From an uncultured Clostridia bacterium (GTDB taxonomy: Bacteria > Bacillota > Clostridia > UBA1381), in contig CANQKM010000004.1 of assembly GCA_947624485.1 (NCBI GenBank), positions 124,001 through 188,000 on the forward strand: a stretch of 64,000 nt of DNA, read 5' to 3'. Position numbers and translations under genes: made by a program. The notes under the pieces were generated by a model, which worked only from the letters and a program-made list of their open reading frames with translations, was not told where the DNA came from and ran no database searches. Shown here piece by piece: positions 1-64,000 of the stretch; the stretch's first letter is position 1, and every line of letters starts with the position of its first letter.

Positions 1-489
1 AGCCGTCTCCACGAGGTTTTTATACGCGTCGTCAACGTCCGCGCCGTCGTCAAAGCTGTAATTCGTGACCGAGAAGCTGTCTGCCGCTTTTCCGCCTGAC
101 GCTTTCACGAGCGTCGCGGCAAATTCCTCGCGCGTCACGTACTCGCCGCCGTTAAAATTTTCGCCGCGCACGGGCATACTGTCCTGTATTGCGAGCGAAT
201 ACGGATAGTACCAGTCCGTCACCTTTGAGTCGGCGAAAGCCGTTTCGTCCGCTTCCGTAAGACCGAACGCGTCGGTGAATATACGCGCCATCTGCGCGCG
301 CGTTATATTGCCGCCGAGGTCGAAATCGCCGTACTCGTCTCCCGACAGTATACCGTTATCGAAGCAGTACCGTGCAGCCGTCTCCGACCACGGGTACGCG
401 TCTATTTCCTCTTCAAGTCCTCCCGCAAGCGCGGCTGCCGGCGCTGCGGCAAGCGTTAATGCCAGTATTGCTGATACGAATTTTTTCAT
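1..489 (-). CDS. SLH-domain surface protein, N-terminal part (cut by window edge)
   Basis: The reading frame is open from ATG at 489 to the left edge (163 codons), so only the N-terminus is present. It opens with a signal peptide (MKKFVSAILALTLAAAPAAALA). Two S-layer-homology-like repeats follow: one around residues 30-75 (ARYCFDNGILSG, NITRAQMARIFTDAFG) and a second with DWYYPYSLAIQ and YVTREEFAATLVKA. SLH repeats usually bind cell-wall polymers non-covalently, so this is a wall-anchored exported protein. SLH repeats sit at the N-terminus here, unlike the C-terminal sets of the other two SLH proteins in the window. RBS AAAGGA lies 8 bases upstream. Its cargo domain lies outside the window. 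Confidence 0.85.
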   Translation of the reverse strand, partial: MKKFVSAILALTLAAAPAAALAGGLEEEIDAYPWSETAARYCFDNGILSGDEYGDFDLGGNITRAQMARIFTDAFGLTEADETAFADSKVTDWYYPYSLAIQDSMPVRGENFNGGEYVTREEFAATLVKASGGKAADSFSVTNYSFDDGADVDDAYKNLVETA

Positions 490-545
490 TTGATTTGTCC
501 TTTCGCTGTATTGTAAGCGTATTGTACCACACTTTTCCCGATTTT

Positions 546-1751
546 TCAAGTAGTGACGTCGCTTTGCGGCGCGTCGGGCTGCGGAGTAGGCTCGCACTCA
601 TATACGCCGCCGAAGAACACCGACAAAATAAGCTCGCGCAGCATAGCCGTTATGCTCTTTTTGTTTACGTCCGCGGCTGCGGTAAGGTCTATCTCGTCTA
701 TCACCTCGCCGCCGCGCGTCACGCGCACCGTGCCGAGCTTATCGCCCGCCCTTACGGGAGCGGTCACGTCCTCGTCAAGCATGATCTCCTTCTGTATATC
801 CTCCTCGCCGCCCTTTTTGGTGAGTACCGAGCAGCCGTCCGACGCTATGGCTTCCACCCTGTCAACTTCACCCTTCGCTACGGGAACGCTGCCCATATTG
901 TCGCCCGCCGTCACCTGCGTATTTACGGAATAATTCGCGAAGCCGTAATCGAGCATCGCGCGCGCACCGTCGAACCGTTTCGCGCTCGTCGGCGCGCCGA
1001 GTATTACGGCGATAAGCTGCATATCGTCACGCTTCGCGCTCGCGGACAGACAGCAGAGCGCCTTCGACGTTGAACCCGTCTTTAAGCCGTTCGCGCCGTC
1101 GTAGCTGTGTATGAGCTTATTCGTGTTCGCAAGCTGGAACTTGCCGCCGCGGAGCGTGTCCGTCCATATCGATGTGTAGTTAAAGATAGTCTTGTGCTTC
1201 AACAGCTCGCGCGACATTATCGACACGTCGCGCGCGCTCGAATAGTGGTTGTCTGCATCGAGACCGTTCGTGTTCACGAAATGCGTGTTCTTCATGCCGA
1301 GCTCCTGCGCCTTTTTATTCATCATATCCACAAACGCGCTCTCGCTTCCGGCAAGATGCTCCGCCATTGCGACACAGCCGTCGTTAGCGCTCGCGACGGC
1401 TATACCCTTAAGCATATCGTTCACGCTCAGCTTCTCGCCCGCCTCGAGGAACATCGTGCTGCCGCCGTAGCTCATCGCGTTTTCGCTGACCGTAACCGTA
1501 TCGTCGAGCGTCAGATTGCCGTTATCGACCGCCTCCATTATGAGCAGCATCGTCATTATTTTCGTGACGCTCGCGATAGGCACCTGCTCGTCCGGCATCA
1601 TTTCGTACAGCACCTCGCCGCTGTCGGCTTCTATAAGAATCGCGGCGCGCGCGTCTATACCGAGGTTGGGCGCGCCCTCACCCTCCGCAAAAACGCTTAT
1701 CCCTCCGAGCGTAAGGGACAGGCATACCATTAAGCATATTATTTTTTTCAT
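546..1751 (-). CDS. dacF: D-alanyl-D-alanine carboxypeptidase (DacF/PBP5 type)
   Basis: A 401-residue low-molecular-weight penicillin-binding protein that trims the terminal D-Ala from peptidoglycan stem peptides outside the membrane. Signal peptide residues 1-22. All three active-site motifs of the S11 family are present: SxxK at S61-K64 (SVTK), SxN at S121-N123 (SAN) and KTG at 224-226. A PBP5-type beta-sheet C-terminal domain follows from about residue 280. The C-terminus has no clear amphipathic membrane anchor and ends in a short Pro/Asp-rich tail. RBS GAAAGGAG precedes ATG. In Bacillus, dacF lies near xerD and spoIIM, as here, which favours the DacF name over other paralogues, but the paralogue is inferred. 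Confidence 0.93.
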   Translation of the reverse strand: MKKIICLMVCLSLTLGGISVFAEGEGAPNLGIDARAAILIEADSGEVLYEMMPDEQVPIASVTKIMTMLLIMEAVDNGNLTLDDTVTVSENAMSYGGSTMFLEAGEKLSVNDMLKGIAVASANDGCVAMAEHLAGSESAFVDMMNKKAQELGMKNTHFVNTNGLDADNHYSSARDVSIMSRELLKHKTIFNYTSIWTDTLRGGKFQLANTNKLIHSYDGANGLKTGSTSKALCCLSASAKRDDMQLIAVILGAPTSAKRFDGARAMLDYGFANYSVNTQVTAGDNMGSVPVAKGEVDRVEAIASDGCSVLTKKGGEEDIQKEIMLDEDVTAPVRAGDKLGTVRVTRGGEVIDEIDLTAAADVNKKSITAMLRELILSVFFGGVYECEPTPQPDAPQSDVTT

Positions 1752-1856
1752 ATTTTTACTCCTTTCTAATTTTTAGGATATGCCGTTTGTCCGCGTTTAT
1801 ACTATAAATTGTTACTATGTACCGATACCCCCACAAAATTTTGTATAAATTTTCTC

Positions 1857-1886
1857 TTGACAATTTCGCGGGGGGGGGGGTATAAT
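1857..1886 (+). promoter_or_regulatory. Sigma-A promoter with an 11-G run in its spacer (candidate phase-variable switch)
   Basis: A consensus -35 TTGACA (1857-1862) and consensus -10 TATAAT (1881-1886) are 18 bp apart. Eleven of the 18 spacer bases are one uninterrupted G run (1870-1880) abutting the -10. Slippage in such runs is an established way of changing -35/-10 distance and switching promoters on and off. Seven other sigma-A-like promoters assigned in this window have 17-bp spacers, so loss of one G would give the local optimum. It drives the GH26-like gene and, without an intervening terminator, the SLH gene after it. Confidence 0.8.
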
Positions 1887-1926
1887 ATACGAGTTAATAA
1901 TTACATAATAGGGGGAATGAACAACC

Positions 1927-4206
1927 ATGAGAAAAAAACGAATTTTCAGTTTACTGCTCGCGATATGCACGCTGTCCGTGTTCGTATTCGCGGTACGGGC
2001 AGACGTTGACTGGGGTGGTCTGCTTAAAGAAAAGACCGCAATGGTAAACGAGACGGACTTTGAGCTGTACGTGGAGGGCAGCATAGACAGCGCTCCGTTC
2101 TACGGCGCAAGGCTCGAACCGCGCGCAGGCTCGTACATCGGCTCGACAGCCGATACAAAGGCTGAATACAAGCAGCTCGGCAGCTTCCTTTCCTATATCG
2201 AAAGATTTGACCAAGGAGACTTTTACGAGCCGGGACGAAGCCTTATAAGAGACCACGACGTTATAACGCTTGTCGGCTGGACGGTAAACAGTCTCGACAA
2301 CGTGGATTATGACGGAATAAGAAGGACGCTCGCCAAAATCAATTCCTACGGGAAGCCGATGCTCGTACGTTTCGCAAACGAGATGAACGTTTCTGCACTG
2401 GGAAACGACGCGGCGAAGTACGTCGAGGTTTTCCGAACGGTCGCGGATATGATACACGAGTATGACAACCTCGCGGTCGTATGGTCGCCGAACGACCTCG
2501 GTTCGCTCGACAGACCGTTTGACCTGTACTGGCCCGGCAACGATTATGTCGACTGGATAGGCGTAAGCTGCTACATGAACCAGTATTTCCAGGGCAACGC
2601 CGACACCGATGAAAAAGACACGATTTACTTCATGACGGGCGCGTACGCGTGGGCGACAAACCACTTAAAGCCCATTATTAAGTTTATGGAGGAAAACGGC
2701 ATACAGAAGCCGGTCATGATCTCCGAGGGCGGCGTCGCAACGAGCGCCGGTGAAGAATGGGCAACCCCGAGACTGAGGAACATGCTTTACAACGTAATCA
2801 TGAAATATCCTCAGGTTAAAATGATAAATTACTTCAACGTGTACAGAGAGGACGAGGCTGAAAAGTACAACGTCTCAAATCACCCGTACGCCGAGGATAT
2901 TCTTAACGAGGCGGCAAACTGCGGCGGTTATGTGAGACAGCCGTACGGCTTGCCGAGATTCGCGTTTAACAAGGCGGACAACGGCGATACGCTCGTTGCC
3001 GACGCAAACGGTATTATAAACCTGTATACTCTCGCTTACATACCGAAAACGCCGAATATAACGGTAAACTATAAATTGGACGGCGAGTGGAAGCACTCCT
3101 CTCCCGACGCTCCGTACGTATATCACTTCGATATAAGCGGCGTTTCGGACGGCGAGCATACGATTACGATAGAGGGCAGCGGTCAGTCCAAAACATATAA
3201 GTTCATAAAGCGTGACACCTGTATACGTTTCGGCGGCGGCGAACCCGATCCGAGCCAGATAATAAACACCGGCTCCGTAGGTCAGACGCAGGGTTCCGGT
3301 TCGGAGACGCAGAATCCCGCCGTTTCAGCCGACGACGTAAGCGTGTATGTATTAAAGCCTAACGGCGAGGTTTCGCAGATCAGCTTTACCGACCAGCAGC
3401 CCGTTGTCGTAGATCCGGGTTACACGCTTCTGCCCTTGAGGAACATATTCGAGGGAATGGGTATACCCGTTGACTGGAACGCCGAAACCAAAACGGTTAA
3501 ATGGGGCGACTGCATTATGAAGATAGACGCGGATACGTTCAACAAGCTGTCCGAAGTGGATTATGGCAAAAACAACCGCCACCACACAACGGTTGCGGAG
3601 GATATACATCTCGACGTTCCCGCACAGATCATGAACGGACGCACAATGGTTCCCGTACGAGCCGTCGCGGAAAGCAGCAACTATGAGGTTCAATGGTACG
3701 GCGACACGCGCACGATCGTTATAAGCATGATGAACGCCGTTGCGCCCGATCAGGTATACGACAGACTTTCCGATCAGGGTGCGCTCAGCAGCGCGTCGTC
3801 GGGCGCGGTTACCAATGAGGCGGTAAGCAATCAGGCGGAGACTAACGAGGCAGCCACCCATGACAGCGCATCGTCCGGCGCTGCCTCAAGCGGACCGGCA
3901 AGCTACGGCGGCTTGATGTCGGGCGCTTTCACAAGCGGACCGGTAAGCTACGGCGGCGGAATATCCTACGACGCTGCCAGCCATACTGTCACAGTTCCCG
4001 ACGGCGTCGGCACGCCTTACGAAGCACACGGCATAGAGTTCAGAGTTATCGACGACAACATGATTGTAGATCCGCGCGGACGCGTATTCCTACGCACGGA
4101 CGGTGCCGCGCCCTATGAAGTCAACGGTGACAGAATTATGGTTGTTGACGACAGGATCGTGGGTGTAATCGGTCCCGACGGAGCCGCATACATACTCTCG
4201 GAATGA
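1927..4206 (+). CDS. Secreted GH26-like glycoside hydrolase with copper-amine-oxidase-like stalk domain
   Basis: A 759-residue exported protein with signal peptide 1-25. Residues about 45-330 match the GH26 (beta-mannanase/xylanase clan) pattern. RFANEMN carries the likely acid/base E152, then come VVWSPND and YVDWIGVSCY, and MISEGG carries the likely nucleophile E267. The usual H before the acid/base (HEMN) is replaced by N, so this is a divergent member and the substrate cannot be assigned. Residues about 450-605 are a copper-amine-oxidase N-terminal-like stalk domain (LLPLRNIFEGMG, TMVPVRAVAES). The last 150 residues are Ser/Ala/Gly-rich with two YGG repeats. RBS GGGGG ends 11 bases before ATG. 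It is co-oriented and 23 bases from the next gene, so the pair is probably one operon. Confidence 0.75.
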   Translation: MRKKRIFSLLLAICTLSVFVFAVRADVDWGGLLKEKTAMVNETDFELYVEGSIDSAPFYGARLEPRAGSYIGSTADTKAEYKQLGSFLSYIERFDQGDFYEPGRSLIRDHDVITLVGWTVNSLDNVDYDGIRRTLAKINSYGKPMLVRFANEMNVSALGNDAAKYVEVFRTVADMIHEYDNLAVVWSPNDLGSLDRPFDLYWPGNDYVDWIGVSCYMNQYFQGNADTDEKDTIYFMTGAYAWATNHLKPIIKFMEENGIQKPVMISEGGVATSAGEEWATPRLRNMLYNVIMKYPQVKMINYFNVYREDEAEKYNVSNHPYAEDILNEAANCGGYVRQPYGLPRFAFNKADNGDTLVADANGIINLYTLAYIPKTPNITVNYKLDGEWKHSSPDAPYVYHFDISGVSDGEHTITIEGSGQSKTYKFIKRDTCIRFGGGEPDPSQIINTGSVGQTQGSGSETQNPAVSADDVSVYVLKPNGEVSQISFTDQQPVVVDPGYTLLPLRNIFEGMGIPVDWNAETKTVKWGDCIMKIDADTFNKLSEVDYGKNNRHHTTVAEDIHLDVPAQIMNGRTMVPVRAVAESSNYEVQWYGDTRTIVISMMNAVAPDQVYDRLSDQGALSSASSGAVTNEAVSNQAETNEAATHDSASSGAASSGPASYGGLMSGAFTSGPVSYGGGISYDAASHTVTVPDGVGTPYEAHGIEFRVIDDNMIVDPRGRVFLRTDGAAPYEVNGDRIMVVDDRIVGVIGPDGAAYILSE

Positions 4207-4229
4207 TATAACGGGAAGGAGTGATTGAA

Positions 4230-6335
4230 ATGAAACAGTACAGAAATAAATTTATAGCTTTAGTCGTTGCGATGATAATGGTACTGTCACTGTCACCGCA
4301 GGCGTTTTCAAAGAATAATGTGCTTGTATGCATGGACGGTTCAACAGTAACCGTTGATGAGTCGCTGTCGGCTGTTTATGAGACTTATCCCCTATATGTC
4401 CGCATCGATGGCCGCCTTGCTTTTACCGATGTAGGTGCAATCCCGAATCCTGTGTTATTATTCGATATGAATAATTGTAACGCGTCTGCAAGGCTCGGTG
4501 ATGACGGTGAAACAATAGAGGTGACATTAGAAGCGACAAATAAAGACGAGCGTTACTGTAACATACTTGGTTTTGCTTACACAAGCGGTACTTTATCAGG
4601 CATGCCTTTAAGGGAAATGAAAGTAAATTTTATCATGCCCAGCGGAAACACAATCAAAAGGTCTACCATCAGCGGTGAGGCGCGTGTCTCTTCAAATGAA
4701 TTTAAGACCGACGATGACTTGCCTGCACCGTCACCAACACCCGAGCCTACTCCCACGCCGGAGCCTACACTCGAGCCGACACCGGAAGCAACGGCAACGC
4801 CCGATGTAACGGCAGCACCGTCGGACGAGAAAACTCCCGCTCCGACAGAAAAGCCTTCCGATACAGGCAAGACGGGTGAAGCGGGAACAAGAACGACCGC
4901 TCCGACAGCAGAACCGACCGCAACCCCGACGCCGAGACCTACCCCGACGCCAACACCGACGGCTACTCCTGCTCCTACTCCAAAACCGACGCCCACTCCG
5001 GTGCCGACGCCCGAACCGACGCCTATACCGAAGCCGACGGCAATGCCCACTCCGAACGTTACGCCGAAGCCGACGGTCGCGCCTGATTGGACTACGCGTA
5101 CAGACAGCGCGGGCAACCGCTATATAAAGAATGACGACGGCAGTGAAACAATTATATACACGGACGGAAGTACGGTGAGGTTCACCAAAAAGGTTCTGGA
5201 CGAGTTTGACGTAAACAACGATCCCAACAGCAGCAAGACGAAGCTGGCGTTTACAATTCACCTCTGCGATATTTTGGTCGATTACGATTCCGGAAAGGAA
5301 GTCATTTCCGTCGATATGGTCAACTACGACGAGGATATATTCAGATATTCGTACTCCGACCGTATACCGATATGCGAGCTTCACGCGTACAGAGGCGAAA
5401 CGATTTGGGATTATCCGCGCTCGGGCCTGGATGTGACGTTCAACCTCCGTGACTTACAGACAACAAAAATCTTAGATACAGAGGAGGTTACCACGGATAG
5501 GAACGGTACGGCCGTGTATTCGCTGGAGCGTCCCGCTCCCACGCCCACTCCGAGCGTGAAGCCGACGCCTTCGCCGAAGCCTACACCCACACCGACGCCG
5601 AGACCTACCCCGACGCCTACTCCGACGCCCACGCCGACACCCACGCCGACTCCCGTTCCGGTAAGAGATCCGAACGCGGCGGCTCTGCCTTCTATAAATA
5701 ACCTGCCGCCGGGTTGGGAGAACATTTACTTTAAGGATGTTCCGGCCGGTCACTGGGCGCGCATGAACATAAACATGATTTCGGGGCTTGGCGCGTTCTC
5801 CGGCTACGAGGACAACACTTTCCGTCCCGACAATCAGATAACGCATGAGGAATTTTTGAAGGTGGTTATGTCGCTTATCTTTGACGACACGTTTGATCCT
5901 ATGCCGGCGAATTATATATATCTTGCCGACAACGACAGGTCAAGCTCAAACTACTGGACTAACCGCTACGCGCCGTGGGCGCAGCCGTATCTCATGGCGG
6001 CTATGGATATAGGCTTGGTCGTTCCCGACGACGGTGACCTCGGTCAGACCGAATCGCCGATAACACGCGGTGAAATGGCTAAGATTATAAGCCGGGCTTT
6101 GAGGTATCTCGGTGAAGAACCGTCCGAGGAAAGCGATACGGCCAAGAAGTCCATATCGGACTGGAATTCAATTCCCGACGATTATAAAAGCTACGTTGCC
6201 GACGCGTACTCAAAGGGTATTCTGTCGGGTTACAGCGACGGCTCGTTTGAATCGAACAACAGCCTTACACGCGCGGAGGCTTCCGCCGTAATATTGAGGC
6301 TTATCGACCAAGACGAGCGAGCGCCTATGGAATAA
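4230..6335 (+). CDS. SLH surface protein with two Pro/Thr-rich linkers
   Basis: A 701-residue exported protein. The ATG at 4230 is preferred to GTG at 4221 because AAGGAG ends 8 bases before the ATG, whereas GTG overlaps the RBS. Layout: signal peptide; an unrecognised domain (about 30-160); a Pro/Thr-rich linker (PTP-type triplets, about 167-285); a second unrecognised domain (about 290-430); a second PTP linker (about 435-480); then three SLH repeats to the C-terminus (for example [18 protein letters not shown] and [18 protein letters not shown]). The linkers probably project the two unknown domains through the wall. The first 480 bases look more AT-rich than the rest. It ends 8 bases before a terminator and shares the predicted phase-variable promoter of the gene upstream. 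Confidence 0.88.
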
Positions 6336-6342
6336 CGTAAAA

Positions 6343-6378
6343 ACAGCCGCCGGCTATTATGCCGGCGGCTGTTGTTTT
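6343..6378. terminator. Bidirectional intrinsic terminator between the SLH gene and xerD
   Basis: A perfect 12-bp stem, ACAGCCGCCGGC (6343-6354) and GCCGGCGGCTGT (6361-6372), has a 6-base loop. A T-rich tract follows on the plus strand and an A-run precedes it, which acts as the U tract for the convergent xerD transcript. Confidence 0.9.
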
Positions 6379-6388
6379 TTATTGTGTT

Positions 6389-7270
6389 TTACGCTCTGGG
6401 ATGCGACCTCGCGTACACGTCCTTTATTCTGCTGTTCACGACGCGCGAGTAAAGCTGCGTCGAGGAAATGTCGGCATGTCCCATCATCTCCTGAATCGAC
6501 TGCAAGTCCGCTCCGTTTTCGAGCAGATGCGCCGCGAACGAGTGGCGCAGCGTGTGGGGCGTGATTTCGGCTTGTATGCCCGCCTCCGTTCTGTAGTGCT
6601 TTATCAGCTTCCAAAAGCCCTGACGCGACAAACGCTGTCCGCTCATGTTGACAAAGAGAGCCGTTTCGGTCTCGACGCGTATCATGTACGGTCTCGCGTC
6701 GGACAAGTACCTTTCGAGCGCGCGGTGCGCCGCCGCGCCCATCGGGATTATACGCTCCTTTTTCCCGCCCCTGCAGCGGATAAAGCTCATCGTCATGTTT
6801 ACGTCCGATATATTAAGGTTTATAAGCTCGCTCACGCGTATTCCTGTCGCGTACAAAAGCTCGAGCATAGCCTTGTCCCTCATGCCCTTGTTGTCCGCGT
6901 CGGAGGGCTGGTCTAAGAGCCATTCCACCTCCGCGCCCGTGAGTATCTGCGGCATTTTCTTTTCAACGTGAGGCGCTTCGAGATTGGACGTGGGGTTGTT
7001 CTGCACGTAGCCGCACCGCTGCATATACACGTAAAACGAGCGCAGCGATGCGAGCGTTCTCGATACGGTCGAGCTTGCCTTTCCGTTTTTCTGCAGATAA
7101 AGCAGGTACGAAAGTACCGTCGTCTTTGTCGCCGCTTCCGCCTCCATGCCGTTTTCTTCAAGGTACGCGATGTACTGCGTGATGTCGCGCTTGTACGACT
7201 CCACCGTGTTCGCCGACTTGTGTCTTACCTCCGTCATAAAGCTTGCATAGTCCTCTATGTATGTGTTCAT
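6389..7270 (-). CDS. xerD: Tyrosine recombinase XerD
   Basis: A 293-residue site-specific tyrosine recombinase that resolves chromosome dimers at dif. An N-terminal SAM-like core-binding domain (residues 1-95) precedes the catalytic domain. The full catalytic set is visible: R145 (ATGIRVSEL), the beta-hairpin Lys in RGGKKER, H239 and R242 (HTLRH), H265 (GHADISST) and the nucleophile Y274 (QLYSR). Length and the HTLRH and GHADISSTQ motifs fit the chromosomal XerD group rather than a phage integrase. No attachment site or phage gene is nearby. GGGAGG lies 7 bases before ATG, and a promoter is present at 7342-7370. Confidence 0.94.
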   Translation of the reverse strand: MNTYIEDYASFMTEVRHKSANTVESYKRDITQYIAYLEENGMEAEAATKTTVLSYLLYLQKNGKASSTVSRTLASLRSFYVYMQRCGYVQNNPTSNLEAPHVEKKMPQILTGAEVEWLLDQPSDADNKGMRDKAMLELLYATGIRVSELINLNISDVNMTMSFIRCRGGKKERIIPMGAAAHRALERYLSDARPYMIRVETETALFVNMSGQRLSRQGFWKLIKHYRTEAGIQAEITPHTLRHSFAAHLLENGADLQSIQEMMGHADISSTQLYSRVVNSRIKDVYARSHPRA

Positions 7271-7341
7271 CCTGTGTGCCTCCCGCTTACCGTTCTGTTA
7301 CGTATATTTCAATAGTATTACAGTTTTATTTCAGCAGTGTT

Positions 7342-7370
7342 ATTGTACCACTAAATTTCCCGTTTGTAAA
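7342..7370 (-). promoter_or_regulatory. Promoter of xerD
   Basis: On the minus strand TTTACA (7365-7370) and TACAAT (7342-7347) are separated by exactly 17 bp, the last two spacer bases being GG. It lies 72 bases upstream of the xerD start and downstream of the spoIIM stop, so xerD can be expressed independently of spoIIM. Confidence 0.65.
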
Positions 7371-7427
7371 GTCCTATTTTCCTTAGAGTGTCCGTCAAAG
7401 AGGCATTTTATTCTATTTTTTCCATTT

Positions 7428-8018
7428 TTATGTTATTTTTGGAATTATCCAATTCATAAATGTTGTGGTTAAAAATCCGTCGGAAAAAGACGCGGCACAA
7501 AATATAGCAATCATAAAAATTCCGAAAAAAATATAAGAAAAAATAAATTTTTTTTGAAATTTATTTTCATTGCGCGAAAAAATGATACTTACGGCGGATA
7601 AAATCATAAGCGCGGGCAGCGTTACAAGCATGGACGGCGACGCGGAAAGCATCGCGGCTATGCCCTTCGCGCCGTAAGCGCGGATAAAGGATGCAGCCGT
7701 AAAGCCTGTTACGAAGCCTTTTCTTATTACGACCGCGCCCGTGACGAGGAAGCCGAACCGAAAAAAACCGGAAAAGAAAACAACGGCGATAGTTATAAGA
7801 CTCGACGCGAACGAGCTTTTGAACACGTCCATACCGCTTCCGCGCGCGGCGTCGGGTGCGAAAACGGATTTGAGGTACTCCGTGACGCTCTCCCCCACAC
7901 CGCTCCAGCTCTTTGTAATGCAGACGCAGCCCGCTGTCACTCCGAGCGCGAGCATAAACAGCAAAACGGCATACACCGCCGTACCGGCGCGGTTTTCGCC
8001 GTCGTAGTGCATCTTCAT
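7428..8018 (-). CDS. spoIIM: Stage II sporulation protein M family membrane protein
   Basis: A 196-residue integral membrane protein with about five hydrophobic segments (around 12-33, 70-90, 92-115, 120-145 and 155-180). The central part, with GFLVTGAVVIRKGFVTGF and a following FIRAYGAKG stretch, matches the SpoIIM family. SpoIIM joins SpoIID and SpoIIP in the complex that dissolves septal peptidoglycan during engulfment. A strong RBS (GGGAGGTGGG) precedes ATG. It lies directly upstream of xerD on the same strand, as in Bacillus and other spore formers, which supports the call and marks the host as from a sporulating lineage. Confidence 0.88.
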   Translation of the reverse strand: MKMHYDGENRAGTAVYAVLLFMLALGVTAGCVCITKSWSGVGESVTEYLKSVFAPDAARGSGMDVFKSSFASSLITIAVVFFSGFFRFGFLVTGAVVIRKGFVTGFTAASFIRAYGAKGIAAMLSASPSMLVTLPALMILSAVSIIFSRNENKFQKKFIFSYIFFGIFMIAIFCAASFSDGFLTTTFMNWIIPKIT

Positions 8019-8088
8019 TGTCCCACCTCCCTTCCTCTATCTTATTCCCAAAATTATGTAATATGTCACAAAATTATTTTGAAAACGG

Positions 8089-8117
8089 TTGAAATGTGCG
8101 TCGATTGGTGATATAAT
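8089..8117 (+). promoter_or_regulatory. Promoter of the cyclase-fold surface protein gene
   Basis: TTGAAA (8089-8094), a 17-bp spacer and TATAAT (8112-8117), 34 bases before the ATG at 8151, which has an AAAGGGGAT RBS. Confidence 0.8.
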
Positions 8118-8150
8118 AATTATGTATGTTTAACTAAAGGGGATTTAAGC

Positions 8151-9722
8151 ATGAAGAAAAAATTCGCGGCGCTTCTGGTTGCGGCGGTGATGGTGGTTCC
8201 GACCGTCTGCACAAGCGCGAGCTATGATGAAAACGATCTGATAAAGACGATAAATGACGCTGTTGAGTGGAAGGACGAGTACGACAGTCCTTTTTACAGC
8301 ATCGGCACGAATAATTCAAATCTGTATATAACCGCGCTGCACCGTCTCGGCAAAAGCTGTGACTACGCGTCGTATTTGAGCGGTCTCGACGGCATTGCCG
8401 CCGGTTACGGCGCGGAGCATAACGCCGCCGATATGCAGAGAACCGTTCTGGCGGTCATATCGTCGGACGGTGACGCGCAGAATGTCGGCGGACGTGATTT
8501 GGTCGCCGACAGCACGTACGGCAGAGACGCGTCCGCTCCGCTTTCAAAGGACGGCTGCGACGCGTATTCGTGGGCGCTTATCGCGCTCGAAGCGGGCGGA
8601 TATGAAGTGCCTGAAAACACCGGTGAAAGCAAGGATAAAATTATAGCGTCGCTGCTCTCGTACCAAAACGGCGACGGCAGCTTCGGAAACGGCGTGCTGT
8701 CCACTTCCGCGGCGGTTACGGCACTCGCGCCGTATGTTGAAACGAGCGGCGCGTACACGATCACACAAAATCAGACGGGCTGGACGATAGACCTGTCGCC
8801 TGCCGACGCTGTTGAGAACGCTCTCGCGTACCTTTCGGAGGCGCAGATGAAGGACGGCGACTGGGGCAATCTTAACGCTACAGCCATGACGATTATCGCG
8901 CTCGACTCCGTGGGGGTTGACTGCGAGACAAGTCCGTATTTTTCGGCGAGAAGCGGTAACGCGCTCGACGGACTTATGTCATATAAGAACAACGACGGCG
9001 GTTTTTCGTACGACGATATGAAGTCGGACGGTGAAGCCACGTCTTACGCGCTCTGCGCTCTTGCGAGCCATCTCGGTTTTAAGCAGGGACGCGCGGGATT
9101 TTTCAGATTGGATGCGGGAGATACGATTTCGCTTACCGTCCCAACCCCCTCCCCCGCCCCGTCGCAAAGTCAGACAAATTCCGGCACGGCGACGATGCGT
9201 CCTACGGTAACGGCGCGTCCGGCATCAACTCCGCGCACTGCAACGCCGCGTCCGGCTGTCACGCCAAAGAACACGATGCGTCCGACAAGAACAGCCGCTC
9301 CCGCTCCGTCAGTATCGCCTTCGGCTCGTCCGTCGGCACTGCCCACGCCGCGACCGACAAGACATCCCGCGCTTGTTGGACCTGTGGAAATACCCGGTCC
9401 CATGCCGACGGAAACACCGTCGCCCACCGACATTCGCGGCAACGAAAGCGGCAGCACGATGCACAGATCCGGAGCCGGCACGGTTACGGCTGTTGTTTTA
9501 AGCGTGATTGCGCTGCTGCTCGCAGCCGCGTTTGTAACGCTTACGGCTCTTAAAAAGAAGGGCAAGCTGAAGAGCGGCTCGGTTCTCGGCAAGCTGATGG
9601 GCGTTAAACCCGAACCGGAGAAAAAAGCCGCAGCCAAAACGCACAGACGTACCGAGGAACACAGAAAATTCGAGCGGCGCGAACGGTACAGGGAACGGCT
9701 GAAATACAATAAACGAAGATAG
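8151..9722 (+). CDS. Membrane-anchored surface protein with terpenoid-cyclase-like (prenyltransferase/squalene oxidase) repeats
   Basis: A 523-residue exported protein: signal peptide 1-24; an alpha/alpha-toroid repeat domain of about 300 residues with recurring QNGDGSFGNG, MKDGDWGN and KNNDGGFSYD elements (prenyltransferase/squalene-oxidase repeat family); a Pro/Thr/Arg-rich stalk (about 325-435); one transmembrane helix near 447-470; and a very basic cytoplasmic tail ending RLKYNKRR. Enzymatic squalene cyclases carry a DxDD motif that is not seen here. This and the export signal point to a binding or structural role rather than cyclase chemistry. Similar surface domains occur with wall-linked cobalamin-binding or adhesive proteins in Clostridia, but no partner is seen here. 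Monocistronic, with its own promoter and terminator. Confidence 0.8.
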   Translation: MKKKFAALLVAAVMVVPTVCTSASYDENDLIKTINDAVEWKDEYDSPFYSIGTNNSNLYITALHRLGKSCDYASYLSGLDGIAAGYGAEHNAADMQRTVLAVISSDGDAQNVGGRDLVADSTYGRDASAPLSKDGCDAYSWALIALEAGGYEVPENTGESKDKIIASLLSYQNGDGSFGNGVLSTSAAVTALAPYVETSGAYTITQNQTGWTIDLSPADAVENALAYLSEAQMKDGDWGNLNATAMTIIALDSVGVDCETSPYFSARSGNALDGLMSYKNNDGGFSYDDMKSDGEATSYALCALASHLGFKQGRAGFFRLDAGDTISLTVPTPSPAPSQSQTNSGTATMRPTVTARPASTPRTATPRPAVTPKNTMRPTRTAAPAPSVSPSARPSALPTPRPTRHPALVGPVEIPGPMPTETPSPTDIRGNESGSTMHRSGAGTVTAVVLSVIALLLAAAFVTLTALKKKGKLKSGSVLGKLMGVKPEPEKKAAAKTHRRTEEHRKFERRERYRERLKYNKRR

Positions 9723-9732
9723 TAAAATTCAA

Positions 9733-9760
9733 AGTCCGCGGAACACCGCGGACTTTTTTT
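9733..9760 (+). terminator. Terminator of the cyclase-fold gene
   Basis: A perfect 9-bp stem, AGTCCGCGG (9733-9741) and CCGCGGACT (9746-9754), has a 4-base loop and is followed by a T run. Confidence 0.9.
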
Positions 9761-9770
9761 GCACAAAAAA

Positions 9771-9790
9771 AACCACCCGCACGGGTGGTT
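9771..9790 (-). terminator. Terminator of the oleate-hydratase-family gene
   Basis: A stem AACCACCCG / CGGGTGGTT has a two-base loop. On the minus strand it is followed by a run of T, giving a terminator for the gene transcribed leftwards. It is separate from the adjacent plus-strand terminator. Confidence 0.85.
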
Positions 9791-9795
9791 TTATC

Positions 9796-11430
9796 CTACT
9801 TAAATTTTTTCTTCAGCATTTTCTTTATGCTTGCGAGTGACAGCTTCGGAGCGGTGTATACTCTGCGGCGGTTTGACGCAAGTCTGTACGCCGCCGTTTT
9901 TGCCGTTGTCACTGTGAATTCCTCGGTGAATACCGATCCGTCGCCGTCGGCGAAGTCGCCCGACACGGCGAGATTTGTAACGCTCGTGGGTATGATTTCG
10001 AGCTTCGACTCGACCGGCGCAAGATACGCCCCGTCGTACCGTCTGTGGCACGGGATCACGTTCACTACCGTTTCGCGTATGTCGTCCCACGCCTCGTCGA
10101 GATTGAGGCACGACACAAGCTCATAGAGAATTTCCGCGCCGGAGCAGTATGTCATGGGCTTGCCGCTCTTCTCGCCCTCCGCGTCATAGCGGCTCGCCGT
10201 TCCCCATATTACAGCCGTTTCCTCGTCCATATCCTTGAAGTGCGACGCGGGTACGGCGCATATCGTCATTTTCCATGCGGAATTGTCAAGCACTATTACG
10301 CCGTCGTGTCCGAGCGCGCCGCACGTTACGCGGTCGATAAGCTCGGGCAGCATACGGTTCTTGAGCGTAATCGTAAACTCCTCCGCCATTGTATCGTCGC
10401 TTTCGTCAAACAGCGCCGACGGGTTTTTGAACGCGCTGCACTTTTCAGCCATTTTCTCCCAGAGAAGGTACGGCTCGCCGAAGCAGCGCGGCGCGCTTTC
10501 GTCAAAGCTTCCGAACGTCTCGCACTCCGCCATTTCGTCGGTCGGGAGTATGCATACGTCGCCGTCGTTCAGATAAACAATTCTTCTCACGCCGTTATCG
10601 ATGTAGTGAATCGCCTCGACCGCGCCGTTTTCAAAATCAATATCTGTTGCGTACGCGCCCTCGCACACGTCTATGCCCATCGCGATTATGTGCGCCTTCA
10701 AGGGTTCCGTTATTTCCTCGTGCCTGTCAAAGTCCGAAGGGAGCGTGCCGGAAACCGCGTCGTCAATATGCGCGACCGCGTTCACAAACTCGTACGCCGA
10801 CGAACCCTCGTTAAAGCCGTACGACGCGCGTATGAGCTTCCAGAAGCTCGTGTCGAAGAAATCATCGTCAAACACGGTTCTCAAGGGCAGCGAAACAAGA
10901 TTTTCCTTTCTTCCGCGCATAAGCTCTATTATATCGCGTCTGTATTCCTTTGACAGTCTGATTTTCGATATATCGGTAACGTCGCCGTTTTCGTCGATAA
11001 ACGCTACACTGCGCATCGCGCTGCGGGCGTTGTATATGTTCAGTATTTCGTCGCACACGGTGAGGTCGGGAATTTCGAGCGATTGAATGTCTTTTATGAG
11101 GTCGAACAGATTTTTGCTGCTTTTGTCGTCGATTATTTTACCCCTGCGGCAGATATAACCATCCACGGCGTTTCCGCGCTCGTACTTTCTGTCGGTAAGG
11201 ACATGGATATTTTCGGGCTTAACGCCGCAGTCGCGCGCCAGATACAGCGCCGCCGCGTACGCGCTCATACCGCCGCCGAGAATATAGGCGTTCGCGTTAA
11301 GGAGCTTTTCCGCTCTTTCCGCTTCCTCCTGTCTGTTTTTATTGTAGCGGTACACCAAATAAGCCGCGCCCGCAGCTGCAGCCACCACCGCGCCCGCAGC
11401 CATTATTTTTTTCAAGTCGCTCTTCTTCAT
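9796..11430 (-). CDS. Divergent oleate hydratase / myosin-cross-reactive antigen family FAD protein with N-terminal membrane anchor
   Basis: 544 residues from the ATG at 11430, which has GGGGG 9 bases upstream; the TTG at 11439 abuts that RBS. A hydrophobic Ala-rich helix (about 9-27) probably anchors it in the membrane. A Rossmann FAD-binding start (ILGGGMSAYAAALYLARD, 50-67) and the aligned LFDLIKDIQSLEIPD region identify the oleate-hydratase (MCRA) family. These enzymes add water to the double bond of oleate or linoleate. The family RGGREM loop, whose Glu is needed for catalysis, here reads RRGKII (95-100), so the catalytic acid appears to be lost. The membrane anchor is also unusual. It may be a non-hydratase flavoprotein. 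Monocistronic with its own terminator. Confidence 0.78.
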   Translation of the reverse strand: MKKSDLKKIMAAGAVVAAAAGAAYLVYRYNKNRQEEAERAEKLLNANAYILGGGMSAYAAALYLARDCGVKPENIHVLTDRKYERGNAVDGYICRRGKIIDDKSSKNLFDLIKDIQSLEIPDLTVCDEILNIYNARSAMRSVAFIDENGDVTDISKIRLSKEYRRDIIELMRGRKENLVSLPLRTVFDDDFFDTSFWKLIRASYGFNEGSSAYEFVNAVAHIDDAVSGTLPSDFDRHEEITEPLKAHIIAMGIDVCEGAYATDIDFENGAVEAIHYIDNGVRRIVYLNDGDVCILPTDEMAECETFGSFDESAPRCFGEPYLLWEKMAEKCSAFKNPSALFDESDDTMAEEFTITLKNRMLPELIDRVTCGALGHDGVIVLDNSAWKMTICAVPASHFKDMDEETAVIWGTASRYDAEGEKSGKPMTYCSGAEILYELVSCLNLDEAWDDIRETVVNVIPCHRRYDGAYLAPVESKLEIIPTSVTNLAVSGDFADGDGSVFTEEFTVTTAKTAAYRLASNRRRVYTAPKLSLASIKKMLKKKFK

Positions 11431-11565
11431 TTCGCTCAACCCCCGAACGGTAAAATCAATATTAGTATTTCTATTTTATCACAAAAAATTTGTTTTGTAT
11501 AGTAAAAATAATAAAATTTCTTCTTATTTTTTTCATGGTTCGCCGGAATTGATGAAAATAAAGGA

Positions 11566-11590
11566 AAATCCGAACATACCGTTCGGATTT
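11566..11590 (-). terminator. Terminator of the regulator-kinase operon
   Basis: A perfect 10-bp stem, AAATCCGAAC (11566-11575) and GTTCGGATTT (11581-11590), with a 5-base loop lies 15 bases downstream of the kinase stop. On the minus strand it is followed by a T-rich stretch interrupted by C. Confidence 0.75.
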
Positions 11591-11605
11591 GTATGTTGTT
11601 TTGCG

Positions 11606-12985
11606 TCACTCCTCCGCGCTTATATTCATTCTTATACGCGCGGTAAATGTTCTCTTTTCGGCGTTGTAACGGAATTTTGCGCTGCCGCCGTACTTCTGCG
11701 CCGTATGCGCTATGCTGCGCAAGCCGTAACCGCCGCTCGGACAGCCGCTCAGAAACGCCTCCGCGGGCAAAAAGCCGTCGTCCGACTGAAAATGCCGGTC
11801 AAGCGTGACGCCGCTGCAGGAATTGGATATTTCGATTGCAAGAGAGTCCTGCACCGTGCCTATTTTTATATCAATCCACCTGTCCTCCGCGCATTTTTCG
11901 CAGGCGTTTATTGCGTTTTCCATAGCGTTGCCGAACATTACCGTCAAATCCGCAGGCTCGACCGCAAGCTCGCCGCAGTCCGCCCAAGCCTCGCAGCGTA
12001 TGCCCTTGTCGCGCGCCAGACCTATGTAATACTGCAGAAGTCCGTTCACCGTCATATTTTGGCAGTACATCTCGCTGTCGCGCTTTACTGTGGTGTCGAT
12101 CATTTCGGCAAGGTAGTCCTTCATTTCGTCCAGACGTCCTCTGTCGAGCATATCGTTAAGAGAGTTGTAATGGTGGCGCATATCGTGGCGCATACGGCGC
12201 GTGCTTTCAATATCACCAGCGATTTTTTCATACTGAATCCGCTGTATCTCCATCGTCCTCCGGCGGTCGCTGTCACGCTTGCGCATCACCGATTCGCGGA
12301 AAATCAGCCAGTAAATCGCCACCTGATACACAAGCAAAACGGCAAGCATCGCGAGAAGCCGCAGGTACGTTCCGTATGTGAGGTGATAATACGTCATATC
12401 GACGCCCATTTCCGCCGCTATGAAAATGACGGTCGAGATAATCAAAATCAGGAATTCCCGCCTCATGCTCTTTGTCTCGACGCTGCTGATATATTCGCGC
12501 AGCGTGCGCAGTACAAACGTCATCATAATCGGCAGCATAACCGCGGCGGTAACTATATACATTATAACGCCGCACTGAGAGTACGCCGAATGTTCCCCGC
12601 ATTGCGCGGGCAGACCGAGAACGTCCGACAGTGCGGCGGTGAGCGCGTTCACCATGCAATACTGCAGCGCCGCGTAGAACATTATGACAAAAAACACAAG
12701 CAGCTTTTTAATCAGCGTTTCGCGCACCAGTAAAATATAAGCCGCAAGCGTGAGACATATCACGGAAAACATAAACAGGTCAGCCGTGAGCGCGGTGTCG
12801 GCGGCAACGCCGCTGTGCAGTATCACGGGAAGCAGCGCCGCGACGGCGGCAGCCGCAGCCGTTATCCATACGAAAATCCATTTACGCCGGAAACGATAAG
12901 CCCCGTTCGGGAAGGGCAGAAAAATCATCAGGGCGCACGGAAAATACTGCACGAAAAAACCGACGGCATTTTCGAGAAAAACCAT
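11606..12985 (-). CDS. GHKL-type sensor histidine kinase (AgrC/ComD-like)
   Basis: 459 residues from the ATG at 12985 (AAGGAGG 10 bases upstream; the alternative GTG at 12994 touches the RBS). The N-terminal half holds about six hydrophobic helices, as in peptide-sensing HPK10 kinases. A short coiled region leads to RRMRHDMRHH, with the probable phosphoacceptor H267. The GHKL ATPase core follows: N-box GNAMENAINAC (about 353-363) and G-box GGYGLRSI (about 418-425). Such kinases pair with LytTR regulators and commonly sense secreted peptides. The gene lies 14 bases after the LytTR regulator gene in one operon. The operon is divergent from a giant SLH protein gene that is followed by a double-glycine peptide. 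The ligand is not shown by sequence. Confidence 0.9.
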   Translation of the reverse strand: MVFLENAVGFFVQYFPCALMIFLPFPNGAYRFRRKWIFVWITAAAAAVAALLPVILHSGVAADTALTADLFMFSVICLTLAAYILLVRETLIKKLLVFFVIMFYAALQYCMVNALTAALSDVLGLPAQCGEHSAYSQCGVIMYIVTAAVMLPIMMTFVLRTLREYISSVETKSMRREFLILIISTVIFIAAEMGVDMTYYHLTYGTYLRLLAMLAVLLVYQVAIYWLIFRESVMRKRDSDRRRTMEIQRIQYEKIAGDIESTRRMRHDMRHHYNSLNDMLDRGRLDEMKDYLAEMIDTTVKRDSEMYCQNMTVNGLLQYYIGLARDKGIRCEAWADCGELAVEPADLTVMFGNAMENAINACEKCAEDRWIDIKIGTVQDSLAIEISNSCSGVTLDRHFQSDDGFLPAEAFLSGCPSGGYGLRSIAHTAQKYGGSAKFRYNAEKRTFTARIRMNISAEE

Positions 12986-12999
12986 TGTAACCACCCTCC

Positions 13000-13716
13000 T
13001 TAAAAGCCTTTCCTCCCCGCAAGCCTGTCAAACACATAATCGTCGTACGACGCGCGTATAGCGGCGCTCTGCCGTATTGTAATCGGCAGACGGATACCGT
13101 TCTGCATAACGCACGTATCCGCGCCCATACGCATGATGTAGTCCATGTTTACCATTATGCCGCGGTTTATCCGCAGAAATTTTTTATTCATCATTCTTTC
13201 AAGCTCGCCGAACGGCATACGCACCTTCAGCCGCCGACCGTCCGAGAGAGAAACGTTCACGGTATGATTGTCGCTTTCAAGGATACAGATTTGGTCCAGA
13301 AATACAATATGTCTTTCGCGTCCGACCGTAAGCGTAATGCTGTCCCTGTGACTGTGCCGCAGCTCCGTCAGACGGCTCAAAGCCTGCTGAATACCCTGCG
13401 CCGTCACCGGCTTTATCAAATAATGCATCGCGTAAAGAGAAAACGCTTCGACCGCGTGTTCCCTGCTCGTCGTAACGAACACCAAGCCCGTTTCGGGCGA
13501 AATTCCCTTAAGCGTCTTTGCAATGTCCACACCGTTCGTGCCGGGCATATATATGTCGAGAAACACGGCGTCGAACGGCGGCATTTTTTTCGCCGCTTCG
13601 AGAAAGGACGCACCGTCGGCGAACTGCTCTGCGTCAATCGTCGGAGCGCACTCCTTCAAGGTCTTTGCCAATTTCTCTCTGTCAGCCGCGTTATCGTCGC
13701 AAACGGCTATTCTCAT
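13000..13716 (-). CDS. LytTR-family response regulator
   Basis: A 238-residue response regulator. The receiver domain (1-120) has acidic pocket D7-D8 (VCDDN), phosphoacceptor D54 (FLDIYMPG), a switch T in VFVTTS and K in YLIKPV. The LytTR DNA-binding domain (about 135-235) contains ILESDNHTV and FLRINRGIMVNMDYI, typical of the AgrA/ComE/LytR family, which binds direct repeats and activates weak -35 promoters. RBS GGGGGAGGAA precedes ATG. It is first in the operon with the kinase. The 221-bp region upstream is shared with the divergent giant surface protein gene, so that gene is the obvious target candidate. Confidence 0.93.
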   Translation of the reverse strand: MRIAVCDDNAADREKLAKTLKECAPTIDAEQFADGASFLEAAKKMPPFDAVFLDIYMPGTNGVDIAKTLKGISPETGLVFVTTSREHAVEAFSLYAMHYLIKPVTAQGIQQALSRLTELRHSHRDSITLTVGRERHIVFLDQICILESDNHTVNVSLSDGRRLKVRMPFGELERMMNKKFLRINRGIMVNMDYIMRMGADTCVMQNGIRLPITIRQSAAIRASYDDYVFDRLAGRKGF

Positions 13717-13874
13717 AACTTATTCCTCCCCCGCACATTGCTGTTAAACACATGCCGCCTTTATCCTACATGCAATTCTACCACATTTTTATGCCGTTTT
13801 CAATATTTCGCTTTTCTTTTGACGTAAAAGTCATTTTATCCGTCGTGAAATACGGCTCGAACAATGCTGATTTA

Positions 13875-13889
13875 TGGTATAATTATAAT
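13875..13889 (+). promoter_or_regulatory. Extended -10 promoter of the giant SLH protein gene; no -35, possibly activator-dependent
   Basis: TGG followed by TATAAT (13878-13883) forms an extended -10, with a second TATAAT directly after it (13884-13889). At the proper distance upstream there is no recognisable -35 (GCTCGA), which suits an activated promoter. A 9-bp direct repeat GTAATACAA lies just downstream at 13893-13901 and 13906-13914 (13-bp period). The divergent LytTR regulator is a plausible activator; its binding repeat was not identified with confidence. Confidence 0.5.
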
Positions 13890-13937
13890 AGTGTAATACA
13901 ATGGCGTAATACAAAAAACTGCAATAAGGAGGATGTC

Positions 13938-16900
13938 ATGAAAACAATTTCAAAATTAAAGAGGGGTATAAGCGCCGTTTTGTCAGCAGCGCTTATCGCT
14001 CCGTTGATAGCGCTTCCCGCCGAAGCGGAAACGACGGACGTGTATATCCCCGAAATCGAAATGGAAGAGGGTATACTCGAAAACGACGTATTCTACCTCA
14101 CCGCTTCGAGCGCGCAGCTTAAGGAGGGCGCGAACGAGCGTTATCTTCTGCGTCTCGCGAGAGGCGGAGACAGCGCTTCCGCGTCTTCGGCTATGATTAA
14201 AATTGCGGACTTAAGCGCAAAGTACGGCAAAGACTACACAATATCCGTCGCAGGCAGCGACGCCGAGGTTGACAATCCCTCGGATAACGAGTCGCTTATC
14301 GAGCGTATGGAGGGCGAGGAGTACACCGAAACCGAATTAAAAACGGAGGAGGAGTACGCCGACATGCTCGAAAACGACGAGGAGCTTCAGCAGGCTACAG
14401 AGCAGGGCGTGCAGGACGCTATAGACTACCTCGAGGACGCAAGCGGAGTACTCAGTGCAGAAGAGGCGAGCGAGGGCGAAGCAGTCCCCACGGACGGAAG
14501 CGAAACGGTCAGCACCGATCCGCTTCAGCAGGCGCGCGCAACGTTTACCGGCGTTGAGGGTGAGCCGCAAAACGTTACCTCGACGACCGACACGATGCAG
14601 CAGATACAGCAAATGGCGAACGTTATGACTAACGCCGTTGTCGGCGCGACGCTCAAGGTGGACTTCGCGGCGGGCGAAAGTGAAAAGTACATAGCCATCG
14701 ATGTTAAGGACAACAACGAAGGCGACGGTTACAGATACTTCTTCCTCATGCTCGGCGCGCCGGAGGGTACGACGACGAACAGCGCTTCTTCAAGCTGCTC
14801 CCTGACAATCGTTGACGACGAGGAACAAGCGCCCGCGAAGGTCAGCTTTACCGAAAGCGCGTACGACGTTTCCGAGGACAGCGTGACGGTTGAAATCAAG
14901 CGCGACAGCGCGCTCAACACGATAAGTGCCGCGCACCTCACCACGGAAAACGGCACGGCACAGGCGGGACGCGATTTCTCACCCGTCGATATGGATGTTG
15001 TATTCCCGATGGGTATCGACACGCGCAAAATAGAAATACCCGTAAGGCGCGAATACATAGCGGGAAGCGCGGACTTTAAGCTGAAGCTTACGGCGGAGGA
15101 AATGTGCGAAATTGACGGCGGAGAAGCAAACGTCACAATCAACGGCACAATGGGCATAATTGACAACGATGATGATATATCGCTCACGGCAGTAACGGAA
15201 AGCTACAGCGTGAATGATATTGTACTCGGCGATCCGCTTACCCTTTCCAGCCCCGTAAAGACAGGCTCAAGCGATCACTCAAACTCCAGCAACTACTATG
15301 ATACTAACGGAAAATATTATAACCTAATGTGGCAGGACAATATCGGCTGGCCCGAATCGTGGATTCACTACTACACCGGCACTACAGCCGCAAGCTGGAC
15401 TTTGGATCCCGATTACAGAGGCGCGCATCTTGCGGGAGCGCAGCTGAGCTGGAAGAGAAACGGCAGCGACGCGGAAATAAGTGTGGGTTTTGTCGGTTCC
15501 TACTCCGCCGATGCCAAGTGGAGCAGTTATAACGGCTCGATGGCATATGAAACCACCGCCAATTTCGGAGGGGACAATTATGTAAAGGAAAACGTTTTCT
15601 GCGATTACTGGGATCCCAAACGAATTACGGTATGGAATGTAGGTCACTGCGAGGACTGCAACAACTTATATATAGAGAGCATAACGCCTATTTACAGACC
15701 GTTTATTATAGATCTTAACGCATCGGATGACCTCAAATTCCTTAACGAGAACGGAAATCAGGTAGAGGGAAGAAAGGACGGTTTCTCGGATGCGACATAT
15801 CTTGCTCTTTACGGCGCGGTAAACACGGACAACAATCAGGTAGTCCGTTTTGCTAAAGATGGCACCAACAGCATTACCGTTACGCAGACAGTCGGAGAAA
15901 ACACAATAACTCCTTATACATATCTTAAAGGTTTATCTATTGTAAAGGACGGAAAAACAAAGAAAATCGCGACTTACGGGGACGACGGCGACACTTCGCA
16001 TACGGTTTCGATGACACCGGAATGGATATACAATAATACGGACTACATTAGTTTTGAAACAAACAACAACGGCGAAGGAATGAAAAACCAAACCGGTACG
16101 TTCGGTATGCGCGGAAGAATACAATTAAAGCCCGAGTTCGGTTACCGCAACGCCAAGGTTAGGATAAACGTACCCACAGGCAACCTCGGTTATCTTGTTT
16201 TAAGCGGCAGCGAAAAGCAAATCAACAAGACCACGGACTATACATATCACCGCGGTGACGTTATAAAAATCTCAGCCAAAATGTATAAAGGCAACGAGAA
16301 TTTTTACAAGGCAGTCGGTGTTAAAATAAAATATAAGATGAACGAGAGCGACACCAAGTGGCACGAGGACAAAACAGTATACTTTGACTCTAACGGCTAC
16401 TTGTATCTCGACAGCAGTCAATATCACAGACTTCAGTACGGCTACTACGAGATAGAGCCTGTATTCCAAACAAGAGATGGAGTATTGGCGCTCGATATCG
16501 CGGAATCGGATCTGTCAAAATTTGACACGAGCTACGGCTATCTCGCAAAAGCTACGCGCAGAGAGATAGAAAAGGATAAAGTAAAGTATTACGAGTACGC
16601 TTTGGAAACAGAGCCGTTAAACGGAAAAATCTACGCGATAGCCGTTCGCATGGCGGCGAATGCCGGCGCAAACGTATATCCCGTATGGAAGGATAACAAA
16701 AGCGGCGACAAGATATATTGCGGCGAGGTATTTTTCCATGAGGCAGGTCCGGAGCAGAACGACAACATCATAACACTGTCTTACGAAACGGACACTACAA
16801 AGGACGCGTATCAGACGATAAAGGGCAGCGTGGTCACGCCAAGGTACAATATGCGTACAGGGCTTGTGGATATGCAAGTGGGCAGCGCGATGCCCGCAAG

Positions 16901-19900
16901 TGAAGCGGTCGTAAACTTCGGCGGACAATTCGCCGTTGTAGGCGAGGACGGTACCTTTACGGTTCCGCCGTTTAGGGCGCTGGGCAACACATCGTCGCCG
17001 AACAAGAAGCGTTATGTCAGATACGTAATATCGCAAAATGAACAGGACCTTCTTCAAGAGGTCGAACTCACAAACATGATGTATGAAGATAAGGAAATCA
17101 TGCTTGTAAGCGAAGACGGCACTAAGTCCACAAAAACAGTTCCCGTATATACGCAAAATGTGGGAGAACGGCAGATAAACACGGCAAACGGCGGCATTAT
17201 AGATCATATAAACGTCACGGTCGCCGACGCCGACAATGATGACGAGCAGCTTAGTCAAGGCAATATCGTCGTAATGAGTGGCGACAACGCTCTTGTAACG
17301 GCAAGTATGGCGGATAATTATACGTATACAAAGTATACGCATGATAAGAAGACGGGTACTACCACGACCACGCCAAATACTGTCGAAAATATCACAGGAA
17401 TTGAATTTGTGGTGTACAATCCCACAACATATAAGGAAACCGCCACGTATAAGGCGACGGAGCAAAAGGACGGCTCTTTCCAGGCAAAGATACCTCTCAA
17501 AGAGGTACTGCCCGGCGAAACGCTTCTTATGAGAGTAACGACCGACCGTTCGCACGGAATAACGGGTATAACGGCGGAGCATCTGTCGGATTATTACGAC
17601 AAAGACAAGTTCACAAACGCTGACAGGGAGGTCGTCGACAAACGCGAGGAGGAGCTTAATACGACGGTATATCCCACAGTTTACACGGGATTCAGCTTCA
17701 TCGACAACATGGAGAAGGTACTGCCTGTAATTCAGCACCTTGAATCGCCGGTAAACATGGATTTTGAAGCGCTTCCGTTCCTCGGTAACACATCGATGCG
17801 CTTTGACCTCCCGTTTGTATCGGTAGGCTCGATGAAAACGCCGACAGGTTACAGAATGTACGTGGGATTCAGTCCGCTGCAAATCGTCGACGCGGCAAAA
17901 TCTCTGCACGCGACAAAGTTCGCAAGCGGTACGGGCGCGTACTTCCAGGATATGTTCCAAATAGGGCATCCAATACAGAGCTTCAAGGACGGTTTGGCAG
18001 CGTCGTATAAGGAAGCGTTTAAGAACGTGCCGGAGGATAATTTGACGGGCGGCTCGGCGCTCGGCGGACCGACGTGGAAAATGGATGTTCAGATAGGATT
18101 CTATCTTGACTTTACATACGCGAGAATCGTAGATCCGAATACAGAGAGAAGCAACACGTCCGCCGTGCTGACCGGCGCGGGCGCTTATGTGGGTGTGAGC
18201 GCGGGATTCAAAATGACGTGGTACACGATCCTTCCCGTGGTGTTCATACCCGCGTACTTCGGTATCGAGATAAACGGTAACGTGCTCGGATTTATGGGCG
18301 GACAAAGTGATATGAATAAGGGTACAGTGACTTACGATACGGCGAAAAACGCTACGGTCAAGTTTGAAAATTACCTCAAGGAGTTCCACGGCTCCGTTCA
18401 GATGGCTGTGTCTGTCGCGATATACGTCGGTATAGGTCTTGCAGGCACGATAGGTATACGCGGAGGCGGTACGTTTACCGCGATGGGTATGTGGTACCCG
18501 ACGGATCTCGTTTCCGACTTCGGCGCGGATCTTACGTTTACGGCGGGAATTTGGATAGATCTGTTCCTGTTCTCGGTACCGCTGCAATACACGTTCCCGG
18601 ATATAAAGTTCGGTTCGTTTAAGGAATACGAAGAAATGCCTCCGATAAATCCGGAGGTGTCGGGCGATGGCGACAAGGATGGCGGCAATGACAAGGGTGA
18701 CGGCAATGACAAGGGCGACACAAACGCCGCTTCTCTCACAAGCGCGGAGGATAAGCCGTCGCTTACGGTGAGGGAGCCGTATTCGAAGAAGGAGAGCGAG
18801 TGGCTGCCGGACGGTGATATATCACTTATGTCGGCGTTCGGTGAAAAGAGTACGCAGACACTCGTTGAGGGTGCGTATGAGCACCCCGACACGCAGCTTT
18901 TGAAGCTCGATGACGGAAGCGTATTTATGGCGTTCATTGACAATGACACGTCGAAAGGTGATACGGAAAGAACTGTGCTTAAGTACTCCGTATATAAGGA
19001 CGGTACGTGGAGCACCCCGAAAGAAGTTCAGGACGACAGTACCGCCGATTATCAGCCGAGCGTATGTCTTGCGGGTGAGGGTAAGGTTATGATTTCGTGG
19101 CTGTCACGCGATCCTAAAAAAGCTACAACTGCCGAGCCCGCCGATTATCTTAAGGGTATGGAAGTGTACACGACGGATATTGACGTTGCAAGCGACACGG
19201 TTGGCGCGATAACGCGTCTTACTACCGACGACTATTACGATTACACCCCGACGAGCGTCTATGACGAGGTTACGGGTGATAAGATGGTTTACTACGTAAA
19301 AACGTCCTCGTCGGGTACGGCGGAGGAGATGATAAACTCCTACATGAACGACTGCGTTGTGGTATATATGCTGTACTCGGCTAAAGAGGACAAGTGGATG
19401 GTCGACGAGTATTACCCCGAAGAACTGTCCGACAGTAACGGAAACGGAAGTACGGATGACGAGAAGCAAGAGCTTGTAGATAACTGGCAAGGTCAGAGGT
19501 TCCTGTCGTCGCCGCTTCCTGAGCTTGATATGGACGTTCCTAACATATCCGACTTTACCGCAACGTCGTACAACGGTATAGCCGTGTACGCGTACACGAT
19601 TGACAAGGATTCGTCAAACGATACAACGTTTGATAAGGAACTGTTTATGCAGTGCTATGACTTTGAGCAGCATAAGACGTATAAGCCGGTAAGAATTACG
19701 GACGACAACGTAAGTGACGCTCTGCCGCAGTTCGTAAGGACAGAGGGTAAGGAAGAGGATATACCTGCCGGTCACGAGTCGGAATTTAAAAAGGCGGATA
19801 TGGCGTCGACAAAGCTGTTCTGGTACAGAGATGAAAAAGAGGTCGACTATATTGATATATCGTCACTCGTAAAAGAAGGTGTCAACGATGATGGCACAAT

Positions 19901-22073
19901 CAAGGAAGATTACTTAAAGAGCGCGGACGGCGGCGAGGTAAAGGGACTTGACTCGCTTTACTCGCACGTTTCCGTTCCGGCTGAAAATCCGAGCGCGTCA
20001 AGGTACATGGCTGACTTTAAGCCGGTTGTCGACGGCGACGATATTTACGTCGTTTGGACGCAGCCCGCGTCAACGAATGAAACTGACGAGGACGGTAATA
20101 TCATTCAGTGCCGCGAGGTATACGCGACAGCGCTTGTCCAGGACGAAAACGCCGCAGCTCCCTCAGAGGGTGAAGCGGTGGAAGGCGCAGGCTGCTCATG
20201 GGCGCCGCCGTACAGGCTGACGAATACGAACGCATTCACCGACGAGCCGAACGCGGTAGTTGACAGTAACGGTAACCTCATGGTACTTTATAACAGCTTT
20301 AATCAGGAGCTTACGGACGATGCGGAAAATCCTGTTGAGATAACCGACTTCAATCTCATGGCTTCGTACATGGAGCCTTGCGGCGCGGTTGACGTTACGG
20401 ATATACAGGCGCTTAACGAAACTCCCCTGCCCGATGAAACGATTGAGGTGAGAGTAAACGTTAAAAATAACGGTCTTACCTACGCCGACGGCTATGACTT
20501 AAAGGTATATGCGGCAAAGAACGGTCAGAAGCAAGGTGAACCTGTATTTATAAATACAGAGGGAAGCGACAGCCAGCTGCTTCCGGGAAATACCGATACG
20601 TATATGTTCGAGTGGACAGTTCCCGAGAGCGGCGTGGACGGTATGAGCTTTATTGCCGAGGCACAGGAACACGGTATGGAAAACGTCTCAAACTACGAGA
20701 GCGAGAAGTTTGAGGAAAAGCCGGTATACACCGTTGATAACGTAGATTCGTATCAAGACGCCGGCGGCTACCACGTTAAGTACAATATCACGAATACAGG
20801 TAACGCTCCGTCAAATTCGGGCGATAAGATGAACGTAATATTCAGCGGACCTTACGATATGGCGATAGGTTTAACGCCTGAGGAATGTGACTGGGGCAGT
20901 GCCGAGATAGGCGCGTTAGACGTGGACGAAACAGCGCCTTACAAGGTGGATTTGGACGTTATACCCGAGAAGTTTGACGAGATAGGCTTTGTTGACTGCC
21001 TGCTCATAGGCAAGGACAAGGAAGGTCACTACAACACGGCAGGTGAAAATATACGTCTTTTGGCGGTAATGCCGACAACTCTGCTTCTTAACGGCGAACC
21101 GTTCCCCGAAAAGATAGAGCTTGCCGAGGGTGAGACGATGGACTTCAGCATAACGTGCGAGCCGAGTTCGCTCAGCGAAGGAATGAGCGCCCTCCTCGGC
21201 ACTGACGACACTTCAATAGCGACATTCGACGGCACGACGCTTAAGGCGCTCAGCGAAGGTACAACAGTGATACACGGCAACGTAACGCCCTACGGCAATG
21301 CGATACCCGATATAACGGTAACGGTAACTCCGAGTAAAGCCGAGCCTGAACCGACATCAAGACCGCGCGGTTCGGGTTCGGGCGCGGCGTCACGGCGCGA
21401 TACGGCAACCCCCGCTCCGACAGCGTCGCCCGAGCCTACGGCTGCACCCGACGCAACACCTGCACCTACGACCGAACCTGACGCAACGCCTGCGCCCGAC
21501 AGCGGAAATACCGCGGAAACACAGTTTAAGGATGTGACTCCGTCAGACTGGTTCAGCGGCAGCGTAAAATACGCAGCCGAAAAGGGCTACTTTGCAGGTG
21601 TAAGCGAGGACACGTTTGAACCCGACACCAACGTCACAAGAGGTATGCTCATAACGGTAATAGGACGCATGAACGGCGTCAAGCCCGAAAATACGGATAT
21701 GACGTACACCGACGTAAACAAGGATATGTACTACGCTCCGTATATCGCGTGGGGTACTGAGAATGGAATAGTCTCCGGTTACAGCGATACGGAGTTCGCG
21801 CCCGATGAATTGGTAACACGCGAGCAGGTCGCGGCTATGCTGTGGAGATATGCGCAGTATATCGGAAAGGACGTGTCGGTCGGTGAAAACACGAACATAC
21901 TAAGCTACGCCGACGCGGCAGAAGCGAACGATTACGCGGTACCCGCAATACAGTGGGCATGCGGTTCGGGCATTATGAGCGGCTACACGGACAACACACT
22001 AAGACCGCAGAACAACGCGACACGAGCCGAAGCTGCCGCGCTGACGGAGCGGTTTGACAAGATAATCAAATAA
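13938..22073 (+). CDS. Giant multidomain SLH-anchored surface protein
   Basis: 2711 residues from the ATG at 13938, 4 bases after an AAGGAGG RBS; the open frame runs upstream to 13752 but lacks start signals. Signal peptide 1-33. Two Calx-beta-like domains (about 40-75 and 301-412, with ENGTAQAGRDF). A long middle region (about 430-1580) is not recognised, apart from a Gly-rich amphipathic stretch near 1400-1560. After an Asp/Gly/Asn repeat (GNDKGD), residues about 1640-2150 resemble a sialidase-like beta-propeller (DDGSVFMAFID, AGEGKVMISW). CARDB-like modules follow (about 2150-2350), a Big_2-like domain (about 2380-2460), a Pro/Thr-rich linker (2467-2527) and three C-terminal SLH repeats. 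No catalytic residues could be assigned; role likely adhesive. It is probably controlled by the divergent kinase/LytTR pair. Confidence 0.9.
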   Translation: MKTISKLKRGISAVLSAALIAPLIALPAEAETTDVYIPEIEMEEGILENDVFYLTASSAQLKEGANERYLLRLARGGDSASASSAMIKIADLSAKYGKDYTISVAGSDAEVDNPSDNESLIERMEGEEYTETELKTEEEYADMLENDEELQQATEQGVQDAIDYLEDASGVLSAEEASEGEAVPTDGSETVSTDPLQQARATFTGVEGEPQNVTSTTDTMQQIQQMANVMTNAVVGATLKVDFAAGESEKYIAIDVKDNNEGDGYRYFFLMLGAPEGTTTNSASSSCSLTIVDDEEQAPAKVSFTESAYDVSEDSVTVEIKRDSALNTISAAHLTTENGTAQAGRDFSPVDMDVVFPMGIDTRKIEIPVRREYIAGSADFKLKLTAEEMCEIDGGEANVTINGTMGIIDNDDDISLTAVTESYSVNDIVLGDPLTLSSPVKTGSSDHSNSSNYYDTNGKYYNLMWQDNIGWPESWIHYYTGTTAASWTLDPDYRGAHLAGAQLSWKRNGSDAEISVGFVGSYSADAKWSSYNGSMAYETTANFGGDNYVKENVFCDYWDPKRITVWNVGHCEDCNNLYIESITPIYRPFIIDLNASDDLKFLNENGNQVEGRKDGFSDATYLALYGAVNTDNNQVVRFAKDGTNSITVTQTVGENTITPYTYLKGLSIVKDGKTKKIATYGDDGDTSHTVSMTPEWIYNNTDYISFETNNNGEGMKNQTGTFGMRGRIQLKPEFGYRNAKVRINVPTGNLGYLVLSGSEKQINKTTDYTYHRGDVIKISAKMYKGNENFYKAVGVKIKYKMNESDTKWHEDKTVYFDSNGYLYLDSSQYHRLQYGYYEIEPVFQTRDGVLALDIAESDLSKFDTSYGYLAKATRREIEKDKVKYYEYALETEPLNGKIYAIAVRMAANAGANVYPVWKDNKSGDKIYCGEVFFHEAGPEQNDNIITLSYETDTTKDAYQTIKGSVVTPRYNMRTGLVDMQVGSAMPASEAVVNFGGQFAVVGEDGTFTVPPFRALGNTSSPNKKRYVRYVISQNEQDLLQEVELTNMMYEDKEIMLVSEDGTKSTKTVPVYTQNVGERQINTANGGIIDHINVTVADADNDDEQLSQGNIVVMSGDNALVTASMADNYTYTKYTHDKKTGTTTTTPNTVENITGIEFVVYNPTTYKETATYKATEQKDGSFQAKIPLKEVLPGETLLMRVTTDRSHGITGITAEHLSDYYDKDKFTNADREVVDKREEELNTTVYPTVYTGFSFIDNMEKVLPVIQHLESPVNMDFEALPFLGNTSMRFDLPFVSVGSMKTPTGYRMYVGFSPLQIVDAAKSLHATKFASGTGAYFQDMFQIGHPIQSFKDGLAASYKEAFKNVPEDNLTGGSALGGPTWKMDVQIGFYLDFTYARIVDPNTERSNTSAVLTGAGAYVGVSAGFKMTWYTILPVVFIPAYFGIEINGNVLGFMGGQSDMNKGTVTYDTAKNATVKFENYLKEFHGSVQMAVSVAIYVGIGLAGTIGIRGGGTFTAMGMWYPTDLVSDFGADLTFTAGIWIDLFLFSVPLQYTFPDIKFGSFKEYEEMPPINPEVSGDGDKDGGNDKGDGNDKGDTNAASLTSAEDKPSLTVREPYSKKESEWLPDGDISLMSAFGEKSTQTLVEGAYEHPDTQLLKLDDGSVFMAFIDNDTSKGDTERTVLKYSVYKDGTWSTPKEVQDDSTADYQPSVCLAGEGKVMISWLSRDPKKATTAEPADYLKGMEVYTTDIDVASDTVGAITRLTTDDYYDYTPTSVYDEVTGDKMVYYVKTSSSGTAEEMINSYMNDCVVVYMLYSAKEDKWMVDEYYPEELSDSNGNGSTDDEKQELVDNWQGQRFLSSPLPELDMDVPNISDFTATSYNGIAVYAYTIDKDSSNDTTFDKELFMQCYDFEQHKTYKPVRITDDNVSDALPQFVRTEGKEEDIPAGHESEFKKADMASTKLFWYRDEKEVDYIDISSLVKEGVNDDGTIKEDYLKSADGGEVKGLDSLYSHVSVPAENPSASRYMADFKPVVDGDDIYVVWTQPASTNETDEDGNIIQCREVYATALVQDENAAAPSEGEAVEGAGCSWAPPYRLTNTNAFTDEPNAVVDSNGNLMVLYNSFNQELTDDAENPVEITDFNLMASYMEPCGAVDVTDIQALNETPLPDETIEVRVNVKNNGLTYADGYDLKVYAAKNGQKQGEPVFINTEGSDSQLLPGNTDTYMFEWTVPESGVDGMSFIAEAQEHGMENVSNYESEKFEEKPVYTVDNVDSYQDAGGYHVKYNITNTGNAPSNSGDKMNVIFSGPYDMAIGLTPEECDWGSAEIGALDVDETAPYKVDLDVIPEKFDEIGFVDCLLIGKDKEGHYNTAGENIRLLAVMPTTLLLNGEPFPEKIELAEGETMDFSITCEPSSLSEGMSALLGTDDTSIATFDGTTLKALSEGTTVIHGNVTPYGNAIPDITVTVTPSKAEPEPTSRPRGSGSGAASRRDTATPAPTASPEPTAAPDATPAPTTEPDATPAPDSGNTAETQFKDVTPSDWFSGSVKYAAEKGYFAGVSEDTFEPDTNVTRGMLITVIGRMNGVKPENTDMTYTDVNKDMYYAPYIAWGTENGIVSGYSDTEFAPDELVTREQVAAMLWRYAQYIGKDVSVGENTNILSYADAAEANDYAVPAIQWACGSGIMSGYTDNTLRPQNNATRAEAAALTERFDKIIK

Positions 22074-22092
22074 ATTTAAGGAGGATATAAAA

Positions 22093-22233
22093 ATGGCTGA
22101 AAATGAGAAAGAGAAGAACACTCAGGAATTGGACTTGGATGAGTTGGAGCAAGTAACGGGCGGCGGCGCGTTTGACAATGTACCGCGCGTACCGGAACAC
22201 AAAATTGACGACTCCCTGAGAAGCAAGATATGA
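22093..22233 (+). CDS. Short double-glycine-leader peptide (candidate secreted signal or RiPP precursor)
   Basis: A 46-residue ORF with an excellent RBS (AAGGAGG, 8 bases before ATG), beginning 19 bases after the giant protein gene and therefore almost certainly co-transcribed. Residues 1-24 are an acidic leader with the classic ELxxxxxxGG pattern (LDLDELEQVTGG). Such leaders are cut after GG and exported by peptidase-C39 ABC transporters. The predicted core is about 22 residues, GAFDNVPRVPEHKIDDSLR plus SKI: hydrophilic and charged, with no Cys, so lanthionine and thioether chemistry are unlikely. That is more like a pheromone than a pore-forming bacteriocin. A peptide-sensing-type kinase/regulator pair lies just upstream of the giant gene. 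No C39 transporter or modifying enzyme is in the window. Confidence 0.8.
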   Translation: MAENEKEKNTQELDLDELEQVTGGGAFDNVPRVPEHKIDDSLRSKI

Positions 22234-22265
22234 TTTGCCGCAAAACGGGCTAATAAATCGTCACC

Positions 22266-22294
22266 TTGATTTTTTCCCCCTTCTGATGTATAAT
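22266..22294 (+). promoter_or_regulatory. Promoter of the stalk-domain protein gene, embedded in a terminator
   Basis: TTGATT (22266-22271), a 17-bp spacer and TATAAT (22289-22294) place the start of transcription near 22301. The -10 lies in the loop of the hairpin at 22274-22310. Confidence 0.75.
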
Positions 22295-22317
22295 ATATCG
22301 GAAGGGGGAATTTTTTT
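22274..22317 (+). terminator. Terminator hairpin overlapping the promoter and RBS of the next gene
   Basis: A perfect 10-bp inverted repeat, TTCCCCCTTC (22274-22283) and GAAGGGGGAA (22301-22310), with a 17-base loop is followed directly by TTTTTTT (22311-22317) and then the ATG at 22318. It has the form of a terminator for the giant-protein/peptide operon. Its right arm is also the RBS (GAAGGGGG) of the next gene. Confidence 0.75.
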
Positions 22318-23076
22318 ATGAAGAGATTTACTTTGGGTTTCGTAATAGGCGGCGTTATATGCTCCGCGCTGACGGGGTTCGCGGTTGAATATGCCATTAC
22401 GGCGAACCCGTTTCCGATCAGGGTTGACGGCGCTGAAAGGTCAATCGAGGGCTACAATATCAACGACAGCACCTACTTCAAGCTCCGCGACATTGCCGAC
22501 GCGGTAGGCGGTTTTACGGTAGGCTTTACAAATAATACGATCACAATCAGCACGCAAGCCGAGCCGTCGGAAACGGCAAGCACCGACGAGCCTATCACGA
22601 TCCACGAGGGCGAGGTATCTCAAAGGAGATTTGCGAGAGAGGGCGACACGGTAATAAAAGCGGACGGCACTGCGGTAGTGCTAAAAAAAGGGCCGCACGG
22701 CGTGCTTGGCGAAGGACAGGGCGTTGCGCCGGATCTCGGCGTCACGGTAACAGGTGTTGGTAATACCACGGTTACAATGACAAATGTAACAGGTTTAGTA
22801 TTTTCAGGCGATGTCGGAGACGAAGTTGACTCAACGGGTATGACAGTTAATAATCAGTCATATTATGTTAATTTAGTAACGGGTGAAGGTCATTGGGGCA
22901 GAGATTGGATGGTTATAACTTCTGTGCCTACAACCCCCGGAGAATTTGCAGACCAATTATCGGAAGATAAGAATTGGGTTTGGTCCGGAACTTTACAATC
23001 TTGGATGCAAGTATCAGCACAAGCCATGTATCCGGAAGCGTTGGACAGAGTATTGGCAGCCAATGGCTTGAAATAA
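22318..23076 (+). CDS. Exported protein with N-terminal copper-amine-oxidase-like stalk domain
   Basis: A 252-residue protein with a signal peptide or membrane anchor (residues 1-27, GFVIGGVICSALTGFAV). A short copper-amine-oxidase-like stalk domain follows (about 35-82: PIRVDGAERSIEGY, STYFKLRDIADAVGG, NTITIST), a module that Clostridia place on many wall-exposed proteins. The remaining 170 residues are unrecognised. From about 22741 the gene becomes visibly more AT-rich with different codon choice, which suggests a mosaic or recently acquired C-terminal part. RBS GAAGGGGG is shared with a hairpin. It follows the double-glycine peptide gene but has its own promoter and is ended by a bidirectional terminator. 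Confidence 0.8.
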   Translation: MKRFTLGFVIGGVICSALTGFAVEYAITANPFPIRVDGAERSIEGYNINDSTYFKLRDIADAVGGFTVGFTNNTITISTQAEPSETASTDEPITIHEGEVSQRRFAREGDTVIKADGTAVVLKKGPHGVLGEGQGVAPDLGVTVTGVGNTTVTMTNVTGLVFSGDVGDEVDSTGMTVNNQSYYVNLVTGEGHWGRDWMVITSVPTTPGEFADQLSEDKNWVWSGTLQSWMQVSAQAMYPEALDRVLAANGLK

Positions 23077-23097
23077 AAATAATTACCTTATAAAAAA

Positions 23098-23128
23098 ATC
23101 CGCCCGCATACAGCGGGCGGATTTTTTT
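23098..23128. terminator. Bidirectional terminator between convergent surface-protein genes
   Basis: A perfect 10-bp stem, ATCCGCCCGC (23098-23107) and GCGGGCGGAT (23113-23122), is flanked by A7 on the left and T7 on the right, so it can serve transcripts from both sides. Confidence 0.92.
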
Positions 23129-23131
23129 GTT

Positions 23132-26100
23132 TTACAGCATTTTACTTGCCGCCGTGAGAGGCGACATATCGCTAAGTCCGTTCCATATCATCATTTTAAT
23201 CGAGCCGACCGAAACGTTTTCGGGTATGCTTATCGTCTTTTGGAATACGAAGCTCGTATCCGACAAATCGGCTTCCATTACATTCAGCGCCGCAAGCGCG
23301 CCGCTCCTGTCGTACACCGCAAGGAGTATATTCGCTATCATAGGCTTTTCGCCGTCCGTACCCTCAACCTCGTCAATCGTCAGGCTCGCGTCAACCTCGC
23401 CGCTCATGCTGTCCCTGTCAACCTCGTTTCCGCCCTTATCGGTAAACACAGCGTCGGCTGACACTTTTATGCCGGGAGTTGAGAGAGTGACCTTGCCGTT
23501 TGCGGTCGTCACGCCGCTGTACGCGTTTCCGACGGAGATTTCCGCGCCGCTCACCGCTAACGCGTACTCACCGTCTGCCGCACCGTCAAGCGCCTTAAAT
23601 CCCACGCGGCACACCTCGCCGCTCTCTACCGTGTCACTGTCGTTATAAAGCACCGTAACGCTGTTTTCGCCGAGTGAGGTGAATATGTTCCCTGCCGCTC
23701 CGTCAGGCGACGAAACCGACGCGTAAGCGAGCTTTGTGCTGTCAAACGTCAGCGTGAAACGGTAATCGGTTATATCGCCGTCAGCCGTTATATACACCGG
23801 CACATAAACCGTATCGCCCGCCTTACCGACCGCAGAGCCGACCGAGAGATTAGCCGTGTTCGGCTCGCGCTCCTTAACGGTGTAGCTCACCTCGCAGACA
23901 TCGCTCGCCGCGTAACCGTTCTTAACGGCTATCGCCTTAATCGTCATTTCTTCCGTTACCGCTATCGCGCCGTCATAACGCGCGCTCTCCGTTGTCGGAG
24001 CAGTTCCGTCGGTCGTGTAGAATATTTCCGCGCCGCCCGACGCGCTCCGGAGCGTTACGAGCGTACCCGATTCAACCTCACCCGCCGCAATGCCCGGCGC
24101 GGGAGCGTCGGTTTTCGGCACCGATACCTTACCGCTTGCCGCTCGGCTTTGTTCCATACCGTCCTTAACGGCTATTGCCTTAATCACGGTCGTTTCCGTT
24201 ACCTTGATCGGCTCGGTGTAAAGCGTTGACGTGCTTGTCGGCGCGGAGCCGTCCGTTGTGTAATAAACCTTTGCGTCCGCCGCCGCACACGTAAGCGTCA
24301 CCGTCTTACCGCCGTAAAAGCCGCTCGTTTCGATCATCGGCGTCGGCACTGTGCCTGACGGAGCCGTTACCTCCTCAACCGTCACCGTAAATTCAGCCGT
24401 AAAACCGCCGTATGAAACGGTAACGGTCTGCGTTCCGACCGTCTGCGCCGAATATCCATGTGCGGTGTATTCCGTGATTTGCGCTTCCGTGCCGTTATTG
24501 TACGACGCGATCACGACCATGCCCGTCGTGTCAAGGCTGTCGCCCTTATTGTAAAGGCGTTTGTCGGGTTTCCTTGTAATCGTAATGCCTGTAAGCTCTT
24601 TTGCCGCGACCGTAATATTAAACGCCGCCGTCTTGCCGCCGTATTCGACCGTTACCGTCTGCGTTCCCACCACGGAGGTGTCGCAGCTCAGCTTACAGTC
24701 GTGCGTAACGTCAGCCGTTGAGTTGTCCGAGTACACGGCTTCGACCTCAAGTCCCGTTACGTCGAGCGTCATACCCTCCGTGACCGTTGTGTCCGCGGGG
24801 TTGTTTTTCACGCGTATTTCCGTTACGGCAAGCTTGGGTATGATTTCGGTTACCGTGCCGTATTCGGACGTGTACTCCTGCGAGCCTTCCCTGTCGGGAG
24901 TAGGCTTCACGTATGTACCCTTTGTCCATACCGAAGCATCCGTCAAATTCGGCAGCGCATACGTGTCGGGTTCATCGTTATCCGCGCTCATACAAACACG
25001 TTCCGCCGTGCCGCCCGTTGTCTGCGTCGGTTCTTCGGTGATTTTCCACGCGCCCCAGTTGTGCGTTATTTCAAAATCATCGGTCACGGTCACTTCTTTA
25101 TAATTGTTCGTCGCCGCAAATACCGCCTTGACTGTGTACTCGCCCGCAAGCAGCGGTTTTTCCGCGCCGTACTCGTCCGCGCCTTTTGCCGCGTACGTGT
25201 AAGTCACGTTTTCCGTACCGTTCGTATCCGACGCGGGAACGGGGTTTACACTTTCGTCGCCGCACTTGTAATCCGCCATTGTGACCGCTGCAGCGCCGTC
25301 CGCTTTTGTGATTTCAATCCCGGCTGTCAAATTGACTTCGTTTTTCTCGGTTTCAACGCTGTAATACTTTGCGTCCGCGCCGTCAGCTTTAATGTCTGTC
25401 AAATCCACCCTGCTGTAGCTGCCGACGTCCGCAGACGATACCGTACCCTTTGCGGTAAGCGTTACGTTGTCCTCGCCGTTGTTTGTCGGCGTAAGCGTCA
25501 CGTCAACCGTTGTATTTTTATCATACACCTTACTGTCAGCCGACACTTCGTAATTAAGCGGCTTTTGTTCCATTGTAACGGTAATTTCATCCTTCTCACT
25601 GTTATTAAGGTTTATACTTCCGCCATACTCTGCGCGGATTGTGTTTGCGCCGATTTCAAAACGCTTGTTTGCGGTGATTTCAAACGTCGCTGTGCCGTCG
25701 TCGTCAAACAAACTGCTATATGTGACATTAGCCGTACCGAGAGATGTTCCGTTGAGGAAAAACTCGACTTTATCTAACTCTACCGTCGCCAAACGTATAC
25801 CGTTCGTATTATCTCTTGTAACAGTCGCAGTAAGTGTAATCGTATCGCCGTAGGTTACCTCACCGCCGTCAACCGCCAGTGTGGAATCTGCCTTATTGAT
25901 CGTAACGTCGACCTTTTGAGGTTCGCTGTCGTTGTGGTTACCGTCGCCGATTATTTTGTACCAAACGGTGTATGTGTTTGCAGTTGTACCTGTGGGAATA
26001 TCGGGCGAATAGTTTTCATTGTCAGTGCTGTACTGAAGCGTACCGTCCGATGTTTCACCGGTTACAAGCTCCTGCGCCCCGCCAGTATACTTCAAATCCT

Positions 26101-29100
26101 TCGGCGTTACCGTCGCCGACGGCGCGGCTTTTTTAAGCGTTACTTCCACAGACTGCGGTTCGCTGTCGTTGTGGTTTCCGTCGCCGGCTACCTTATACCA
26201 AACCGTGTACGTATCCGCTTCCGTACCCTTTGGAATATCCGGCGAATAGGTATCATTGTCAAGGCTGTACTGCATTGTACCGTCCGCTGTTTCACCTGCC
26301 GTGACAAGCCCCTGCGCCGTACCGTCATACGTCAAATCCTTTGCCGCAGGCGCACTCGTCACATTCGACGGCGCTTTTGTAATTTCAATCTCGGCTGTCA
26401 AGTCCGCTCCGCTTTTCTCGGTTTCAACACTGTAATATTTTGCGTCGTTGCCGTCAAGGGCTATTTCAGTCAAATCCACCTTGCTGTAACTGCCTACGTC
26501 CGCGGACGATACCGCTCCCTTTGCCGTAAGCGTCACGTCGTCCTCGCCGTTGTTTGTCGGCGTAAGCGTCACGTCAACCGTTGTATTTTCATCATACACC
26601 TTACTGTCAGCCGACACTTCGTAATTAAGCGGCTTTTGTTCCATTGTAACGGTAATTTCATTCTTCTCGCTGTTATTAAGGTTTATACTTCCGCCGTACT
26701 CTGCGCGGATCGTATTTTCACCTATTTCAAAACGCTTGTCTGCCTTAATTTCAATCTTCGCCGTGCCTCTGTCGTCAAGCGGACTGTCGTATGTAACCGT
26801 TCCCGAGCCGACAGACGTTTCATCTATGTAAAACTCGACTTTATCCAACTCCAGCGCCGCCAAACGTATACCGTTCGCCGCGCTGCGCGTAACATCGGCG
26901 GTAAGCGTAATCGTATCGCCGTATGTCACCTCGCCGCCGTCAACCGTTAATGTTGAATCGGCTTTTTTAATCGTAACGTCCACCTTCTGCGGCGTGCTGT
27001 CGTTGTGGTTTCCGTCGCCGACTACCTTATACCAAACCTCGTAGTCCTTCGCATCCGTACCTGTCGGAATATTTTCCGAATATCCGCCCGTTTCCGTTGT
27101 GCTGTACTGCAGCGTACCGTCGTCTGTTTCACCCGCCGTGACAAGCTTCTGCGCCGTGCCGTCATACGTCAAATCCGATTTTGCCTCCGGCGCTGTTGTC
27201 AAGGACGAATCCGCTCTTTTAATCTCAACGCCCTCAACCTTAGCCGGATCTATATTATTATGGTTACTGTCGCCCTCGACCTTGTACCAAACCTCGTACT
27301 CCTGAGCATTTATGCCTGTCGGAACAGTTTCGCTGTATTCGCCGTCCTCTGACGCGGCATACTTAAGCGTACCGCCCTCCGCCGTGCCGCTTACAAGGTT
27401 CTGTGCCGTGCCGTTATATGTCAAATTCTCCGCTGTCACCGCCGCGCTCGAATCGGCTTTCGCTATGCTCACCTTAACCGTAAGCGTCACATCTTCCGTA
27501 CCGTAGCTGTCCACACTCATAAGCGAATACTGCGGCGTTTTTTCTGTTGCCGTAACAGTAATCGTATAATCATCAGCGTTAAGCCCCGTGGGAACCGACA
27601 GCGTATTTCCTTCTATATTCGCGTTTGTATTATTGTCGTCACTTTCTATACTGTACTCAAATTTATTCTCGGACGCAACATCTTCATTCGCGTACTCCAT
27701 ATAGTCGTCCAAATTCGCCGTAAGCGCAGACGCGTAGCCGTAAATTCCGCTTAGCACAATTTCATTGCTGTCGCCTCCGAAGTGATCGCGTCCGACGGCG
27801 TACACCGTCATATCCTCTGTAACGCTCGTACTCTCGTCAAACTCGTCACCGTCCGCCGTCTTCGTTTTTGACCACTTTTCAAACGTATAATTATCCCTTT
27901 CAGGCTTACTCGGCAGCGTCACCTTTCCGTTCGGATTTGTGTACTTTGCGTCATACTCCGCTTCATTTTGAATGAACGCTACTTTCAGCACCTTCGCACC
28001 CGCGTCACTCGTAAGCACGGGGTACTCATCCGCCGCCACGCCGAGCTTCTGTCCCCACACCTGCGTATCGGGCGAAGTCTGACCTTTCTGCAAAAGCCAC
28101 GTTACCGCACCGGAATTAAATTCGTTCTCTGTTTTTGACTCTGTTTTTTCCACCGTGCCGCCGCTTCCTGAAGTTCCAATGCCTTCTAAGCCATCTTTTT
28201 CAAGATAATAACAATTTTTTACTGTAGCTGCACCGCCGTTTTGCCCTGCAATGGCACCGGAAAAACTAAAGCTGGAAAAATGATCAGTAATTACGCTTGT
28301 GTTATAGCAGTTTTCTATTGTGCCGTTGTTAAGGCCTGCGATACCGCCTATATAGAGAGATCCATCAATGCTGCCCGCATTATAGCAGTTTTCTATTTTA
28401 CCTTTGTTAGTTCCGGCAATACCTCCGCAATAACTACTATCTGAACCTGTTACAGCGGCGCCGTTATAACAACATATTATCGTTCCTTCATTTTGTCCGG
28501 CGATACCGCCGCTGTTATCACCTGCGGTAACAGAACCCTCAACGCCGAGATTTTTAACCGTTCCCGACGTTTCTATGCATCCGAATAAACCTTGATATTT
28601 GTCTTCATTATCTATGTAAAGCCCGCTTATTTTATGCCCGTCACCGTCGAATGTGCCTTGGAATTTATTACTTTCCGTTCCGATCGGCGTCCATTGACTT
28701 GTATCGCCGCCGTCAAGAGCTATATCCGCCGTCAGCTTAAAATACTCGTCTTTGCCGCCGTCCTCGTCAGTGTTAATATATTCGCGTATCTTTTCAAGCG
28801 TCGCCTTGTCGGGAATCGTGTACGGCGTAGCCTCCTTACCGTCGCCGCCCTCCGGTAAAGCGGTAAGTATAGGTCTTTCGAGGAAAGAGGAATCCTCCCA
28901 TGCCTCCGTTCCGCTGTTAAGTGACGATGCAAGCGTTTTAAATTCATCGGCAGTCTTTACATCGACCGTACCCGTAACGTCGTCTGTGCTGCCGATACCT
29001 TTCTGCGCTGTATCTGTTAGGTAATAGCAGTTTTGTATCTCGGCGTTGGTATTTTTACCCGCAATGCCGCCGGCATCATTAACGTCCGTAGCCGTGATAC

Positions 29101-30082
29101 TTCCTGCGTTGTATGAATTTTTTATGCTGCCGGTGTCTGCGGAGTTTTTGTAGTTATTGCCCGCGATACCGCCGGCGGCTACTTCACCTCTGATGTCCGC
29201 CGTATTATATGAATTTTCTATTTCGGCGGTGTTATTGCCCGCAATGCCGCCGGCGAAAGACTCTCCACCGCTGCCCGTTATGATCTCGCCCGTATTATAG
29301 CAGCTTTCTATCTTTCCCTGGCTGTTATTACCCGCAATGCCTCCGGTGGGGGAGTTGCCGCCGGCAGAAGTCATGAGTATGCCCGCGTTATAGCAGCTTT
29401 GTATTGTTCCGCCGCCGCTTTCGCCGCTGTTATCGCCCGCGATACCGCCCGTTCCGGACATTCCGTCACTCTCGTAGCTGTTTGAAATATTGCCTGTATT
29501 ATAGCAGTCCTTTATCGTTCCGTCAGCATTCAGTCCCGCGATACCGCCGAGTGAACCTCTTCCTGTAATATCTACGTCGCTGTAACAGTTTTCTATCGTA
29601 CCGCTGTTCGTTCCGGCGATGCCGCCTATAGCGGTTGACATAGCGTCTATTGAACCCGATACGCTGAGATTTTTAACCGTACCGCCGGTGCCGATTCCGT
29701 CGAATAAGCCTCCGTACCCGTCTTCACCTATATACAGTCCCTTTATCGTATGACCTTTTCCGTCAAATGTACCCTTAAACGAGTATGAAAGCAGTACATC
29801 ACCTATAGAAGTCCACGATTCCTTCCCTCCGTCGCCGTATGCGCCGGACATATCAATATCCGCCGTAAGCTCAAAATACTCGCCCTCTGCGTCGTTTGTG
29901 GCGGCATAATCACTAAGCGCTTCAAGGTCGCTTAGGTTTGCGATTATGTATGGATTGCTCACGTCGCCCGTGCCGCCGCTCGTACCCGGAAAATCCGCCG
30001 CGTGCGCGGTCAGTGAAAACGCCGGTATCATGGCAAGCGCCATTGACAATATGACCGTTAAGCTTACGATTCTTTTTTTCAT
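23132..30082 (-). CDS. Giant surface protein with GLUG repeats, Ig-like modules and a cohesin-like domain
   Basis: 2316 residues from the ATG at 30082 (CGGAGG 8 bases upstream; a GTG at 30100 precedes the RBS). Signal peptide, then two blocks of GLUG repeats (seven and four copies of the GGIAGxN...IxNCYN type). Next come a Listeria-Bacteroides-type repeat (about 720-780) and alternating Ig-like modules, some with YGDTITLT or LTYDGTAQ starts. Two group-3 bacterial Ig-like domains follow (LTGITITRKPDKR), then two chitobiase-C-like domains (YYTTDGSAPT, FYTTDGTAPT). A cohesin-like domain sits at about 2075-2200, and the C-terminal module ends in IWNGLSDMSPL. It has no SLH or LPXTG anchor. It may act as an adhesin or a scaffold for a dockerin partner; none was found in the window. 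One Ig-module pair is duplicated. Confidence 0.88.
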   Translation of the reverse strand: MKKRIVSLTVILSMALAMIPAFSLTAHAADFPGTSGGTGDVSNPYIIANLSDLEALSDYAATNDAEGEYFELTADIDMSGAYGDGGKESWTSIGDVLLSYSFKGTFDGKGHTIKGLYIGEDGYGGLFDGIGTGGTVKNLSVSGSIDAMSTAIGGIAGTNSGTIENCYSDVDITGRGSLGGIAGLNADGTIKDCYNTGNISNSYESDGMSGTGGIAGDNSGESGGGTIQSCYNAGILMTSAGGNSPTGGIAGNNSQGKIESCYNTGEIITGSGGESFAGGIAGNNTAEIENSYNTADIRGEVAAGGIAGNNYKNSADTGSIKNSYNAGSITATDVNDAGGIAGKNTNAEIQNCYYLTDTAQKGIGSTDDVTGTVDVKTADEFKTLASSLNSGTEAWEDSSFLERPILTALPEGGDGKEATPYTIPDKATLEKIREYINTDEDGGKDEYFKLTADIALDGGDTSQWTPIGTESNKFQGTFDGDGHKISGLYIDNEDKYQGLFGCIETSGTVKNLGVEGSVTAGDNSGGIAGQNEGTIICCYNGAAVTGSDSSYCGGIAGTNKGKIENCYNAGSIDGSLYIGGIAGLNNGTIENCYNTSVITDHFSSFSFSGAIAGQNGGAATVKNCYYLEKDGLEGIGTSGSGGTVEKTESKTENEFNSGAVTWLLQKGQTSPDTQVWGQKLGVAADEYPVLTSDAGAKVLKVAFIQNEAEYDAKYTNPNGKVTLPSKPERDNYTFEKWSKTKTADGDEFDESTSVTEDMTVYAVGRDHFGGDSNEIVLSGIYGYASALTANLDDYMEYANEDVASENKFEYSIESDDNNTNANIEGNTLSVPTGLNADDYTITVTATEKTPQYSLMSVDSYGTEDVTLTVKVSIAKADSSAAVTAENLTYNGTAQNLVSGTAEGGTLKYAASEDGEYSETVPTGINAQEYEVWYKVEGDSNHNNIDPAKVEGVEIKRADSSLTTAPEAKSDLTYDGTAQKLVTAGETDDGTLQYSTTETGGYSENIPTGTDAKDYEVWYKVVGDGNHNDSTPQKVDVTIKKADSTLTVDGGEVTYGDTITLTADVTRSAANGIRLAALELDKVEFYIDETSVGSGTVTYDSPLDDRGTAKIEIKADKRFEIGENTIRAEYGGSINLNNSEKNEITVTMEQKPLNYEVSADSKVYDENTTVDVTLTPTNNGEDDVTLTAKGAVSSADVGSYSKVDLTEIALDGNDAKYYSVETEKSGADLTAEIEITKAPSNVTSAPAAKDLTYDGTAQGLVTAGETADGTMQYSLDNDTYSPDIPKGTEADTYTVWYKVAGDGNHNDSEPQSVEVTLKKAAPSATVTPKDLKYTGGAQELVTGETSDGTLQYSTDNENYSPDIPTGTTANTYTVWYKIIGDGNHNDSEPQKVDVTINKADSTLAVDGGEVTYGDTITLTATVTRDNTNGIRLATVELDKVEFFLNGTSLGTANVTYSSLFDDDGTATFEITANKRFEIGANTIRAEYGGSINLNNSEKDEITVTMEQKPLNYEVSADSKVYDKNTTVDVTLTPTNNGEDNVTLTAKGTVSSADVGSYSRVDLTDIKADGADAKYYSVETEKNEVNLTAGIEITKADGAAAVTMADYKCGDESVNPVPASDTNGTENVTYTYAAKGADEYGAEKPLLAGEYTVKAVFAATNNYKEVTVTDDFEITHNWGAWKITEEPTQTTGGTAERVCMSADNDEPDTYALPNLTDASVWTKGTYVKPTPDREGSQEYTSEYGTVTEIIPKLAVTEIRVKNNPADTTVTEGMTLDVTGLEVEAVYSDNSTADVTHDCKLSCDTSVVGTQTVTVEYGGKTAAFNITVAAKELTGITITRKPDKRLYNKGDSLDTTGMVVIASYNNGTEAQITEYTAHGYSAQTVGTQTVTVSYGGFTAEFTVTVEEVTAPSGTVPTPMIETSGFYGGKTVTLTCAAADAKVYYTTDGSAPTSTSTLYTEPIKVTETTVIKAIAVKDGMEQSRAASGKVSVPKTDAPAPGIAAGEVESGTLVTLRSASGGAEIFYTTDGTAPTTESARYDGAIAVTEEMTIKAIAVKNGYAASDVCEVSYTVKEREPNTANLSVGSAVGKAGDTVYVPVYITADGDITDYRFTLTFDSTKLAYASVSSPDGAAGNIFTSLGENSVTVLYNDSDTVESGEVCRVGFKALDGAADGEYALAVSGAEISVGNAYSGVTTANGKVTLSTPGIKVSADAVFTDKGGNEVDRDSMSGEVDASLTIDEVEGTDGEKPMIANILLAVYDRSGALAALNVMEADLSDTSFVFQKTISIPENVSVGSIKMMIWNGLSDMSPLTAASKML
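25300..25895 (-). repeat. Duplicated Ig-like module, copy 2
   Basis: Encodes about 195 residues from KADSTLAVDGGEVTYGDT to LTAGIEITKA. This segment is nearly identical to copy 1 at about 26377-26975, including long exact nucleotide matches. Boundaries are approximate. Confidence 0.8.
26377..26975 (-). repeat. Duplicated Ig-like module, copy 1
   Basis: The partner of the repeat at about 25300-25895 within the same gene. The two are separated by shorter related modules, so homologous recombination between them would remove or add about 1080 bp in frame. Boundaries are approximate. Confidence 0.8.
28180..29690 (-). repeat. GLUG-repeat-encoding region
   Basis: Eleven tandem imperfect repeats of about 20-30 residues, in two blocks (about 29010-29690 and 28180-28520) separated by a non-repeat stretch. 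Each contains GGIAG or GAIAG followed by N and an NCYN/NSYN end. GLUG repeats form beta-helix-like surface domains in adhesins and proteases. Confidence 0.85.
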
Positions 30083-30171
30083 CTTACATTCCTCCGTCAC
30101 TCTTTAATATCCATAAACAGTCCTCTGCATAAGTCTTTCCGACAGTATGCGGCTGCATAATATTCAATGTA

Positions 30172-30200
30172 ATTATACCATAAAACAAATGCCCTCTCAA
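30172..30200 (-). promoter_or_regulatory. Promoter of the GLUG giant surface protein gene
   Basis: On the minus strand TTGAGA (30195-30200), a 17-bp spacer ending in TGG, and TATAAT (30172-30177). The TTTATGGTATAATTA core equals that of the 13.9 kb giant gene. Confidence 0.75.
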
Positions 30201-30314
30201 TAAAACGGGAGTGCCGTTTACGATACCAAAACTGACTTTTACGAAGGTGTCTGTATCCGCAATTTTTACCGGAGATATTTTTAACAAAAAATTTGAAAAA
30301 TTTTTGTAATCTTA

Positions 30315-30343
30315 TTTACATATTGCCGAAATTTTGTTATAAT
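30315..30343 (+). promoter_or_regulatory. Promoter of the arabinanase operon
   Basis: TTTACA (30315-30320), a 17-bp spacer and TATAAT (30338-30343), 33 bases before the ATG at 30377, which has a GGAGG RBS. Confidence 0.8.
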
Positions 30344-30376
30344 ATAAGTTACTAATTATTTTGCGGAGGATATGCT

Positions 30377-32776
30377 ATGATAAAAAGAACAGCCGCCCTG
30401 GCGGCGGCTATATGTATCGCTTCGTCCGCGCTCTGTACGACGGCGTTCGCGGCGAAATACGAGGGCGCGGCAAAGTACAGCGTCACCTTTGACGAGGGCG
30501 GCGGCGCGTACGAGCTTATGGACGGAGCATCGCTCGCTGACGGAGCTGACGGCAAGGCGGTAAAGCTCGACGGAGCGAAAAATCAGTACGTCAAGCTTGC
30601 CGACGATATTACGGAAGGACTTACGGGCGACTACTCTATCTCGGTCGACGTATACCCCGAAAACGAAGCGTCGTTTGCGCGCGTGTTCGATTTGGCGAGC
30701 GACCAAAATAATTTTATGTACTTCACCACTTGGGGCGGCGGAGTGCCGAAGTTCCGCTACAAGGGCGACGATTTGTATTCGGACGGCGTTTTCTTTAAGC
30801 TGAACGAATGGAACCACGCGGTGATCACTCGAAACGGCGGCGAGGCGCGGCTGTACATAAACGGCGAAATAGCGGCTTCGTCAAGGTCATTTGTAAACGA
30901 TTTGGGACTTTTGGGCAAGACCGGGCAAAATTATCTCGGCAAATCGCAGCAGCCGCAGGACGTGTATTTCACGGGTATGATCGACAACTTTGAGATACGC
31001 GATTACGCGCTTACCGAAGCGGAAGTAAAGCTTGCATCAAACGCGGACACTGTCGAGGTTAAGGCGGGATTCAAAAATGAAAAAGGCGATATTATCAGCT
31101 ACCTCCAAAATAATATTGAAGCGTATGCGTCCGTAAAAAATTATAAAAATGATACGATTCACGCAAAGCTTGTAAACGCCGTATATTTTAAGGATTACAG
31201 TCAAACCAAATACGATCCGTCAGTGCCGCTTATGAAGCTTATTTCCGTGCGGGCGAGCGACGATATTGCGCTTGCTCCCGGCGAGGAAGCGGAAATAAAA
31301 AACAATATCCGAACAGTTCCGGATCGTATATCCGATTCCGACAGCGTTGCTTTAAGAGACGGTTTTGTTGTTTCGTATCTGTACACTGACGTCGGAGGGC
31401 TGGAGCGTATTTCAACCATTCACTCCGAATCCCGCATATATATTGACCCGCTGCCCGAGGACACGCTTGAAAACACCGTCGGCGTGCATGACCCGAGTAT
31501 TTTCAAAGACCCGAAAAGCGGTACATATTATGTCTATTCCACGGGCATGATCGACATCTTCAAATCCGACGACTTGAAAACGTGGACTAAAACAGTGAAC
31601 ACGCTCCCCGAAGTGCCGCAGTGCGTATATGACACGTACAAGCACGACGACAAATCGCAGTATTCCAACATCTGGGCGCCCGATATGTACTATGACGAGA
31701 GCGATACGGCTACTCCCTATCATCTCACCTGCTCGTACTCGGACGCATTCGGGCAGAACAATTCGGCGATAATTCTGTTTAAATCAGCGTCGCCGGAAGG
31801 ACCGTGGGAGAACGGACAAATCATATTCCAAAGTAAGAGCGACGATCCCAAGCTTGGCAGAGTAAACGCGATCGACTCAAACATTTGCGTTGACCACGAA
31901 ACGGGGCAAAAATACATGGTTTACGGCTCGTTTTGGGAAGGCATACATATTAAGGAGCTAAATGACGATTACACGGTTAAAGATCCCAATACCGTCGGAA
32001 CGCGCATTATGAGCCGTTTCCGCGGCATAGGAGGCCCCGAGGGCGCGTACGTTGTCTACAATGAGGACACGGGCTACTATTACCTGTTCACGTCCTACGA
32101 CAGCTTAAACGACACGTATCACATACGCGCGGCGCGCTCGAAGAGCATAACAGGTCCTTATGTTGACGAAAACGGAAACAGCGTTGACCGCTTCGACGAC
32201 CCCGAAAGCGAGGCGAACAACACCTACGGCTACAAGCTTATCGGCTCGTACCAGTTCCCGATGGGTACGACGTACTACGGCCCCGGTCACAACAGCGTGC
32301 TGCACGACGGCGATAACTGGTACCTCGTTCACCACGTCCGCACGGTTAAGGGCGGCTACGCGGCGCTCAACGTCCGCCCGATGTACTGGAACGCGGACGG
32401 CTGGCCCGTTGTAACGCCCGAAAGGTATCAGGACGGCGAGAGCGGCGACGGCAATAAATTAAGCGCCGACAATATCGCGGGACAGTGGGATTATATTTCG
32501 ATCGGCGACAATACAAACGCCATGCTCACGTCAAAGAAGCTCGTGCTGAACGCCGACAAAACGCTGACGCTCGGAGATATTTCGGGAACGTGGAGCTACA
32601 CCGAGGGTGACACCGACGTTATAACGCTGACTCTCGGCAACGAGGTTGTAACCGCGTTCGTAAGTCTCGCATGCGACAGCGGCACCGGCACGCAGACGGT
32701 ACAGTTCACCGGCACGAATCAAAACAACGTAACAAAATGGGGCAAGAAAGCGATAAGCTCCGTTGTATATAAGTAA
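30377..32776 (+). CDS. Secreted GH43 endo-arabinanase with LamG-like domain
   Basis: 799 residues with signal peptide 1-26. A LamG/concanavalin-type carbohydrate-binding domain spans about 45-215 (YVKLADDITEGLTGDYS, NEWNHAVITRNG). A GH43 five-bladed propeller begins near 365 with the catalytic base D372 in HDPSIF. The pKa-modulating D500 is in AIDSNI, and the general acid E555 is in GGPEGAY. WAPDM and YYGPGHNS are hallmarks of endo-1,5-alpha-L-arabinanases. The C-terminal 110 residues form the small beta domain typical of longer arabinanases. It would cut arabinan side chains of rhamnogalacturonan-I outside the cell. No SLH or sortase motif is seen. First gene of a two-gene operon, 24 bases from the next. 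Confidence 0.92.
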   Translation: MIKRTAALAAAICIASSALCTTAFAAKYEGAAKYSVTFDEGGGAYELMDGASLADGADGKAVKLDGAKNQYVKLADDITEGLTGDYSISVDVYPENEASFARVFDLASDQNNFMYFTTWGGGVPKFRYKGDDLYSDGVFFKLNEWNHAVITRNGGEARLYINGEIAASSRSFVNDLGLLGKTGQNYLGKSQQPQDVYFTGMIDNFEIRDYALTEAEVKLASNADTVEVKAGFKNEKGDIISYLQNNIEAYASVKNYKNDTIHAKLVNAVYFKDYSQTKYDPSVPLMKLISVRASDDIALAPGEEAEIKNNIRTVPDRISDSDSVALRDGFVVSYLYTDVGGLERISTIHSESRIYIDPLPEDTLENTVGVHDPSIFKDPKSGTYYVYSTGMIDIFKSDDLKTWTKTVNTLPEVPQCVYDTYKHDDKSQYSNIWAPDMYYDESDTATPYHLTCSYSDAFGQNNSAIILFKSASPEGPWENGQIIFQSKSDDPKLGRVNAIDSNICVDHETGQKYMVYGSFWEGIHIKELNDDYTVKDPNTVGTRIMSRFRGIGGPEGAYVVYNEDTGYYYLFTSYDSLNDTYHIRAARSKSITGPYVDENGNSVDRFDDPESEANNTYGYKLIGSYQFPMGTTYYGPGHNSVLHDGDNWYLVHHVRTVKGGYAALNVRPMYWNADGWPVVTPERYQDGESGDGNKLSADNIAGQWDYISIGDNTNAMLTSKKLVLNADKTLTLGDISGTWSYTEGDTDVITLTLGNEVVTAFVSLACDSGTGTQTVQFTGTNQNNVTKWGKKAISSVVYK

Positions 32777-32800
32777 ATTTCAAATAAAGGAGAGAGTGAA

Positions 32801-35800
32801 ATGAATAAACTGACAAAAAAGCTCCTCAGCGGCTTGATTTCGGTTTCGATGCTTCTGGCGGCTGTTCCTGCTTTGGTATCTGCTGACGAGCTGCCCTCAG
32901 ACGGGCTGCTCTTTAACGCGACGTTCGACGAAGCCGGCACGGGCAGCGGCTCGTTTACGGCGACGGCGGGAGGAACGGTTACCGAAAAGGGCGCTGTTTC
33001 CTATGTCGACAGCTGGGACGGCAACAGCAAGGCGCTCAATATCGCGTCGAAGGCTGCCGGAAACTATCTTGAGCTTGCGGACGGACTTTTACAGGGCAAG
33101 CAGGCGGCAACCTTTGCGTTCTGGCTAAAAGCCGACTCGCCGAGCGCGCCCAACTGGCCGTTTATGAACACATGCGAAACATCGCATACCGTAAATACCG
33201 AAAAATATATCGGTATGCTCGCTACCTCGGAAAGCTTTACCGTTGAGCGATACAACAACACGGACAGCCGTTTAAGCTCCGTAACCGCGCCGTCAACCGC
33301 CGACTGGCAGTATGTAGTCGCGGTGTATGACACAAACGGCACGAAGCTTTATTCAAACGGTAAGCTCATTGCCTCCGACAGCGTAACAGTCGATGTTCCC
33401 GCGCTGTTTACCGCAACCTCCAAAACGTGGATAGGTCACGCGAACTGGGGCGACGGCGAGGGTTTCCAAGGCTCTATCGACGATTTCCGCATTTACGGAA
33501 AGGCATTGAATGATTCTGAAATAGCGGCTCTTTCGGCTGACGGCGCAAAATATGAAAAGGATAAATTCATTTCCGATAACAACTGTTTTATTTCGGGCAG
33601 CCGTTTCTATCTCGGAAACGATGAAATATTCTCGTATGACGGCACATCGCCCTACACGAGCAGCGTATATCTCGCAAGCGAGCCGAAGTACGCGGACGGA
33701 AACGCTTCGTTCAGTCTCATAAATGCAAGCGCGGAAAATGTAAAAGACCTTACGGCGTACGTTGCGGAATACAGTTCAAATAAGCTTGTAAACGTAAAGA
33801 ACATCAAGCTCACCGATGCAACCGCCGCTCAAAACGGAACATATACCGTTCCCTATACGAAAACGGCTGACGCGAACACGGTAAAAACGTTTGTGTGGAA
33901 CAATATGAAACCCGTTCCGCAATTTGCTCTCACCGTTAAATCCACCGTAAACAATTATACGGCAAATGACGGAAACGTCAAAACCGAGCTTTACTGCGTG
34001 AACGCTGACGGCACAGAAACAAAGATAGGCGAAAGCGCCGAGGCTGCACTTGCTTCCGCCGAAAGCGGCGACTTTAACATTGTTGTTTCTGCGGACGCTC
34101 TTGCGGATATTCCCGAAACCGCGTCGAAGCTCAAGGTTAAGCTTATATCGGACGGCGAGGCATACGACGACGCGGCGGCGCTTTACATGGGTATCAAATC
34201 ACCGGTAGCCGCTCCTGCTGACAGCGGCACTACGACCGACGGCGCGCACGATCCGTCTATCGTGAAATTCCCGAACGACGACACGTATTACGTATACTCG
34301 TCGCACCACCTGCTTTTCACGTCGGAGGATTTGATAAACTGGAAAAAATATGACTTCACGAATATAAACGCGTCGGCAATTTCACCGAAAACAAACGCGT
34401 TTATAAGCAGCAACTATTCCGGCACAACAATGAACGGCACATACTGGGCGCCCGACGTAATCTACCGCGAAGACGACGACCACCCCTACTGGATGTATAT
34501 CTCACTCTCGTGCGGCTTGGGCGGCAGGAACTCGGCAATCGCGCTTGAAAAGTCCGACTCGCCGCTGTTCTGGGCTGATCCCGAGGCGGATATAATCGAC
34601 GCGGGCGTTGTATTCGCGACCAAGGAAAACAACAATTACAAGACAAACGCAATCGACGCGAACATTTATACCGATTCAAACACAGGCAAACAGTATTTTG
34701 TATGGGGTTCGTTCTGGGGCGGCATACAGGCGGCGCCTCTGACGGCTGACGGTCTTGTTGAAGGCATTGACTACACGAGCGACGCGACAATCCTTTCGAC
34801 CTGCCAAAACTTCGGCACGTCGATATTCACGCAGAAAAACGGCGTTGCGGGCCCCGAGGGCGCGTGGATGATCGAGCATGACGGAAACCGTTACGCGTTC
34901 ACTTCGTACGGCTGGCTCGGCTCGAACTACAACACGCGTGTTGCAAAGAGCGCGCTTACAACGGGATTCAGCACATCTAACGGCTGGAATCTCACCGATG
35001 CTAGCGGCGTTACTATGAATAATCAGCAGTCGGCGGGCAGCACGTCAAAGACGACCGGATATAAGATGATAGGCTCGTACCGTCTGGGCGACGGCTCGAG
35101 AACGATTGCGCTAACGAGCAACAACTACGCCGTACAGAGCGGTGCGGGCGACGCGATCGTATACTACGGCCCCGGTCATAACAGCGCGATCAACGTCGGC
35201 GGCGAGAGCTTCTACGTATCGCACACAAAAAAGAACGCGGTTGAAATCGCGGCAACGCTGCAGATAAGAAAGATGCTCTGGACTGCTGACGGCTGGCCCG
35301 TTGTCTCCCCCGTCACCTATGCCGGCGAGGTCGAGCAGGCTTTGCCTAAGGATATGATCGTCGGAACATATGATTTAGCTTCCGTAGGTCAGACAAAGAT
35401 GATCGGCTCATCGATTCAAAGCTCGGGCAGCCTTGTAAACCGCAACTATGACCTGCCGGTACTCTCGTCAAAGGTAACGCTCGGCGACGACATGAAAATG
35501 ACAAACGAAGCGGGCAGCGAAATCGGCACATGGGCGTTCGATAACGACCATACGGTAACGCTTACATTTACCGCGAACGGTGACACGTCGGACAACAAAG
35601 ACGAGTTCTACAAGTCGGGCGACGTTATGACCATGTACGCGCTGTTCGGCTACGACAAGGATGAAAGAACGCCTGTTGTCGGTCTTACCGGTACGGATCA
35701 GAACCACGTTACGCAGCTTGCGAAAAAGGCTGTTTCAAACGAGTACCGTACTCCGATAAACACGATTGAAACCACGCCGGTCGAGGTGACAAAAAGTTCG

Positions 35801-38194
35801 GGCGGCAATCCGATTATACGTGCGGACGGCGACGGTAATATCGTTTTCACGGGTGATCCCGCCGCTACGGTTATAGATACCGATAATGACGGTGAAGGAG
35901 ATACTGTTTATCTTATAGTCGGTCATGATAATTCAACCGATACAGTAGAAGATCCCGATGATGATTATTCTATGCCCGACTGGCTTGTATACAGCTCAAC
36001 GGATATGAAAGAATGGGCATACAAGGGCATTGCCATGAGTTCAGATAAGCAAAGTATCACATGGGCAAAAACAGGTCACTCCGCATGGGCAAGTCAGATG
36101 GTACCGCATAACGGAAAATATTACCTCTACTTCTGCACATGGGACAGCACGTCCGGCGGCAGGCAGTCGATAGGCGTAGCTGTCGCGGATAAGCCCGAAG
36201 GTCCGTATAAGGACAAAGGAACGCCACTTATAAAGGGCGATCTTACAACTCCGCAAACGAGTGATTGGAACGATATTGATCCCACAGTTTGGATCGAAGA
36301 GGATGCGGACGGTAACGAGCATCGCTATCTCGCGTGGGGCAACGGTAAATTCTACATATGCGAGCTTAACGATGATATGACTTCCGTTAAAAATCTCGGC
36401 GGTGACGATACAATCGAAATGGGTACGGATATAAAGGAGCAGACGTTTAATTCTCTCCCCGGCGGTCAGGGATTTACAGAGGCTCCGTGGATTTACAGAC
36501 GTACCGGCGCTGACGGAAAATACACGGGCAAATACTATATGTTCGGCGCGTTTGGATGGCGCGAGCAAATGGGATACGTTACATCAGACAGCATAGACGG
36601 TCCGTGGGAAGCCGGCGGAATAATTATGCCGCCAACGGCAACCTCAAATACAAATCATCCGTCGGTAATCGACTTTAAGGGTAAAACATACTTTATCTAC
36701 CACAACGGCGCGCTTCCTTCAGGCTTCGGTCACAGACGTTCCGTATGCGTTGAGGAATTTACGTTTAACGACGACGGCACGATAGATCCCATTCAGGAAA
36801 CCTCGACAGGTCTTGCGGGAACGAAGTCATATATCTATAACGACGACGGATTTATAAATTACGGCAACTTTGTAAATTCGGGCGCTGACGGAGATTATCC
36901 GATTACAAGGCCCATGTATGTCGGCGGTCAGGTAACAGATATTAAGGATACGCAGTGGGAAATCGTCCCCGGCAAGGCTGATGAAAGCAACGCGAATTAC
37001 GTTTCAATCCAAGCGGTGAACAAGCCGGGATTGTATATCACGGCAAGCGGCAATAACGTGGTTCTAACGCAGGATTCAAACCGGAATGATACCGCGATGA
37101 AGAAGAATATGACCTTCAAGGCGGTCAAACGTGTCGACGCAGAAGGTGATATGATATTGTTTGAGAGCGTCGCGAAACCGGGATACTACCTTACCGATAA
37201 TGACGGCTCTCTCACGCTCGGCAAGGGAACCGACTTCCAAATCAGCGATACCGCTCCCGAAATTGAAAATCTTGCGTCAATCGAAAACGCGTGGTACGCG
37301 GACGGCAAGGTTCACTTCAATTTATTGAACGCCGCCATTTACGGCAAGGTTGATATACAGATCGCCGAGCAAAGCGGAGACGACGAGATTGAGAAGAATA
37401 TAACGGCTTCGATCGACGCCGATTCGCTGAATGAGAGCGTTGAAATAGAATACACACGCCAAAACAGCGACGCGCAGATGTTTATACTTGCATACTTCGG
37501 TGACAAAGTAGCGGCTCTGCCTGTTGAAATAACGCAGTTTGAAAACCCGTATCAGGTTCCGACCGGCTTCACCTCGCACTATGATTTTGAAGAGAACCTG
37601 ACCGACAGCGTTACAAGCACGACAACCGCGGCAATCGTGCCGACAAACATTGAAGGCACAACGACCGCTTCCGCGTCATACGCGGACGGCTATAAAGGCA
37701 AAGCCGTATCGTTCAGCGGCGCGGGCGGCACAGGCGTGAACTTAGGCAAAGTTATAACAAACAGCAAATACACAGCTGCATTTTGGATGAAGGCGACTAC
37801 GTTCACACAGCATACATCGGGTGTATTTATTAACAGCGGAACAGGCTCGTCTGAAAACTGGTTGAGCGCGCCGTTCGGCTGGCAGCAAAGCGGTAATACT
37901 ATGATATGGTCCAAAAACGGTGAAACGTATAAAGACGTTGTCGGCGGAAGCATTGACGATGCTTGGCACTATATAACGATCACGGTTGACGGTACGACGG
38001 CTGCACTTTACATCGACGGAGTTAAAGCCGCAAGCGGCGAGGTTAATAACACCGTAAGCGACAGCACCGACACATATCTCGGCGTAAACTTCTGGGACAC
38101 TCCGTTTAACGGACTTATCGACGACTTATACATTTACAACGGAACAACACTCACTGACGCGCAGGTAACAAATCTTTTTGAAGCCACAAAATAA
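32801..38194 (+). CDS. Large secreted arabinan-degrading enzyme with two GH43 modules, LamG domains and an AbfB-like CBM
   Basis: 1797 residues; RBS AAAGGAGAG, signal peptide 1-28. Order: LamG-like (about 35-240); linker; GH43 module 1 (about 480-970) with base D484 (HDPSIV), WAPDV, acid E686 (GPEGAW) and YYGPGHNS, like an endo-arabinanase. GH43 module 2 (about 1000-1330) is of a different subfamily (MPDWLVYSSTDMKEW, DIDPTVWI, FTEAPWIY, NHPSVIDF), resembling arabinofuranosidase or xylosidase types. Then an AbfB-like arabinose-binding beta-trefoil (about 1383-1480, repeated NKPGLYIT and AKPGYYLT) and a C-terminal LamG-like domain (about 1590-1795). The pairing suggests endo and exo or debranching activities in one chain; specificity of module 2 is not certain. 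Confidence 0.9.
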   Translation: MNKLTKKLLSGLISVSMLLAAVPALVSADELPSDGLLFNATFDEAGTGSGSFTATAGGTVTEKGAVSYVDSWDGNSKALNIASKAAGNYLELADGLLQGKQAATFAFWLKADSPSAPNWPFMNTCETSHTVNTEKYIGMLATSESFTVERYNNTDSRLSSVTAPSTADWQYVVAVYDTNGTKLYSNGKLIASDSVTVDVPALFTATSKTWIGHANWGDGEGFQGSIDDFRIYGKALNDSEIAALSADGAKYEKDKFISDNNCFISGSRFYLGNDEIFSYDGTSPYTSSVYLASEPKYADGNASFSLINASAENVKDLTAYVAEYSSNKLVNVKNIKLTDATAAQNGTYTVPYTKTADANTVKTFVWNNMKPVPQFALTVKSTVNNYTANDGNVKTELYCVNADGTETKIGESAEAALASAESGDFNIVVSADALADIPETASKLKVKLISDGEAYDDAAALYMGIKSPVAAPADSGTTTDGAHDPSIVKFPNDDTYYVYSSHHLLFTSEDLINWKKYDFTNINASAISPKTNAFISSNYSGTTMNGTYWAPDVIYREDDDHPYWMYISLSCGLGGRNSAIALEKSDSPLFWADPEADIIDAGVVFATKENNNYKTNAIDANIYTDSNTGKQYFVWGSFWGGIQAAPLTADGLVEGIDYTSDATILSTCQNFGTSIFTQKNGVAGPEGAWMIEHDGNRYAFTSYGWLGSNYNTRVAKSALTTGFSTSNGWNLTDASGVTMNNQQSAGSTSKTTGYKMIGSYRLGDGSRTIALTSNNYAVQSGAGDAIVYYGPGHNSAINVGGESFYVSHTKKNAVEIAATLQIRKMLWTADGWPVVSPVTYAGEVEQALPKDMIVGTYDLASVGQTKMIGSSIQSSGSLVNRNYDLPVLSSKVTLGDDMKMTNEAGSEIGTWAFDNDHTVTLTFTANGDTSDNKDEFYKSGDVMTMYALFGYDKDERTPVVGLTGTDQNHVTQLAKKAVSNEYRTPINTIETTPVEVTKSSGGNPIIRADGDGNIVFTGDPAATVIDTDNDGEGDTVYLIVGHDNSTDTVEDPDDDYSMPDWLVYSSTDMKEWAYKGIAMSSDKQSITWAKTGHSAWASQMVPHNGKYYLYFCTWDSTSGGRQSIGVAVADKPEGPYKDKGTPLIKGDLTTPQTSDWNDIDPTVWIEEDADGNEHRYLAWGNGKFYICELNDDMTSVKNLGGDDTIEMGTDIKEQTFNSLPGGQGFTEAPWIYRRTGADGKYTGKYYMFGAFGWREQMGYVTSDSIDGPWEAGGIIMPPTATSNTNHPSVIDFKGKTYFIYHNGALPSGFGHRRSVCVEEFTFNDDGTIDPIQETSTGLAGTKSYIYNDDGFINYGNFVNSGADGDYPITRPMYVGGQVTDIKDTQWEIVPGKADESNANYVSIQAVNKPGLYITASGNNVVLTQDSNRNDTAMKKNMTFKAVKRVDAEGDMILFESVAKPGYYLTDNDGSLTLGKGTDFQISDTAPEIENLASIENAWYADGKVHFNLLNAAIYGKVDIQIAEQSGDDEIEKNITASIDADSLNESVEIEYTRQNSDAQMFILAYFGDKVAALPVEITQFENPYQVPTGFTSHYDFEENLTDSVTSTTTAAIVPTNIEGTTTASASYADGYKGKAVSFSGAGGTGVNLGKVITNSKYTAAFWMKATTFTQHTSGVFINSGTGSSENWLSAPFGWQQSGNTMIWSKNGETYKDVVGGSIDDAWHYITITVDGTTAALYIDGVKAASGEVNNTVSDSTDTYLGVNFWDTPFNGLIDDLYIYNGTTLTDAQVTNLFEATK

Positions 38195-38205
38195 AAAAAC
38201 AACGC

Positions 38206-38236
38206 AAAAAGACCCGATTTTAAATCGGGTCTTTTT
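38206..38236. terminator. Bidirectional terminator between arabinanase operon and hypA
   Basis: A long palindrome AAAAAGACCCGATTT / AAATCGGGTCTTTTT (38206-38220 and 38222-38236) pairs across one central T. It gives a U tract on either strand and ends the arabinanase operon and the convergent hypBA transcript. Confidence 0.92.
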
Positions 38237-38241
38237 ATTTT

Positions 38242-38583
38242 CTAATCAATGTCTATGCTGTCAACAAGGAACTCGCGCCCGTGTATGAGCTTCAAATCGT
38301 TGCCGCCGCAGTGCGCGCACACGAAGCGGTAATCGGTAAGCATCGTTTCCTTGCCGCACGAACGGCACAGCGCCGACGCGGGTACTTTCTTAAACTCAAG
38401 CTCCGCGCCCTCGGCAATCGTATCGCGGCTCACAATGTTAAAATACTCCTGCACGTACTTGGGAACGTAGCCGGTCATCTCCCCCGCCGCTATCTTTATT
38501 TTGTTTATCTTTTCCGCGCCCGCCTTTTCGGCGCTTTCGAGCGCGATATTAAGTATGCTTTGCGTTACGGACAGCTCATGCAC
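38242..38583 (-). CDS. hypA: Hydrogenase nickel insertion protein HypA
   Basis: 113 residues, the usual HypA length. The invariant N-terminal MHE nickel site (H2, E3) and the zinc site of two CxxC motifs (C73/C76 in CRSC, C89/C92 in CAHC) are present. HypA works with HypB to load Ni into the large subunit of [NiFe] hydrogenase, here presumably the Ech large subunit encoded at 50.7-51.8 kb. Its start overlaps the end of hypB by 8 bases, which indicates translational coupling. The gene pair is separated from hypCDEF by 6.6 kb holding two pectin-degradation genes. Confidence 0.97.
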   Translation of the reverse strand: MHELSVTQSILNIALESAEKAGAEKINKIKIAAGEMTGYVPKYVQEYFNIVSRDTIAEGAELEFKKVPASALCRSCGKETMLTDYRFVCAHCGGNDLKLIHGREFLVDSIDID

Positions 38584-39235
38584 TTATTTTATCCTCGATT
38601 CTTTTACCGAGCCAGTCAAGGAACTCGTCAAGACCGCCGCCCATTTTAGTCGAAACCTTAAATATTTTCACGTTCGGATTACGGTCGGTAGCATCCTTTA
38701 CAACGCGGTCGGTGTCGAAATCGAAATATTCGACCATGTCGTACTTGTTTATAACGAGCGCGTCGGTCGTGCTGAACATCAGCGGGTACTTCGCCGCCTT
38801 GTCGTCGCCCTCCGGCACGGACAGCAGCGCGACGCGGAAATCCTCGCCTATGTTAAACTCTGCCGGACACACAAGGTTGCCGATATTCTCCACAAAAATA
38901 ACGTCGAGCGCGTCAAGGTCAAAGTCGGGCAGCATATTGTCGATCGCCATAGCCTCGATGTGGCACGCGCCGTCCGTGTTAAGCTGCACGACCGGTATGC
39001 CGAGCGACTGTATCTTTTCCGCGTCGATCTTGCCCGCGATGTCGCCCTCGATAACGCCTATCCTGAACCTGTCCGACAGCCTTTCTATAATCGAGGTTAT
39101 CACCGACGTTTTACCCGCGCCCGGACTGCCCATTACGTTCACAAGGCACACCTTTTTTTCACGCAGATCCTTCTTTATTTTATCCGAGCAGTCCTCGTTC
39201 CATTCCATTATCTGATGAACGACCTTTATTTCCAT
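38576..39235 (-). CDS. hypB: Hydrogenase nickel incorporation GTPase HypB
   Basis: 219 residues. P-loop GSPGAGKT (36-43), the metal-site NTDGACHIEA segment and the G-protein NKYD motif are visible. HypB hydrolyses GTP while delivering nickel to the hydrogenase large subunit with HypA. There is no His-rich nickel-storage N-terminus of the kind found in some proteobacterial HypB proteins. First gene of a hypB-hypA operon with its own promoter, divergent from the PL11 lyase gene. Confidence 0.97.
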   Translation of the reverse strand: MEIKVVHQIMEWNEDCSDKIKKDLREKKVCLVNVMGSPGAGKTSVITSIIERLSDRFRIGVIEGDIAGKIDAEKIQSLGIPVVQLNTDGACHIEAMAIDNMLPDFDLDALDVIFVENIGNLVCPAEFNIGEDFRVALLSVPEGDDKAAKYPLMFSTTDALVINKYDMVEYFDFDTDRVVKDATDRNPNVKIFKVSTKMGGGLDEFLDWLGKRIEDKISA

Positions 39236-39266
39236 ATCCTTACCCCTTCCGTTGCTTGTTTAACAC

Positions 39267-39295
39267 ATTCTACCACAAAATCAATATAAAATCAA
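39267..39295 (-). promoter_or_regulatory. Promoter of hypB-hypA
   Basis: On the minus strand TTGATT (39290-39295), a 17-bp spacer ending in TGG, and TAGAAT (39267-39272), 31 bases before the hypB ATG. Confidence 0.65.
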
Positions 39296-39329
39296 GTCAA
39301 ATAATTATAACAAAAAGTCTGCATTTCTA

Positions 39330-39359
39330 TTGTTTTATGCGCGGATTTTATGGTAAAAT
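39330..39359 (+). promoter_or_regulatory. Promoter of the PL11 lyase gene
   Basis: TTGTTT (39330-39335), an 18-bp spacer ending in TATGG, and TAAAAT (39354-39359). It is divergent from the hypBA promoter in the same 171-bp intergenic region. Confidence 0.6.
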
Positions 39360-39406
39360 TATATCGTAATTAAGTATGTTTATTGTTGGAGAAAGCGAGG
39401 AACGAT

Positions 39407-42400
39407 ATGAAAAAATTTATCAGCGCGGCACTGGCAGCGGCAATGACTGCGGCATTCGCATTCATGCCTGTAAACGCCGGTGCGGCGGGTACTGCGGTTA
39501 CATATAACTACAACCTCGAAGGCGGACTTTATGACGCCCAAAGCGACCACACGCGCCAAATGGAGACACTTGACCGCGGACTTGCGGCTGTAAAGACAAG
39601 TGACGGCGTGTATCTGTCGTGGCGGCTTTATGCCGGCGAGGACGCGGTTTACGGAAGCGCCGATGAAAATGTGACATATGACGTTTACCGCGACGGCGTA
39701 AAGATAAACGCACAATCTGTAGATGCAGCCTCGTACACGGATACGGACGCGGCAGCATCGGTAACAGCAAAATACGCCGTTGTGCCGACAGGCATCTCTC
39801 TTACGAACAGTATTTCAAACGATGGTGTGGCGGTAACCGTCAACGCCGCCGAGGAGGGACTTACCGCGTACGCGGCGAAGTATAACGAGGGCGCCCTCGA
39901 CAAGCTGTGGGCAAAGCCGGTAAACGTGGGTACTACAACCGAAACGCTTGATTTTACGCCGGACAAGGTGTTTCTCTGGGACGGTATGAAGAATGTAAAC
40001 GGCACGAAATTTGAGGGTGAAACTCCGATTGCGCTTACTTCGGGATCGGGCGCGGGATATTTCGACATACCTCTTACAAAACCGGCAAGCGAAACGATAT
40101 ATGATCCTGACGGAAACAAGTTATATGACGCTAATTTCTTCCCCGCCGACTGTTCGGCGGGCGACCTTGACGGCGACGGCGAGTATGAAATTATCGTTAA
40201 ATGGACTTCAAACGAAAAAGATGTCGGTTCACCGGGAACTCCCGAATATTCGGGTACGGTGCGTTTCGCGGCATATAAGCTCGACGGCACAAAAATGTGG
40301 CAGAACGACATAAACCTCGGCAAAAACGTATATTCGAGCGCGCATACGGTTCAGTTCCTCGTATACGACTTTAACGGCGACGGCAAGGCTGAAATGATGT
40401 GCCAGACCTCACGCGGTTCAAAGGACGCTTCGGGCGCGTACGTATCTCACAGCGCAAAAGATGACACGTCAATATCGTCATTAACAGATGAGGATAATGA
40501 AAAGGCTGACTATAGAGGAAGCGGAAGAATTATAACCGGTGACGAATATCTGACAGTATTTAACGGCGAGACAGGCGCGGCAATAGACACAATTGCTCTG
40601 CCTACCGCGCGCGGAAGCGCAAAGGGTGTGGATTTCGGCGACGATTTCGGTAACCGTTCAAACAGATTTGTTGCGTCTGTTGCCTACCTTGACGGTGTGA
40701 AACCGTATGCGGTATATCTGCGCGGCTACTATTTTGGCAGAAACGGCAGACAGCGCACAAGTATCGCGGGTGTAAGTTTTGACGGCGAAAGGCTTTCAGC
40801 CGACTATAGGTTTGACACACAGAGGGGACAGCCGGGATATTACGAGGGCGCATATCAGTACGTCGGCAACGGCAACCACAACTGCACAGTCGCGGACATA
40901 GACAACGACGGCAAGGACGAGTTTATCACCGGCGCGCTCTGTATGGAGGTCAAGGACGACAACACGTTCAAGCCGCGCTGGTGCACATTTATGGAGCACG
41001 GCGACGCGCTTCATATAGGCGATTATGACCCGACCGTAAACGGCCTTGAATTTTTCACTATCCACGAGGACGGCGGTCCGAATACCATGAGCGGTAAAGA
41101 GGTTCCCATTAGTTTTGGCATGACCGTTATAAACTCTGACACAGGTGAAATCATAAAGCACTGGACAAGCGGCGATGATAACGGACGCGGCATTATGGCG
41201 AACATCGGCGCGGGCGGATATTATCAGATTACAAGCGCGAACGCGGGAACATACCGCTCAAACGGCGGCAGCAATTTTACAGCCGGCAATTTCGGTATGA
41301 GCATGAACTTCCGCGTATTCTGGGACGGCGATTTATATGACGAACTTCTTGACGGCGTAAAGCTGACAAACTGGACAGGTCAAACAATGGAACGCGAGGT
41401 TCTTCCGACGAACGGACAGTTCGGCGCAATTAACGGCACAAAGGCTAATCCCGCTTTGCAGGCTGACTTGTTCGGCGACTGGCGCGAGGAGCTTGTTTAT
41501 CCGACAACCGATGGAAACAGACTCCGCGTATTTATGACAACAACGCCGACAACTTACAAAATAAAAACGCTCATGCACGATCCCGTATACCGCTCGGGTG
41601 TAGCCGCGGAACAGACGGCATACAATCAGCCTCCGCACGTCGGCTTCTATATGGCTGATGAAATGTTTGACCCGCCCGTATCGAGCATAAGTATCACAAG
41701 CGAGCCGTCAAAAAAGACCTATGTGATTGGTGAAACGCTCGACCTTACTGGTCTTAAGGTTACAGCCACGCTTGAAAACGGAGTGACGAAGGAGGTCAGC
41801 TCGTATTCGGTATCGGAATTTGACAGCTCAACCCCCGGAGAGCAAACAATTACGATTTCATACAGAGGAAAAACCGCTTCGTTTACCGTTAGTGTTAAGT
41901 CCGTTACTCAAATAGGAATCTCATCACCGCCGGATAACACCAATGTATATCAGGGCGGACGCCTTGACACAAAAGGGCTTGTGGTAACGGCAACATATGA
42001 CGACGGCACGACCGGCGAAGTAACGGGTTACACGCTCGAATACAACACAAACACCGTAGGTCCGGCAACCGTTACCGTCAAATACGCCGGTCAGGAAGCG
42101 GAGTTTGAAATAACCATTCTCGAATCCGCCGTCGGCGCGATCAACAAAGAGTATGAGACAGACTCCACAACTCCGACTCATGAGGATATTCTCATAGGAG
42201 AATACAGCGGAAACTTTACTCTCGAGCATAAGGTGACCGTCAATTCCCTGCCCGCAAACAGAAACGATGACAGAACCAAAACAAACGGCTTCTTCCTCAG
42301 GTTTATGGGTACTGCCTCCGGAAGCACCAAGGCGGGTACCGGCGGCGGCTGGCAGATAATTACATACCGGAACAGGACGTATATACAGTGGAAGTCCACA

Positions 42401-42679
42401 GAAGTTCAAAATATAGCTGAAATTCAAGTCGGAGAAACGTATACGTTCAAGTATGACTTTGTCCACGTAGGCGACGGCACGGGCGCAAGCGTGACGCTGA
42501 CGATTACCGATTCCGACGGAAAACAGGTAGGCTCCGCAAGCAATCTTAACCTGAGGAATTTCTCAAATGACGACCAGGTATCGTCTCCTATTACGACAAT
42601 ACAAGTCAACAATCAGGCGAACGCCAACTCAACCGCAAGCGTTACAATATCCGAAGCGGCAATCACATCAAACGACTGA
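39407..42679 (+). CDS. Secreted rhamnogalacturonan lyase (PL11) with Ig-like domains
   Basis: 1090 residues from the ATG at 39407 (GCGAGG upstream; the open frame starts at a TTG without an RBS). Signal peptide 1-27. Residues about 28-755 are a PL11 rhamnogalacturonan-I lyase: the RGLAAVKTSDGVYLSWRL start, Asp/Gly-rich calcium-binding propeller blades (DLDGDGEYEI, DFNGDGKAEM, DIDNDGKDEF), SAHTVQF, GNHNC, and DLFGDWREELV with RVFMTTTPT. It cleaves the Rha-GalA backbone by beta-elimination. Two group-3 bacterial Ig-like domains follow (about 759-832 and 833-907). The unrecognised 180-residue C-terminal domain could be a carbohydrate-binding module. It is inserted, in opposite orientation, between hypBA and the rest of the hydrogenase-maturation genes. 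Confidence 0.93.
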   Translation: MKKFISAALAAAMTAAFAFMPVNAGAAGTAVTYNYNLEGGLYDAQSDHTRQMETLDRGLAAVKTSDGVYLSWRLYAGEDAVYGSADENVTYDVYRDGVKINAQSVDAASYTDTDAAASVTAKYAVVPTGISLTNSISNDGVAVTVNAAEEGLTAYAAKYNEGALDKLWAKPVNVGTTTETLDFTPDKVFLWDGMKNVNGTKFEGETPIALTSGSGAGYFDIPLTKPASETIYDPDGNKLYDANFFPADCSAGDLDGDGEYEIIVKWTSNEKDVGSPGTPEYSGTVRFAAYKLDGTKMWQNDINLGKNVYSSAHTVQFLVYDFNGDGKAEMMCQTSRGSKDASGAYVSHSAKDDTSISSLTDEDNEKADYRGSGRIITGDEYLTVFNGETGAAIDTIALPTARGSAKGVDFGDDFGNRSNRFVASVAYLDGVKPYAVYLRGYYFGRNGRQRTSIAGVSFDGERLSADYRFDTQRGQPGYYEGAYQYVGNGNHNCTVADIDNDGKDEFITGALCMEVKDDNTFKPRWCTFMEHGDALHIGDYDPTVNGLEFFTIHEDGGPNTMSGKEVPISFGMTVINSDTGEIIKHWTSGDDNGRGIMANIGAGGYYQITSANAGTYRSNGGSNFTAGNFGMSMNFRVFWDGDLYDELLDGVKLTNWTGQTMEREVLPTNGQFGAINGTKANPALQADLFGDWREELVYPTTDGNRLRVFMTTTPTTYKIKTLMHDPVYRSGVAAEQTAYNQPPHVGFYMADEMFDPPVSSISITSEPSKKTYVIGETLDLTGLKVTATLENGVTKEVSSYSVSEFDSSTPGEQTITISYRGKTASFTVSVKSVTQIGISSPPDNTNVYQGGRLDTKGLVVTATYDDGTTGEVTGYTLEYNTNTVGPATVTVKYAGQEAEFEITILESAVGAINKEYETDSTTPTHEDILIGEYSGNFTLEHKVTVNSLPANRNDDRTKTNGFFLRFMGTASGSTKAGTGGGWQIITYRNRTYIQWKSTEVQNIAEIQVGETYTFKYDFVHVGDGTGASVTLTITDSDGKQVGSASNLNLRNFSNDDQVSSPITTIQVNNQANANSTASVTISEAAITSND

Positions 42680-42685
42680 TAAAAG

Positions 42686-42717
42686 CCCCCTATTCATACG
42701 AATAGGGGGTTATTTTT
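42686..42717. terminator. Terminator between PL11 lyase and rhamnosidase genes
   Basis: A stem CCCCCTATTC (42686-42695) and GAATAGGGGG (42700-42709) with a 4-base loop is followed by TTATTTTTATT. An AAAA run at its left gives a weaker tract for the opposite strand. Confidence 0.85.
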
Positions 42718-45700
42718 ATTTTTTCTTTTCAATAACAACTTCCGACGTGATCCCGACGGGGCGGAGCATATAGCCGTCTGTCCACTTGTCCCCCGTCGTG
42801 CGGAACGAGGTGTTGCCGTACCACGTGTAATTCTCGTCCGCGTTGTGCAGCGCGCCGAACGAGTTAAAGCGGCTGCCGTACATGACGATTTTAATTTCAT
42901 GCCGACCGGCGCTCAAATTCCCGAGACTCGCTCTGTGCGGCGAATACGCGATACGTCCGCATCTTTTACCGTCCGCGTAAACAGCCATGACCGGCGCGTT
43001 AAACCTCGGCACGCGGATAAAATACTCGTCCCCGCGGTCAATATCAACGTCAAAAACATACTCGACATTGCCCGTGTAGAACGTCATGCCCTGCGCGCAT
43101 ATATCGCCGAATTTCAGCTCGCTTGCGGGCGCGGTAACGGTCGTGCCGCGCACCCCAAAGCCGCCGAGCAGATACATATTTTCCAGATACGACTTCGCAT
43201 TGTACTCCATATCCACTCTAAGCACGTTCGCGCCGATTTTCAGCTTCGGCAGTTCAATAATGCTTATCGCCTTATCGACGTACCAGCCGATTATATCACC
43301 GTCCACCCTTTCGCCGTTCAGGTACAGCTTGCATTTGTCCGCGTACTCAAGCGCAAGGCGGCAGTCCGTCTCAAGCTCCGACTGTATATCGAAGTACATC
43401 GTCACCGTATGCGCCGCCCCCGCCGTCACCGCGTAGGGCTGGCGGTCAAGACCTGTGCGCAAAACAAGTCCGAGCGCTTCACGCACAACATTGTCCGCTT
43501 TTATGAGCGCCTTTTTTTCGTGCATTTCGCCGCCGTCAACCGCGAACCGCGCGTAATCGAGCAGCAGCACATTCGGCTCGGAAAGATTAAAGCGGTCGAT
43601 TTTGTCTATCGTCTTAACGGTTTCAAATTCGTTTACCGCGTAATCTTCAAGCCCGTTTTCCGGCTTGCCGAGCCGCAGCAGAATACTGTCCTCTCCGCAG
43701 CAGTCCCACTCAAACACCGTCATGCCGTCCTTGACTTTTGCCGGCATGTTGAACCTCTCACCGCTAATCGTGTCGTACACCGTAAGAGAATATTCACCGC
43801 GGATTTTTACCGTGTTCCTCTCACGCACGCCGTCCGACGGGTACGCGTGGCACAAAAACAGCCACTTGCAGCCGTTATCGGTACGCAGTTGGTATAACAG
43901 ATTATTATTTTCGTATTCAATATCGCGGAAACCGCCGAGCGCGTCAACCGGCGCGCCGCTATCCATGTTTACGCGGACGCATTTTTCCGCAAGCTCCGCC
44001 GCCTCGCTTGACAGCTTCGTGTCGACCATTGTCGGCACTTTGCCCGCGAATATGACCGTTCCGCCGCTTTCGGCGAATTTTTTGAGAATGTCGAGCGTGG
44101 TTTTGCGTATCGTGTCGCACTCCGGCACAACGACCGCCTCATATCCGCATTTGCCGACCGTGAGCGTTTTACCGTCCGTTTTTACATCCTGCTCCGGCAA
44201 AAGCGACTCCGACAGATAGTCAAAATCAATGCCGCCCGTGAGCAGCTTATCGGCGAATTTTTCAAACTGTCTGTCCATTTCATCGCGTTTTTTACGCGTC
44301 AAATCATCCGCGCCGTAGCTTATCCACAAACTTTCCACGGGGTTCACCACAGCCACGTGCGTTATTCTTTTTCCGCGTGTCAGGACAGTGTTGAGCCGCG
44401 CAAAGTGATCTTCAATACACGCAAATTCACCGTGCCACGGCGCGTGGTAAAATATCGAGCCGGGCCAGTCGCGCTTCGCCTCGCCTTTTATGGACATGTG
44501 CGACAGGTGCGGCACGCGTATCGTCACGCCCAAAGCCGCCTGCCAGTCGCCCTGAAGCTTGTACGTCTTAAACGTGCAGTCCCAGTTCGTAACGCCGTAT
44601 TCCTCGCTCATCACCGCTTCGCGCCCGTACTGCGCCGCGATGCTCGCCGCCTGCTTTACGCTCGTGAACTCGCGTCCGTCGATAAGCATATCGACGCCCG
44701 GCACATCCATTCTGCGGTAGCAGCGCATAGCCTCCCCTACAGTCGTTGTCTGCGCTCCGAGCGGCGATTCAGCCAAAATATGACCGGTCATTAAAATGCC
44801 GTTTTCCCCGCACCACTCGCAGATCCTGTCCATAAACACGCGCGCGAAGCACTCCGCCGCCGCGTCATGGTACGCGTGCCGTCCGCTCAAATCGCCGTCA
44901 GCCCTGTCCCACACGTATTCGGGCGCAATATCGAGCGGATCAAAGCCGCGCTCATCTTTGCAGAATAACGCGAAATACTCCGTGTACGGCACAAACGCGT
45001 CCTCGTCCGACTCCGCCGCACGTATCGGCTGCTGCTTGCCTATGCGCGGCTCGTCGGTAAAAATCGCGGCTGCCGCCGTGCCGAAATCAGCGCCGAGCCA
45101 CGACTTGTACCGCTCGTGCGTGACCTCGATAAATTTATCTGTTGCGCTAGGGTTCATCGTGTCGGAGTAGGTGCAGCCGTTAAAAAACTCCTCACCCTCG
45201 GCTAATTCGAGATACGCGTACCTGACGTTTTCGCCGTTATTTATTGCCGCGTCAATCTCATCTTGTGTGTTCAGGCGGCGGTAATCGGTCATATACTTAT
45301 TTTCTATCTTGACCGCGTACGCCGTGAGATAATATCCGCGCGGAATTTCTCCGTTCTCAACCGCCGCGTCAAACTCCGACTGCGATACGAGACAGCCGTC
45401 AAGCGGCTTTGATGTAATGCGCATTTCACGCGCGCGGAAGCGCGGATTTTTCGTCACAAGCCCGTCAGCCGCACCCGACGGGAAGCGGTCGTCGTCGTAA
45501 AGCCAGCATATAAGCCCCGTTTCACGGCATTTCTCCGCCGTGTACCGCGCCATTTCCATAAATTCGTCGCCGAGGTACTCCGTGTCCAAGCCGTCGCGCG
45601 GATGTATCACCACGCCGCCGAAGCCCATTTTCTTGAATATTTGAAGCTGCTCGTCGATCGTCTGTTTTTCTATTTTGCAGTTCCACGACCAAAACGGCAG

Positions 45701-45775
45701 TCCGCGGTACTCCGCCGTCGGATTTTTGAAAAGCTCACCGTCAAGCTCGTGTGAATTGTTTTCCGGAAAAATCAT
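42716..45775 (-). CDS. GH106-like alpha-L-rhamnosidase family protein, cytoplasmic
   Basis: 1019 residues from the ATG at 45775 (GGAGG 8 bases upstream; an earlier in-frame start at 45799 would precede the RBS and overlap hypE). There is no signal peptide, so it acts inside the cell on imported oligosaccharides. The N-terminal TIM-barrel shows YRGLPFWSWN, MGFGGVVIHPRDG and WLYDDDRFPSGAA, and the middle has FTDEPRIG and MTGHILAE. These are typical of GH106-type rhamnosidases and close relatives, followed by a galactose-binding-like C-terminal region (about 800-1010). Substrate is inferred as rhamnose-capped rhamnogalacturonan fragments produced by the PL11 enzyme next door. It follows hypE by 17 bases on the same strand, so it may be read from the hydrogenase operon. 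Confidence 0.75.
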   Translation of the reverse strand: MIFPENNSHELDGELFKNPTAEYRGLPFWSWNCKIEKQTIDEQLQIFKKMGFGGVVIHPRDGLDTEYLGDEFMEMARYTAEKCRETGLICWLYDDDRFPSGAADGLVTKNPRFRAREMRITSKPLDGCLVSQSEFDAAVENGEIPRGYYLTAYAVKIENKYMTDYRRLNTQDEIDAAINNGENVRYAYLELAEGEEFFNGCTYSDTMNPSATDKFIEVTHERYKSWLGADFGTAAAAIFTDEPRIGKQQPIRAAESDEDAFVPYTEYFALFCKDERGFDPLDIAPEYVWDRADGDLSGRHAYHDAAAECFARVFMDRICEWCGENGILMTGHILAESPLGAQTTTVGEAMRCYRRMDVPGVDMLIDGREFTSVKQAASIAAQYGREAVMSEEYGVTNWDCTFKTYKLQGDWQAALGVTIRVPHLSHMSIKGEAKRDWPGSIFYHAPWHGEFACIEDHFARLNTVLTRGKRITHVAVVNPVESLWISYGADDLTRKKRDEMDRQFEKFADKLLTGGIDFDYLSESLLPEQDVKTDGKTLTVGKCGYEAVVVPECDTIRKTTLDILKKFAESGGTVIFAGKVPTMVDTKLSSEAAELAEKCVRVNMDSGAPVDALGGFRDIEYENNNLLYQLRTDNGCKWLFLCHAYPSDGVRERNTVKIRGEYSLTVYDTISGERFNMPAKVKDGMTVFEWDCCGEDSILLRLGKPENGLEDYAVNEFETVKTIDKIDRFNLSEPNVLLLDYARFAVDGGEMHEKKALIKADNVVREALGLVLRTGLDRQPYAVTAGAAHTVTMYFDIQSELETDCRLALEYADKCKLYLNGERVDGDIIGWYVDKAISIIELPKLKIGANVLRVDMEYNAKSYLENMYLLGGFGVRGTTVTAPASELKFGDICAQGMTFYTGNVEYVFDVDIDRGDEYFIRVPRFNAPVMAVYADGKRCGRIAYSPHRASLGNLSAGRHEIKIVMYGSRFNSFGALHNADENYTWYGNTSFRTTGDKWTDGYMLRPVGITSEVVIEKKK

Positions 45776-45792
45776 GGCAAATCCTCCGCCTT

Positions 45793-46773
45793 TCAGCATA
45801 TTCTCGGCAAACCCTCGCCGTAAAGCTCCGTCACTTTGCGTCTGCCGCCGAGCGGCGTTATAAGCGTCACGTCGCCGCCCTTTACGGCGCGTCCGACTAT
45901 CGCTGCGTTTTCGCCGTAACGGCTCTTTCGTATAATTTCGATAGCTTTCTGCGCGTCGCTTTCCGCCACGACGGCTACGAGCTTACCCTCGTTGCCCATG
46001 TGCATGACGTTAAGCCCGAGTATTTTGCAAAAGCCTCTTACCTCCGGCGTTATCGGGATTTTGTCCTCGTCTATCTCAAAGCCGCAGCCGGCATTTTTCG
46101 CGAACTCGCAAAGCACCGTGCCGAGACCTCCGCGCGTAATGTCGCGCATGGCGTGAATTTGAACGCCCGCGCTCATCATATTTTGTACCATTTTGCAAAG
46201 CGGCGCGCAGTCGCTTTTTATGTTGTTCTCTATATTCATGCGCTCGCTCAAAATCGCCGCGTGGTGGTCGCCGAGCGTACCGGACACTATGAGCGCGTCG
46301 CCCTCTCGGCAGTTCGCGCTTTTTATGTCCGCGCCGTCCTTTACAAAGCCGACGCCGGTCGTGTTGATATACACGCCGCCGCTGCCCTCGATAACTTTAG
46401 TGTCCCCGGCGATCACCGTCACGCCGGCTTCCTTTGCCGTTTCTGCGAGCGACTCCGCGATAAACTTTAGTGTCCCCGTGTCAGCGCCCTCCTCGATTAT
46501 ATAGGCGGTCGTGATATACTTCGGCACAGCGCCGCGCATGAGCAGGTCGTTCACCGTGCCGCACACCGCGAGCCTGCCGATGTCGCCGCCCTTGAACGTG
46601 AGCGGCGTTACAACAAAGCTGTCGGTCGTGACGGCAATTTTAGTGTCCCCGTCCACGACTGCGCTGTCCTCCATCATGTCAAGCACGGGATTGGAGCTTG
46701 ACGCTCTGAAAATCTCGTCTATAAGCTGCGAGGTCGAGCGACCGCCGCTGCCGTGAGCCATTGTAATTTTCAT
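45793..46773 (-). CDS. hypE: Hydrogenase expression/formation protein HypE
   Basis: 326 residues, a PurM-like ATPase that dehydrates the thiocarboxamide on its C-terminal cysteine to make the CN ligands of the [NiFe] centre. The N-terminal HGSGGR motif, DITRGGLGTVLCEF and the essential C-terminal PRIC end are all present. The gene holds three copies of a short repeated string (GGGGACACTAAA on the coding strand): two read as GDTK and one is read in another frame. The second GDTK fits the normal GDTKV motif of the family; the others are unexpected. It lies 7 bases after hypD. Confidence 0.96.
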   Translation of the reverse strand: MKITMAHGSGGRSTSQLIDEIFRASSSNPVLDMMEDSAVVDGDTKIAVTTDSFVVTPLTFKGGDIGRLAVCGTVNDLLMRGAVPKYITTAYIIEEGADTGTLKFIAESLAETAKEAGVTVIAGDTKVIEGSGGVYINTTGVGFVKDGADIKSANCREGDALIVSGTLGDHHAAILSERMNIENNIKSDCAPLCKMVQNMMSAGVQIHAMRDITRGGLGTVLCEFAKNAGCGFEIDEDKIPITPEVRGFCKILGLNVMHMGNEGKLVAVVAESDAQKAIEIIRKSRYGENAAIVGRAVKGGDVTLITPLGGRRKVTELYGEGLPRIC

Positions 46774-47398
46774 ATTTACCTCACCTGTTATTCGTGTAGT
46801 AGTGGAAGCACGCGCCCTCCATAGACACCATGCACGCGCCCTGCGGCGTGTCGGGCGTGCAGACCGTGCCGAAAAGCGGACAATCGTGCGGCGGTTTTTT
46901 GCCCGATATTACGTCGCCGCACGCGCACGCGCCGTTGTACATCTGATCTTCGCGCAAATCCGCGCTGCCGGCGTCAAATTGCGCGTACTCCTTTTTGAGT
47001 ACAAGTCCCGAATTTTTTATAACGCCCATACCGCGCCACGCCGCGTCGCACGGCTCAAAGTATTTGCTTACCTTTTCCTGCGCCTCGGTATTGCCGTCAT
47101 ACGTCACGACCGACGGGTACATATTCAGCGCTTCGCCGCCCTTTAATTTCGTGAGCGCGTATATCGCCGCCAAAAGCTCCGCGCCGCTAAAACCTGCTGT
47201 CACGAACGGAAGGTTTAGCTCCTTCGCCATATCCTCGAACAGCCTGTGACCGGTTATGACACTCACATGTCCGGGCGCGAGGAAGCCGGTAATTTTAGTG
47301 TCCCCTTCCGCGACCGTGCGTATCGCCTGCGGCATTGTTTTAAGTGCGGTCAAAAGCTTCACATTTTTAGTGTCCCCGTTTGTTTTAGTGTCCCCGTT
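46394..47398. repeat. Six dispersed copies of TTTAGTGTCCCC inside hypE and hypD
   Basis: All in the same orientation: 46396-46407, 46466-46477, 46639-46650, 47294-47305, 47366-47377 and 47384-47395. The last two form a tandem with an 18-bp period. Five of six extend to TTTAGTGTCCCCG. On the coding strand five read GGG GAC ACT AAA (Gly-Asp-Thr-Lys) and the one at 46466 is read in another frame (Thr-Gly-Thr-Leu-Lys). No other copy was noticed in the window. Confidence 0.85.
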
Positions 47399-47836
47399 AA
47401 GCAAACGTTCCACGATCAGCGCATACACCGGCGTTGTCGTTTCAAAGCCGACCGCTGCGAAAACAAACTGTCTGTCGGGGTTGCCGCGCGCCATGTTGAG
47501 TATTTCAAACGGCGAGTACACCATTTTCACGCTGCCGCCCTCCGCAGCCGCGTCACGCAGCGATTTTTCCGAGCCTTTTACGCGCATCATGTCGCCAAAC
47601 GTCACGACCGTCGTATTCGGCGTAAGCGCAAGCTCTGTGAGGCGGTCGATGTACGACGCAACCGTCACGCACACGGGGCAGCCGGGCCCCGATATGAGCT
47701 TTATTTTCGGTGAAAGCATAGCCGGTATGCCGTTTTCGGAGATCGACGCGGTATGCGTGCCGCACACCTCCATGATAACCTTTTCCTCGCCGTCGTAGCT
47801 TTTGAGGTACTCCTTTATTTCGTTTAAGTCAGGCAT
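46781..47836 (-). CDS. hypD: Hydrogenase formation protein HypD
   Basis: 351 residues. HypD binds a [4Fe-4S] cluster and scaffolds Fe(CN)2CO assembly with HypC. Conserved motifs: MEVCGTHT, SGPGCPVCVT, GFETTTP and PGHVSVITG, plus the C-terminal Cys cluster (CACGDV, DCPLFG, PQGACMVSMEGAC). Around residue 150, between VERLL and LLTALKTMP, a small insertion encodes two tandem NGDTK-type units made by an 18-bp DNA repeat. A third unit lies before ITGFLAPGHV. Start overlaps hypC by 8 bases. Confidence 0.96.
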   Translation of the reverse strand: MPDLNEIKEYLKSYDGEEKVIMEVCGTHTASISENGIPAMLSPKIKLISGPGCPVCVTVASYIDRLTELALTPNTTVVTFGDMMRVKGSEKSLRDAAAEGGSVKMVYSPFEILNMARGNPDRQFVFAAVGFETTTPVYALIVERLLNGDTKTNGDTKNVKLLTALKTMPQAIRTVAEGDTKITGFLAPGHVSVITGHRLFEDMAKELNLPFVTAGFSGAELLAAIYALTKLKGGEALNMYPSVVTYDGNTEAQEKVSKYFEPCDAAWRGMGVIKNSGLVLKKEYAQFDAGSADLREDQMYNGACACGDVISGKKPPHDCPLFGTVCTPDTPQGACMVSMEGACFHYYTNNR

Positions 47837-48050
47837 TGCCCATTTCCTCCAGCATGGAGAAAAGCTCCTCCATTTCCTTCGCTTCGCTCTTAGAGATTTT
47901 TTGAATTATAAGTCCGGCGTGTACGAGAACGTAGTCGCCGACGGCTACGTTTACCACGCCCGTGTTCGCCTTCGTGAGATTACCGCTGTAATCCACCGTC
48001 GCGATATTGTCCTTAATTTCAACAACCCTTCCGGGTGCAGCCACACACAT
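47829..48050 (-). CDS. hypC: Hydrogenase assembly chaperone HypC
   Basis: 73 residues, the usual size of this OB-fold chaperone. It begins MCVAAPGRV with the essential C2 that holds the iron ligand-transfer site, then NTGVVNVAVGDYVLVHAG, the family signature. It carries the Fe(CN)2CO unit between HypD and the hydrogenase large subunit. It overlaps hypD and is 1 base from hypF, so the four genes are translated as a tight block. Confidence 0.96.
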   Translation of the reverse strand: MCVAAPGRVVEIKDNIATVDYSGNLTKANTGVVNVAVGDYVLVHAGLIIQKISKSEAKEMEELFSMLEEMGNA

Positions 48051-48051
48051 A

Positions 48052-50202
48052 TTACCTCTCCTTGTTCAGCGCGTACCAAGCCTGTCCGAGAGCGATTCCC
48101 CCGTCGTTGGTCGGTACCTGCTCGTTTATATATACGTTAAATCCCCTCTCGGCAAGACCGTTTACGCAAAGCCCGGTGAGTATTCCGTTTGCGAAAACGC
48201 CGCCCGAAAGGATTATATTTTTCTCGTTTTGATTCGCCGCGAAATCCATAACCGCGTCAGCAACGGCGTAATGGAAGCCGAGCGCGAGCGAATTTATGTC
48301 CGCGCCGCTTTTTATCGCTCCGTATATCTGACGTATAAGGCTCGATGTCTGCCACCTGCCGTCAACCATCGGCAGCGTCAGCGGATACGGCTCGGCCGCT
48401 TTCCGCGCCGCGCTTTCGAGCATTATCGCGCATTCGCCCTCGTAGCTGTTGTACGCGCGTATGCCGAGCATGGCCGATACCGCGTCGAAAAGTCTACCCA
48501 TACTCGACGATTTCACGGTGTTTATATTGTTTTCAACGGCGGCTTTTATAACCGCGCCGTTTTCCGACACGGGGGTAAGTCCCGCCGAAATAAGATAGCA
48601 GTCGAGCGTTGTCCGCGCGTCGCGCGCGCTTTCGTCGCTGCCTGTGAGAGCGGTGTATTCGAGCGACGCTATCCGCGTAAAACCGCCGTCATAGCGTATG
48701 ACCTCGCCGCCCCAAATATTGCCGTCGCCGCCGTAGCCCGTGCCGTCGAACACAAACCCCACAGCCGCGCCGTTTAGCCTGTGTTCAGCCATTACGGACG
48801 CCATATGTGCAAAGTGGTGCAGAAGCGTGTCGCCCTCCGCCGCGCCCGCGCTAAGATACATCGGGTGCGCATCCTTTACCGTAACGTCAGGCGTGAAGTT
48901 CAGCAGCCGCGACAGGCGCGGTATATTGCTTTTCCACGCGCGGTACGCGTCGTCGTTTTCAAGGTCGCCGAAATACTGGCTCATGTACGCCGCGCCGCCC
49001 TTCGCGCAGCAAAACGCGGCTTTAAGGTCGCCGCCCAGAGCGAGTACCGACTTGTCCGACCTCGCATCAATCGTCACCGGCAGCGGCACATATCCGCGCG
49101 CGCGGCGTATCATCTGCACGCGTCCGCAAATCACGCGGCACACCGAGTCGTCGAGCGGCGTCAGTATGCGGCGGTTGTGACTTAATACCTCGAAACCGCC
49201 GACGCTTTCACGCAATTCTAAAATGTCCTCATTCTCTATTATAATAGGCTCGCCCGACACGTTCGCGCTCGTCATAACAAGCGCGCCGCACATTTTTGTA
49301 AGATAGTCCTGCACGGGGTTGCACGGCAGAAACGCGCCGATATAATCGCTCTCTCCGCACACCGACGGCGCGAAATCCTTTTTCTTTCTTAAAAGCACGA
49401 TCGGTCTTGCGGCAGACAGGAGCGTACTCTTTTCAAGCTCGTCCGCCTCGGCGTACTCCGATATTTCGTCCAACGAGTGAAACATCACCGCAAACGGTTT
49501 AGCTGTGCGCCGCTTTATTTCGCGAAGTCTTTTCGCCGCGTTCTCGTCGTCGGCGCGGCACGCGAAATGGTAGCCGCCGATGTCCTTTACCGCCGCTACT
49601 CCGCCGCCCAAAATCGTTTTAACAGCCTCGCTTAACGGATCGCCGACGACGGTATACGAAAGAACAGGCCCGCACGAGTTACACGCTATCGTCTGTGCGT
49701 GACAGCGAATGTCGTTTATGTCGCGGTACTCCCCCGCGCACTCGCCGCACATTTCAAAATCGGTCATTGTGATGCTTTCGCGGTCGTACGGGAGCGACTG
49801 TTGTATGCTGTATCGCGGCCCGCACCGCACGCAGCTTATAAACGGGTGCTTAAAGCGTCTGTTACGCGCGTCGTAAAACTCGTCGATGCAGCCTTGACAC
49901 GCTGCGATGTCGGGCGTAAGGAGCGGCAGAGTTTCGCATTCCTCACCGCTCGGCGCGATTGTAAATCCCGTAAAATCCATGCGCGGTATATCCTTCTCCG
50001 CGCACGACGTTATCACCGCCTGAGGAAGCGACCTTACCTCGTTTATAAACTCGCTTACCCTCTCCCCCTCCGCGGCGATTTCAACGACGCCGCCGAGGTT
50101 TTTCACGTAACCGCGCACGCCGTATTTTTCCGCAATGCGCTTTACGTCAGGTCTGAAGCCTATGCCCTGAACCAAACCCGTTATAATATATTTCTTCGTC
50201 AT
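48052..50202 (-). CDS. hypF: Carbamoyltransferase HypF
   Basis: 716 residues, a little shorter than the usual 750-770. Domains in order: acylphosphatase-like (VQGIGFRP, residues 11-18); two zinc-finger-like Cys sets (C102/C105 with C124/C127, and C152/C155 with C174/C177); a YrdC/Sua5-like domain (about 190-370); and a Kae1-like carbamoyltransferase domain with HHFAHMASVMAEH and FDGTGYGGDGNIWGGE. It transfers the carbamoyl group from carbamoyl phosphate to the HypE cysteine as the source of CN ligands. It lies 51 bases after echF, with a hairpin between. Confidence 0.96.
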   Translation of the reverse strand: MTKKYIITGLVQGIGFRPDVKRIAEKYGVRGYVKNLGGVVEIAAEGERVSEFINEVRSLPQAVITSCAEKDIPRMDFTGFTIAPSGEECETLPLLTPDIAACQGCIDEFYDARNRRFKHPFISCVRCGPRYSIQQSLPYDRESITMTDFEMCGECAGEYRDINDIRCHAQTIACNSCGPVLSYTVVGDPLSEAVKTILGGGVAAVKDIGGYHFACRADDENAAKRLREIKRRTAKPFAVMFHSLDEISEYAEADELEKSTLLSAARPIVLLRKKKDFAPSVCGESDYIGAFLPCNPVQDYLTKMCGALVMTSANVSGEPIIIENEDILELRESVGGFEVLSHNRRILTPLDDSVCRVICGRVQMIRRARGYVPLPVTIDARSDKSVLALGGDLKAAFCCAKGGAAYMSQYFGDLENDDAYRAWKSNIPRLSRLLNFTPDVTVKDAHPMYLSAGAAEGDTLLHHFAHMASVMAEHRLNGAAVGFVFDGTGYGGDGNIWGGEVIRYDGGFTRIASLEYTALTGSDESARDARTTLDCYLISAGLTPVSENGAVIKAAVENNINTVKSSSMGRLFDAVSAMLGIRAYNSYEGECAIMLESAARKAAEPYPLTLPMVDGRWQTSSLIRQIYGAIKSGADINSLALGFHYAVADAVMDFAANQNEKNIILSGGVFANGILTGLCVNGLAERGFNVYINEQVPTNDGGIALGQAWYALNKER

Positions 50203-50220
50203 AATTCCGATATAAAGTCA

Positions 50221-50244
50221 AGGGGCTGTATCGCTACAACCCCT
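50221..50244 (-). other. Intercistronic hairpin between echF and hypF
   Basis: On the minus strand AGGGGTTGTA and TACAGCCCCT can pair over 10 bp (one G-U) around a 4-base loop. No U tract follows, so it may be an mRNA processing or stability element that sets different levels of hydrogenase and Hyp proteins rather than a terminator. Confidence 0.4.
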
Positions 50245-50253
50245 ATGTTTGCA

Positions 50254-50700
50254 TTATTCTTCCGCTTTTGCCGCGGCGGCAGCCTTCTTAGCCGCTGCAG
50301 CCTTCTTCATAGCCTCGATCTGTTCGGGTGTGAACTTCGGCTTTTCGGGCGCGGCGGGAGGCTCGCTGTGCAGCGTTACGACCGTCTTTTCCGCCGACGG
50401 CTCGCTGTAGTGAGTGTCCATTTTAAGACAGTTTTTCGGGCAGTTGTTCACGCAGTTTTCGCACTGCACGCAGCCCATTCTGTCTATCGTCCACGTCCGT
50501 GCCGCGCGGTCGACCGTTATCGCGCCCGACGGGCATTTTCTCTGGCACGAGCCGCAGAAAATACATTGGTCTATATCGTTCTGCACGCTGCCCCTCGAAC
50601 GTTCGGGGTACTCGCGCGGAACGACCGGATAATTCTGTGTCGCCGGCTTGGAAAAGAGGTTCCTCAAAGCCAAGCCCGTAAATTTCATTAAACCTGCCAT
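50254..50700 (-). CDS. echF: Ech-type hydrogenase two-[4Fe-4S] ferredoxin subunit
   Basis: 148 residues, the electron-transfer polyferredoxin of a group 4 membrane-bound [NiFe] hydrogenase (EchF/NuoI type). Two complete CxxCxxCxxxCP motifs: C46/C49/C52/C56 and C77/C80/C83/C87. After residue 120 there is an added tail, KFTPEQIEAMKKAAAAKKA then Ala/Lys-rich, that nearly matches the tail of the EchD-like subunit of the same operon. It passes electrons from reduced ferredoxin to the small subunit. Last ech gene, 13 bases after the large subunit. Confidence 0.92.
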   Translation of the reverse strand: MAGLMKFTGLALRNLFSKPATQNYPVVPREYPERSRGSVQNDIDQCIFCGSCQRKCPSGAITVDRAARTWTIDRMGCVQCENCVNNCPKNCLKMDTHYSEPSAEKTVVTLHSEPPAAPEKPKFTPEQIEAMKKAAAAKKAAAAAKAEE

Positions 50701-50713
50701 ATCCGTTACCTCC

Positions 50714-51793
50714 TTACCTTTCCGTACAGCTGATACACGGATCTATCGTGAGTATCAGAAGCGGCACGTCAGCCAGCTCGCAGCCCTTAAGCGTGTGCAG
50801 GAGCGGCATGAGGTTTGTAAAGGTCGGCGTTCTTACCCTCACGCGGTCGAGGAACTTTGTTCCGTTCGCGCGGCAGTAATATATAGCCTCGCCTCTCGGC
50901 TGCTCGACGCGCATGAACGCCTCACCGTTCGGGTTGCCCTTTACGGCAACCGATATTTCGCCGTCGGGTATCTTGTTTACCGCCTGGCGGATAATGTGGA
51001 ACGACTGGAAAATCTCCTGTATTCTCACGTCGCAGCGCGCGTAGCAGTCGCACTCCTTGCTCGTTATAATGTCGAAGTCGATGTCGCTGTAAGCGGCGTA
51101 GCCGAGGGTGCGCGTGTCGATCTTTATGCCGCTCGCTCTCATCATCGGGCCTGCCGCGCCGAGATATACCGCGTCCTGCGGCGACAGCATACCCACGCCC
51201 TTAAGTCTCGACTGAACGGTATAGTCGTTCAAAAATACGTTCGTGAGCTTTTTAAGCTCCTTTTCCATGCCGTCAAAATTCCTGACGAATTTCTGCAGCA
51301 TTTCCTTCGGCATATCCTTTAACACGCCGCCGATCTTGTTTACCGAGAATATTACGCGTCCGCCGGTGCTTTCCTCGAACATGTCGAGGATCTGCTCGCG
51401 CAGTCTCCACGTCTGATAGAACAGCGCCTCAAAGCCGAAAGCGTCGGCAAGAAGTCCGAGCCAGAGAAGGTGCGAATGCACGCGCGACATTTCAGCCCAA
51501 ATCGTGCGGAGGTATTTCGCTCTGTCGGGGATCTCCGTATCGAATATGCGCTCCATAGCCTCAACGTAGCCCATGCCGTGCATGAACGAGCATATACCGC
51601 ACGTTCTCTCTATCACGTAAAGGTAATCGTTGAAGTCGCGCTTTTCGGCAAGCTGCTCAAGTCCGCGGTGGACGTAGCCTATCTTGGGGATCGCGTCAAC
51701 GACCTTTTCGTCCTCAAGCACGAGGTCAAGGTGTATCGGTTCGGGCAGTACGGGGTGCTGCGGGCCGAACGGTATGATTGTTCTGTTAGCCAT
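50714..51793 (-). CDS. echE: Ech-type [NiFe]-hydrogenase large subunit
   Basis: 359 residues, related to NuoD. Both nickel-binding motifs of group 4 hydrogenases are intact: RTCGICS (C65, C68) near the N-terminus and DPCISC (C353, C356) at the extreme C-terminus. This separates it from Complex I NuoD, which lacks these Cys. The chain stops three residues after the last Cys (TER), so it has no C-terminal peptide for a HycI-type protease, and none is encoded nearby. It forms the H2-evolving site, matured by the adjacent Hyp proteins. Start overlaps echD by 8 bases. Confidence 0.95.
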   Translation of the reverse strand: MANRTIIPFGPQHPVLPEPIHLDLVLEDEKVVDAIPKIGYVHRGLEQLAEKRDFNDYLYVIERTCGICSFMHGMGYVEAMERIFDTEIPDRAKYLRTIWAEMSRVHSHLLWLGLLADAFGFEALFYQTWRLREQILDMFEESTGGRVIFSVNKIGGVLKDMPKEMLQKFVRNFDGMEKELKKLTNVFLNDYTVQSRLKGVGMLSPQDAVYLGAAGPMMRASGIKIDTRTLGYAAYSDIDFDIITSKECDCYARCDVRIQEIFQSFHIIRQAVNKIPDGEISVAVKGNPNGEAFMRVEQPRGEAIYYCRANGTKFLDRVRVRTPTFTNLMPLLHTLKGCELADVPLLILTIDPCISCTER

Positions 51794-52262
51794 TGTCCTT
51801 GTCCTCCTTTGCTTTTTCCTCCGCCGCCTTTGCCGCCGCGGCTTTCTTCGCGGCTGCCGCCTTTTTCATTTCCTCGATTTGCTCGGGGGTGAATTTCGGC
51901 GCGGCCTTCTTTTCCTCTTCCTTTTTCTTAAACGGCGTTACCGCTTCTATCGTGTAAAGCTTATCCTTATAGTTGAGCTTCATATGTCTTATCTGCACGC
52001 CGAAAAGCTCGCGCATCTCGTTTTCGTACAGCGACGCGGACTGGTATATGTCCGATATGCTCACTATTTCCTCGTCCTGCTTCAGCGGCACCTTGTACGT
52101 CAGGAAATGGTACATCTGCGCGAAGGAGTAGAGAAGGTCATAGCCGTAATCGGTGTTTACGGCGCATATCTGCACAAGTCTCGCGCCCTCGCTCTTAGCC
52201 TTAACCGCCTTGAGCGGGAGAAGGTCGGGGCTGAGGTCAATCAGTTCGTAATTCTCTCTCAT
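51786..52262 (-). CDS. echD: Ech-type hydrogenase NuoC-like subunit with Ala/Lys-rich C-terminal tail
   Basis: 158 residues. The first 110 match the EchD/NuoC (30 kDa) subunit, with the signature YENEMRELFGV at about 79-90, in the usual place beside the large subunit. Residues 121-158 are an extra tail, PKFTPEQIEEMKKAAAAKK followed by Ala/Lys/Glu repeats, nearly identical to the tail of the ferredoxin subunit two genes on. The tail is predicted helical and highly charged. It starts within the stop of echC (4-base overlap). Confidence 0.9.
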   Translation of the reverse strand: MRENYELIDLSPDLLPLKAVKAKSEGARLVQICAVNTDYGYDLLYSFAQMYHFLTYKVPLKQDEEIVSISDIYQSASLYENEMRELFGVQIRHMKLNYKDKLYTIEAVTPFKKKEEEKKAAPKFTPEQIEEMKKAAAAKKAAAAKAAEEKAKEDKDNG

Positions 52263-52705
52263 GCTTTCTCTCCCCTCTCTTTTTTATACTTCTTTCTCTT
52301 TTCTTCGAGCACCGCGACAGCCTTCACAACGCCGTCTATTATCGCGTTCGGTCTCGCGGCGCAGCCGGGAACGTACACGTCCACGGGGAGCACCTTGTCC
52401 ACTCCGCCGATAATGTTGTAGCAGTCCTTGAACACGCCGCCGTTGCAGGCGCATATTCCGACCGCGCACACAACCTTCGGCTCGGGCATCTGCGAGTAAA
52501 GCTGCTCGACAACGGGTTTGTTCTGCGTGTTTATGCCGCCGGTTATCAGAAGTATGTCGGCGTGCTTCGGGTTACCGGTGTTCAGCACTCCGAAACGCTC
52601 CACATCGTAAACCGGCGTCAGGCAGGCGAGAACCTCTATATCGCAGCCGTTGCAGCTTGAGCCATCGTAATGCAGCATCCACGGTGATTTTGAAACCTTT
52701 GCCAT
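52259..52705 (-). CDS. echC: Ech-type hydrogenase small subunit
   Basis: 148 residues from the ATG at 52705 (GGGAGG upstream); the longer open frame from 52783 would overlap echB. NuoB-like subunit holding the proximal [4Fe-4S] cluster: CNGCDIE (C18, C21), GICACNGG and VPGCAARPN (C115). It passes electrons from the ferredoxin subunit to the NiFe site. It is short like other group 4 small subunits, with no Tat signal. Coupled by overlap to echD. Confidence 0.94.
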   Translation of the reverse strand: MAKVSKSPWMLHYDGSSCNGCDIEVLACLTPVYDVERFGVLNTGNPKHADILLITGGINTQNKPVVEQLYSQMPEPKVVCAVGICACNGGVFKDCYNIIGGVDKVLPVDVYVPGCAARPNAIIDGVVKAVAVLEEKRKKYKKERGEKA

Positions 52706-52722
52706 ATATAAGTCCTCCCTTC

Positions 52723-53601
52723 TTAACCGAACATCTGTAAGATGAATATGTTTATCGCGCCGAATATCAGCGTTACAACCCATGTCGTCTTAAACATCGT
52801 GTCCCACTTCACTCTCGCGCTCGTGTTGTCTATGAGTACCTCGAGGAAGAACGTGAGCGCTATCACGCCGACCGTGAGCGGTATGCTCCACCACTCGGCG
52901 CAGAGCGTGAACATCGCCACAATACCGTAGAGGAACACGTTCTCATACCAGTGCGATATTTCGATTATCGCCATCATTCCGCCCGACAGCTCCGTCGTCA
53001 CGCCCTTGACCATTTCCTGGTGCGCGTGGTGCGACATCGAAATGTCGAACGGCGATTTTCTGAATTTAATCGTGAGTATGAACAGGAAGCCGATAAATAT
53101 TCCCGGGATATATACCACATTCGGTACGGGCATCGAGATTATCTCGCGTATCGTGAACGTTCCCTGTCCGAGAGCCGCCTCGGTTGCCGTGTAAAAACCG
53201 ACAGCCGTTAAAAGTATCATCGGTTCGTAGGAAAGCATCTGTATCATTTCGCGGTTCGCACCCATTACGGAGTAAGGCGAGTTTGTCGTCGTCGCCTCCA
53301 GCACGAGGAACATCGCAGCCGTCGTAAACACGAAGAATACGAGGAGTATGTTTCCTCCGGCGAAGAACATTCCGCCCGTGAACACGATGAAGATTATGAA
53401 GCACCACGCGAACAGGTACTGCATGTTGTTTATGAGAAGTATCTCCTTATTCAGGAGCTTTTTTACATCATAGAACGGCTGCAATAGCGGCGGTCCTATT
53501 CTGCCCTGCATACGGGCTGTAAGCTTTCTGTCAAGTCCCGCGAGCAGTCCGCCTACGAGCGGCGCAAGCAGCACATAACCCAAAACAAGTAATAGTCTCA
53601 T
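52723..53601 (-). CDS. echB: Ech-type hydrogenase membrane subunit (NuoH-like)
   Basis: 292 residues from the ATG at 53601 (GCGGAGG upstream; the open frame to 53691 runs into echA). NuoH/EchB family: about eight transmembrane helices, the loop LDRKLTARMQGRIGPPLLQP near the N-terminus, and RKSPFDISMSHHAHQEMVKG, which connects to the hydrophilic arm. It anchors the hydrogenase and couples to ion translocation. The start codon overlaps the echA stop (TGATG), so translation is coupled. Confidence 0.94.
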   Translation of the reverse strand: MRLLLVLGYVLLAPLVGGLLAGLDRKLTARMQGRIGPPLLQPFYDVKKLLNKEILLINNMQYLFAWCFIIFIVFTGGMFFAGGNILLVFFVFTTAAMFLVLEATTTNSPYSVMGANREMIQMLSYEPMILLTAVGFYTATEAALGQGTFTIREIISMPVPNVVYIPGIFIGFLFILTIKFRKSPFDISMSHHAHQEMVKGVTTELSGGMMAIIEISHWYENVFLYGIVAMFTLCAEWWSIPLTVGVIALTFFLEVLIDNTSARVKWDTMFKTTWVVTLIFGAINIFILQMFG

Positions 53602-55541
53602 CACAGCAAACCACCTCCGCTCACAGCGCTTATGACAAGTCCGGCGCATACTACCATTATGCCGACCGCGACCGCCACAACCGGTTTCCATATTTTATCC
53701 TCGCCGAAGTAGTCCGTTAAGTACCAGTTGGAGAGGAAGTTGTACTTTATATGACCGAACGAATCCTCAAACGTTCTGTTGTCGCCCTGGTTGATACCGG
53801 CCATATATTCGAGGTTGGGCGTTGACTTTGTGTGCTTTACTATCACTCTCGACAGGAACGGTATCACGAATATCATAACGAGCATTACGACTACTATGAT
53901 AAGATCCTCCGGCGTAAGCACCGAAACGTGCGCCACGCGGTAAACCTGCGCTATGACCGGCTCTACCACAATCCTTGACAGGTACGGCAGCGACAGACAC
54001 AGCGCTACCATCATCAGCGCGTGTCCGATAAGCGAGAACCACTGTCCCGGCGAGGTCTTGTAATCGACCTTTGTCGAGTGCGCCTTGCAGGCGAGTATTT
54101 TCGCGAGCCACTTCGTCCAGTAGAGCATCGTCGTCGCGCTGCCGAAGGCTATGGACAGGATAAGGATTATGTTGTGCGCGTCCACAAACGCCTTAAGCGC
54201 CGCCCATTTCGATATGAGCATACCGAACGGCGCGAGGAACATTCCCGCTATACCTATCACCATGATAAACGCCAACAGCGGCAGCGACATTATAAGTCCG
54301 TGCATATCCTCTATATCGCGGCTGCCGGTCGCGTTCTCTATCGCGCCGACCGCCTGGAACATCATCGATTTCGATACCGCGTGGAATATTAAAAGCAGTA
54401 TCGCCGCCCATACGGTTTCCTCGGTCGCCACGCCCGTGCAGGCCACGATAAGTCCGAGGTTTGAAATTGTCGAGTACGCGAGTACCTTTTTGCCGTCGCT
54501 GACCGTTATCGCGAGCATACTCGCTATCAGGAACGTAAAGCCTCCGATAAGCGCGACCATCATTCCCGCCGTCGTGTTGTAAAGCGCCGGCGACAGTCTT
54601 ATAAGCAGGTAAACGCCCGCCTTTACCATTGTCGCGCTGTGCAATAGAGCCGACGTCGGCGTTGGCGCGACCATCGCTCCCAGAAGCCATTTCGAGAACG
54701 GAAGCTGTGCCGTTTTCGTGAGCGCCGCGAACGACAGGAGCAGTATCGGTATCACTATCGCGCTCTGATCGACATAATCGACAAGGTTCTGTATCGTTAT
54801 CACGTTGAGCTTCGATATCGAGTACATTACCGCTATGCCGAACGCGAGTCCGCCCAGAAGGTTCATCCACAAGGCTCTGAAGGCGTTGTTCATAGCCTCC
54901 TTCGTCCGCGTGTAGCCTATGAGCAGGAACGAGGCGACGCTCGTTACCTCCCAGAAGAAGTATATCCACATCAGGTTCGACGACGCGACAAGTCCGAACA
55001 TCGCGCCGAGGAACACAAACAGCATCGGGAAAAAGAACGTTCGTCTGTCCTTAAATTCCGTGTGGTGGTTGTGGTAATCCTTCATGTAACCCACCGCGTA
55101 TATACATATCAGCGAGCCGACAAGTCCTATAAGCAGGAACATTATAACGGTGAGCTGGTCGCTGTAGAGGTTGTTCGTCTCTATATTTACTCTGCCCGAC
55201 AGCTCGAACCATGCCATAAGTCCCGTTCCGACTACCGATAAAAACGGTGCGAAGAATTTTTTGTTTTTAATTCCGAGAATGATTATCATAATCATCATCA
55301 GAAATTCCGCGCCGAGCATTATATGGTCGATTATGTGACTTTCCTCACCCGTCCACAGGTACAAAATATGCTCGTAGCCTTCCATTTCGGTGAAGTGCCA
55401 GAAGGCAAACGCGACCGCGGCAGCCATGATAAGACCGCAGCTTGTGTAAACCACTACTTTTCTTACCGTATTGTTTTTGACGCACGCCAGAACCGCGGCT
55501 GCCAGAAACGGAAACAGTATCAGAAAAACTATGTAATCCAC
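53601..55541 (-). CDS. echA: Ech-type hydrogenase antiporter-like membrane subunit (NuoL/EchA)
   Basis: 646 residues, about 15 transmembrane helices, of the Mrp/NuoL antiporter family. Conserved charged sites in membrane segments are seen: Glu in FFWEVTSVASFLL, Lys in LTKTAQLPFSKWLLGAMVAPTPTSALLHSATM, and Lys in ISKWAALKAF. It pumps protons or sodium as ferredoxin is oxidised with H2 formation. First gene of the ech operon, with a clear promoter 44 bases upstream. The six genes echA-F are in canonical order, followed by hypFCDE. Confidence 0.94.
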   Translation of the reverse strand: MDYIVFLILFPFLAAAVLACVKNNTVRKVVVYTSCGLIMAAAVAFAFWHFTEMEGYEHILYLWTGEESHIIDHIMLGAEFLMMIMIIILGIKNKKFFAPFLSVVGTGLMAWFELSGRVNIETNNLYSDQLTVIMFLLIGLVGSLICIYAVGYMKDYHNHHTEFKDRRTFFFPMLFVFLGAMFGLVASSNLMWIYFFWEVTSVASFLLIGYTRTKEAMNNAFRALWMNLLGGLAFGIAVMYSISKLNVITIQNLVDYVDQSAIVIPILLLSFAALTKTAQLPFSKWLLGAMVAPTPTSALLHSATMVKAGVYLLIRLSPALYNTTAGMMVALIGGFTFLIASMLAITVSDGKKVLAYSTISNLGLIVACTGVATEETVWAAILLLIFHAVSKSMMFQAVGAIENATGSRDIEDMHGLIMSLPLLAFIMVIGIAGMFLAPFGMLISKWAALKAFVDAHNIILILSIAFGSATTMLYWTKWLAKILACKAHSTKVDYKTSPGQWFSLIGHALMMVALCLSLPYLSRIVVEPVIAQVYRVAHVSVLTPEDLIIVVVMLVMIFVIPFLSRVIVKHTKSTPNLEYMAGINQGDNRTFEDSFGHIKYNFLSNWYLTDYFGEDKIWKPVVAVAVGIMVVCAGLVISAVSGGGLL

Positions 55542-55584
55542 ATCCTCATCTCCTGTTCATTGTATGTATGCATATTATTCTTAT

Positions 55585-55613
55585 ATTATACCATAAAAGT
55601 CATAATTTTTCAA
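55585..55613 (-). promoter_or_regulatory. Promoter of the ech-hyp operon
   Basis: On the minus strand TTGAAA (55608-55613), a 17-bp spacer ending in TATGG, and TATAAT (55585-55590). RBS AGGAGATGAGG precedes echA. Confidence 0.85.
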
Positions 55614-55660
55614 GGTATATGCGCAATAAAATCACCGTTTTTTTGTCAGAAATTTAACGC

Positions 55661-55698
55661 AAAAAACGGCGTATGCTTTGTGACATACGTCGTTTTTT
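55661..55698 (-). terminator. Terminator of the ior-paaK-[FeFe] hydrogenase operon
   Basis: AAAAAACGGCGTATG and CATACGTCGTTTTTT pair (one G-U) around an 8-base loop just beyond the hydrogenase stop codon. A U tract follows on the minus strand, giving a clean boundary with the ech operon promoter. Confidence 0.88.
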
Positions 55699-55700
55699 CC

Positions 55701-57212
55701 TTACGGTAAATCTATTTCTTCAAGGTGTTTCGCGGGGAGCTTTGTGGTCGAGTCTCTCACGAATTTCTTAACCGCCGCCGTACCCTTCGCAATCGGTATA
55801 TTCGTACCCGCGCCTGCGACGCATCCGCCGGGACAGCCCATTCCTTCTATAAGGCAGCCGTCCTTTTTACCCGCCTTGGCGAGCATAAGCATCTTCTGAC
55901 ATTCGGAAAGTCCCTCGACGTGTTCGATATATACCTCCTCGTTGGGGTAATACTCGTTTATGCACTGCTCTATCGCGCCCGCAACGCCGCCGGCTATGCC
56001 GTAGCCTCTGCCCGCGCCCGTAGCGTCGTGAACGGGTTCCTCCTTGTCATATGTGGCAAAGTCTATACCCTTCGCGTCGAACATCGCGCTGAGTTCCTCA
56101 AATGTGATTACAAAGTCAACGTCGCTGCGCACCGTTCTGCGCGACGCTTCGAGCTTTTTCGCGGCGCACGGCCCTATGAACACGACGCGCGCGTTCGGTC
56201 TGCGCTGCTTTATCGTTCTCGCCGTCGCTACCATAGGCGTGAGCGAGTTTGAAACGGTGTCGGCGAGGTCATTCAGCGTGCGCTTCGCAATCATCGCCCA
56301 CGCGGGACAGCAGGACGTTAAAAGGAACGGAAGCTCGCCCGTCTTTACCTTTTCAACGTAGTGGTGCGCTTCGGTTATCGCGCCTATATCCGCGCCGAGC
56401 GCGACCTCGTAAACCTCCTTAAAGCCGAGGTCGAGAAGTGCGGCTTTGAGTTTCCAAAGCCTTACGTCGTCGCCGAACTGTCCGACGATAGCCGGCGCAA
56501 CCTCAGCGACAACCTCGTCGCCCTTTTTTATCGCGCGTATAAGCTGGTATATCTGCGACTTGTCGGCAATCGCGCCGAACGGGCAGCTTACCATGCACTG
56601 ACCGCACGAAACGCATTTTTCGGAATCTATCATCGCTCTGCCGCTCGCGTCCGTTCCTATGGCGTTTATGCCGCACGCCGACGCGCACGGGCGCATCTTT
56701 CGCGCGATCGCGTCGTATGGGCAGATAGCCTTGCACTTGCCGCATTTTATACATTTTTCCTTGTCTATGTACGAGCGTCCGTCAACCATCGAAATTGCGC
56801 CCTTCGGGCATACCTCCATGCACGGATGCGCGACACAGCCGCGGCAGTTGTCCGTTACCTCGTACACGTTATGCTCGCACATATCGCACGCGGACGGTAT
56901 TACCTGCATTAGCGGCGGCTCGTAGTATTTGTCGGAAATGTTACTGGCGCTCAGTCCGCTCGTAACGTGAACGGGCGCGTTTTCGGGGCGCAGCGAAAGT
57001 CCCATCGCAAGCCTTACTCGCTCGGACGCTATCGCCCTTTCGCGGTAGATGCTCTCGCGGTACTTCGGCACCTCCGTCGGCGTGATCGTATACGGTATCG
57101 CCTCGATTTTGTCGTTGATGTTGTCGATGTCGTCGGCTTCAAACGCGACCTTCGCAACCTCCTTTAAGACGTTGTGGCGTATTTGTGTAATCGGTGTTTC
57201 TATTCCTCTCAT
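55701..57212 (-). CDS. [FeFe] hydrogenase, group-B-like, ferredoxin-linked
   Basis: 503 residues. An N-terminal Cys-rich region (CDMCEHN, CRGCVAHPCMEVC) and ferredoxin-like [4Fe-4S] sites (C154/C157/C160/C164 and C200/C203/C206/C210) precede the H-cluster domain. The three H-cluster motifs are TSCCPAW (299-305), GPCAAKK (347-353) and EGMGCPGGC (456-464). The GPC rather than MPC second motif and the N-terminal layout fit group B monomeric enzymes. It is expected to oxidise reduced ferredoxin to H2, but group B physiology is poorly known. No HydE, HydF or HydG maturase gene is in the window. Last gene of the operon with iorA, iorB and paaK. Confidence 0.92.
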   Translation of the reverse strand: MRGIETPITQIRHNVLKEVAKVAFEADDIDNINDKIEAIPYTITPTEVPKYRESIYRERAIASERVRLAMGLSLRPENAPVHVTSGLSASNISDKYYEPPLMQVIPSACDMCEHNVYEVTDNCRGCVAHPCMEVCPKGAISMVDGRSYIDKEKCIKCGKCKAICPYDAIARKMRPCASACGINAIGTDASGRAMIDSEKCVSCGQCMVSCPFGAIADKSQIYQLIRAIKKGDEVVAEVAPAIVGQFGDDVRLWKLKAALLDLGFKEVYEVALGADIGAITEAHHYVEKVKTGELPFLLTSCCPAWAMIAKRTLNDLADTVSNSLTPMVATARTIKQRRPNARVVFIGPCAAKKLEASRRTVRSDVDFVITFEELSAMFDAKGIDFATYDKEEPVHDATGAGRGYGIAGGVAGAIEQCINEYYPNEEVYIEHVEGLSECQKMLMLAKAGKKDGCLIEGMGCPGGCVAGAGTNIPIAKGTAAVKKFVRDSTTKLPAKHLEEIDLP

Positions 57213-57259
57213 GCGCGCCTCCTTTTTTGCAATTCAAACAAATCTTGTATCCGTATTAT

Positions 57260-58558
57260 TTAATCGTGCAGCTTTCTGTTGTCTATTACACGCTTAGCCT
57301 TGCCTTCGCTTCTCTCTATCGACTTCGGTCTTAACAGATGTACCTTCGCTTTAATGCCGAGCATCGACTGCAGCTGCGTTTCGAGCTTGCGCTTTTCCGC
57401 GTCAACGTCGCCCGTGAATTTGGGACTGAGCTCTACATTGATGTCGAACGTGTCAGTATTGTTTACTCTGTCAACCACGATCTGATAGTTCGGCGAAACC
57501 TCGATACTGTTCCTTAAAAGTACCTCCTCTATCTGCGACGGGAATACGTTTACGCCGCGGATGATAAGCATGTCGTCGGTTCTGCCCGCGGGCTTTCTCA
57601 TGCGCACGTGCGTTCTTCCGCACTCGCACGGAGAATAGTCGAGCGTACACAAATCGCGTGTTCTGTAGCGGAGAAGCGGCTGTCCTTCCTTTGTTACGGT
57701 GCTTAAAACAAGCTCGCCGAACGATCCCTTCGGCAGTACCTCGCCCGTGTCAGGATCGATTATTTCGGGGATTATCATGTCCTCGCAGATGTGCATACCC
57801 TGCTGCATCGAACATTCGTACGAAACGCCCGGTCCCATTATCTCGGTCAGTCCGTATACGTCGTGCGCCTTTATGCCGAGCGCCTCCTCTATCTGGTGAC
57901 GCATTTCCTCAGTCCACGGCTCAGCGCCGAATATACCCGCCTTTAATTTAAGCTGGTTCTTAACGCCCATCTCCTTGACAGTTTCGCCTATGTACATCGC
58001 GTACGACGGAGTACAGCAAAGATGCGTGCTGCCAAGGTCGCAGAGAAAACGTATCTGTCTTTCCGTGTTGCCGGACGAGGTCGGAATAACCATAGCTCCG
58101 ACCTTTTCCGCGCCCTGATGCGCGCCCAAGCCGCCGGTGAAAAGTCCGTAGCCGTACGATACCTGCACGATTGAATGGTCGTCGCCGCCCGCCGCGACAA
58201 GCTGGCGCGCAAAGCCGTTTGCCCAGTCGTCAAGGTCGCGGCGCGTATAGCCCGACACTATCTGCTTGCCCGTAGTACCGGATGAGGCTTGTATTCTTAC
58301 TATCTGCTTCTTCGGCACAGCCAGAAGCTGGAACGGGTAATAGTCGCGCAGATCCTGCTTTGTCGTGAACGGCAGCTTGGATAAGTCGTCGAGCGACTTG
58401 ATGTCCTCCGGCTTCACGCCCGCGTCGTCCATACGTTCGCGGTACATCGCGACGTTTTCATAAACGCGCTTTACCTGCCACTGCAGCTGCTTCAGCTGGT
58501 GTTCCTCGATCGCCGAGCGTTCCATACACTCGATTTCGGGTTGGAAATATCTTTCCAT
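57260..58558 (-). CDS. paaK: Phenylacetate-CoA ligase
   Basis: 432 residues, an adenylate-forming enzyme. AMP-binding motif SSGTTGK (92-98), Y-G-L-T-E motif in DVYGLTEIMGPG, and LLRYRTRDL with the RTDDMLIIRGVNVFPSQIEE hinge are typical of PaaK. It makes aryl-acetyl-CoA from arylacetate, ATP and CoA. Next to iorAB it can work in either direction of aromatic amino acid metabolism: arylpyruvate oxidation to arylacetyl-CoA with ATP recovery, or reductive synthesis of aromatic amino acids from salvaged arylacetates. It follows iorB by 27 bases. Confidence 0.93.
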   Translation of the reverse strand: MERYFQPEIECMERSAIEEHQLKQLQWQVKRVYENVAMYRERMDDAGVKPEDIKSLDDLSKLPFTTKQDLRDYYPFQLLAVPKKQIVRIQASSGTTGKQIVSGYTRRDLDDWANGFARQLVAAGGDDHSIVQVSYGYGLFTGGLGAHQGAEKVGAMVIPTSSGNTERQIRFLCDLGSTHLCCTPSYAMYIGETVKEMGVKNQLKLKAGIFGAEPWTEEMRHQIEEALGIKAHDVYGLTEIMGPGVSYECSMQQGMHICEDMIIPEIIDPDTGEVLPKGSFGELVLSTVTKEGQPLLRYRTRDLCTLDYSPCECGRTHVRMRKPAGRTDDMLIIRGVNVFPSQIEEVLLRNSIEVSPNYQIVVDRVNNTDTFDINVELSPKFTGDVDAEKRKLETQLQSMLGIKAKVHLLRPKSIERSEGKAKRVIDNRKLHD

Positions 58559-58585
58559 GGTTTTTCCTCCTTGTATTATAAATTT

Positions 58586-59146
58586 TTATAAATTATATCC
58601 CAGTTCAAACGCCTTCAGGTTAAGGTCGATAAATTTTTCGGGTACGGTTTCCTTTATTGTTTCGAGCCATACGGATTTGTCAATGTCGGTGCTTTTCGCC
58701 AAAAGTCCGATAAGCACTACGTTCACAGCCTTTATGCTGCCCGCCTTTTCGGCTGCGGAAAGCGCGTCAACGGCTTGCAGATTCGCCTTTTCCGCTATCT
58801 TTTTTTCTATGTCGGCGGGGTACTCCATAGCGCCTGTTATCACCGGCATCGGGTTCATCTTCTGCGTGTTGGCAATCATTTTGCCGCCCTTTCTGAGGTA
58901 CGGCAGCGCGCGCATAGCCTCGAGCATTTCAAACGCGAGAATAATATCCGCCTCGCCCTTGCCGATTATCGGCGAGTAGACCTTATCGCCGTATTTTACG
59001 TATGTGACGACGCTGCCGCCGCGCTGGCTCATGCCGTGTACCTCGCTGACCTTTACGTCATAGCCTTCCTTTATCGCGACTCTGCCGAGGATGCGGCTCG
59101 CGAGCAGCGTGCCTTGTCCGCCGACGCCTACTATCATTATGTTCAT
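58586..59146 (-). CDS. iorB: Indolepyruvate:ferredoxin oxidoreductase beta subunit
   Basis: 186 residues, the gamma-type domain of 2-oxoacid:ferredoxin oxidoreductases. GVGGQGTLLASRILG at the N-terminus and EVHGMSQRGGSVV are family signatures. With IorA it oxidises indolepyruvate, phenylpyruvate or hydroxyphenylpyruvate to the arylacetyl-CoA with reduction of ferredoxin. It is separated from iorA by 367 bases of palindromic repeats, an unusual gap for genes of one enzyme, but it continues on the same strand into paaK. Confidence 0.94.
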   Translation of the reverse strand: MNIMIVGVGGQGTLLASRILGRVAIKEGYDVKVSEVHGMSQRGGSVVTYVKYGDKVYSPIIGKGEADIILAFEMLEAMRALPYLRKGGKMIANTQKMNPMPVITGAMEYPADIEKKIAEKANLQAVDALSAAEKAGSIKAVNVVLIGLLAKSTDIDKSVWLETIKETVPEKFIDLNLKAFELGYNL

Positions 59147-59513
59147 GTTTGTGTTTCCTTTCTTTGTATATTTGACGGTAAATTGTGATTTATCGGTGAA
59201 ATGCGGGCGACCGCAAGGGTCGCCCCTACGTGAGGCTCCCCTTGAGGGGAGCTGTCGCCGTAGGCGACTGAAAGGTGGTTTTAAAAATTCGTTGCCACCT
59301 CTCCGTCATCGCTTCGCGATGCCACCTCTCCTCGAGGAGAGGCTCACGATATGCGCCGCTCGCCGTATGGCTCCCCTATTAGGGGAGCTGTCACGAAGTG
59401 ACTGAGGGGTTTTGACGGGCGACCGCAAGGGTCGCCCCTACGGCGCGCAATTTATAAAATACGGGTGTAGGGGCGACCCTCGCGGTCGCCCGTCTTTCAC
59501 CGCTAAATCCCAA
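59147..59513. repeat. Intergenic cluster of interspersed palindromic repeats inside the ior operon
   Basis: No gene is present. A 26-bp palindromic unit, GGGCGACCGCAAGGGTCGCC plus CCTACG, occurs at 59205-59230 and 59417-59442, with an inverted copy at about 59467-59491. A second unit, GGCTCCCC..AGGGGAGCTGTC..GACTGA, occurs at about 59232-59278 and 59368-59413. A related hairpin (CTCTCCTCGAGGAGAGG) lies at about 59326-59342. The units resemble REP-type or MITE-like dispersed repeats. They would form strong hairpins in the iorA-iorB mRNA. Confidence 0.88.
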
Positions 59514-61250
59514 TTACTTCCGCTCAATCGCCCCGAACGGGCAAACATTCGTACACAGACCGCAGCCGTTACACTGGGTGGTGTCTATCTTCACGGTATC
59601 GCCCTCGACGGAGATTGCGGGGCAGCCGAGCTTCATGCACATTTTACACTTTTTGCACTTATCGTTTATCTCACAATGTCCCGAATACTTCTTCCGCATC
59701 GGCGGCAGCAGCGCGCACGGTCTTTGTGCTATTATCACCGACGGCGCTTCACGATCCGTTTCCTCTTTTACAACCTTCTCGAAATTCTTAACGTCAAACG
59801 GATCCGCGACAACAACATGCTCCACGCCGATAGACTTGCACAGCGTAATGAGATTGACCTGCTTCGTCGGCTCTTTGCGTATCGTGTAGCCTGTGGTCGG
59901 GTTGTCCTGGTGTCCGGTCATGCCGGTTATCGAGTTGTCGAGGATAATAACGGTGTTATTACCCTTGTTGTAGACTATATCGACAAGCCCCGTAATGCCC
60001 GAGTGCATAAACGTCGAGTCACCTATCACCGACACGAGCTTTTTGTTAAACTCCGCGCCTCTCGCCTTCGCCATACCGTGGGCGGCGCTTACCGACGCGC
60101 CCATACATATCGTTGTATCGACGCTCTGCAGCGGCGGAGCAGCCCCGAGAGTATAGCAGCCGATGTCGCCCGAAACGACAAGTCCGAGCTTTTTCAAAAC
60201 GTAGAACGTGCCTCTGTGCGGACATCCGGCACACATTACAGGCGGACGCACGGGCGTGGGTTCGTCTATCTCGTCAAATTCGGGCGGATCGATACCGAGT
60301 ACCGCCTTTTTTATCATTGCGGGCGTGTACTCGCCCCGGAGCGTGAACACATCCTTGCCTGTCACATTTACGCCGAGCATTTTGCAGTGTTCCTCTATGA
60401 CGGGATCAAGCTCCTCTATAACGTAAACCCTGTCGTATTTTTCCGCGAAATCCTTTATCTTCTTCTCCGGCAGCGGATAGATCACGCCGAGCTTCAAATA
60501 ATCGACCTTATCCCCGAGCGCCTCCTTCGCGTACATATATGCTATGCCCGCGCTTATTACACCGATTTTAGAGCCGTTTTCCTCGACGCTGTTAAGCTCC
60601 GTCGTTTCGGACATTTCCTTTAAGGCTTTTATCCTGTCCTCGACAACGATATGCCGCTTTATCGCGTTTCCCGGCATCATTACATACTTCGCCGGATCTT
60701 TTATGTAGTCTTTGAGCGGCTTTTCGGCGCGTTCCTCCTCCTCGACAAGGCTCTGCGAATGGCTCACGCGCGTTGACAGCCGTAAAAATACGGGCGTGTC
60801 GTACTTTTCGGAAAGCTCGTACGCCGTCTTGGTGAACGATTTACACTCGCCGCTGTCGGACGGTTCGAGCATGAGTATCTTCGCCGCCTTCGCGTAGTGG
60901 CGCGAGTCCTGCTCATTCTGCGACGAGTGCATTCCCTGGTCGTCCGCGACGCACAGCACAAGACCGCCGTTTACGCCGGTGTAGCTCGCCGTGAACACGG
61001 GATCCGCCATTACGTTAAGTCCGACGTGCTTCATGCACGACATGCTTCTCGCGCCCGCTATCGACGCGCCGAGCGCGACCTCGCAGCCGACCTTTTCGTT
61101 CGGCGCCCACTCGACGTAAATATCGTCGTATTTTACTATGTTTTCGGTTATCTCGGTACTCGGTGTGCCGGGATATGAGGAAACAACGCTCACGCCCGCT
61201 TCATACGCTCCGCGCGCGACAGCCTCGTTTCCGAGCATCAGTTTTTTCAT
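59514..61250 (-). CDS. iorA: Indolepyruvate:ferredoxin oxidoreductase alpha subunit
   Basis: 578 residues. The N-terminal pyrimidine-binding domain (GNEAVARGAYEAGVSVVSSY, YPGTPSTEI) and the thiamine-diphosphate domain (CAGCPHRG, GDSTFMHSGITGL with NSITGMTGHQDNP) are present. Two C-terminal [4Fe-4S] motifs follow, CKKCKMCMKLGCP and CNGCGLCTNVCPFGAI. It oxidises aryl pyruvates from transamination of aromatic amino acids and reduces ferredoxin. First gene of the iorA-iorB-paaK-[FeFe] hydrogenase operon, which links ferredoxin reduction directly with H2 production. RBS CGGAGG precedes ATG. Confidence 0.95.
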   Translation of the reverse strand: MKKLMLGNEAVARGAYEAGVSVVSSYPGTPSTEITENIVKYDDIYVEWAPNEKVGCEVALGASIAGARSMSCMKHVGLNVMADPVFTASYTGVNGGLVLCVADDQGMHSSQNEQDSRHYAKAAKILMLEPSDSGECKSFTKTAYELSEKYDTPVFLRLSTRVSHSQSLVEEEERAEKPLKDYIKDPAKYVMMPGNAIKRHIVVEDRIKALKEMSETTELNSVEENGSKIGVISAGIAYMYAKEALGDKVDYLKLGVIYPLPEKKIKDFAEKYDRVYVIEELDPVIEEHCKMLGVNVTGKDVFTLRGEYTPAMIKKAVLGIDPPEFDEIDEPTPVRPPVMCAGCPHRGTFYVLKKLGLVVSGDIGCYTLGAAPPLQSVDTTICMGASVSAAHGMAKARGAEFNKKLVSVIGDSTFMHSGITGLVDIVYNKGNNTVIILDNSITGMTGHQDNPTTGYTIRKEPTKQVNLITLCKSIGVEHVVVADPFDVKNFEKVVKEETDREAPSVIIAQRPCALLPPMRKKYSGHCEINDKCKKCKMCMKLGCPAISVEGDTVKIDTTQCNGCGLCTNVCPFGAIERK

Positions 61251-61289
61251 GTTTGTTCCTCCGGTTAATTGTAATATACTTTAAATTAT

Positions 61290-61318
61290 ATTTTATCAAA
61301 GATCGCATTTTTCGTCAA
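61290..61318 (-). promoter_or_regulatory. Promoter of the iorA operon
   Basis: On the minus strand TTGACG (61313-61318), a 17-bp spacer and TAAAAT (61290-61295), 39 bases before the iorA ATG. Confidence 0.75.
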
Positions 61319-61333
61319 GCATTATTAACAAAA

Positions 61334-61360
61334 AAATGGGGTAAATGTTTTACCCCATTT
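61334..61360 (-). terminator. Terminator of the obg gene
   Basis: A perfect 12-bp stem, AAATGGGGTAAA (61334-61345) and TTTACCCCATTT (61349-61360), has a 3-base loop. On the minus strand it is followed by a T run, directly after the obg stop. Confidence 0.9.
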
Positions 61361-61364
61361 GGTT

Positions 61365-62642
61365 TTAATATACAAAATCAAATTCGAGATCGCCAATTCT
61401 CACGGTGTCGCCCTCGCGAATGCCCATGTTTATGAGATCCTCTATAACGCCGCGATTAAGAAGCGCGCGCTGGAAATACTGGAGCGACTCGCTGTCGGAG
61501 AAGTTCACGCTGCCGCCGACGGCTTCTATCCACGAGCCGCTTATTACGTAAACCTCGTTGTCGCGCATTATCTCGTAGCCCTTACCGGCGTCGGTAAACT
61601 CGTCCTCGTAAATGTCCATTTCCGGCTCAAACACCGTTACGGGCGGAAGCTTTGTAAGTTCCTCATACGTTTTCTGCATAAGCTCTTTTACGCCCTTGTT
61701 TGTGGCGGCGGATATTTCGTACACCGTCACGCCGCGCTTTTCCATTTCGGCGAGAAATTCATTGTACGCGTCCGCGTCCTGTATTATGTCGGTCTTGTTC
61801 GCCGCGACGATCTGCGGACGCTCCTCGAGAGCCATATCGTACGCCGCAAGCTCCGCGTTTATAATGTCGAAGTCCTCAATAGGATTTCTGCCCTCAACGC
61901 CCGAAATATCCACAACGTGAATGAGTATCCGAGTACGTTCTATGTGGCGAAGAAACTCGTGTCCGAGTCCCACGCCCTCGCTCGCGCCCTCGATAATTCC
62001 GGGAATGTCGGCAAGCACAAAGCTGCGTCCCTCGCCCAGATCCACAACGCCGAGGTTCGGCTCGAGCGTAGTGAAGTGGTAGTCGGCGATTTTCGGATCG
62101 GCTTTCGTTGTCATGGACAGCAGCGTCGATTTGCCGACGTTCGGGAAGCCGACAAGTCCGACATCGGCGAGTAACTTTAATTCGAGTATTATCTCGCGCT
62201 CGTCGCCGGGCTGACCGTTTTTCGCAAAGTTCGGTGTTTGGCGCACAGCAGTCGCGAAATGCGCGTTGCCCCAGCCGCCGTTACCGCCGCGCGCGAGTAC
62301 AAAGTCTTTGTCCGTAGAGGACAGGTCGGCGATTATGCGGTTACTCTCTGCGTCACGCACGATCGTACCCTGCGGCACTTTAATGATTATGTCGTCGCCC
62401 TTTTTACCCTTGCGGCGCTTACCCGCGCCGTCCGCACCGGCTTGCGCGGCGTATTTTCTCTTGTAGCGGAAGTCCATGAGCGTTGTCATGCCCGTTTCGA
62501 CGCGGAAAATAACGTCGCCGCCCTTACCGCCGTCGCCGCCGTCAGGTCCGCCCGCCGCGACGTATTTTTCACGGCGGAAGGAGATCGCGCCGTTGCCGCC
62601 CTTACCCGCCTGTATGAATATTTTAGCCTTATCCGTAAACAT
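61365..62642 (-). CDS. obg: GTPase Obg/CgtA
   Basis: 425 residues from the ATG at 62642 (AGGAAAGG upstream; the open frame extends to 62681 into the preceding small gene). The Gly-rich Obg fold (1-158, GKGGNGAISFRREK, GGDGGKGGDV) is followed by the GTPase domain with GFPNVGKST, DIPGII and NKTD. The C-terminal OCT domain (about 340-425, SDSESLQYFQRAL, NMGIREGDTVRIG) is typical of Firmicutes. It is an essential GTPase linked to 50S ribosome assembly, stress response and, in Bacillus, entry into sporulation. Confidence 0.96.
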   Translation of the reverse strand: MFTDKAKIFIQAGKGGNGAISFRREKYVAAGGPDGGDGGKGGDVIFRVETGMTTLMDFRYKRKYAAQAGADGAGKRRKGKKGDDIIIKVPQGTIVRDAESNRIIADLSSTDKDFVLARGGNGGWGNAHFATAVRQTPNFAKNGQPGDEREIILELKLLADVGLVGFPNVGKSTLLSMTTKADPKIADYHFTTLEPNLGVVDLGEGRSFVLADIPGIIEGASEGVGLGHEFLRHIERTRILIHVVDISGVEGRNPIEDFDIINAELAAYDMALEERPQIVAANKTDIIQDADAYNEFLAEMEKRGVTVYEISAATNKGVKELMQKTYEELTKLPPVTVFEPEMDIYEDEFTDAGKGYEIMRDNEVYVISGSWIEAVGGSVNFSDSESLQYFQRALLNRGVIEDLINMGIREGDTVRIGDLEFDFVY

Positions 62643-62646
62643 ATCC

Positions 62647-62799
62647 TTAACCTTTCCTGTCGTTTTCCCTGCACCCGTCACAGCCCTCGCAGCCGCACGA
62701 GCAGCCTTTGCCGGAGCGTCTGCGCTTTATTATCACCGCCGCCGCGATTACAACGGCGAGCAAAATCACGCCGATAATTATAAAATCCATTGTATTCAC
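62647..62799 (-). CDS. FeoB-associated Cys-rich small membrane protein
   Basis: A 50-residue ORF starting at GTG 62799 with GAGGTGAT upstream. One transmembrane helix (about 5-24) is followed by a basic stop-transfer KRRR and a Cys cluster, CSCGCEGCDGC (33-43). This matches the FeoB-associated Cys-rich membrane protein family found directly downstream of feoB in Firmicutes. It presumably binds ferrous iron or a cluster on the cytoplasmic side during Feo transport. It begins 9 bases after the feoB stop. Confidence 0.88.
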   Translation of the reverse strand: MNTMDFIIIGVILLAVVIAAAVIIKRRRSGKGCSCGCEGCDGCRENDRKG

Positions 62800-62808
62800 A
62801 TTATCACC

Positions 62809-64000
62809 TCATAACCCGACAGCCATACATATAAGCCGCACAACGAGCGCCGCCGCCCACGCTATGACGCACTGCCACACCGCTACGCCGGCCGCCCATC
62901 TGCCGCCGAGCTCTCTCTTAATCGAGGCTACCGCCGCAACACACGGCGAGTAAAGCAGACTGAACACGAGAAGCGACGCGGCTCCGGCGGTGCTAAGTGC
63001 AGCCGTTACGCCGCCCGAGAACAGCACCTCAAGCACCGACACGACGCTTTCCTTCGCCATAAATCCGCTGATAAGAGCCGTCACAATTCGCCAGTCGCCC
63101 AGTCCTATCGGCTTGAAAAGCGGCGCGATAAGTCCCGAAACCGACGCGAGTATGCTGCCGTCAGAGTCCGGCACGTACTGCAGATGCCAGTTAAAGCTCT
63201 GCATGAACCATATTATAACCGTCGCGATAAATATTACCGTAAAGGCGCGCGTCAAAAAGTCTTTCGCCTTTTCCCACAAAAGCTGCGCGACGTTTTTCGC
63301 CGTCGGCATACGGTAGTTCGGCAGTTCCATTACGAACGGCACGGGTTCGCCCTTGAATATTGTCTTTTTGTAAAGGAACGCCGCGAGTATGCCTATCACG
63401 ATGCCCAAAAGGTAAATGCCCGTCATTATCGGTGCGGCGTATTTCGGGAAGAATGCGTTTACGAAAAACGCGTAAATCGGCAGTTTGGCGGTACAGCTCA
63501 TAAACGGCGTTAATATGATCGTCATTTTACGGTCGCGCTCACTCGGCAGCGTGCGCGTCGCCATTACCGCCGGTACGGAGCAGCCGAAGCCAATGAGCAT
63601 CGGTACGATGCTTCTGCCCGACAGCCCTATTTTACGCAGAAGCTTATCCATGAAGAACGCCACGCGCGCTATGTAGCCGCTGTCCTCCAGCAGTGAGAGG
63701 AAGAAGAACAGCGTCACTATAATCGGCAGGAACGACAGCACGCTGCCCACTCCCGCGAAAATTCCGTCCGTTATCAGTCCGCGTATAACGCCGCTGACGT
63801 TCGCGCTTTCGAGCGCGTTTTCGGTAATCGCGGCGAGCGCGTCAATGCCCGATTCCATGAGCGACTGCAGCCACGCGCCTATTACGCCGAACGTCAGGTA
63901 AAACACGAGCGCCATAATTATCACAAACATCGGTATCGCGGTGTATTTGCCCGTCAGTATGCGGTCTATTACCTCGCTCCTTTTGTGTTCCTTGCTCTCC
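62809..64000 (-). CDS. feoB: Ferrous iron transporter FeoB, C-terminal part (cut by window edge)
   Basis: The frame is open to the right edge, so at least 397 residues of the C-terminal membrane domain are present and the N-terminal GTPase domain lies outside. Seen are KRSEVIDRILTGKYTAIP at the domain entry, Gate motif VLSFLPIIVTLFFFLSLLED with SGYIARVAF, the second Gate region GCSVPAVMATRTL with its conserved Cys, and SPCVAAVASIKRELGG. FeoB imports Fe(II), fitting the heavy Fe-S and hydrogenase demand of this genome. The FeoB-associated Cys-rich protein follows at once. Confidence 0.95.
   Translation of the reverse strand, partial: ESKEHKRSEVIDRILTGKYTAIPMFVIIMALVFYLTFGVIGAWLQSLMESGIDALAAITENALESANVSGVIRGLITDGIFAGVGSVLSFLPIIVTLFFFLSLLEDSGYIARVAFFMDKLLRKIGLSGRSIVPMLIGFGCSVPAVMATRTLPSERDRKMTIILTPFMSCTAKLPIYAFFVNAFFPKYAAPIMTGIYLLGIVIGILAAFLYKKTIFKGEPVPFVMELPNYRMPTAKNVAQLLWEKAKDFLTRAFTVIFIATVIIWFMQSFNWHLQYVPDSDGSILASVSGLIAPLFKPIGLGDWRIVTALISGFMAKESVVSVLEVLFSGGVTAALSTAGAASLLVFSLLYSPCVAAVASIKRELGGRWAAGVAVWQCVIAWAAALVVRLICMAVGL

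Follow-up and report, generated by a model that had tools for sequence, protein, structure and literature searches.

A conserved double-glycine peptide encoded behind giant surface proteins of Clostridia, a candidate exported companion

A short peptide with a double-glycine (GG) leader is tied to a giant surface protein across several clostridial families. The peptide follows the sequence type of the giant, which suggests that its role is structural or activating. GG-leader peptides are usually classed as pheromones or bacteriocins; that of an exported companion would, if the reading is true, be a role for which we found no earlier description. The body of the giant and the core of about 21 residues would then make a testable pair and offer a handle on the function of a giant surface protein of gut bacteria. 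The same loci would provide a case of surface-protein bodies exchanged between species, with both ends and the peptide staying with the resident lineage.

The starting point is a window of 64,000 nucleotides, part of contig C4 of an uncultured Clostridia genome (G000); coordinates are those of the window. A first-pass annotation had seen there a candidate signalling locus. What it expected of conservation, selection, linkage to the giant and a C39 exporter agrees with the analysis below, whereas sensing of the peptide by the adjacent kinase does not.

RESULTS

The locus in the window

Two genes lie on the minus strand, a GHKL-type sensor histidine kinase of 462 aa (11606..12994; PF14501, 57.4 bits, over the Pfam cut-off) and a LytTR response regulator of 238 aa (13000..13716; PF00072 and PF04397 over cut-off), the latter one of five LytTR matches in the genome. 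Divergent from them, on the plus strand, is the giant gene (13938..22073). Its open frame extends over 13752–22073 (2773 aa). The start at 13938, which leads to 2711 aa, was chosen for its ribosome-binding site (AAGGAGG) and for a Sec-type signal peptide (judged by eye). The protein contains this signal, Calx-beta, a long body, CARDB and three SLH stretches at the C-terminus.

Ahead of the giant gene, the extended −10 element TGGTATAAT (13875..13883, plus strand) is also kept in the G024 orthologue, and the promoter scan found no full −35/−10 site before the gene on that strand. The small ORF with a good ribosome-binding site and GG leader, the SLH giant of 2711 residues upstream of it, the divergent GHKL/LytTR pair and the giant promoter with an extended −10 and no −35 are thus all as first annotated. 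LytTR direct repeats, suggested at the same time as a check on this promoter, are not seen: 9-bp direct repeats (at most one mismatch, spacing 18–24) number 0 in 13717–13940, against a mean of 0.25 in mononucleotide shuffles.

The small ORF (22093..22233, plus strand) follows the giant gene after a gap of 19 bp and is preceded by GGAGG (22080..22084), with similar sites in relatives. Its 46 aa divide into the leader MAENEKEKNTQELDLDELEQVTGG and the core GAFDNVPRVPEHKIDDSLRSKI. The leader has 24 residues (22093..22164) and ends in LDLDELEQVTGG, as seen in the sequence and in the alignment with relatives. The predicted mature core of 22 residues (22165..22230), which putative cleavage after the leader would release, is conserved and under purifying selection. 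On the 3′ side of the peptide, a terminator-like hairpin with a T tail, of the intrinsic type (22274..22310, plus strand; one found versus 0.6 expected in shuffles), fits a putative common transcript of giant and peptide. Two promoter-like sites also occur at 22205–22294.

The peptide is a conserved gene

Judged from its sequence conservation, the peptide ORF is a real gene with purifying selection on the core. With the window peptide alone as query, matches occur in 14 of the 70 genomes of the family. Among the 19 peptide copies, 18 have their start immediately after a giant gene, which in some cases runs off the contig; the first-pass annotation had proposed to look for such conservation next to SLH giants. 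The 19th copy (G024, contig C27) has neither an in-frame ATG start nor an adjoining giant. The window peptide is 91% identical to that of G024, 80% to that of G027 and, over residues 4–46, 69% to a paralogue in its own genome.

Over the 21 codons of the core, dN/dS between the window copy and the G000 paralogue is 0.12, with G024 0.16 and with the first G022 copy 0.08. Between G032 and G050, nine synonymous changes and no amino-acid change are present. Saturation affects 38 of the 78 pairs, and the values of the remaining 40 lie between 0.00 and 0.74, 39 of them at or below 0.40, so that the purifying selection whose lack would have spoken against the early interpretation is seen. The highest value (0.74) belongs to two G027 paralogues with four changes in all. 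Conservation of the core extends across genera and families, without hypervariability (alignment, dN/dS), and Cys is absent from all 24 aligned cores.

Giants with apparently exchanged bodies and resident ends

Between the window and G024 giants, identity is 95% for residues 1–55, 55% for 56–2400 and 90% for 2501–2711, with regulators at 95–99%. With the G027 giant, the same three regions are 76%, 92% and 80% identical. These contrasts between body and ends suggest an exchange of giant bodies between species, in which the signal end, the SLH-bearing end and also the peptide remained those of the resident lineage. In G023, the orthologous site is without the giant block.

The anchor can differ. 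The G426 giant has no SLH match and a sortase-like end signal, yet a GG peptide is found behind it; the G089 giant has no SLH by eye, yet it too is followed by a GG peptide. Behind six distant giants (one in G000), which match the body profile weakly and only in part (E 2e-44 to 6e-29), no GG peptide is encoded. The giant on contig C97 of G034 is an exception: it matches the profile over the whole length (E 2e-213) and is 28% identical over 2020 aa with that of the window, yet no GG peptide follows. G034 does have HlyD and a peptide behind another giant. Twelve stretches enter this comparison: seven non-cassette giants with a readable 3′ flank, three cassette giants (L105–L107), L108 (which is G017) and L111 (off contig). 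In the 3′ flanks of the seven non-cassette giants, the GG peptide is found in none (0/7).

Membership of the giant in a solved fold was considered and set aside. Profile A4 (giant residues 31–1130) matches mostly Calx-beta chains (Na/Ca exchangers and integrin beta-4), and profile A3 (1120–2290) matches one chain, 2kut (E 1e-4, CARDB region), with two more at E 0.57. Peptide mimicry was likewise rejected; the motifs VPRVP, PRVP[EQ], TKTT[ED]IS and I[DS][DE].[LT][RK].K[IV] are absent from the 24 giants or pieces searched.

Exporter and cassette

Genome G000 contains one C39 match only, on contig C2, about 4 kb from the paralogous peptide. This locus has a giant (2658 aa), the GG peptide and then, on the opposite strand, ABC2, C39-ABC, an HlyD-like adaptor and a Peripla_BP_6 lipoprotein. 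The C39-peptidase ABC exporter that the early annotation proposed to look for elsewhere in the genome is therefore present, close to a second pair of giant and peptide. The C39 domain scores 117.6 bits with PF03412, and Q12, C18, H91 and D107 are present by eye; the catalytic positions of C39 peptidases follow the part of PMC12184118 used here and common knowledge. The set also comprises a second ABC protein without peptidase and an HlyD-like adaptor. In NCBIfam, the three export proteins match best to the NHLM models TIGR03796, TIGR03797 and TIGR03794, all with scores below the cut-offs (752.9 vs. 853.3, 583.8 vs. 709.4 and 132.1 vs. 156.2 bits). The window peptide has no match in Pfam or NCBIfam to an NHLP or Nif11 leader.

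A search with ABC2 alone gives 23 named loci. At least 14 of them are contigs of genomes that carry a G handle here, and are therefore not independent. The named relatives are metagenome-assembled genomes titled uncultured Clostridia, Oscillospiraceae, Ruminococcus or Clostridiales, and two Candidatus Ornithomonoglobus; the isolate names suggest rabbit, rumen and chicken gut as sources. A full-length giant is present in 13 of the 23 loci, and a GG peptide lies behind it in all 13 (12 by pattern, L057 by reading). The order SBP-HlyD-C39ABC-ABC2-giant-peptide holds in 12 of these; L041 is convergent, with the giant split into two ORFs. In six loci (L046, L048, L052, L058, L059 and L061), a giant gene opens after ABC2 but is cut short by the end of the contig, and in L045, L054 and L062 the contig ends before any giant could show. 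In L042, DNA is present at the position of the giant, with a tail-fibre-like ORF instead. By coordinates, L042 is contig C1 of G024; in that genome, giant and peptide are found on a different contig, where they adjoin the regulator pair in the manner of the window. Both in G024 and in G008, giant plus peptide and HlyD are on separate contigs, with other genes around the giant. Reading of the loci, with an unsystematic comparison of neighbours, revealed no further recurring gene of at least 100 aa in the cassettes.

Co-occurrence across genomes

HlyD is present in 18 of the 70 family genomes. The peptide profile (E≤1e-10) finds a match in 17 of these 18 and in none of the 52 others (Fisher 2e-15, with the cut-off picked after viewing the list, kinship uncorrected and the profile derived partly from the same peptides). 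The single window sequence (E≤0.01) gives 14/18 versus 0/52. The genome G007 (79% complete) has HlyD, and the profile search found no peptide in it. At E≤0.05, the profile adds G017, G003 and G056; the weak matches of G003 (E 0.012) and G056 (E 0.026) were left uncounted. G017 has an ABC2-like fragment, a giant of 3276 aa and an odd GG-like ORF ahead of the giant (peptide E 6e-5). The HlyD-negative G067 has ABC2 and the start of a giant on a contig of 6.2 kb (L061/L107). As the cases of G067 and G017 indicate, HlyD-negative does not mean exporter-negative.

In the 391 genomes of the class, HlyD (E≤1e-20) is found in 13, the peptide (E≤0.001) in nine and both in seven. The two peptide genomes outside the HlyD set, G180 and G426, have a C39-ABC homologue (partial in G180). 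An exporter without peptide occurs in six of the 13 HlyD genomes (G139, G213, G282, G371, G386 and G403); in the five compared (all except G386), the C39-ABC is 39–42% and the lipoprotein 22–29% identical. No giant lies beside the exporter in G139, G213, G282 and G371, where the full stretch was read; the G403 contig stops inside the exporter. In G243, three Nif11 ORFs lie beside the best exporter match, and its two giants with GG peptides are elsewhere. From this distribution, the tight pairing of giant, peptide and exporter holds for the family of the window and its near kin, with a wider occurrence of the exporter type.

The core changes with the giant body

The cores fall into the types PRVP, TT (e.g., SIKNVQYTKTVEISDDTRSKI) and NNI. 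The giant-body tree, which carries a long-branch warning, places the five TT rows and L058 on one side of a branch. In the SBP, HlyD, ABC1 and ABC2 trees, TT and PRVP rows are interleaved. L058, whose contig does not include the peptide, is labelled TT by its giant; L055, with its ABC genes uncalled, is missing from the ABC trees.

The two sister loci L049 and L050 look like a natural swap, in which a different giant comes with a different core type and both exporter and LytTR are retained. Their identities are 88% for SBP, 92% for HlyD, 78% for ABC1, 81% for ABC2, 88% for LytTR and 87% for a secreted protein of 1210 aa. Their giants align in parts only (28%–38%), and their cores are PRVP in one and TT in the other. 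The kinase of L049 lies off the contig, and the regulatory comparison of this pair covers LytTR only.

In 13 cassettes (L041, with its split giant, L055 and L058 left out; L086 added), divergence of the core goes with that of the giant body (Mantel r 0.75, p 4e-4; 0.74 as partial correlation given ABC1). The Mantel correlations between core and exporter parts are 0.33–0.41 (ABC1 0.41, SBP 0.35), and correcting for the giant leaves 0.39 (p 0.03) between core and ABC1. For the leader, the values are 0.41 with ABC1 (p 0.02), 0.37 with SBP and 0.27 with the giant (p 0.09). Since giant and peptide are neighbours, a single recombination event could move both. However, the leader, situated between giant and core, seems to track ABC1 more and the core tracks the giant, which argues against mere linkage, 13 related cassettes being few.

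Kinase and regulator

Orthologues of the GHKL kinase (E≤1e-40, 56%–100% identical) occur in ten of the 70 family genomes and in seven of the 17 peptide-positive ones. LytTR adjoins GHKL in eight of the ten neighbourhoods. Giant plus peptide adjoin it in G000 and G024 and lie 8 kb off in G022; in the other seven genomes, none was seen within the stretch read. In G007, the GHKL/LytTR pair is downstream of a CstA gene. In G026 and G004, the pair is present, with no HlyD and no peptide match. In the three nearest genera (23 genomes), eight have both GHKL and HlyD, two GHKL only, one HlyD only and 12 neither (Fisher p 7e-4, kinship uncorrected).

Other two-component genes are found beside L047, L049, L050 and L058. 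A LytTR gene lies upstream in three of the 13 full-length cassettes (L047, L049 and L050), about 30% identical to the window LytTR; the DNA examined upstream of the lipoprotein gene varies by locus between 0.3 and 5.8 kb. A regulatory link of two-component genes to giant and peptide is possible. Sensing of the peptide by the window kinase, the autoinduction first proposed, is not indicated: the kinase is mostly elsewhere and two genomes have it with neither HlyD nor peptide, which leaves the signalling reading weak.

DISCUSSION

The mature peptide could be a small exported partner that works on the giant, or together with it, on the outside of the cell, a reading that we hold about as readily as we doubt it. 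The giant would leave by Sec and be held on the wall by its SLH domains. The C39/ABC2/HlyD exporter would cut the leader after GG and free a peptide of 21–22 residues, which would bind or otherwise act on the giant extracellularly, for example by completing its fold or closing a site. The window copy would depend on an exporter acting in trans, encoded on contig C2. With its place behind the giant and a sequence that changes with the giant, the peptide looks more like a partner than like a cell-density signal. More tentatively, the whole may be a two-route machine, with a Sec-exported giant of recombining body matched to a C39-exported peptide and a complex that forms only outside the cell.

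If the peptide were a pheromone, its core would be sensed by the GHKL kinase, with LytTR driving the giant operon, or the sensor would be a different protein, for instance the substrate-binding lipoprotein encoded with the exporter. The missing −35 ahead of the giant would suit such a control, as would the co-occurrence of kinase orthologue and HlyD in the nearest genera, the two-component genes beside four cassettes and the weak likeness of the leader to ComC and BlpC (below cut-offs). We consider it unlikely, given a kinase orthologue in only seven of 17 peptide-positive genomes and mostly in other contexts, its presence in G026 and G004 without HlyD or peptide, a promoter without repeats of the scanned kind, a LytTR that stays 88% identical between L049 and L050 despite the changed core type, and a correlation of the core with SBP (0.35) below that with the giant (0.75).

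A role of the peptide in secretion, either as an export-coupled chaperone or as a gauge telling the exporter or the Sec line that the giant is made, shares its data with the partner reading: the regular position behind the giant, the presence of exporter and lipoprotein, and a core varying with the giant body, which fits equally. Such a role is rather improbable in our estimate. Lower still in probability is a bacteriocin or modified antimicrobial peptide with NHLM-type export, the giant being a chance neighbour or a protection of the producer. The GG leader, an exporter closest to NHLM models and the Nif11 ORFs beside the related exporter of G243 would agree with it, but genera and families share a conserved core, the 24 aligned cores are without Cys, 18 of 19 copies lie behind a giant and no other gene of at least 100 aa was seen to recur in the cassettes (unsystematic reading).

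Comparison with known systems

In the open-access PMC literature, we found no paper describing a cassette of giant, GG peptide and exporter, including the literature on Monoglobus and SLH, nor a GG-leader peptide described as the exported companion of a surface protein.

The ComC/ComD/ComE and BlpC/BlpH/BlpR systems combine a GG leader, a C39 exporter, a GHKL kinase and a LytTR regulator. The window resembles them in its GG leader, its genomic C39 exporter and its nearby GHKL kinase and LytTR regulator. The peptide scores 17.5 bits with ComC (cut-off 20.4) and 16.1 bits with BlpC (cut-off 70). Unlike ComC and BlpC, it lies behind the giant and not with the kinase, and its core type follows the giant. 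The limited overlap of kinase orthologue and peptide (7/17) also differs, although the cognate kinase could be another.

NHLM/Nif11 export (Haft 2010, PMC2887384) is similar in the clustering of a C39-peptidase ABC, a peptidase-less ABC and an HlyD-like adaptor and in the GG-type leader. Compared with the parts of that paper used here, the three proteins score below the curated cut-offs, the leader has 24 residues instead of a long NHase or Nif11 leader, the core is conserved instead of hypervariable, and the cluster also has a Peripla_BP_6 lipoprotein and a giant surface protein.

The VARTIG modules of Thermococcales (PMC8416519), in the portion of the paper drawn upon, also have a large secreted protein that varies by interspecies recombination, with other genes downstream. 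The term "ABC transporter" is absent from the main text of that paper. VARTIG modules are archaeal with a variable C-terminal Ig domain, whereas in the giants described here the variation is in the body and the two ends are retained.

MAM of Faecalibacterium, according to the sections of PMC12184118 considered, is a clostridial GG-leader product with a peptidase-containing ABC exporter, proposed to place it on the cell envelope, and a structural role is proposed for it. MAM is itself the abundant envelope protein, with a cargo of about 113 residues. Here, the predicted cargo of 21–22 residues is distinct from the surface protein, which is a Sec-type product in its own right.

Site and surroundings of the giant gene

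In genome G023, the site orthologous to the window (stretch L064:3916-10438) occurs without the LytTR ORF, the giant, the peptide and a counterpart of the window gene at 23132-30100; the block is empty or deleted there. In G007, orthologues of the LytTR/GHKL pair follow a CstA carbon-starvation gene (L066:9996-13629), which suggests a metabolic role for the pair. G027 and G008 also have ORFs that resemble CstA by their N-terminus, close to the kinase gene.

Directly downstream from giant and peptide, the window contains a 252-aa ORF (22318-23076) whose N-terminus is hydrophobic and which no Pfam family matches above its cut-off. Its relatives (56-70%) are found in G024, one behind the giant and peptide (L024) and two near a giant-less exporter (L042). 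At 22274-22317, the terminator-like stem of the giant and peptide unit includes a purine-rich stretch, which could be the RBS for the gene starting at 22318.

Variants in relatives

In L042, a phage-tail-fibre-like ORF (12235-13797; Mtd_N and Peptidase_G2) adjoins the exporter at the place of the giant in other genomes, and the start of a similar ORF is present at the end of L045. In L049 (959-4591) and L050 (2148-5774), a LytTR gene in divergent orientation and the exporter operon flank the gene of a 1210-aa protein. No Pfam family matches this protein above cut-off, and the L050 copy shows a weak beta-helix.

The 2941-aa giant of G034 contig C97 (L109:2676-11501) matches the giant-body profile along its length, with no GG peptide behind it. 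In G017, a variant peptide-like ORF (L108:10739-10888), with GA replacing GG, precedes a 3276-aa giant, and an ABC2-like fragment lies nearby. The giant of G426 (L088:8645-15922), with no SLH match, has a sortase-like signal at its end, consisting of SPKTGD, a hydrophobic stretch and a basic tail.
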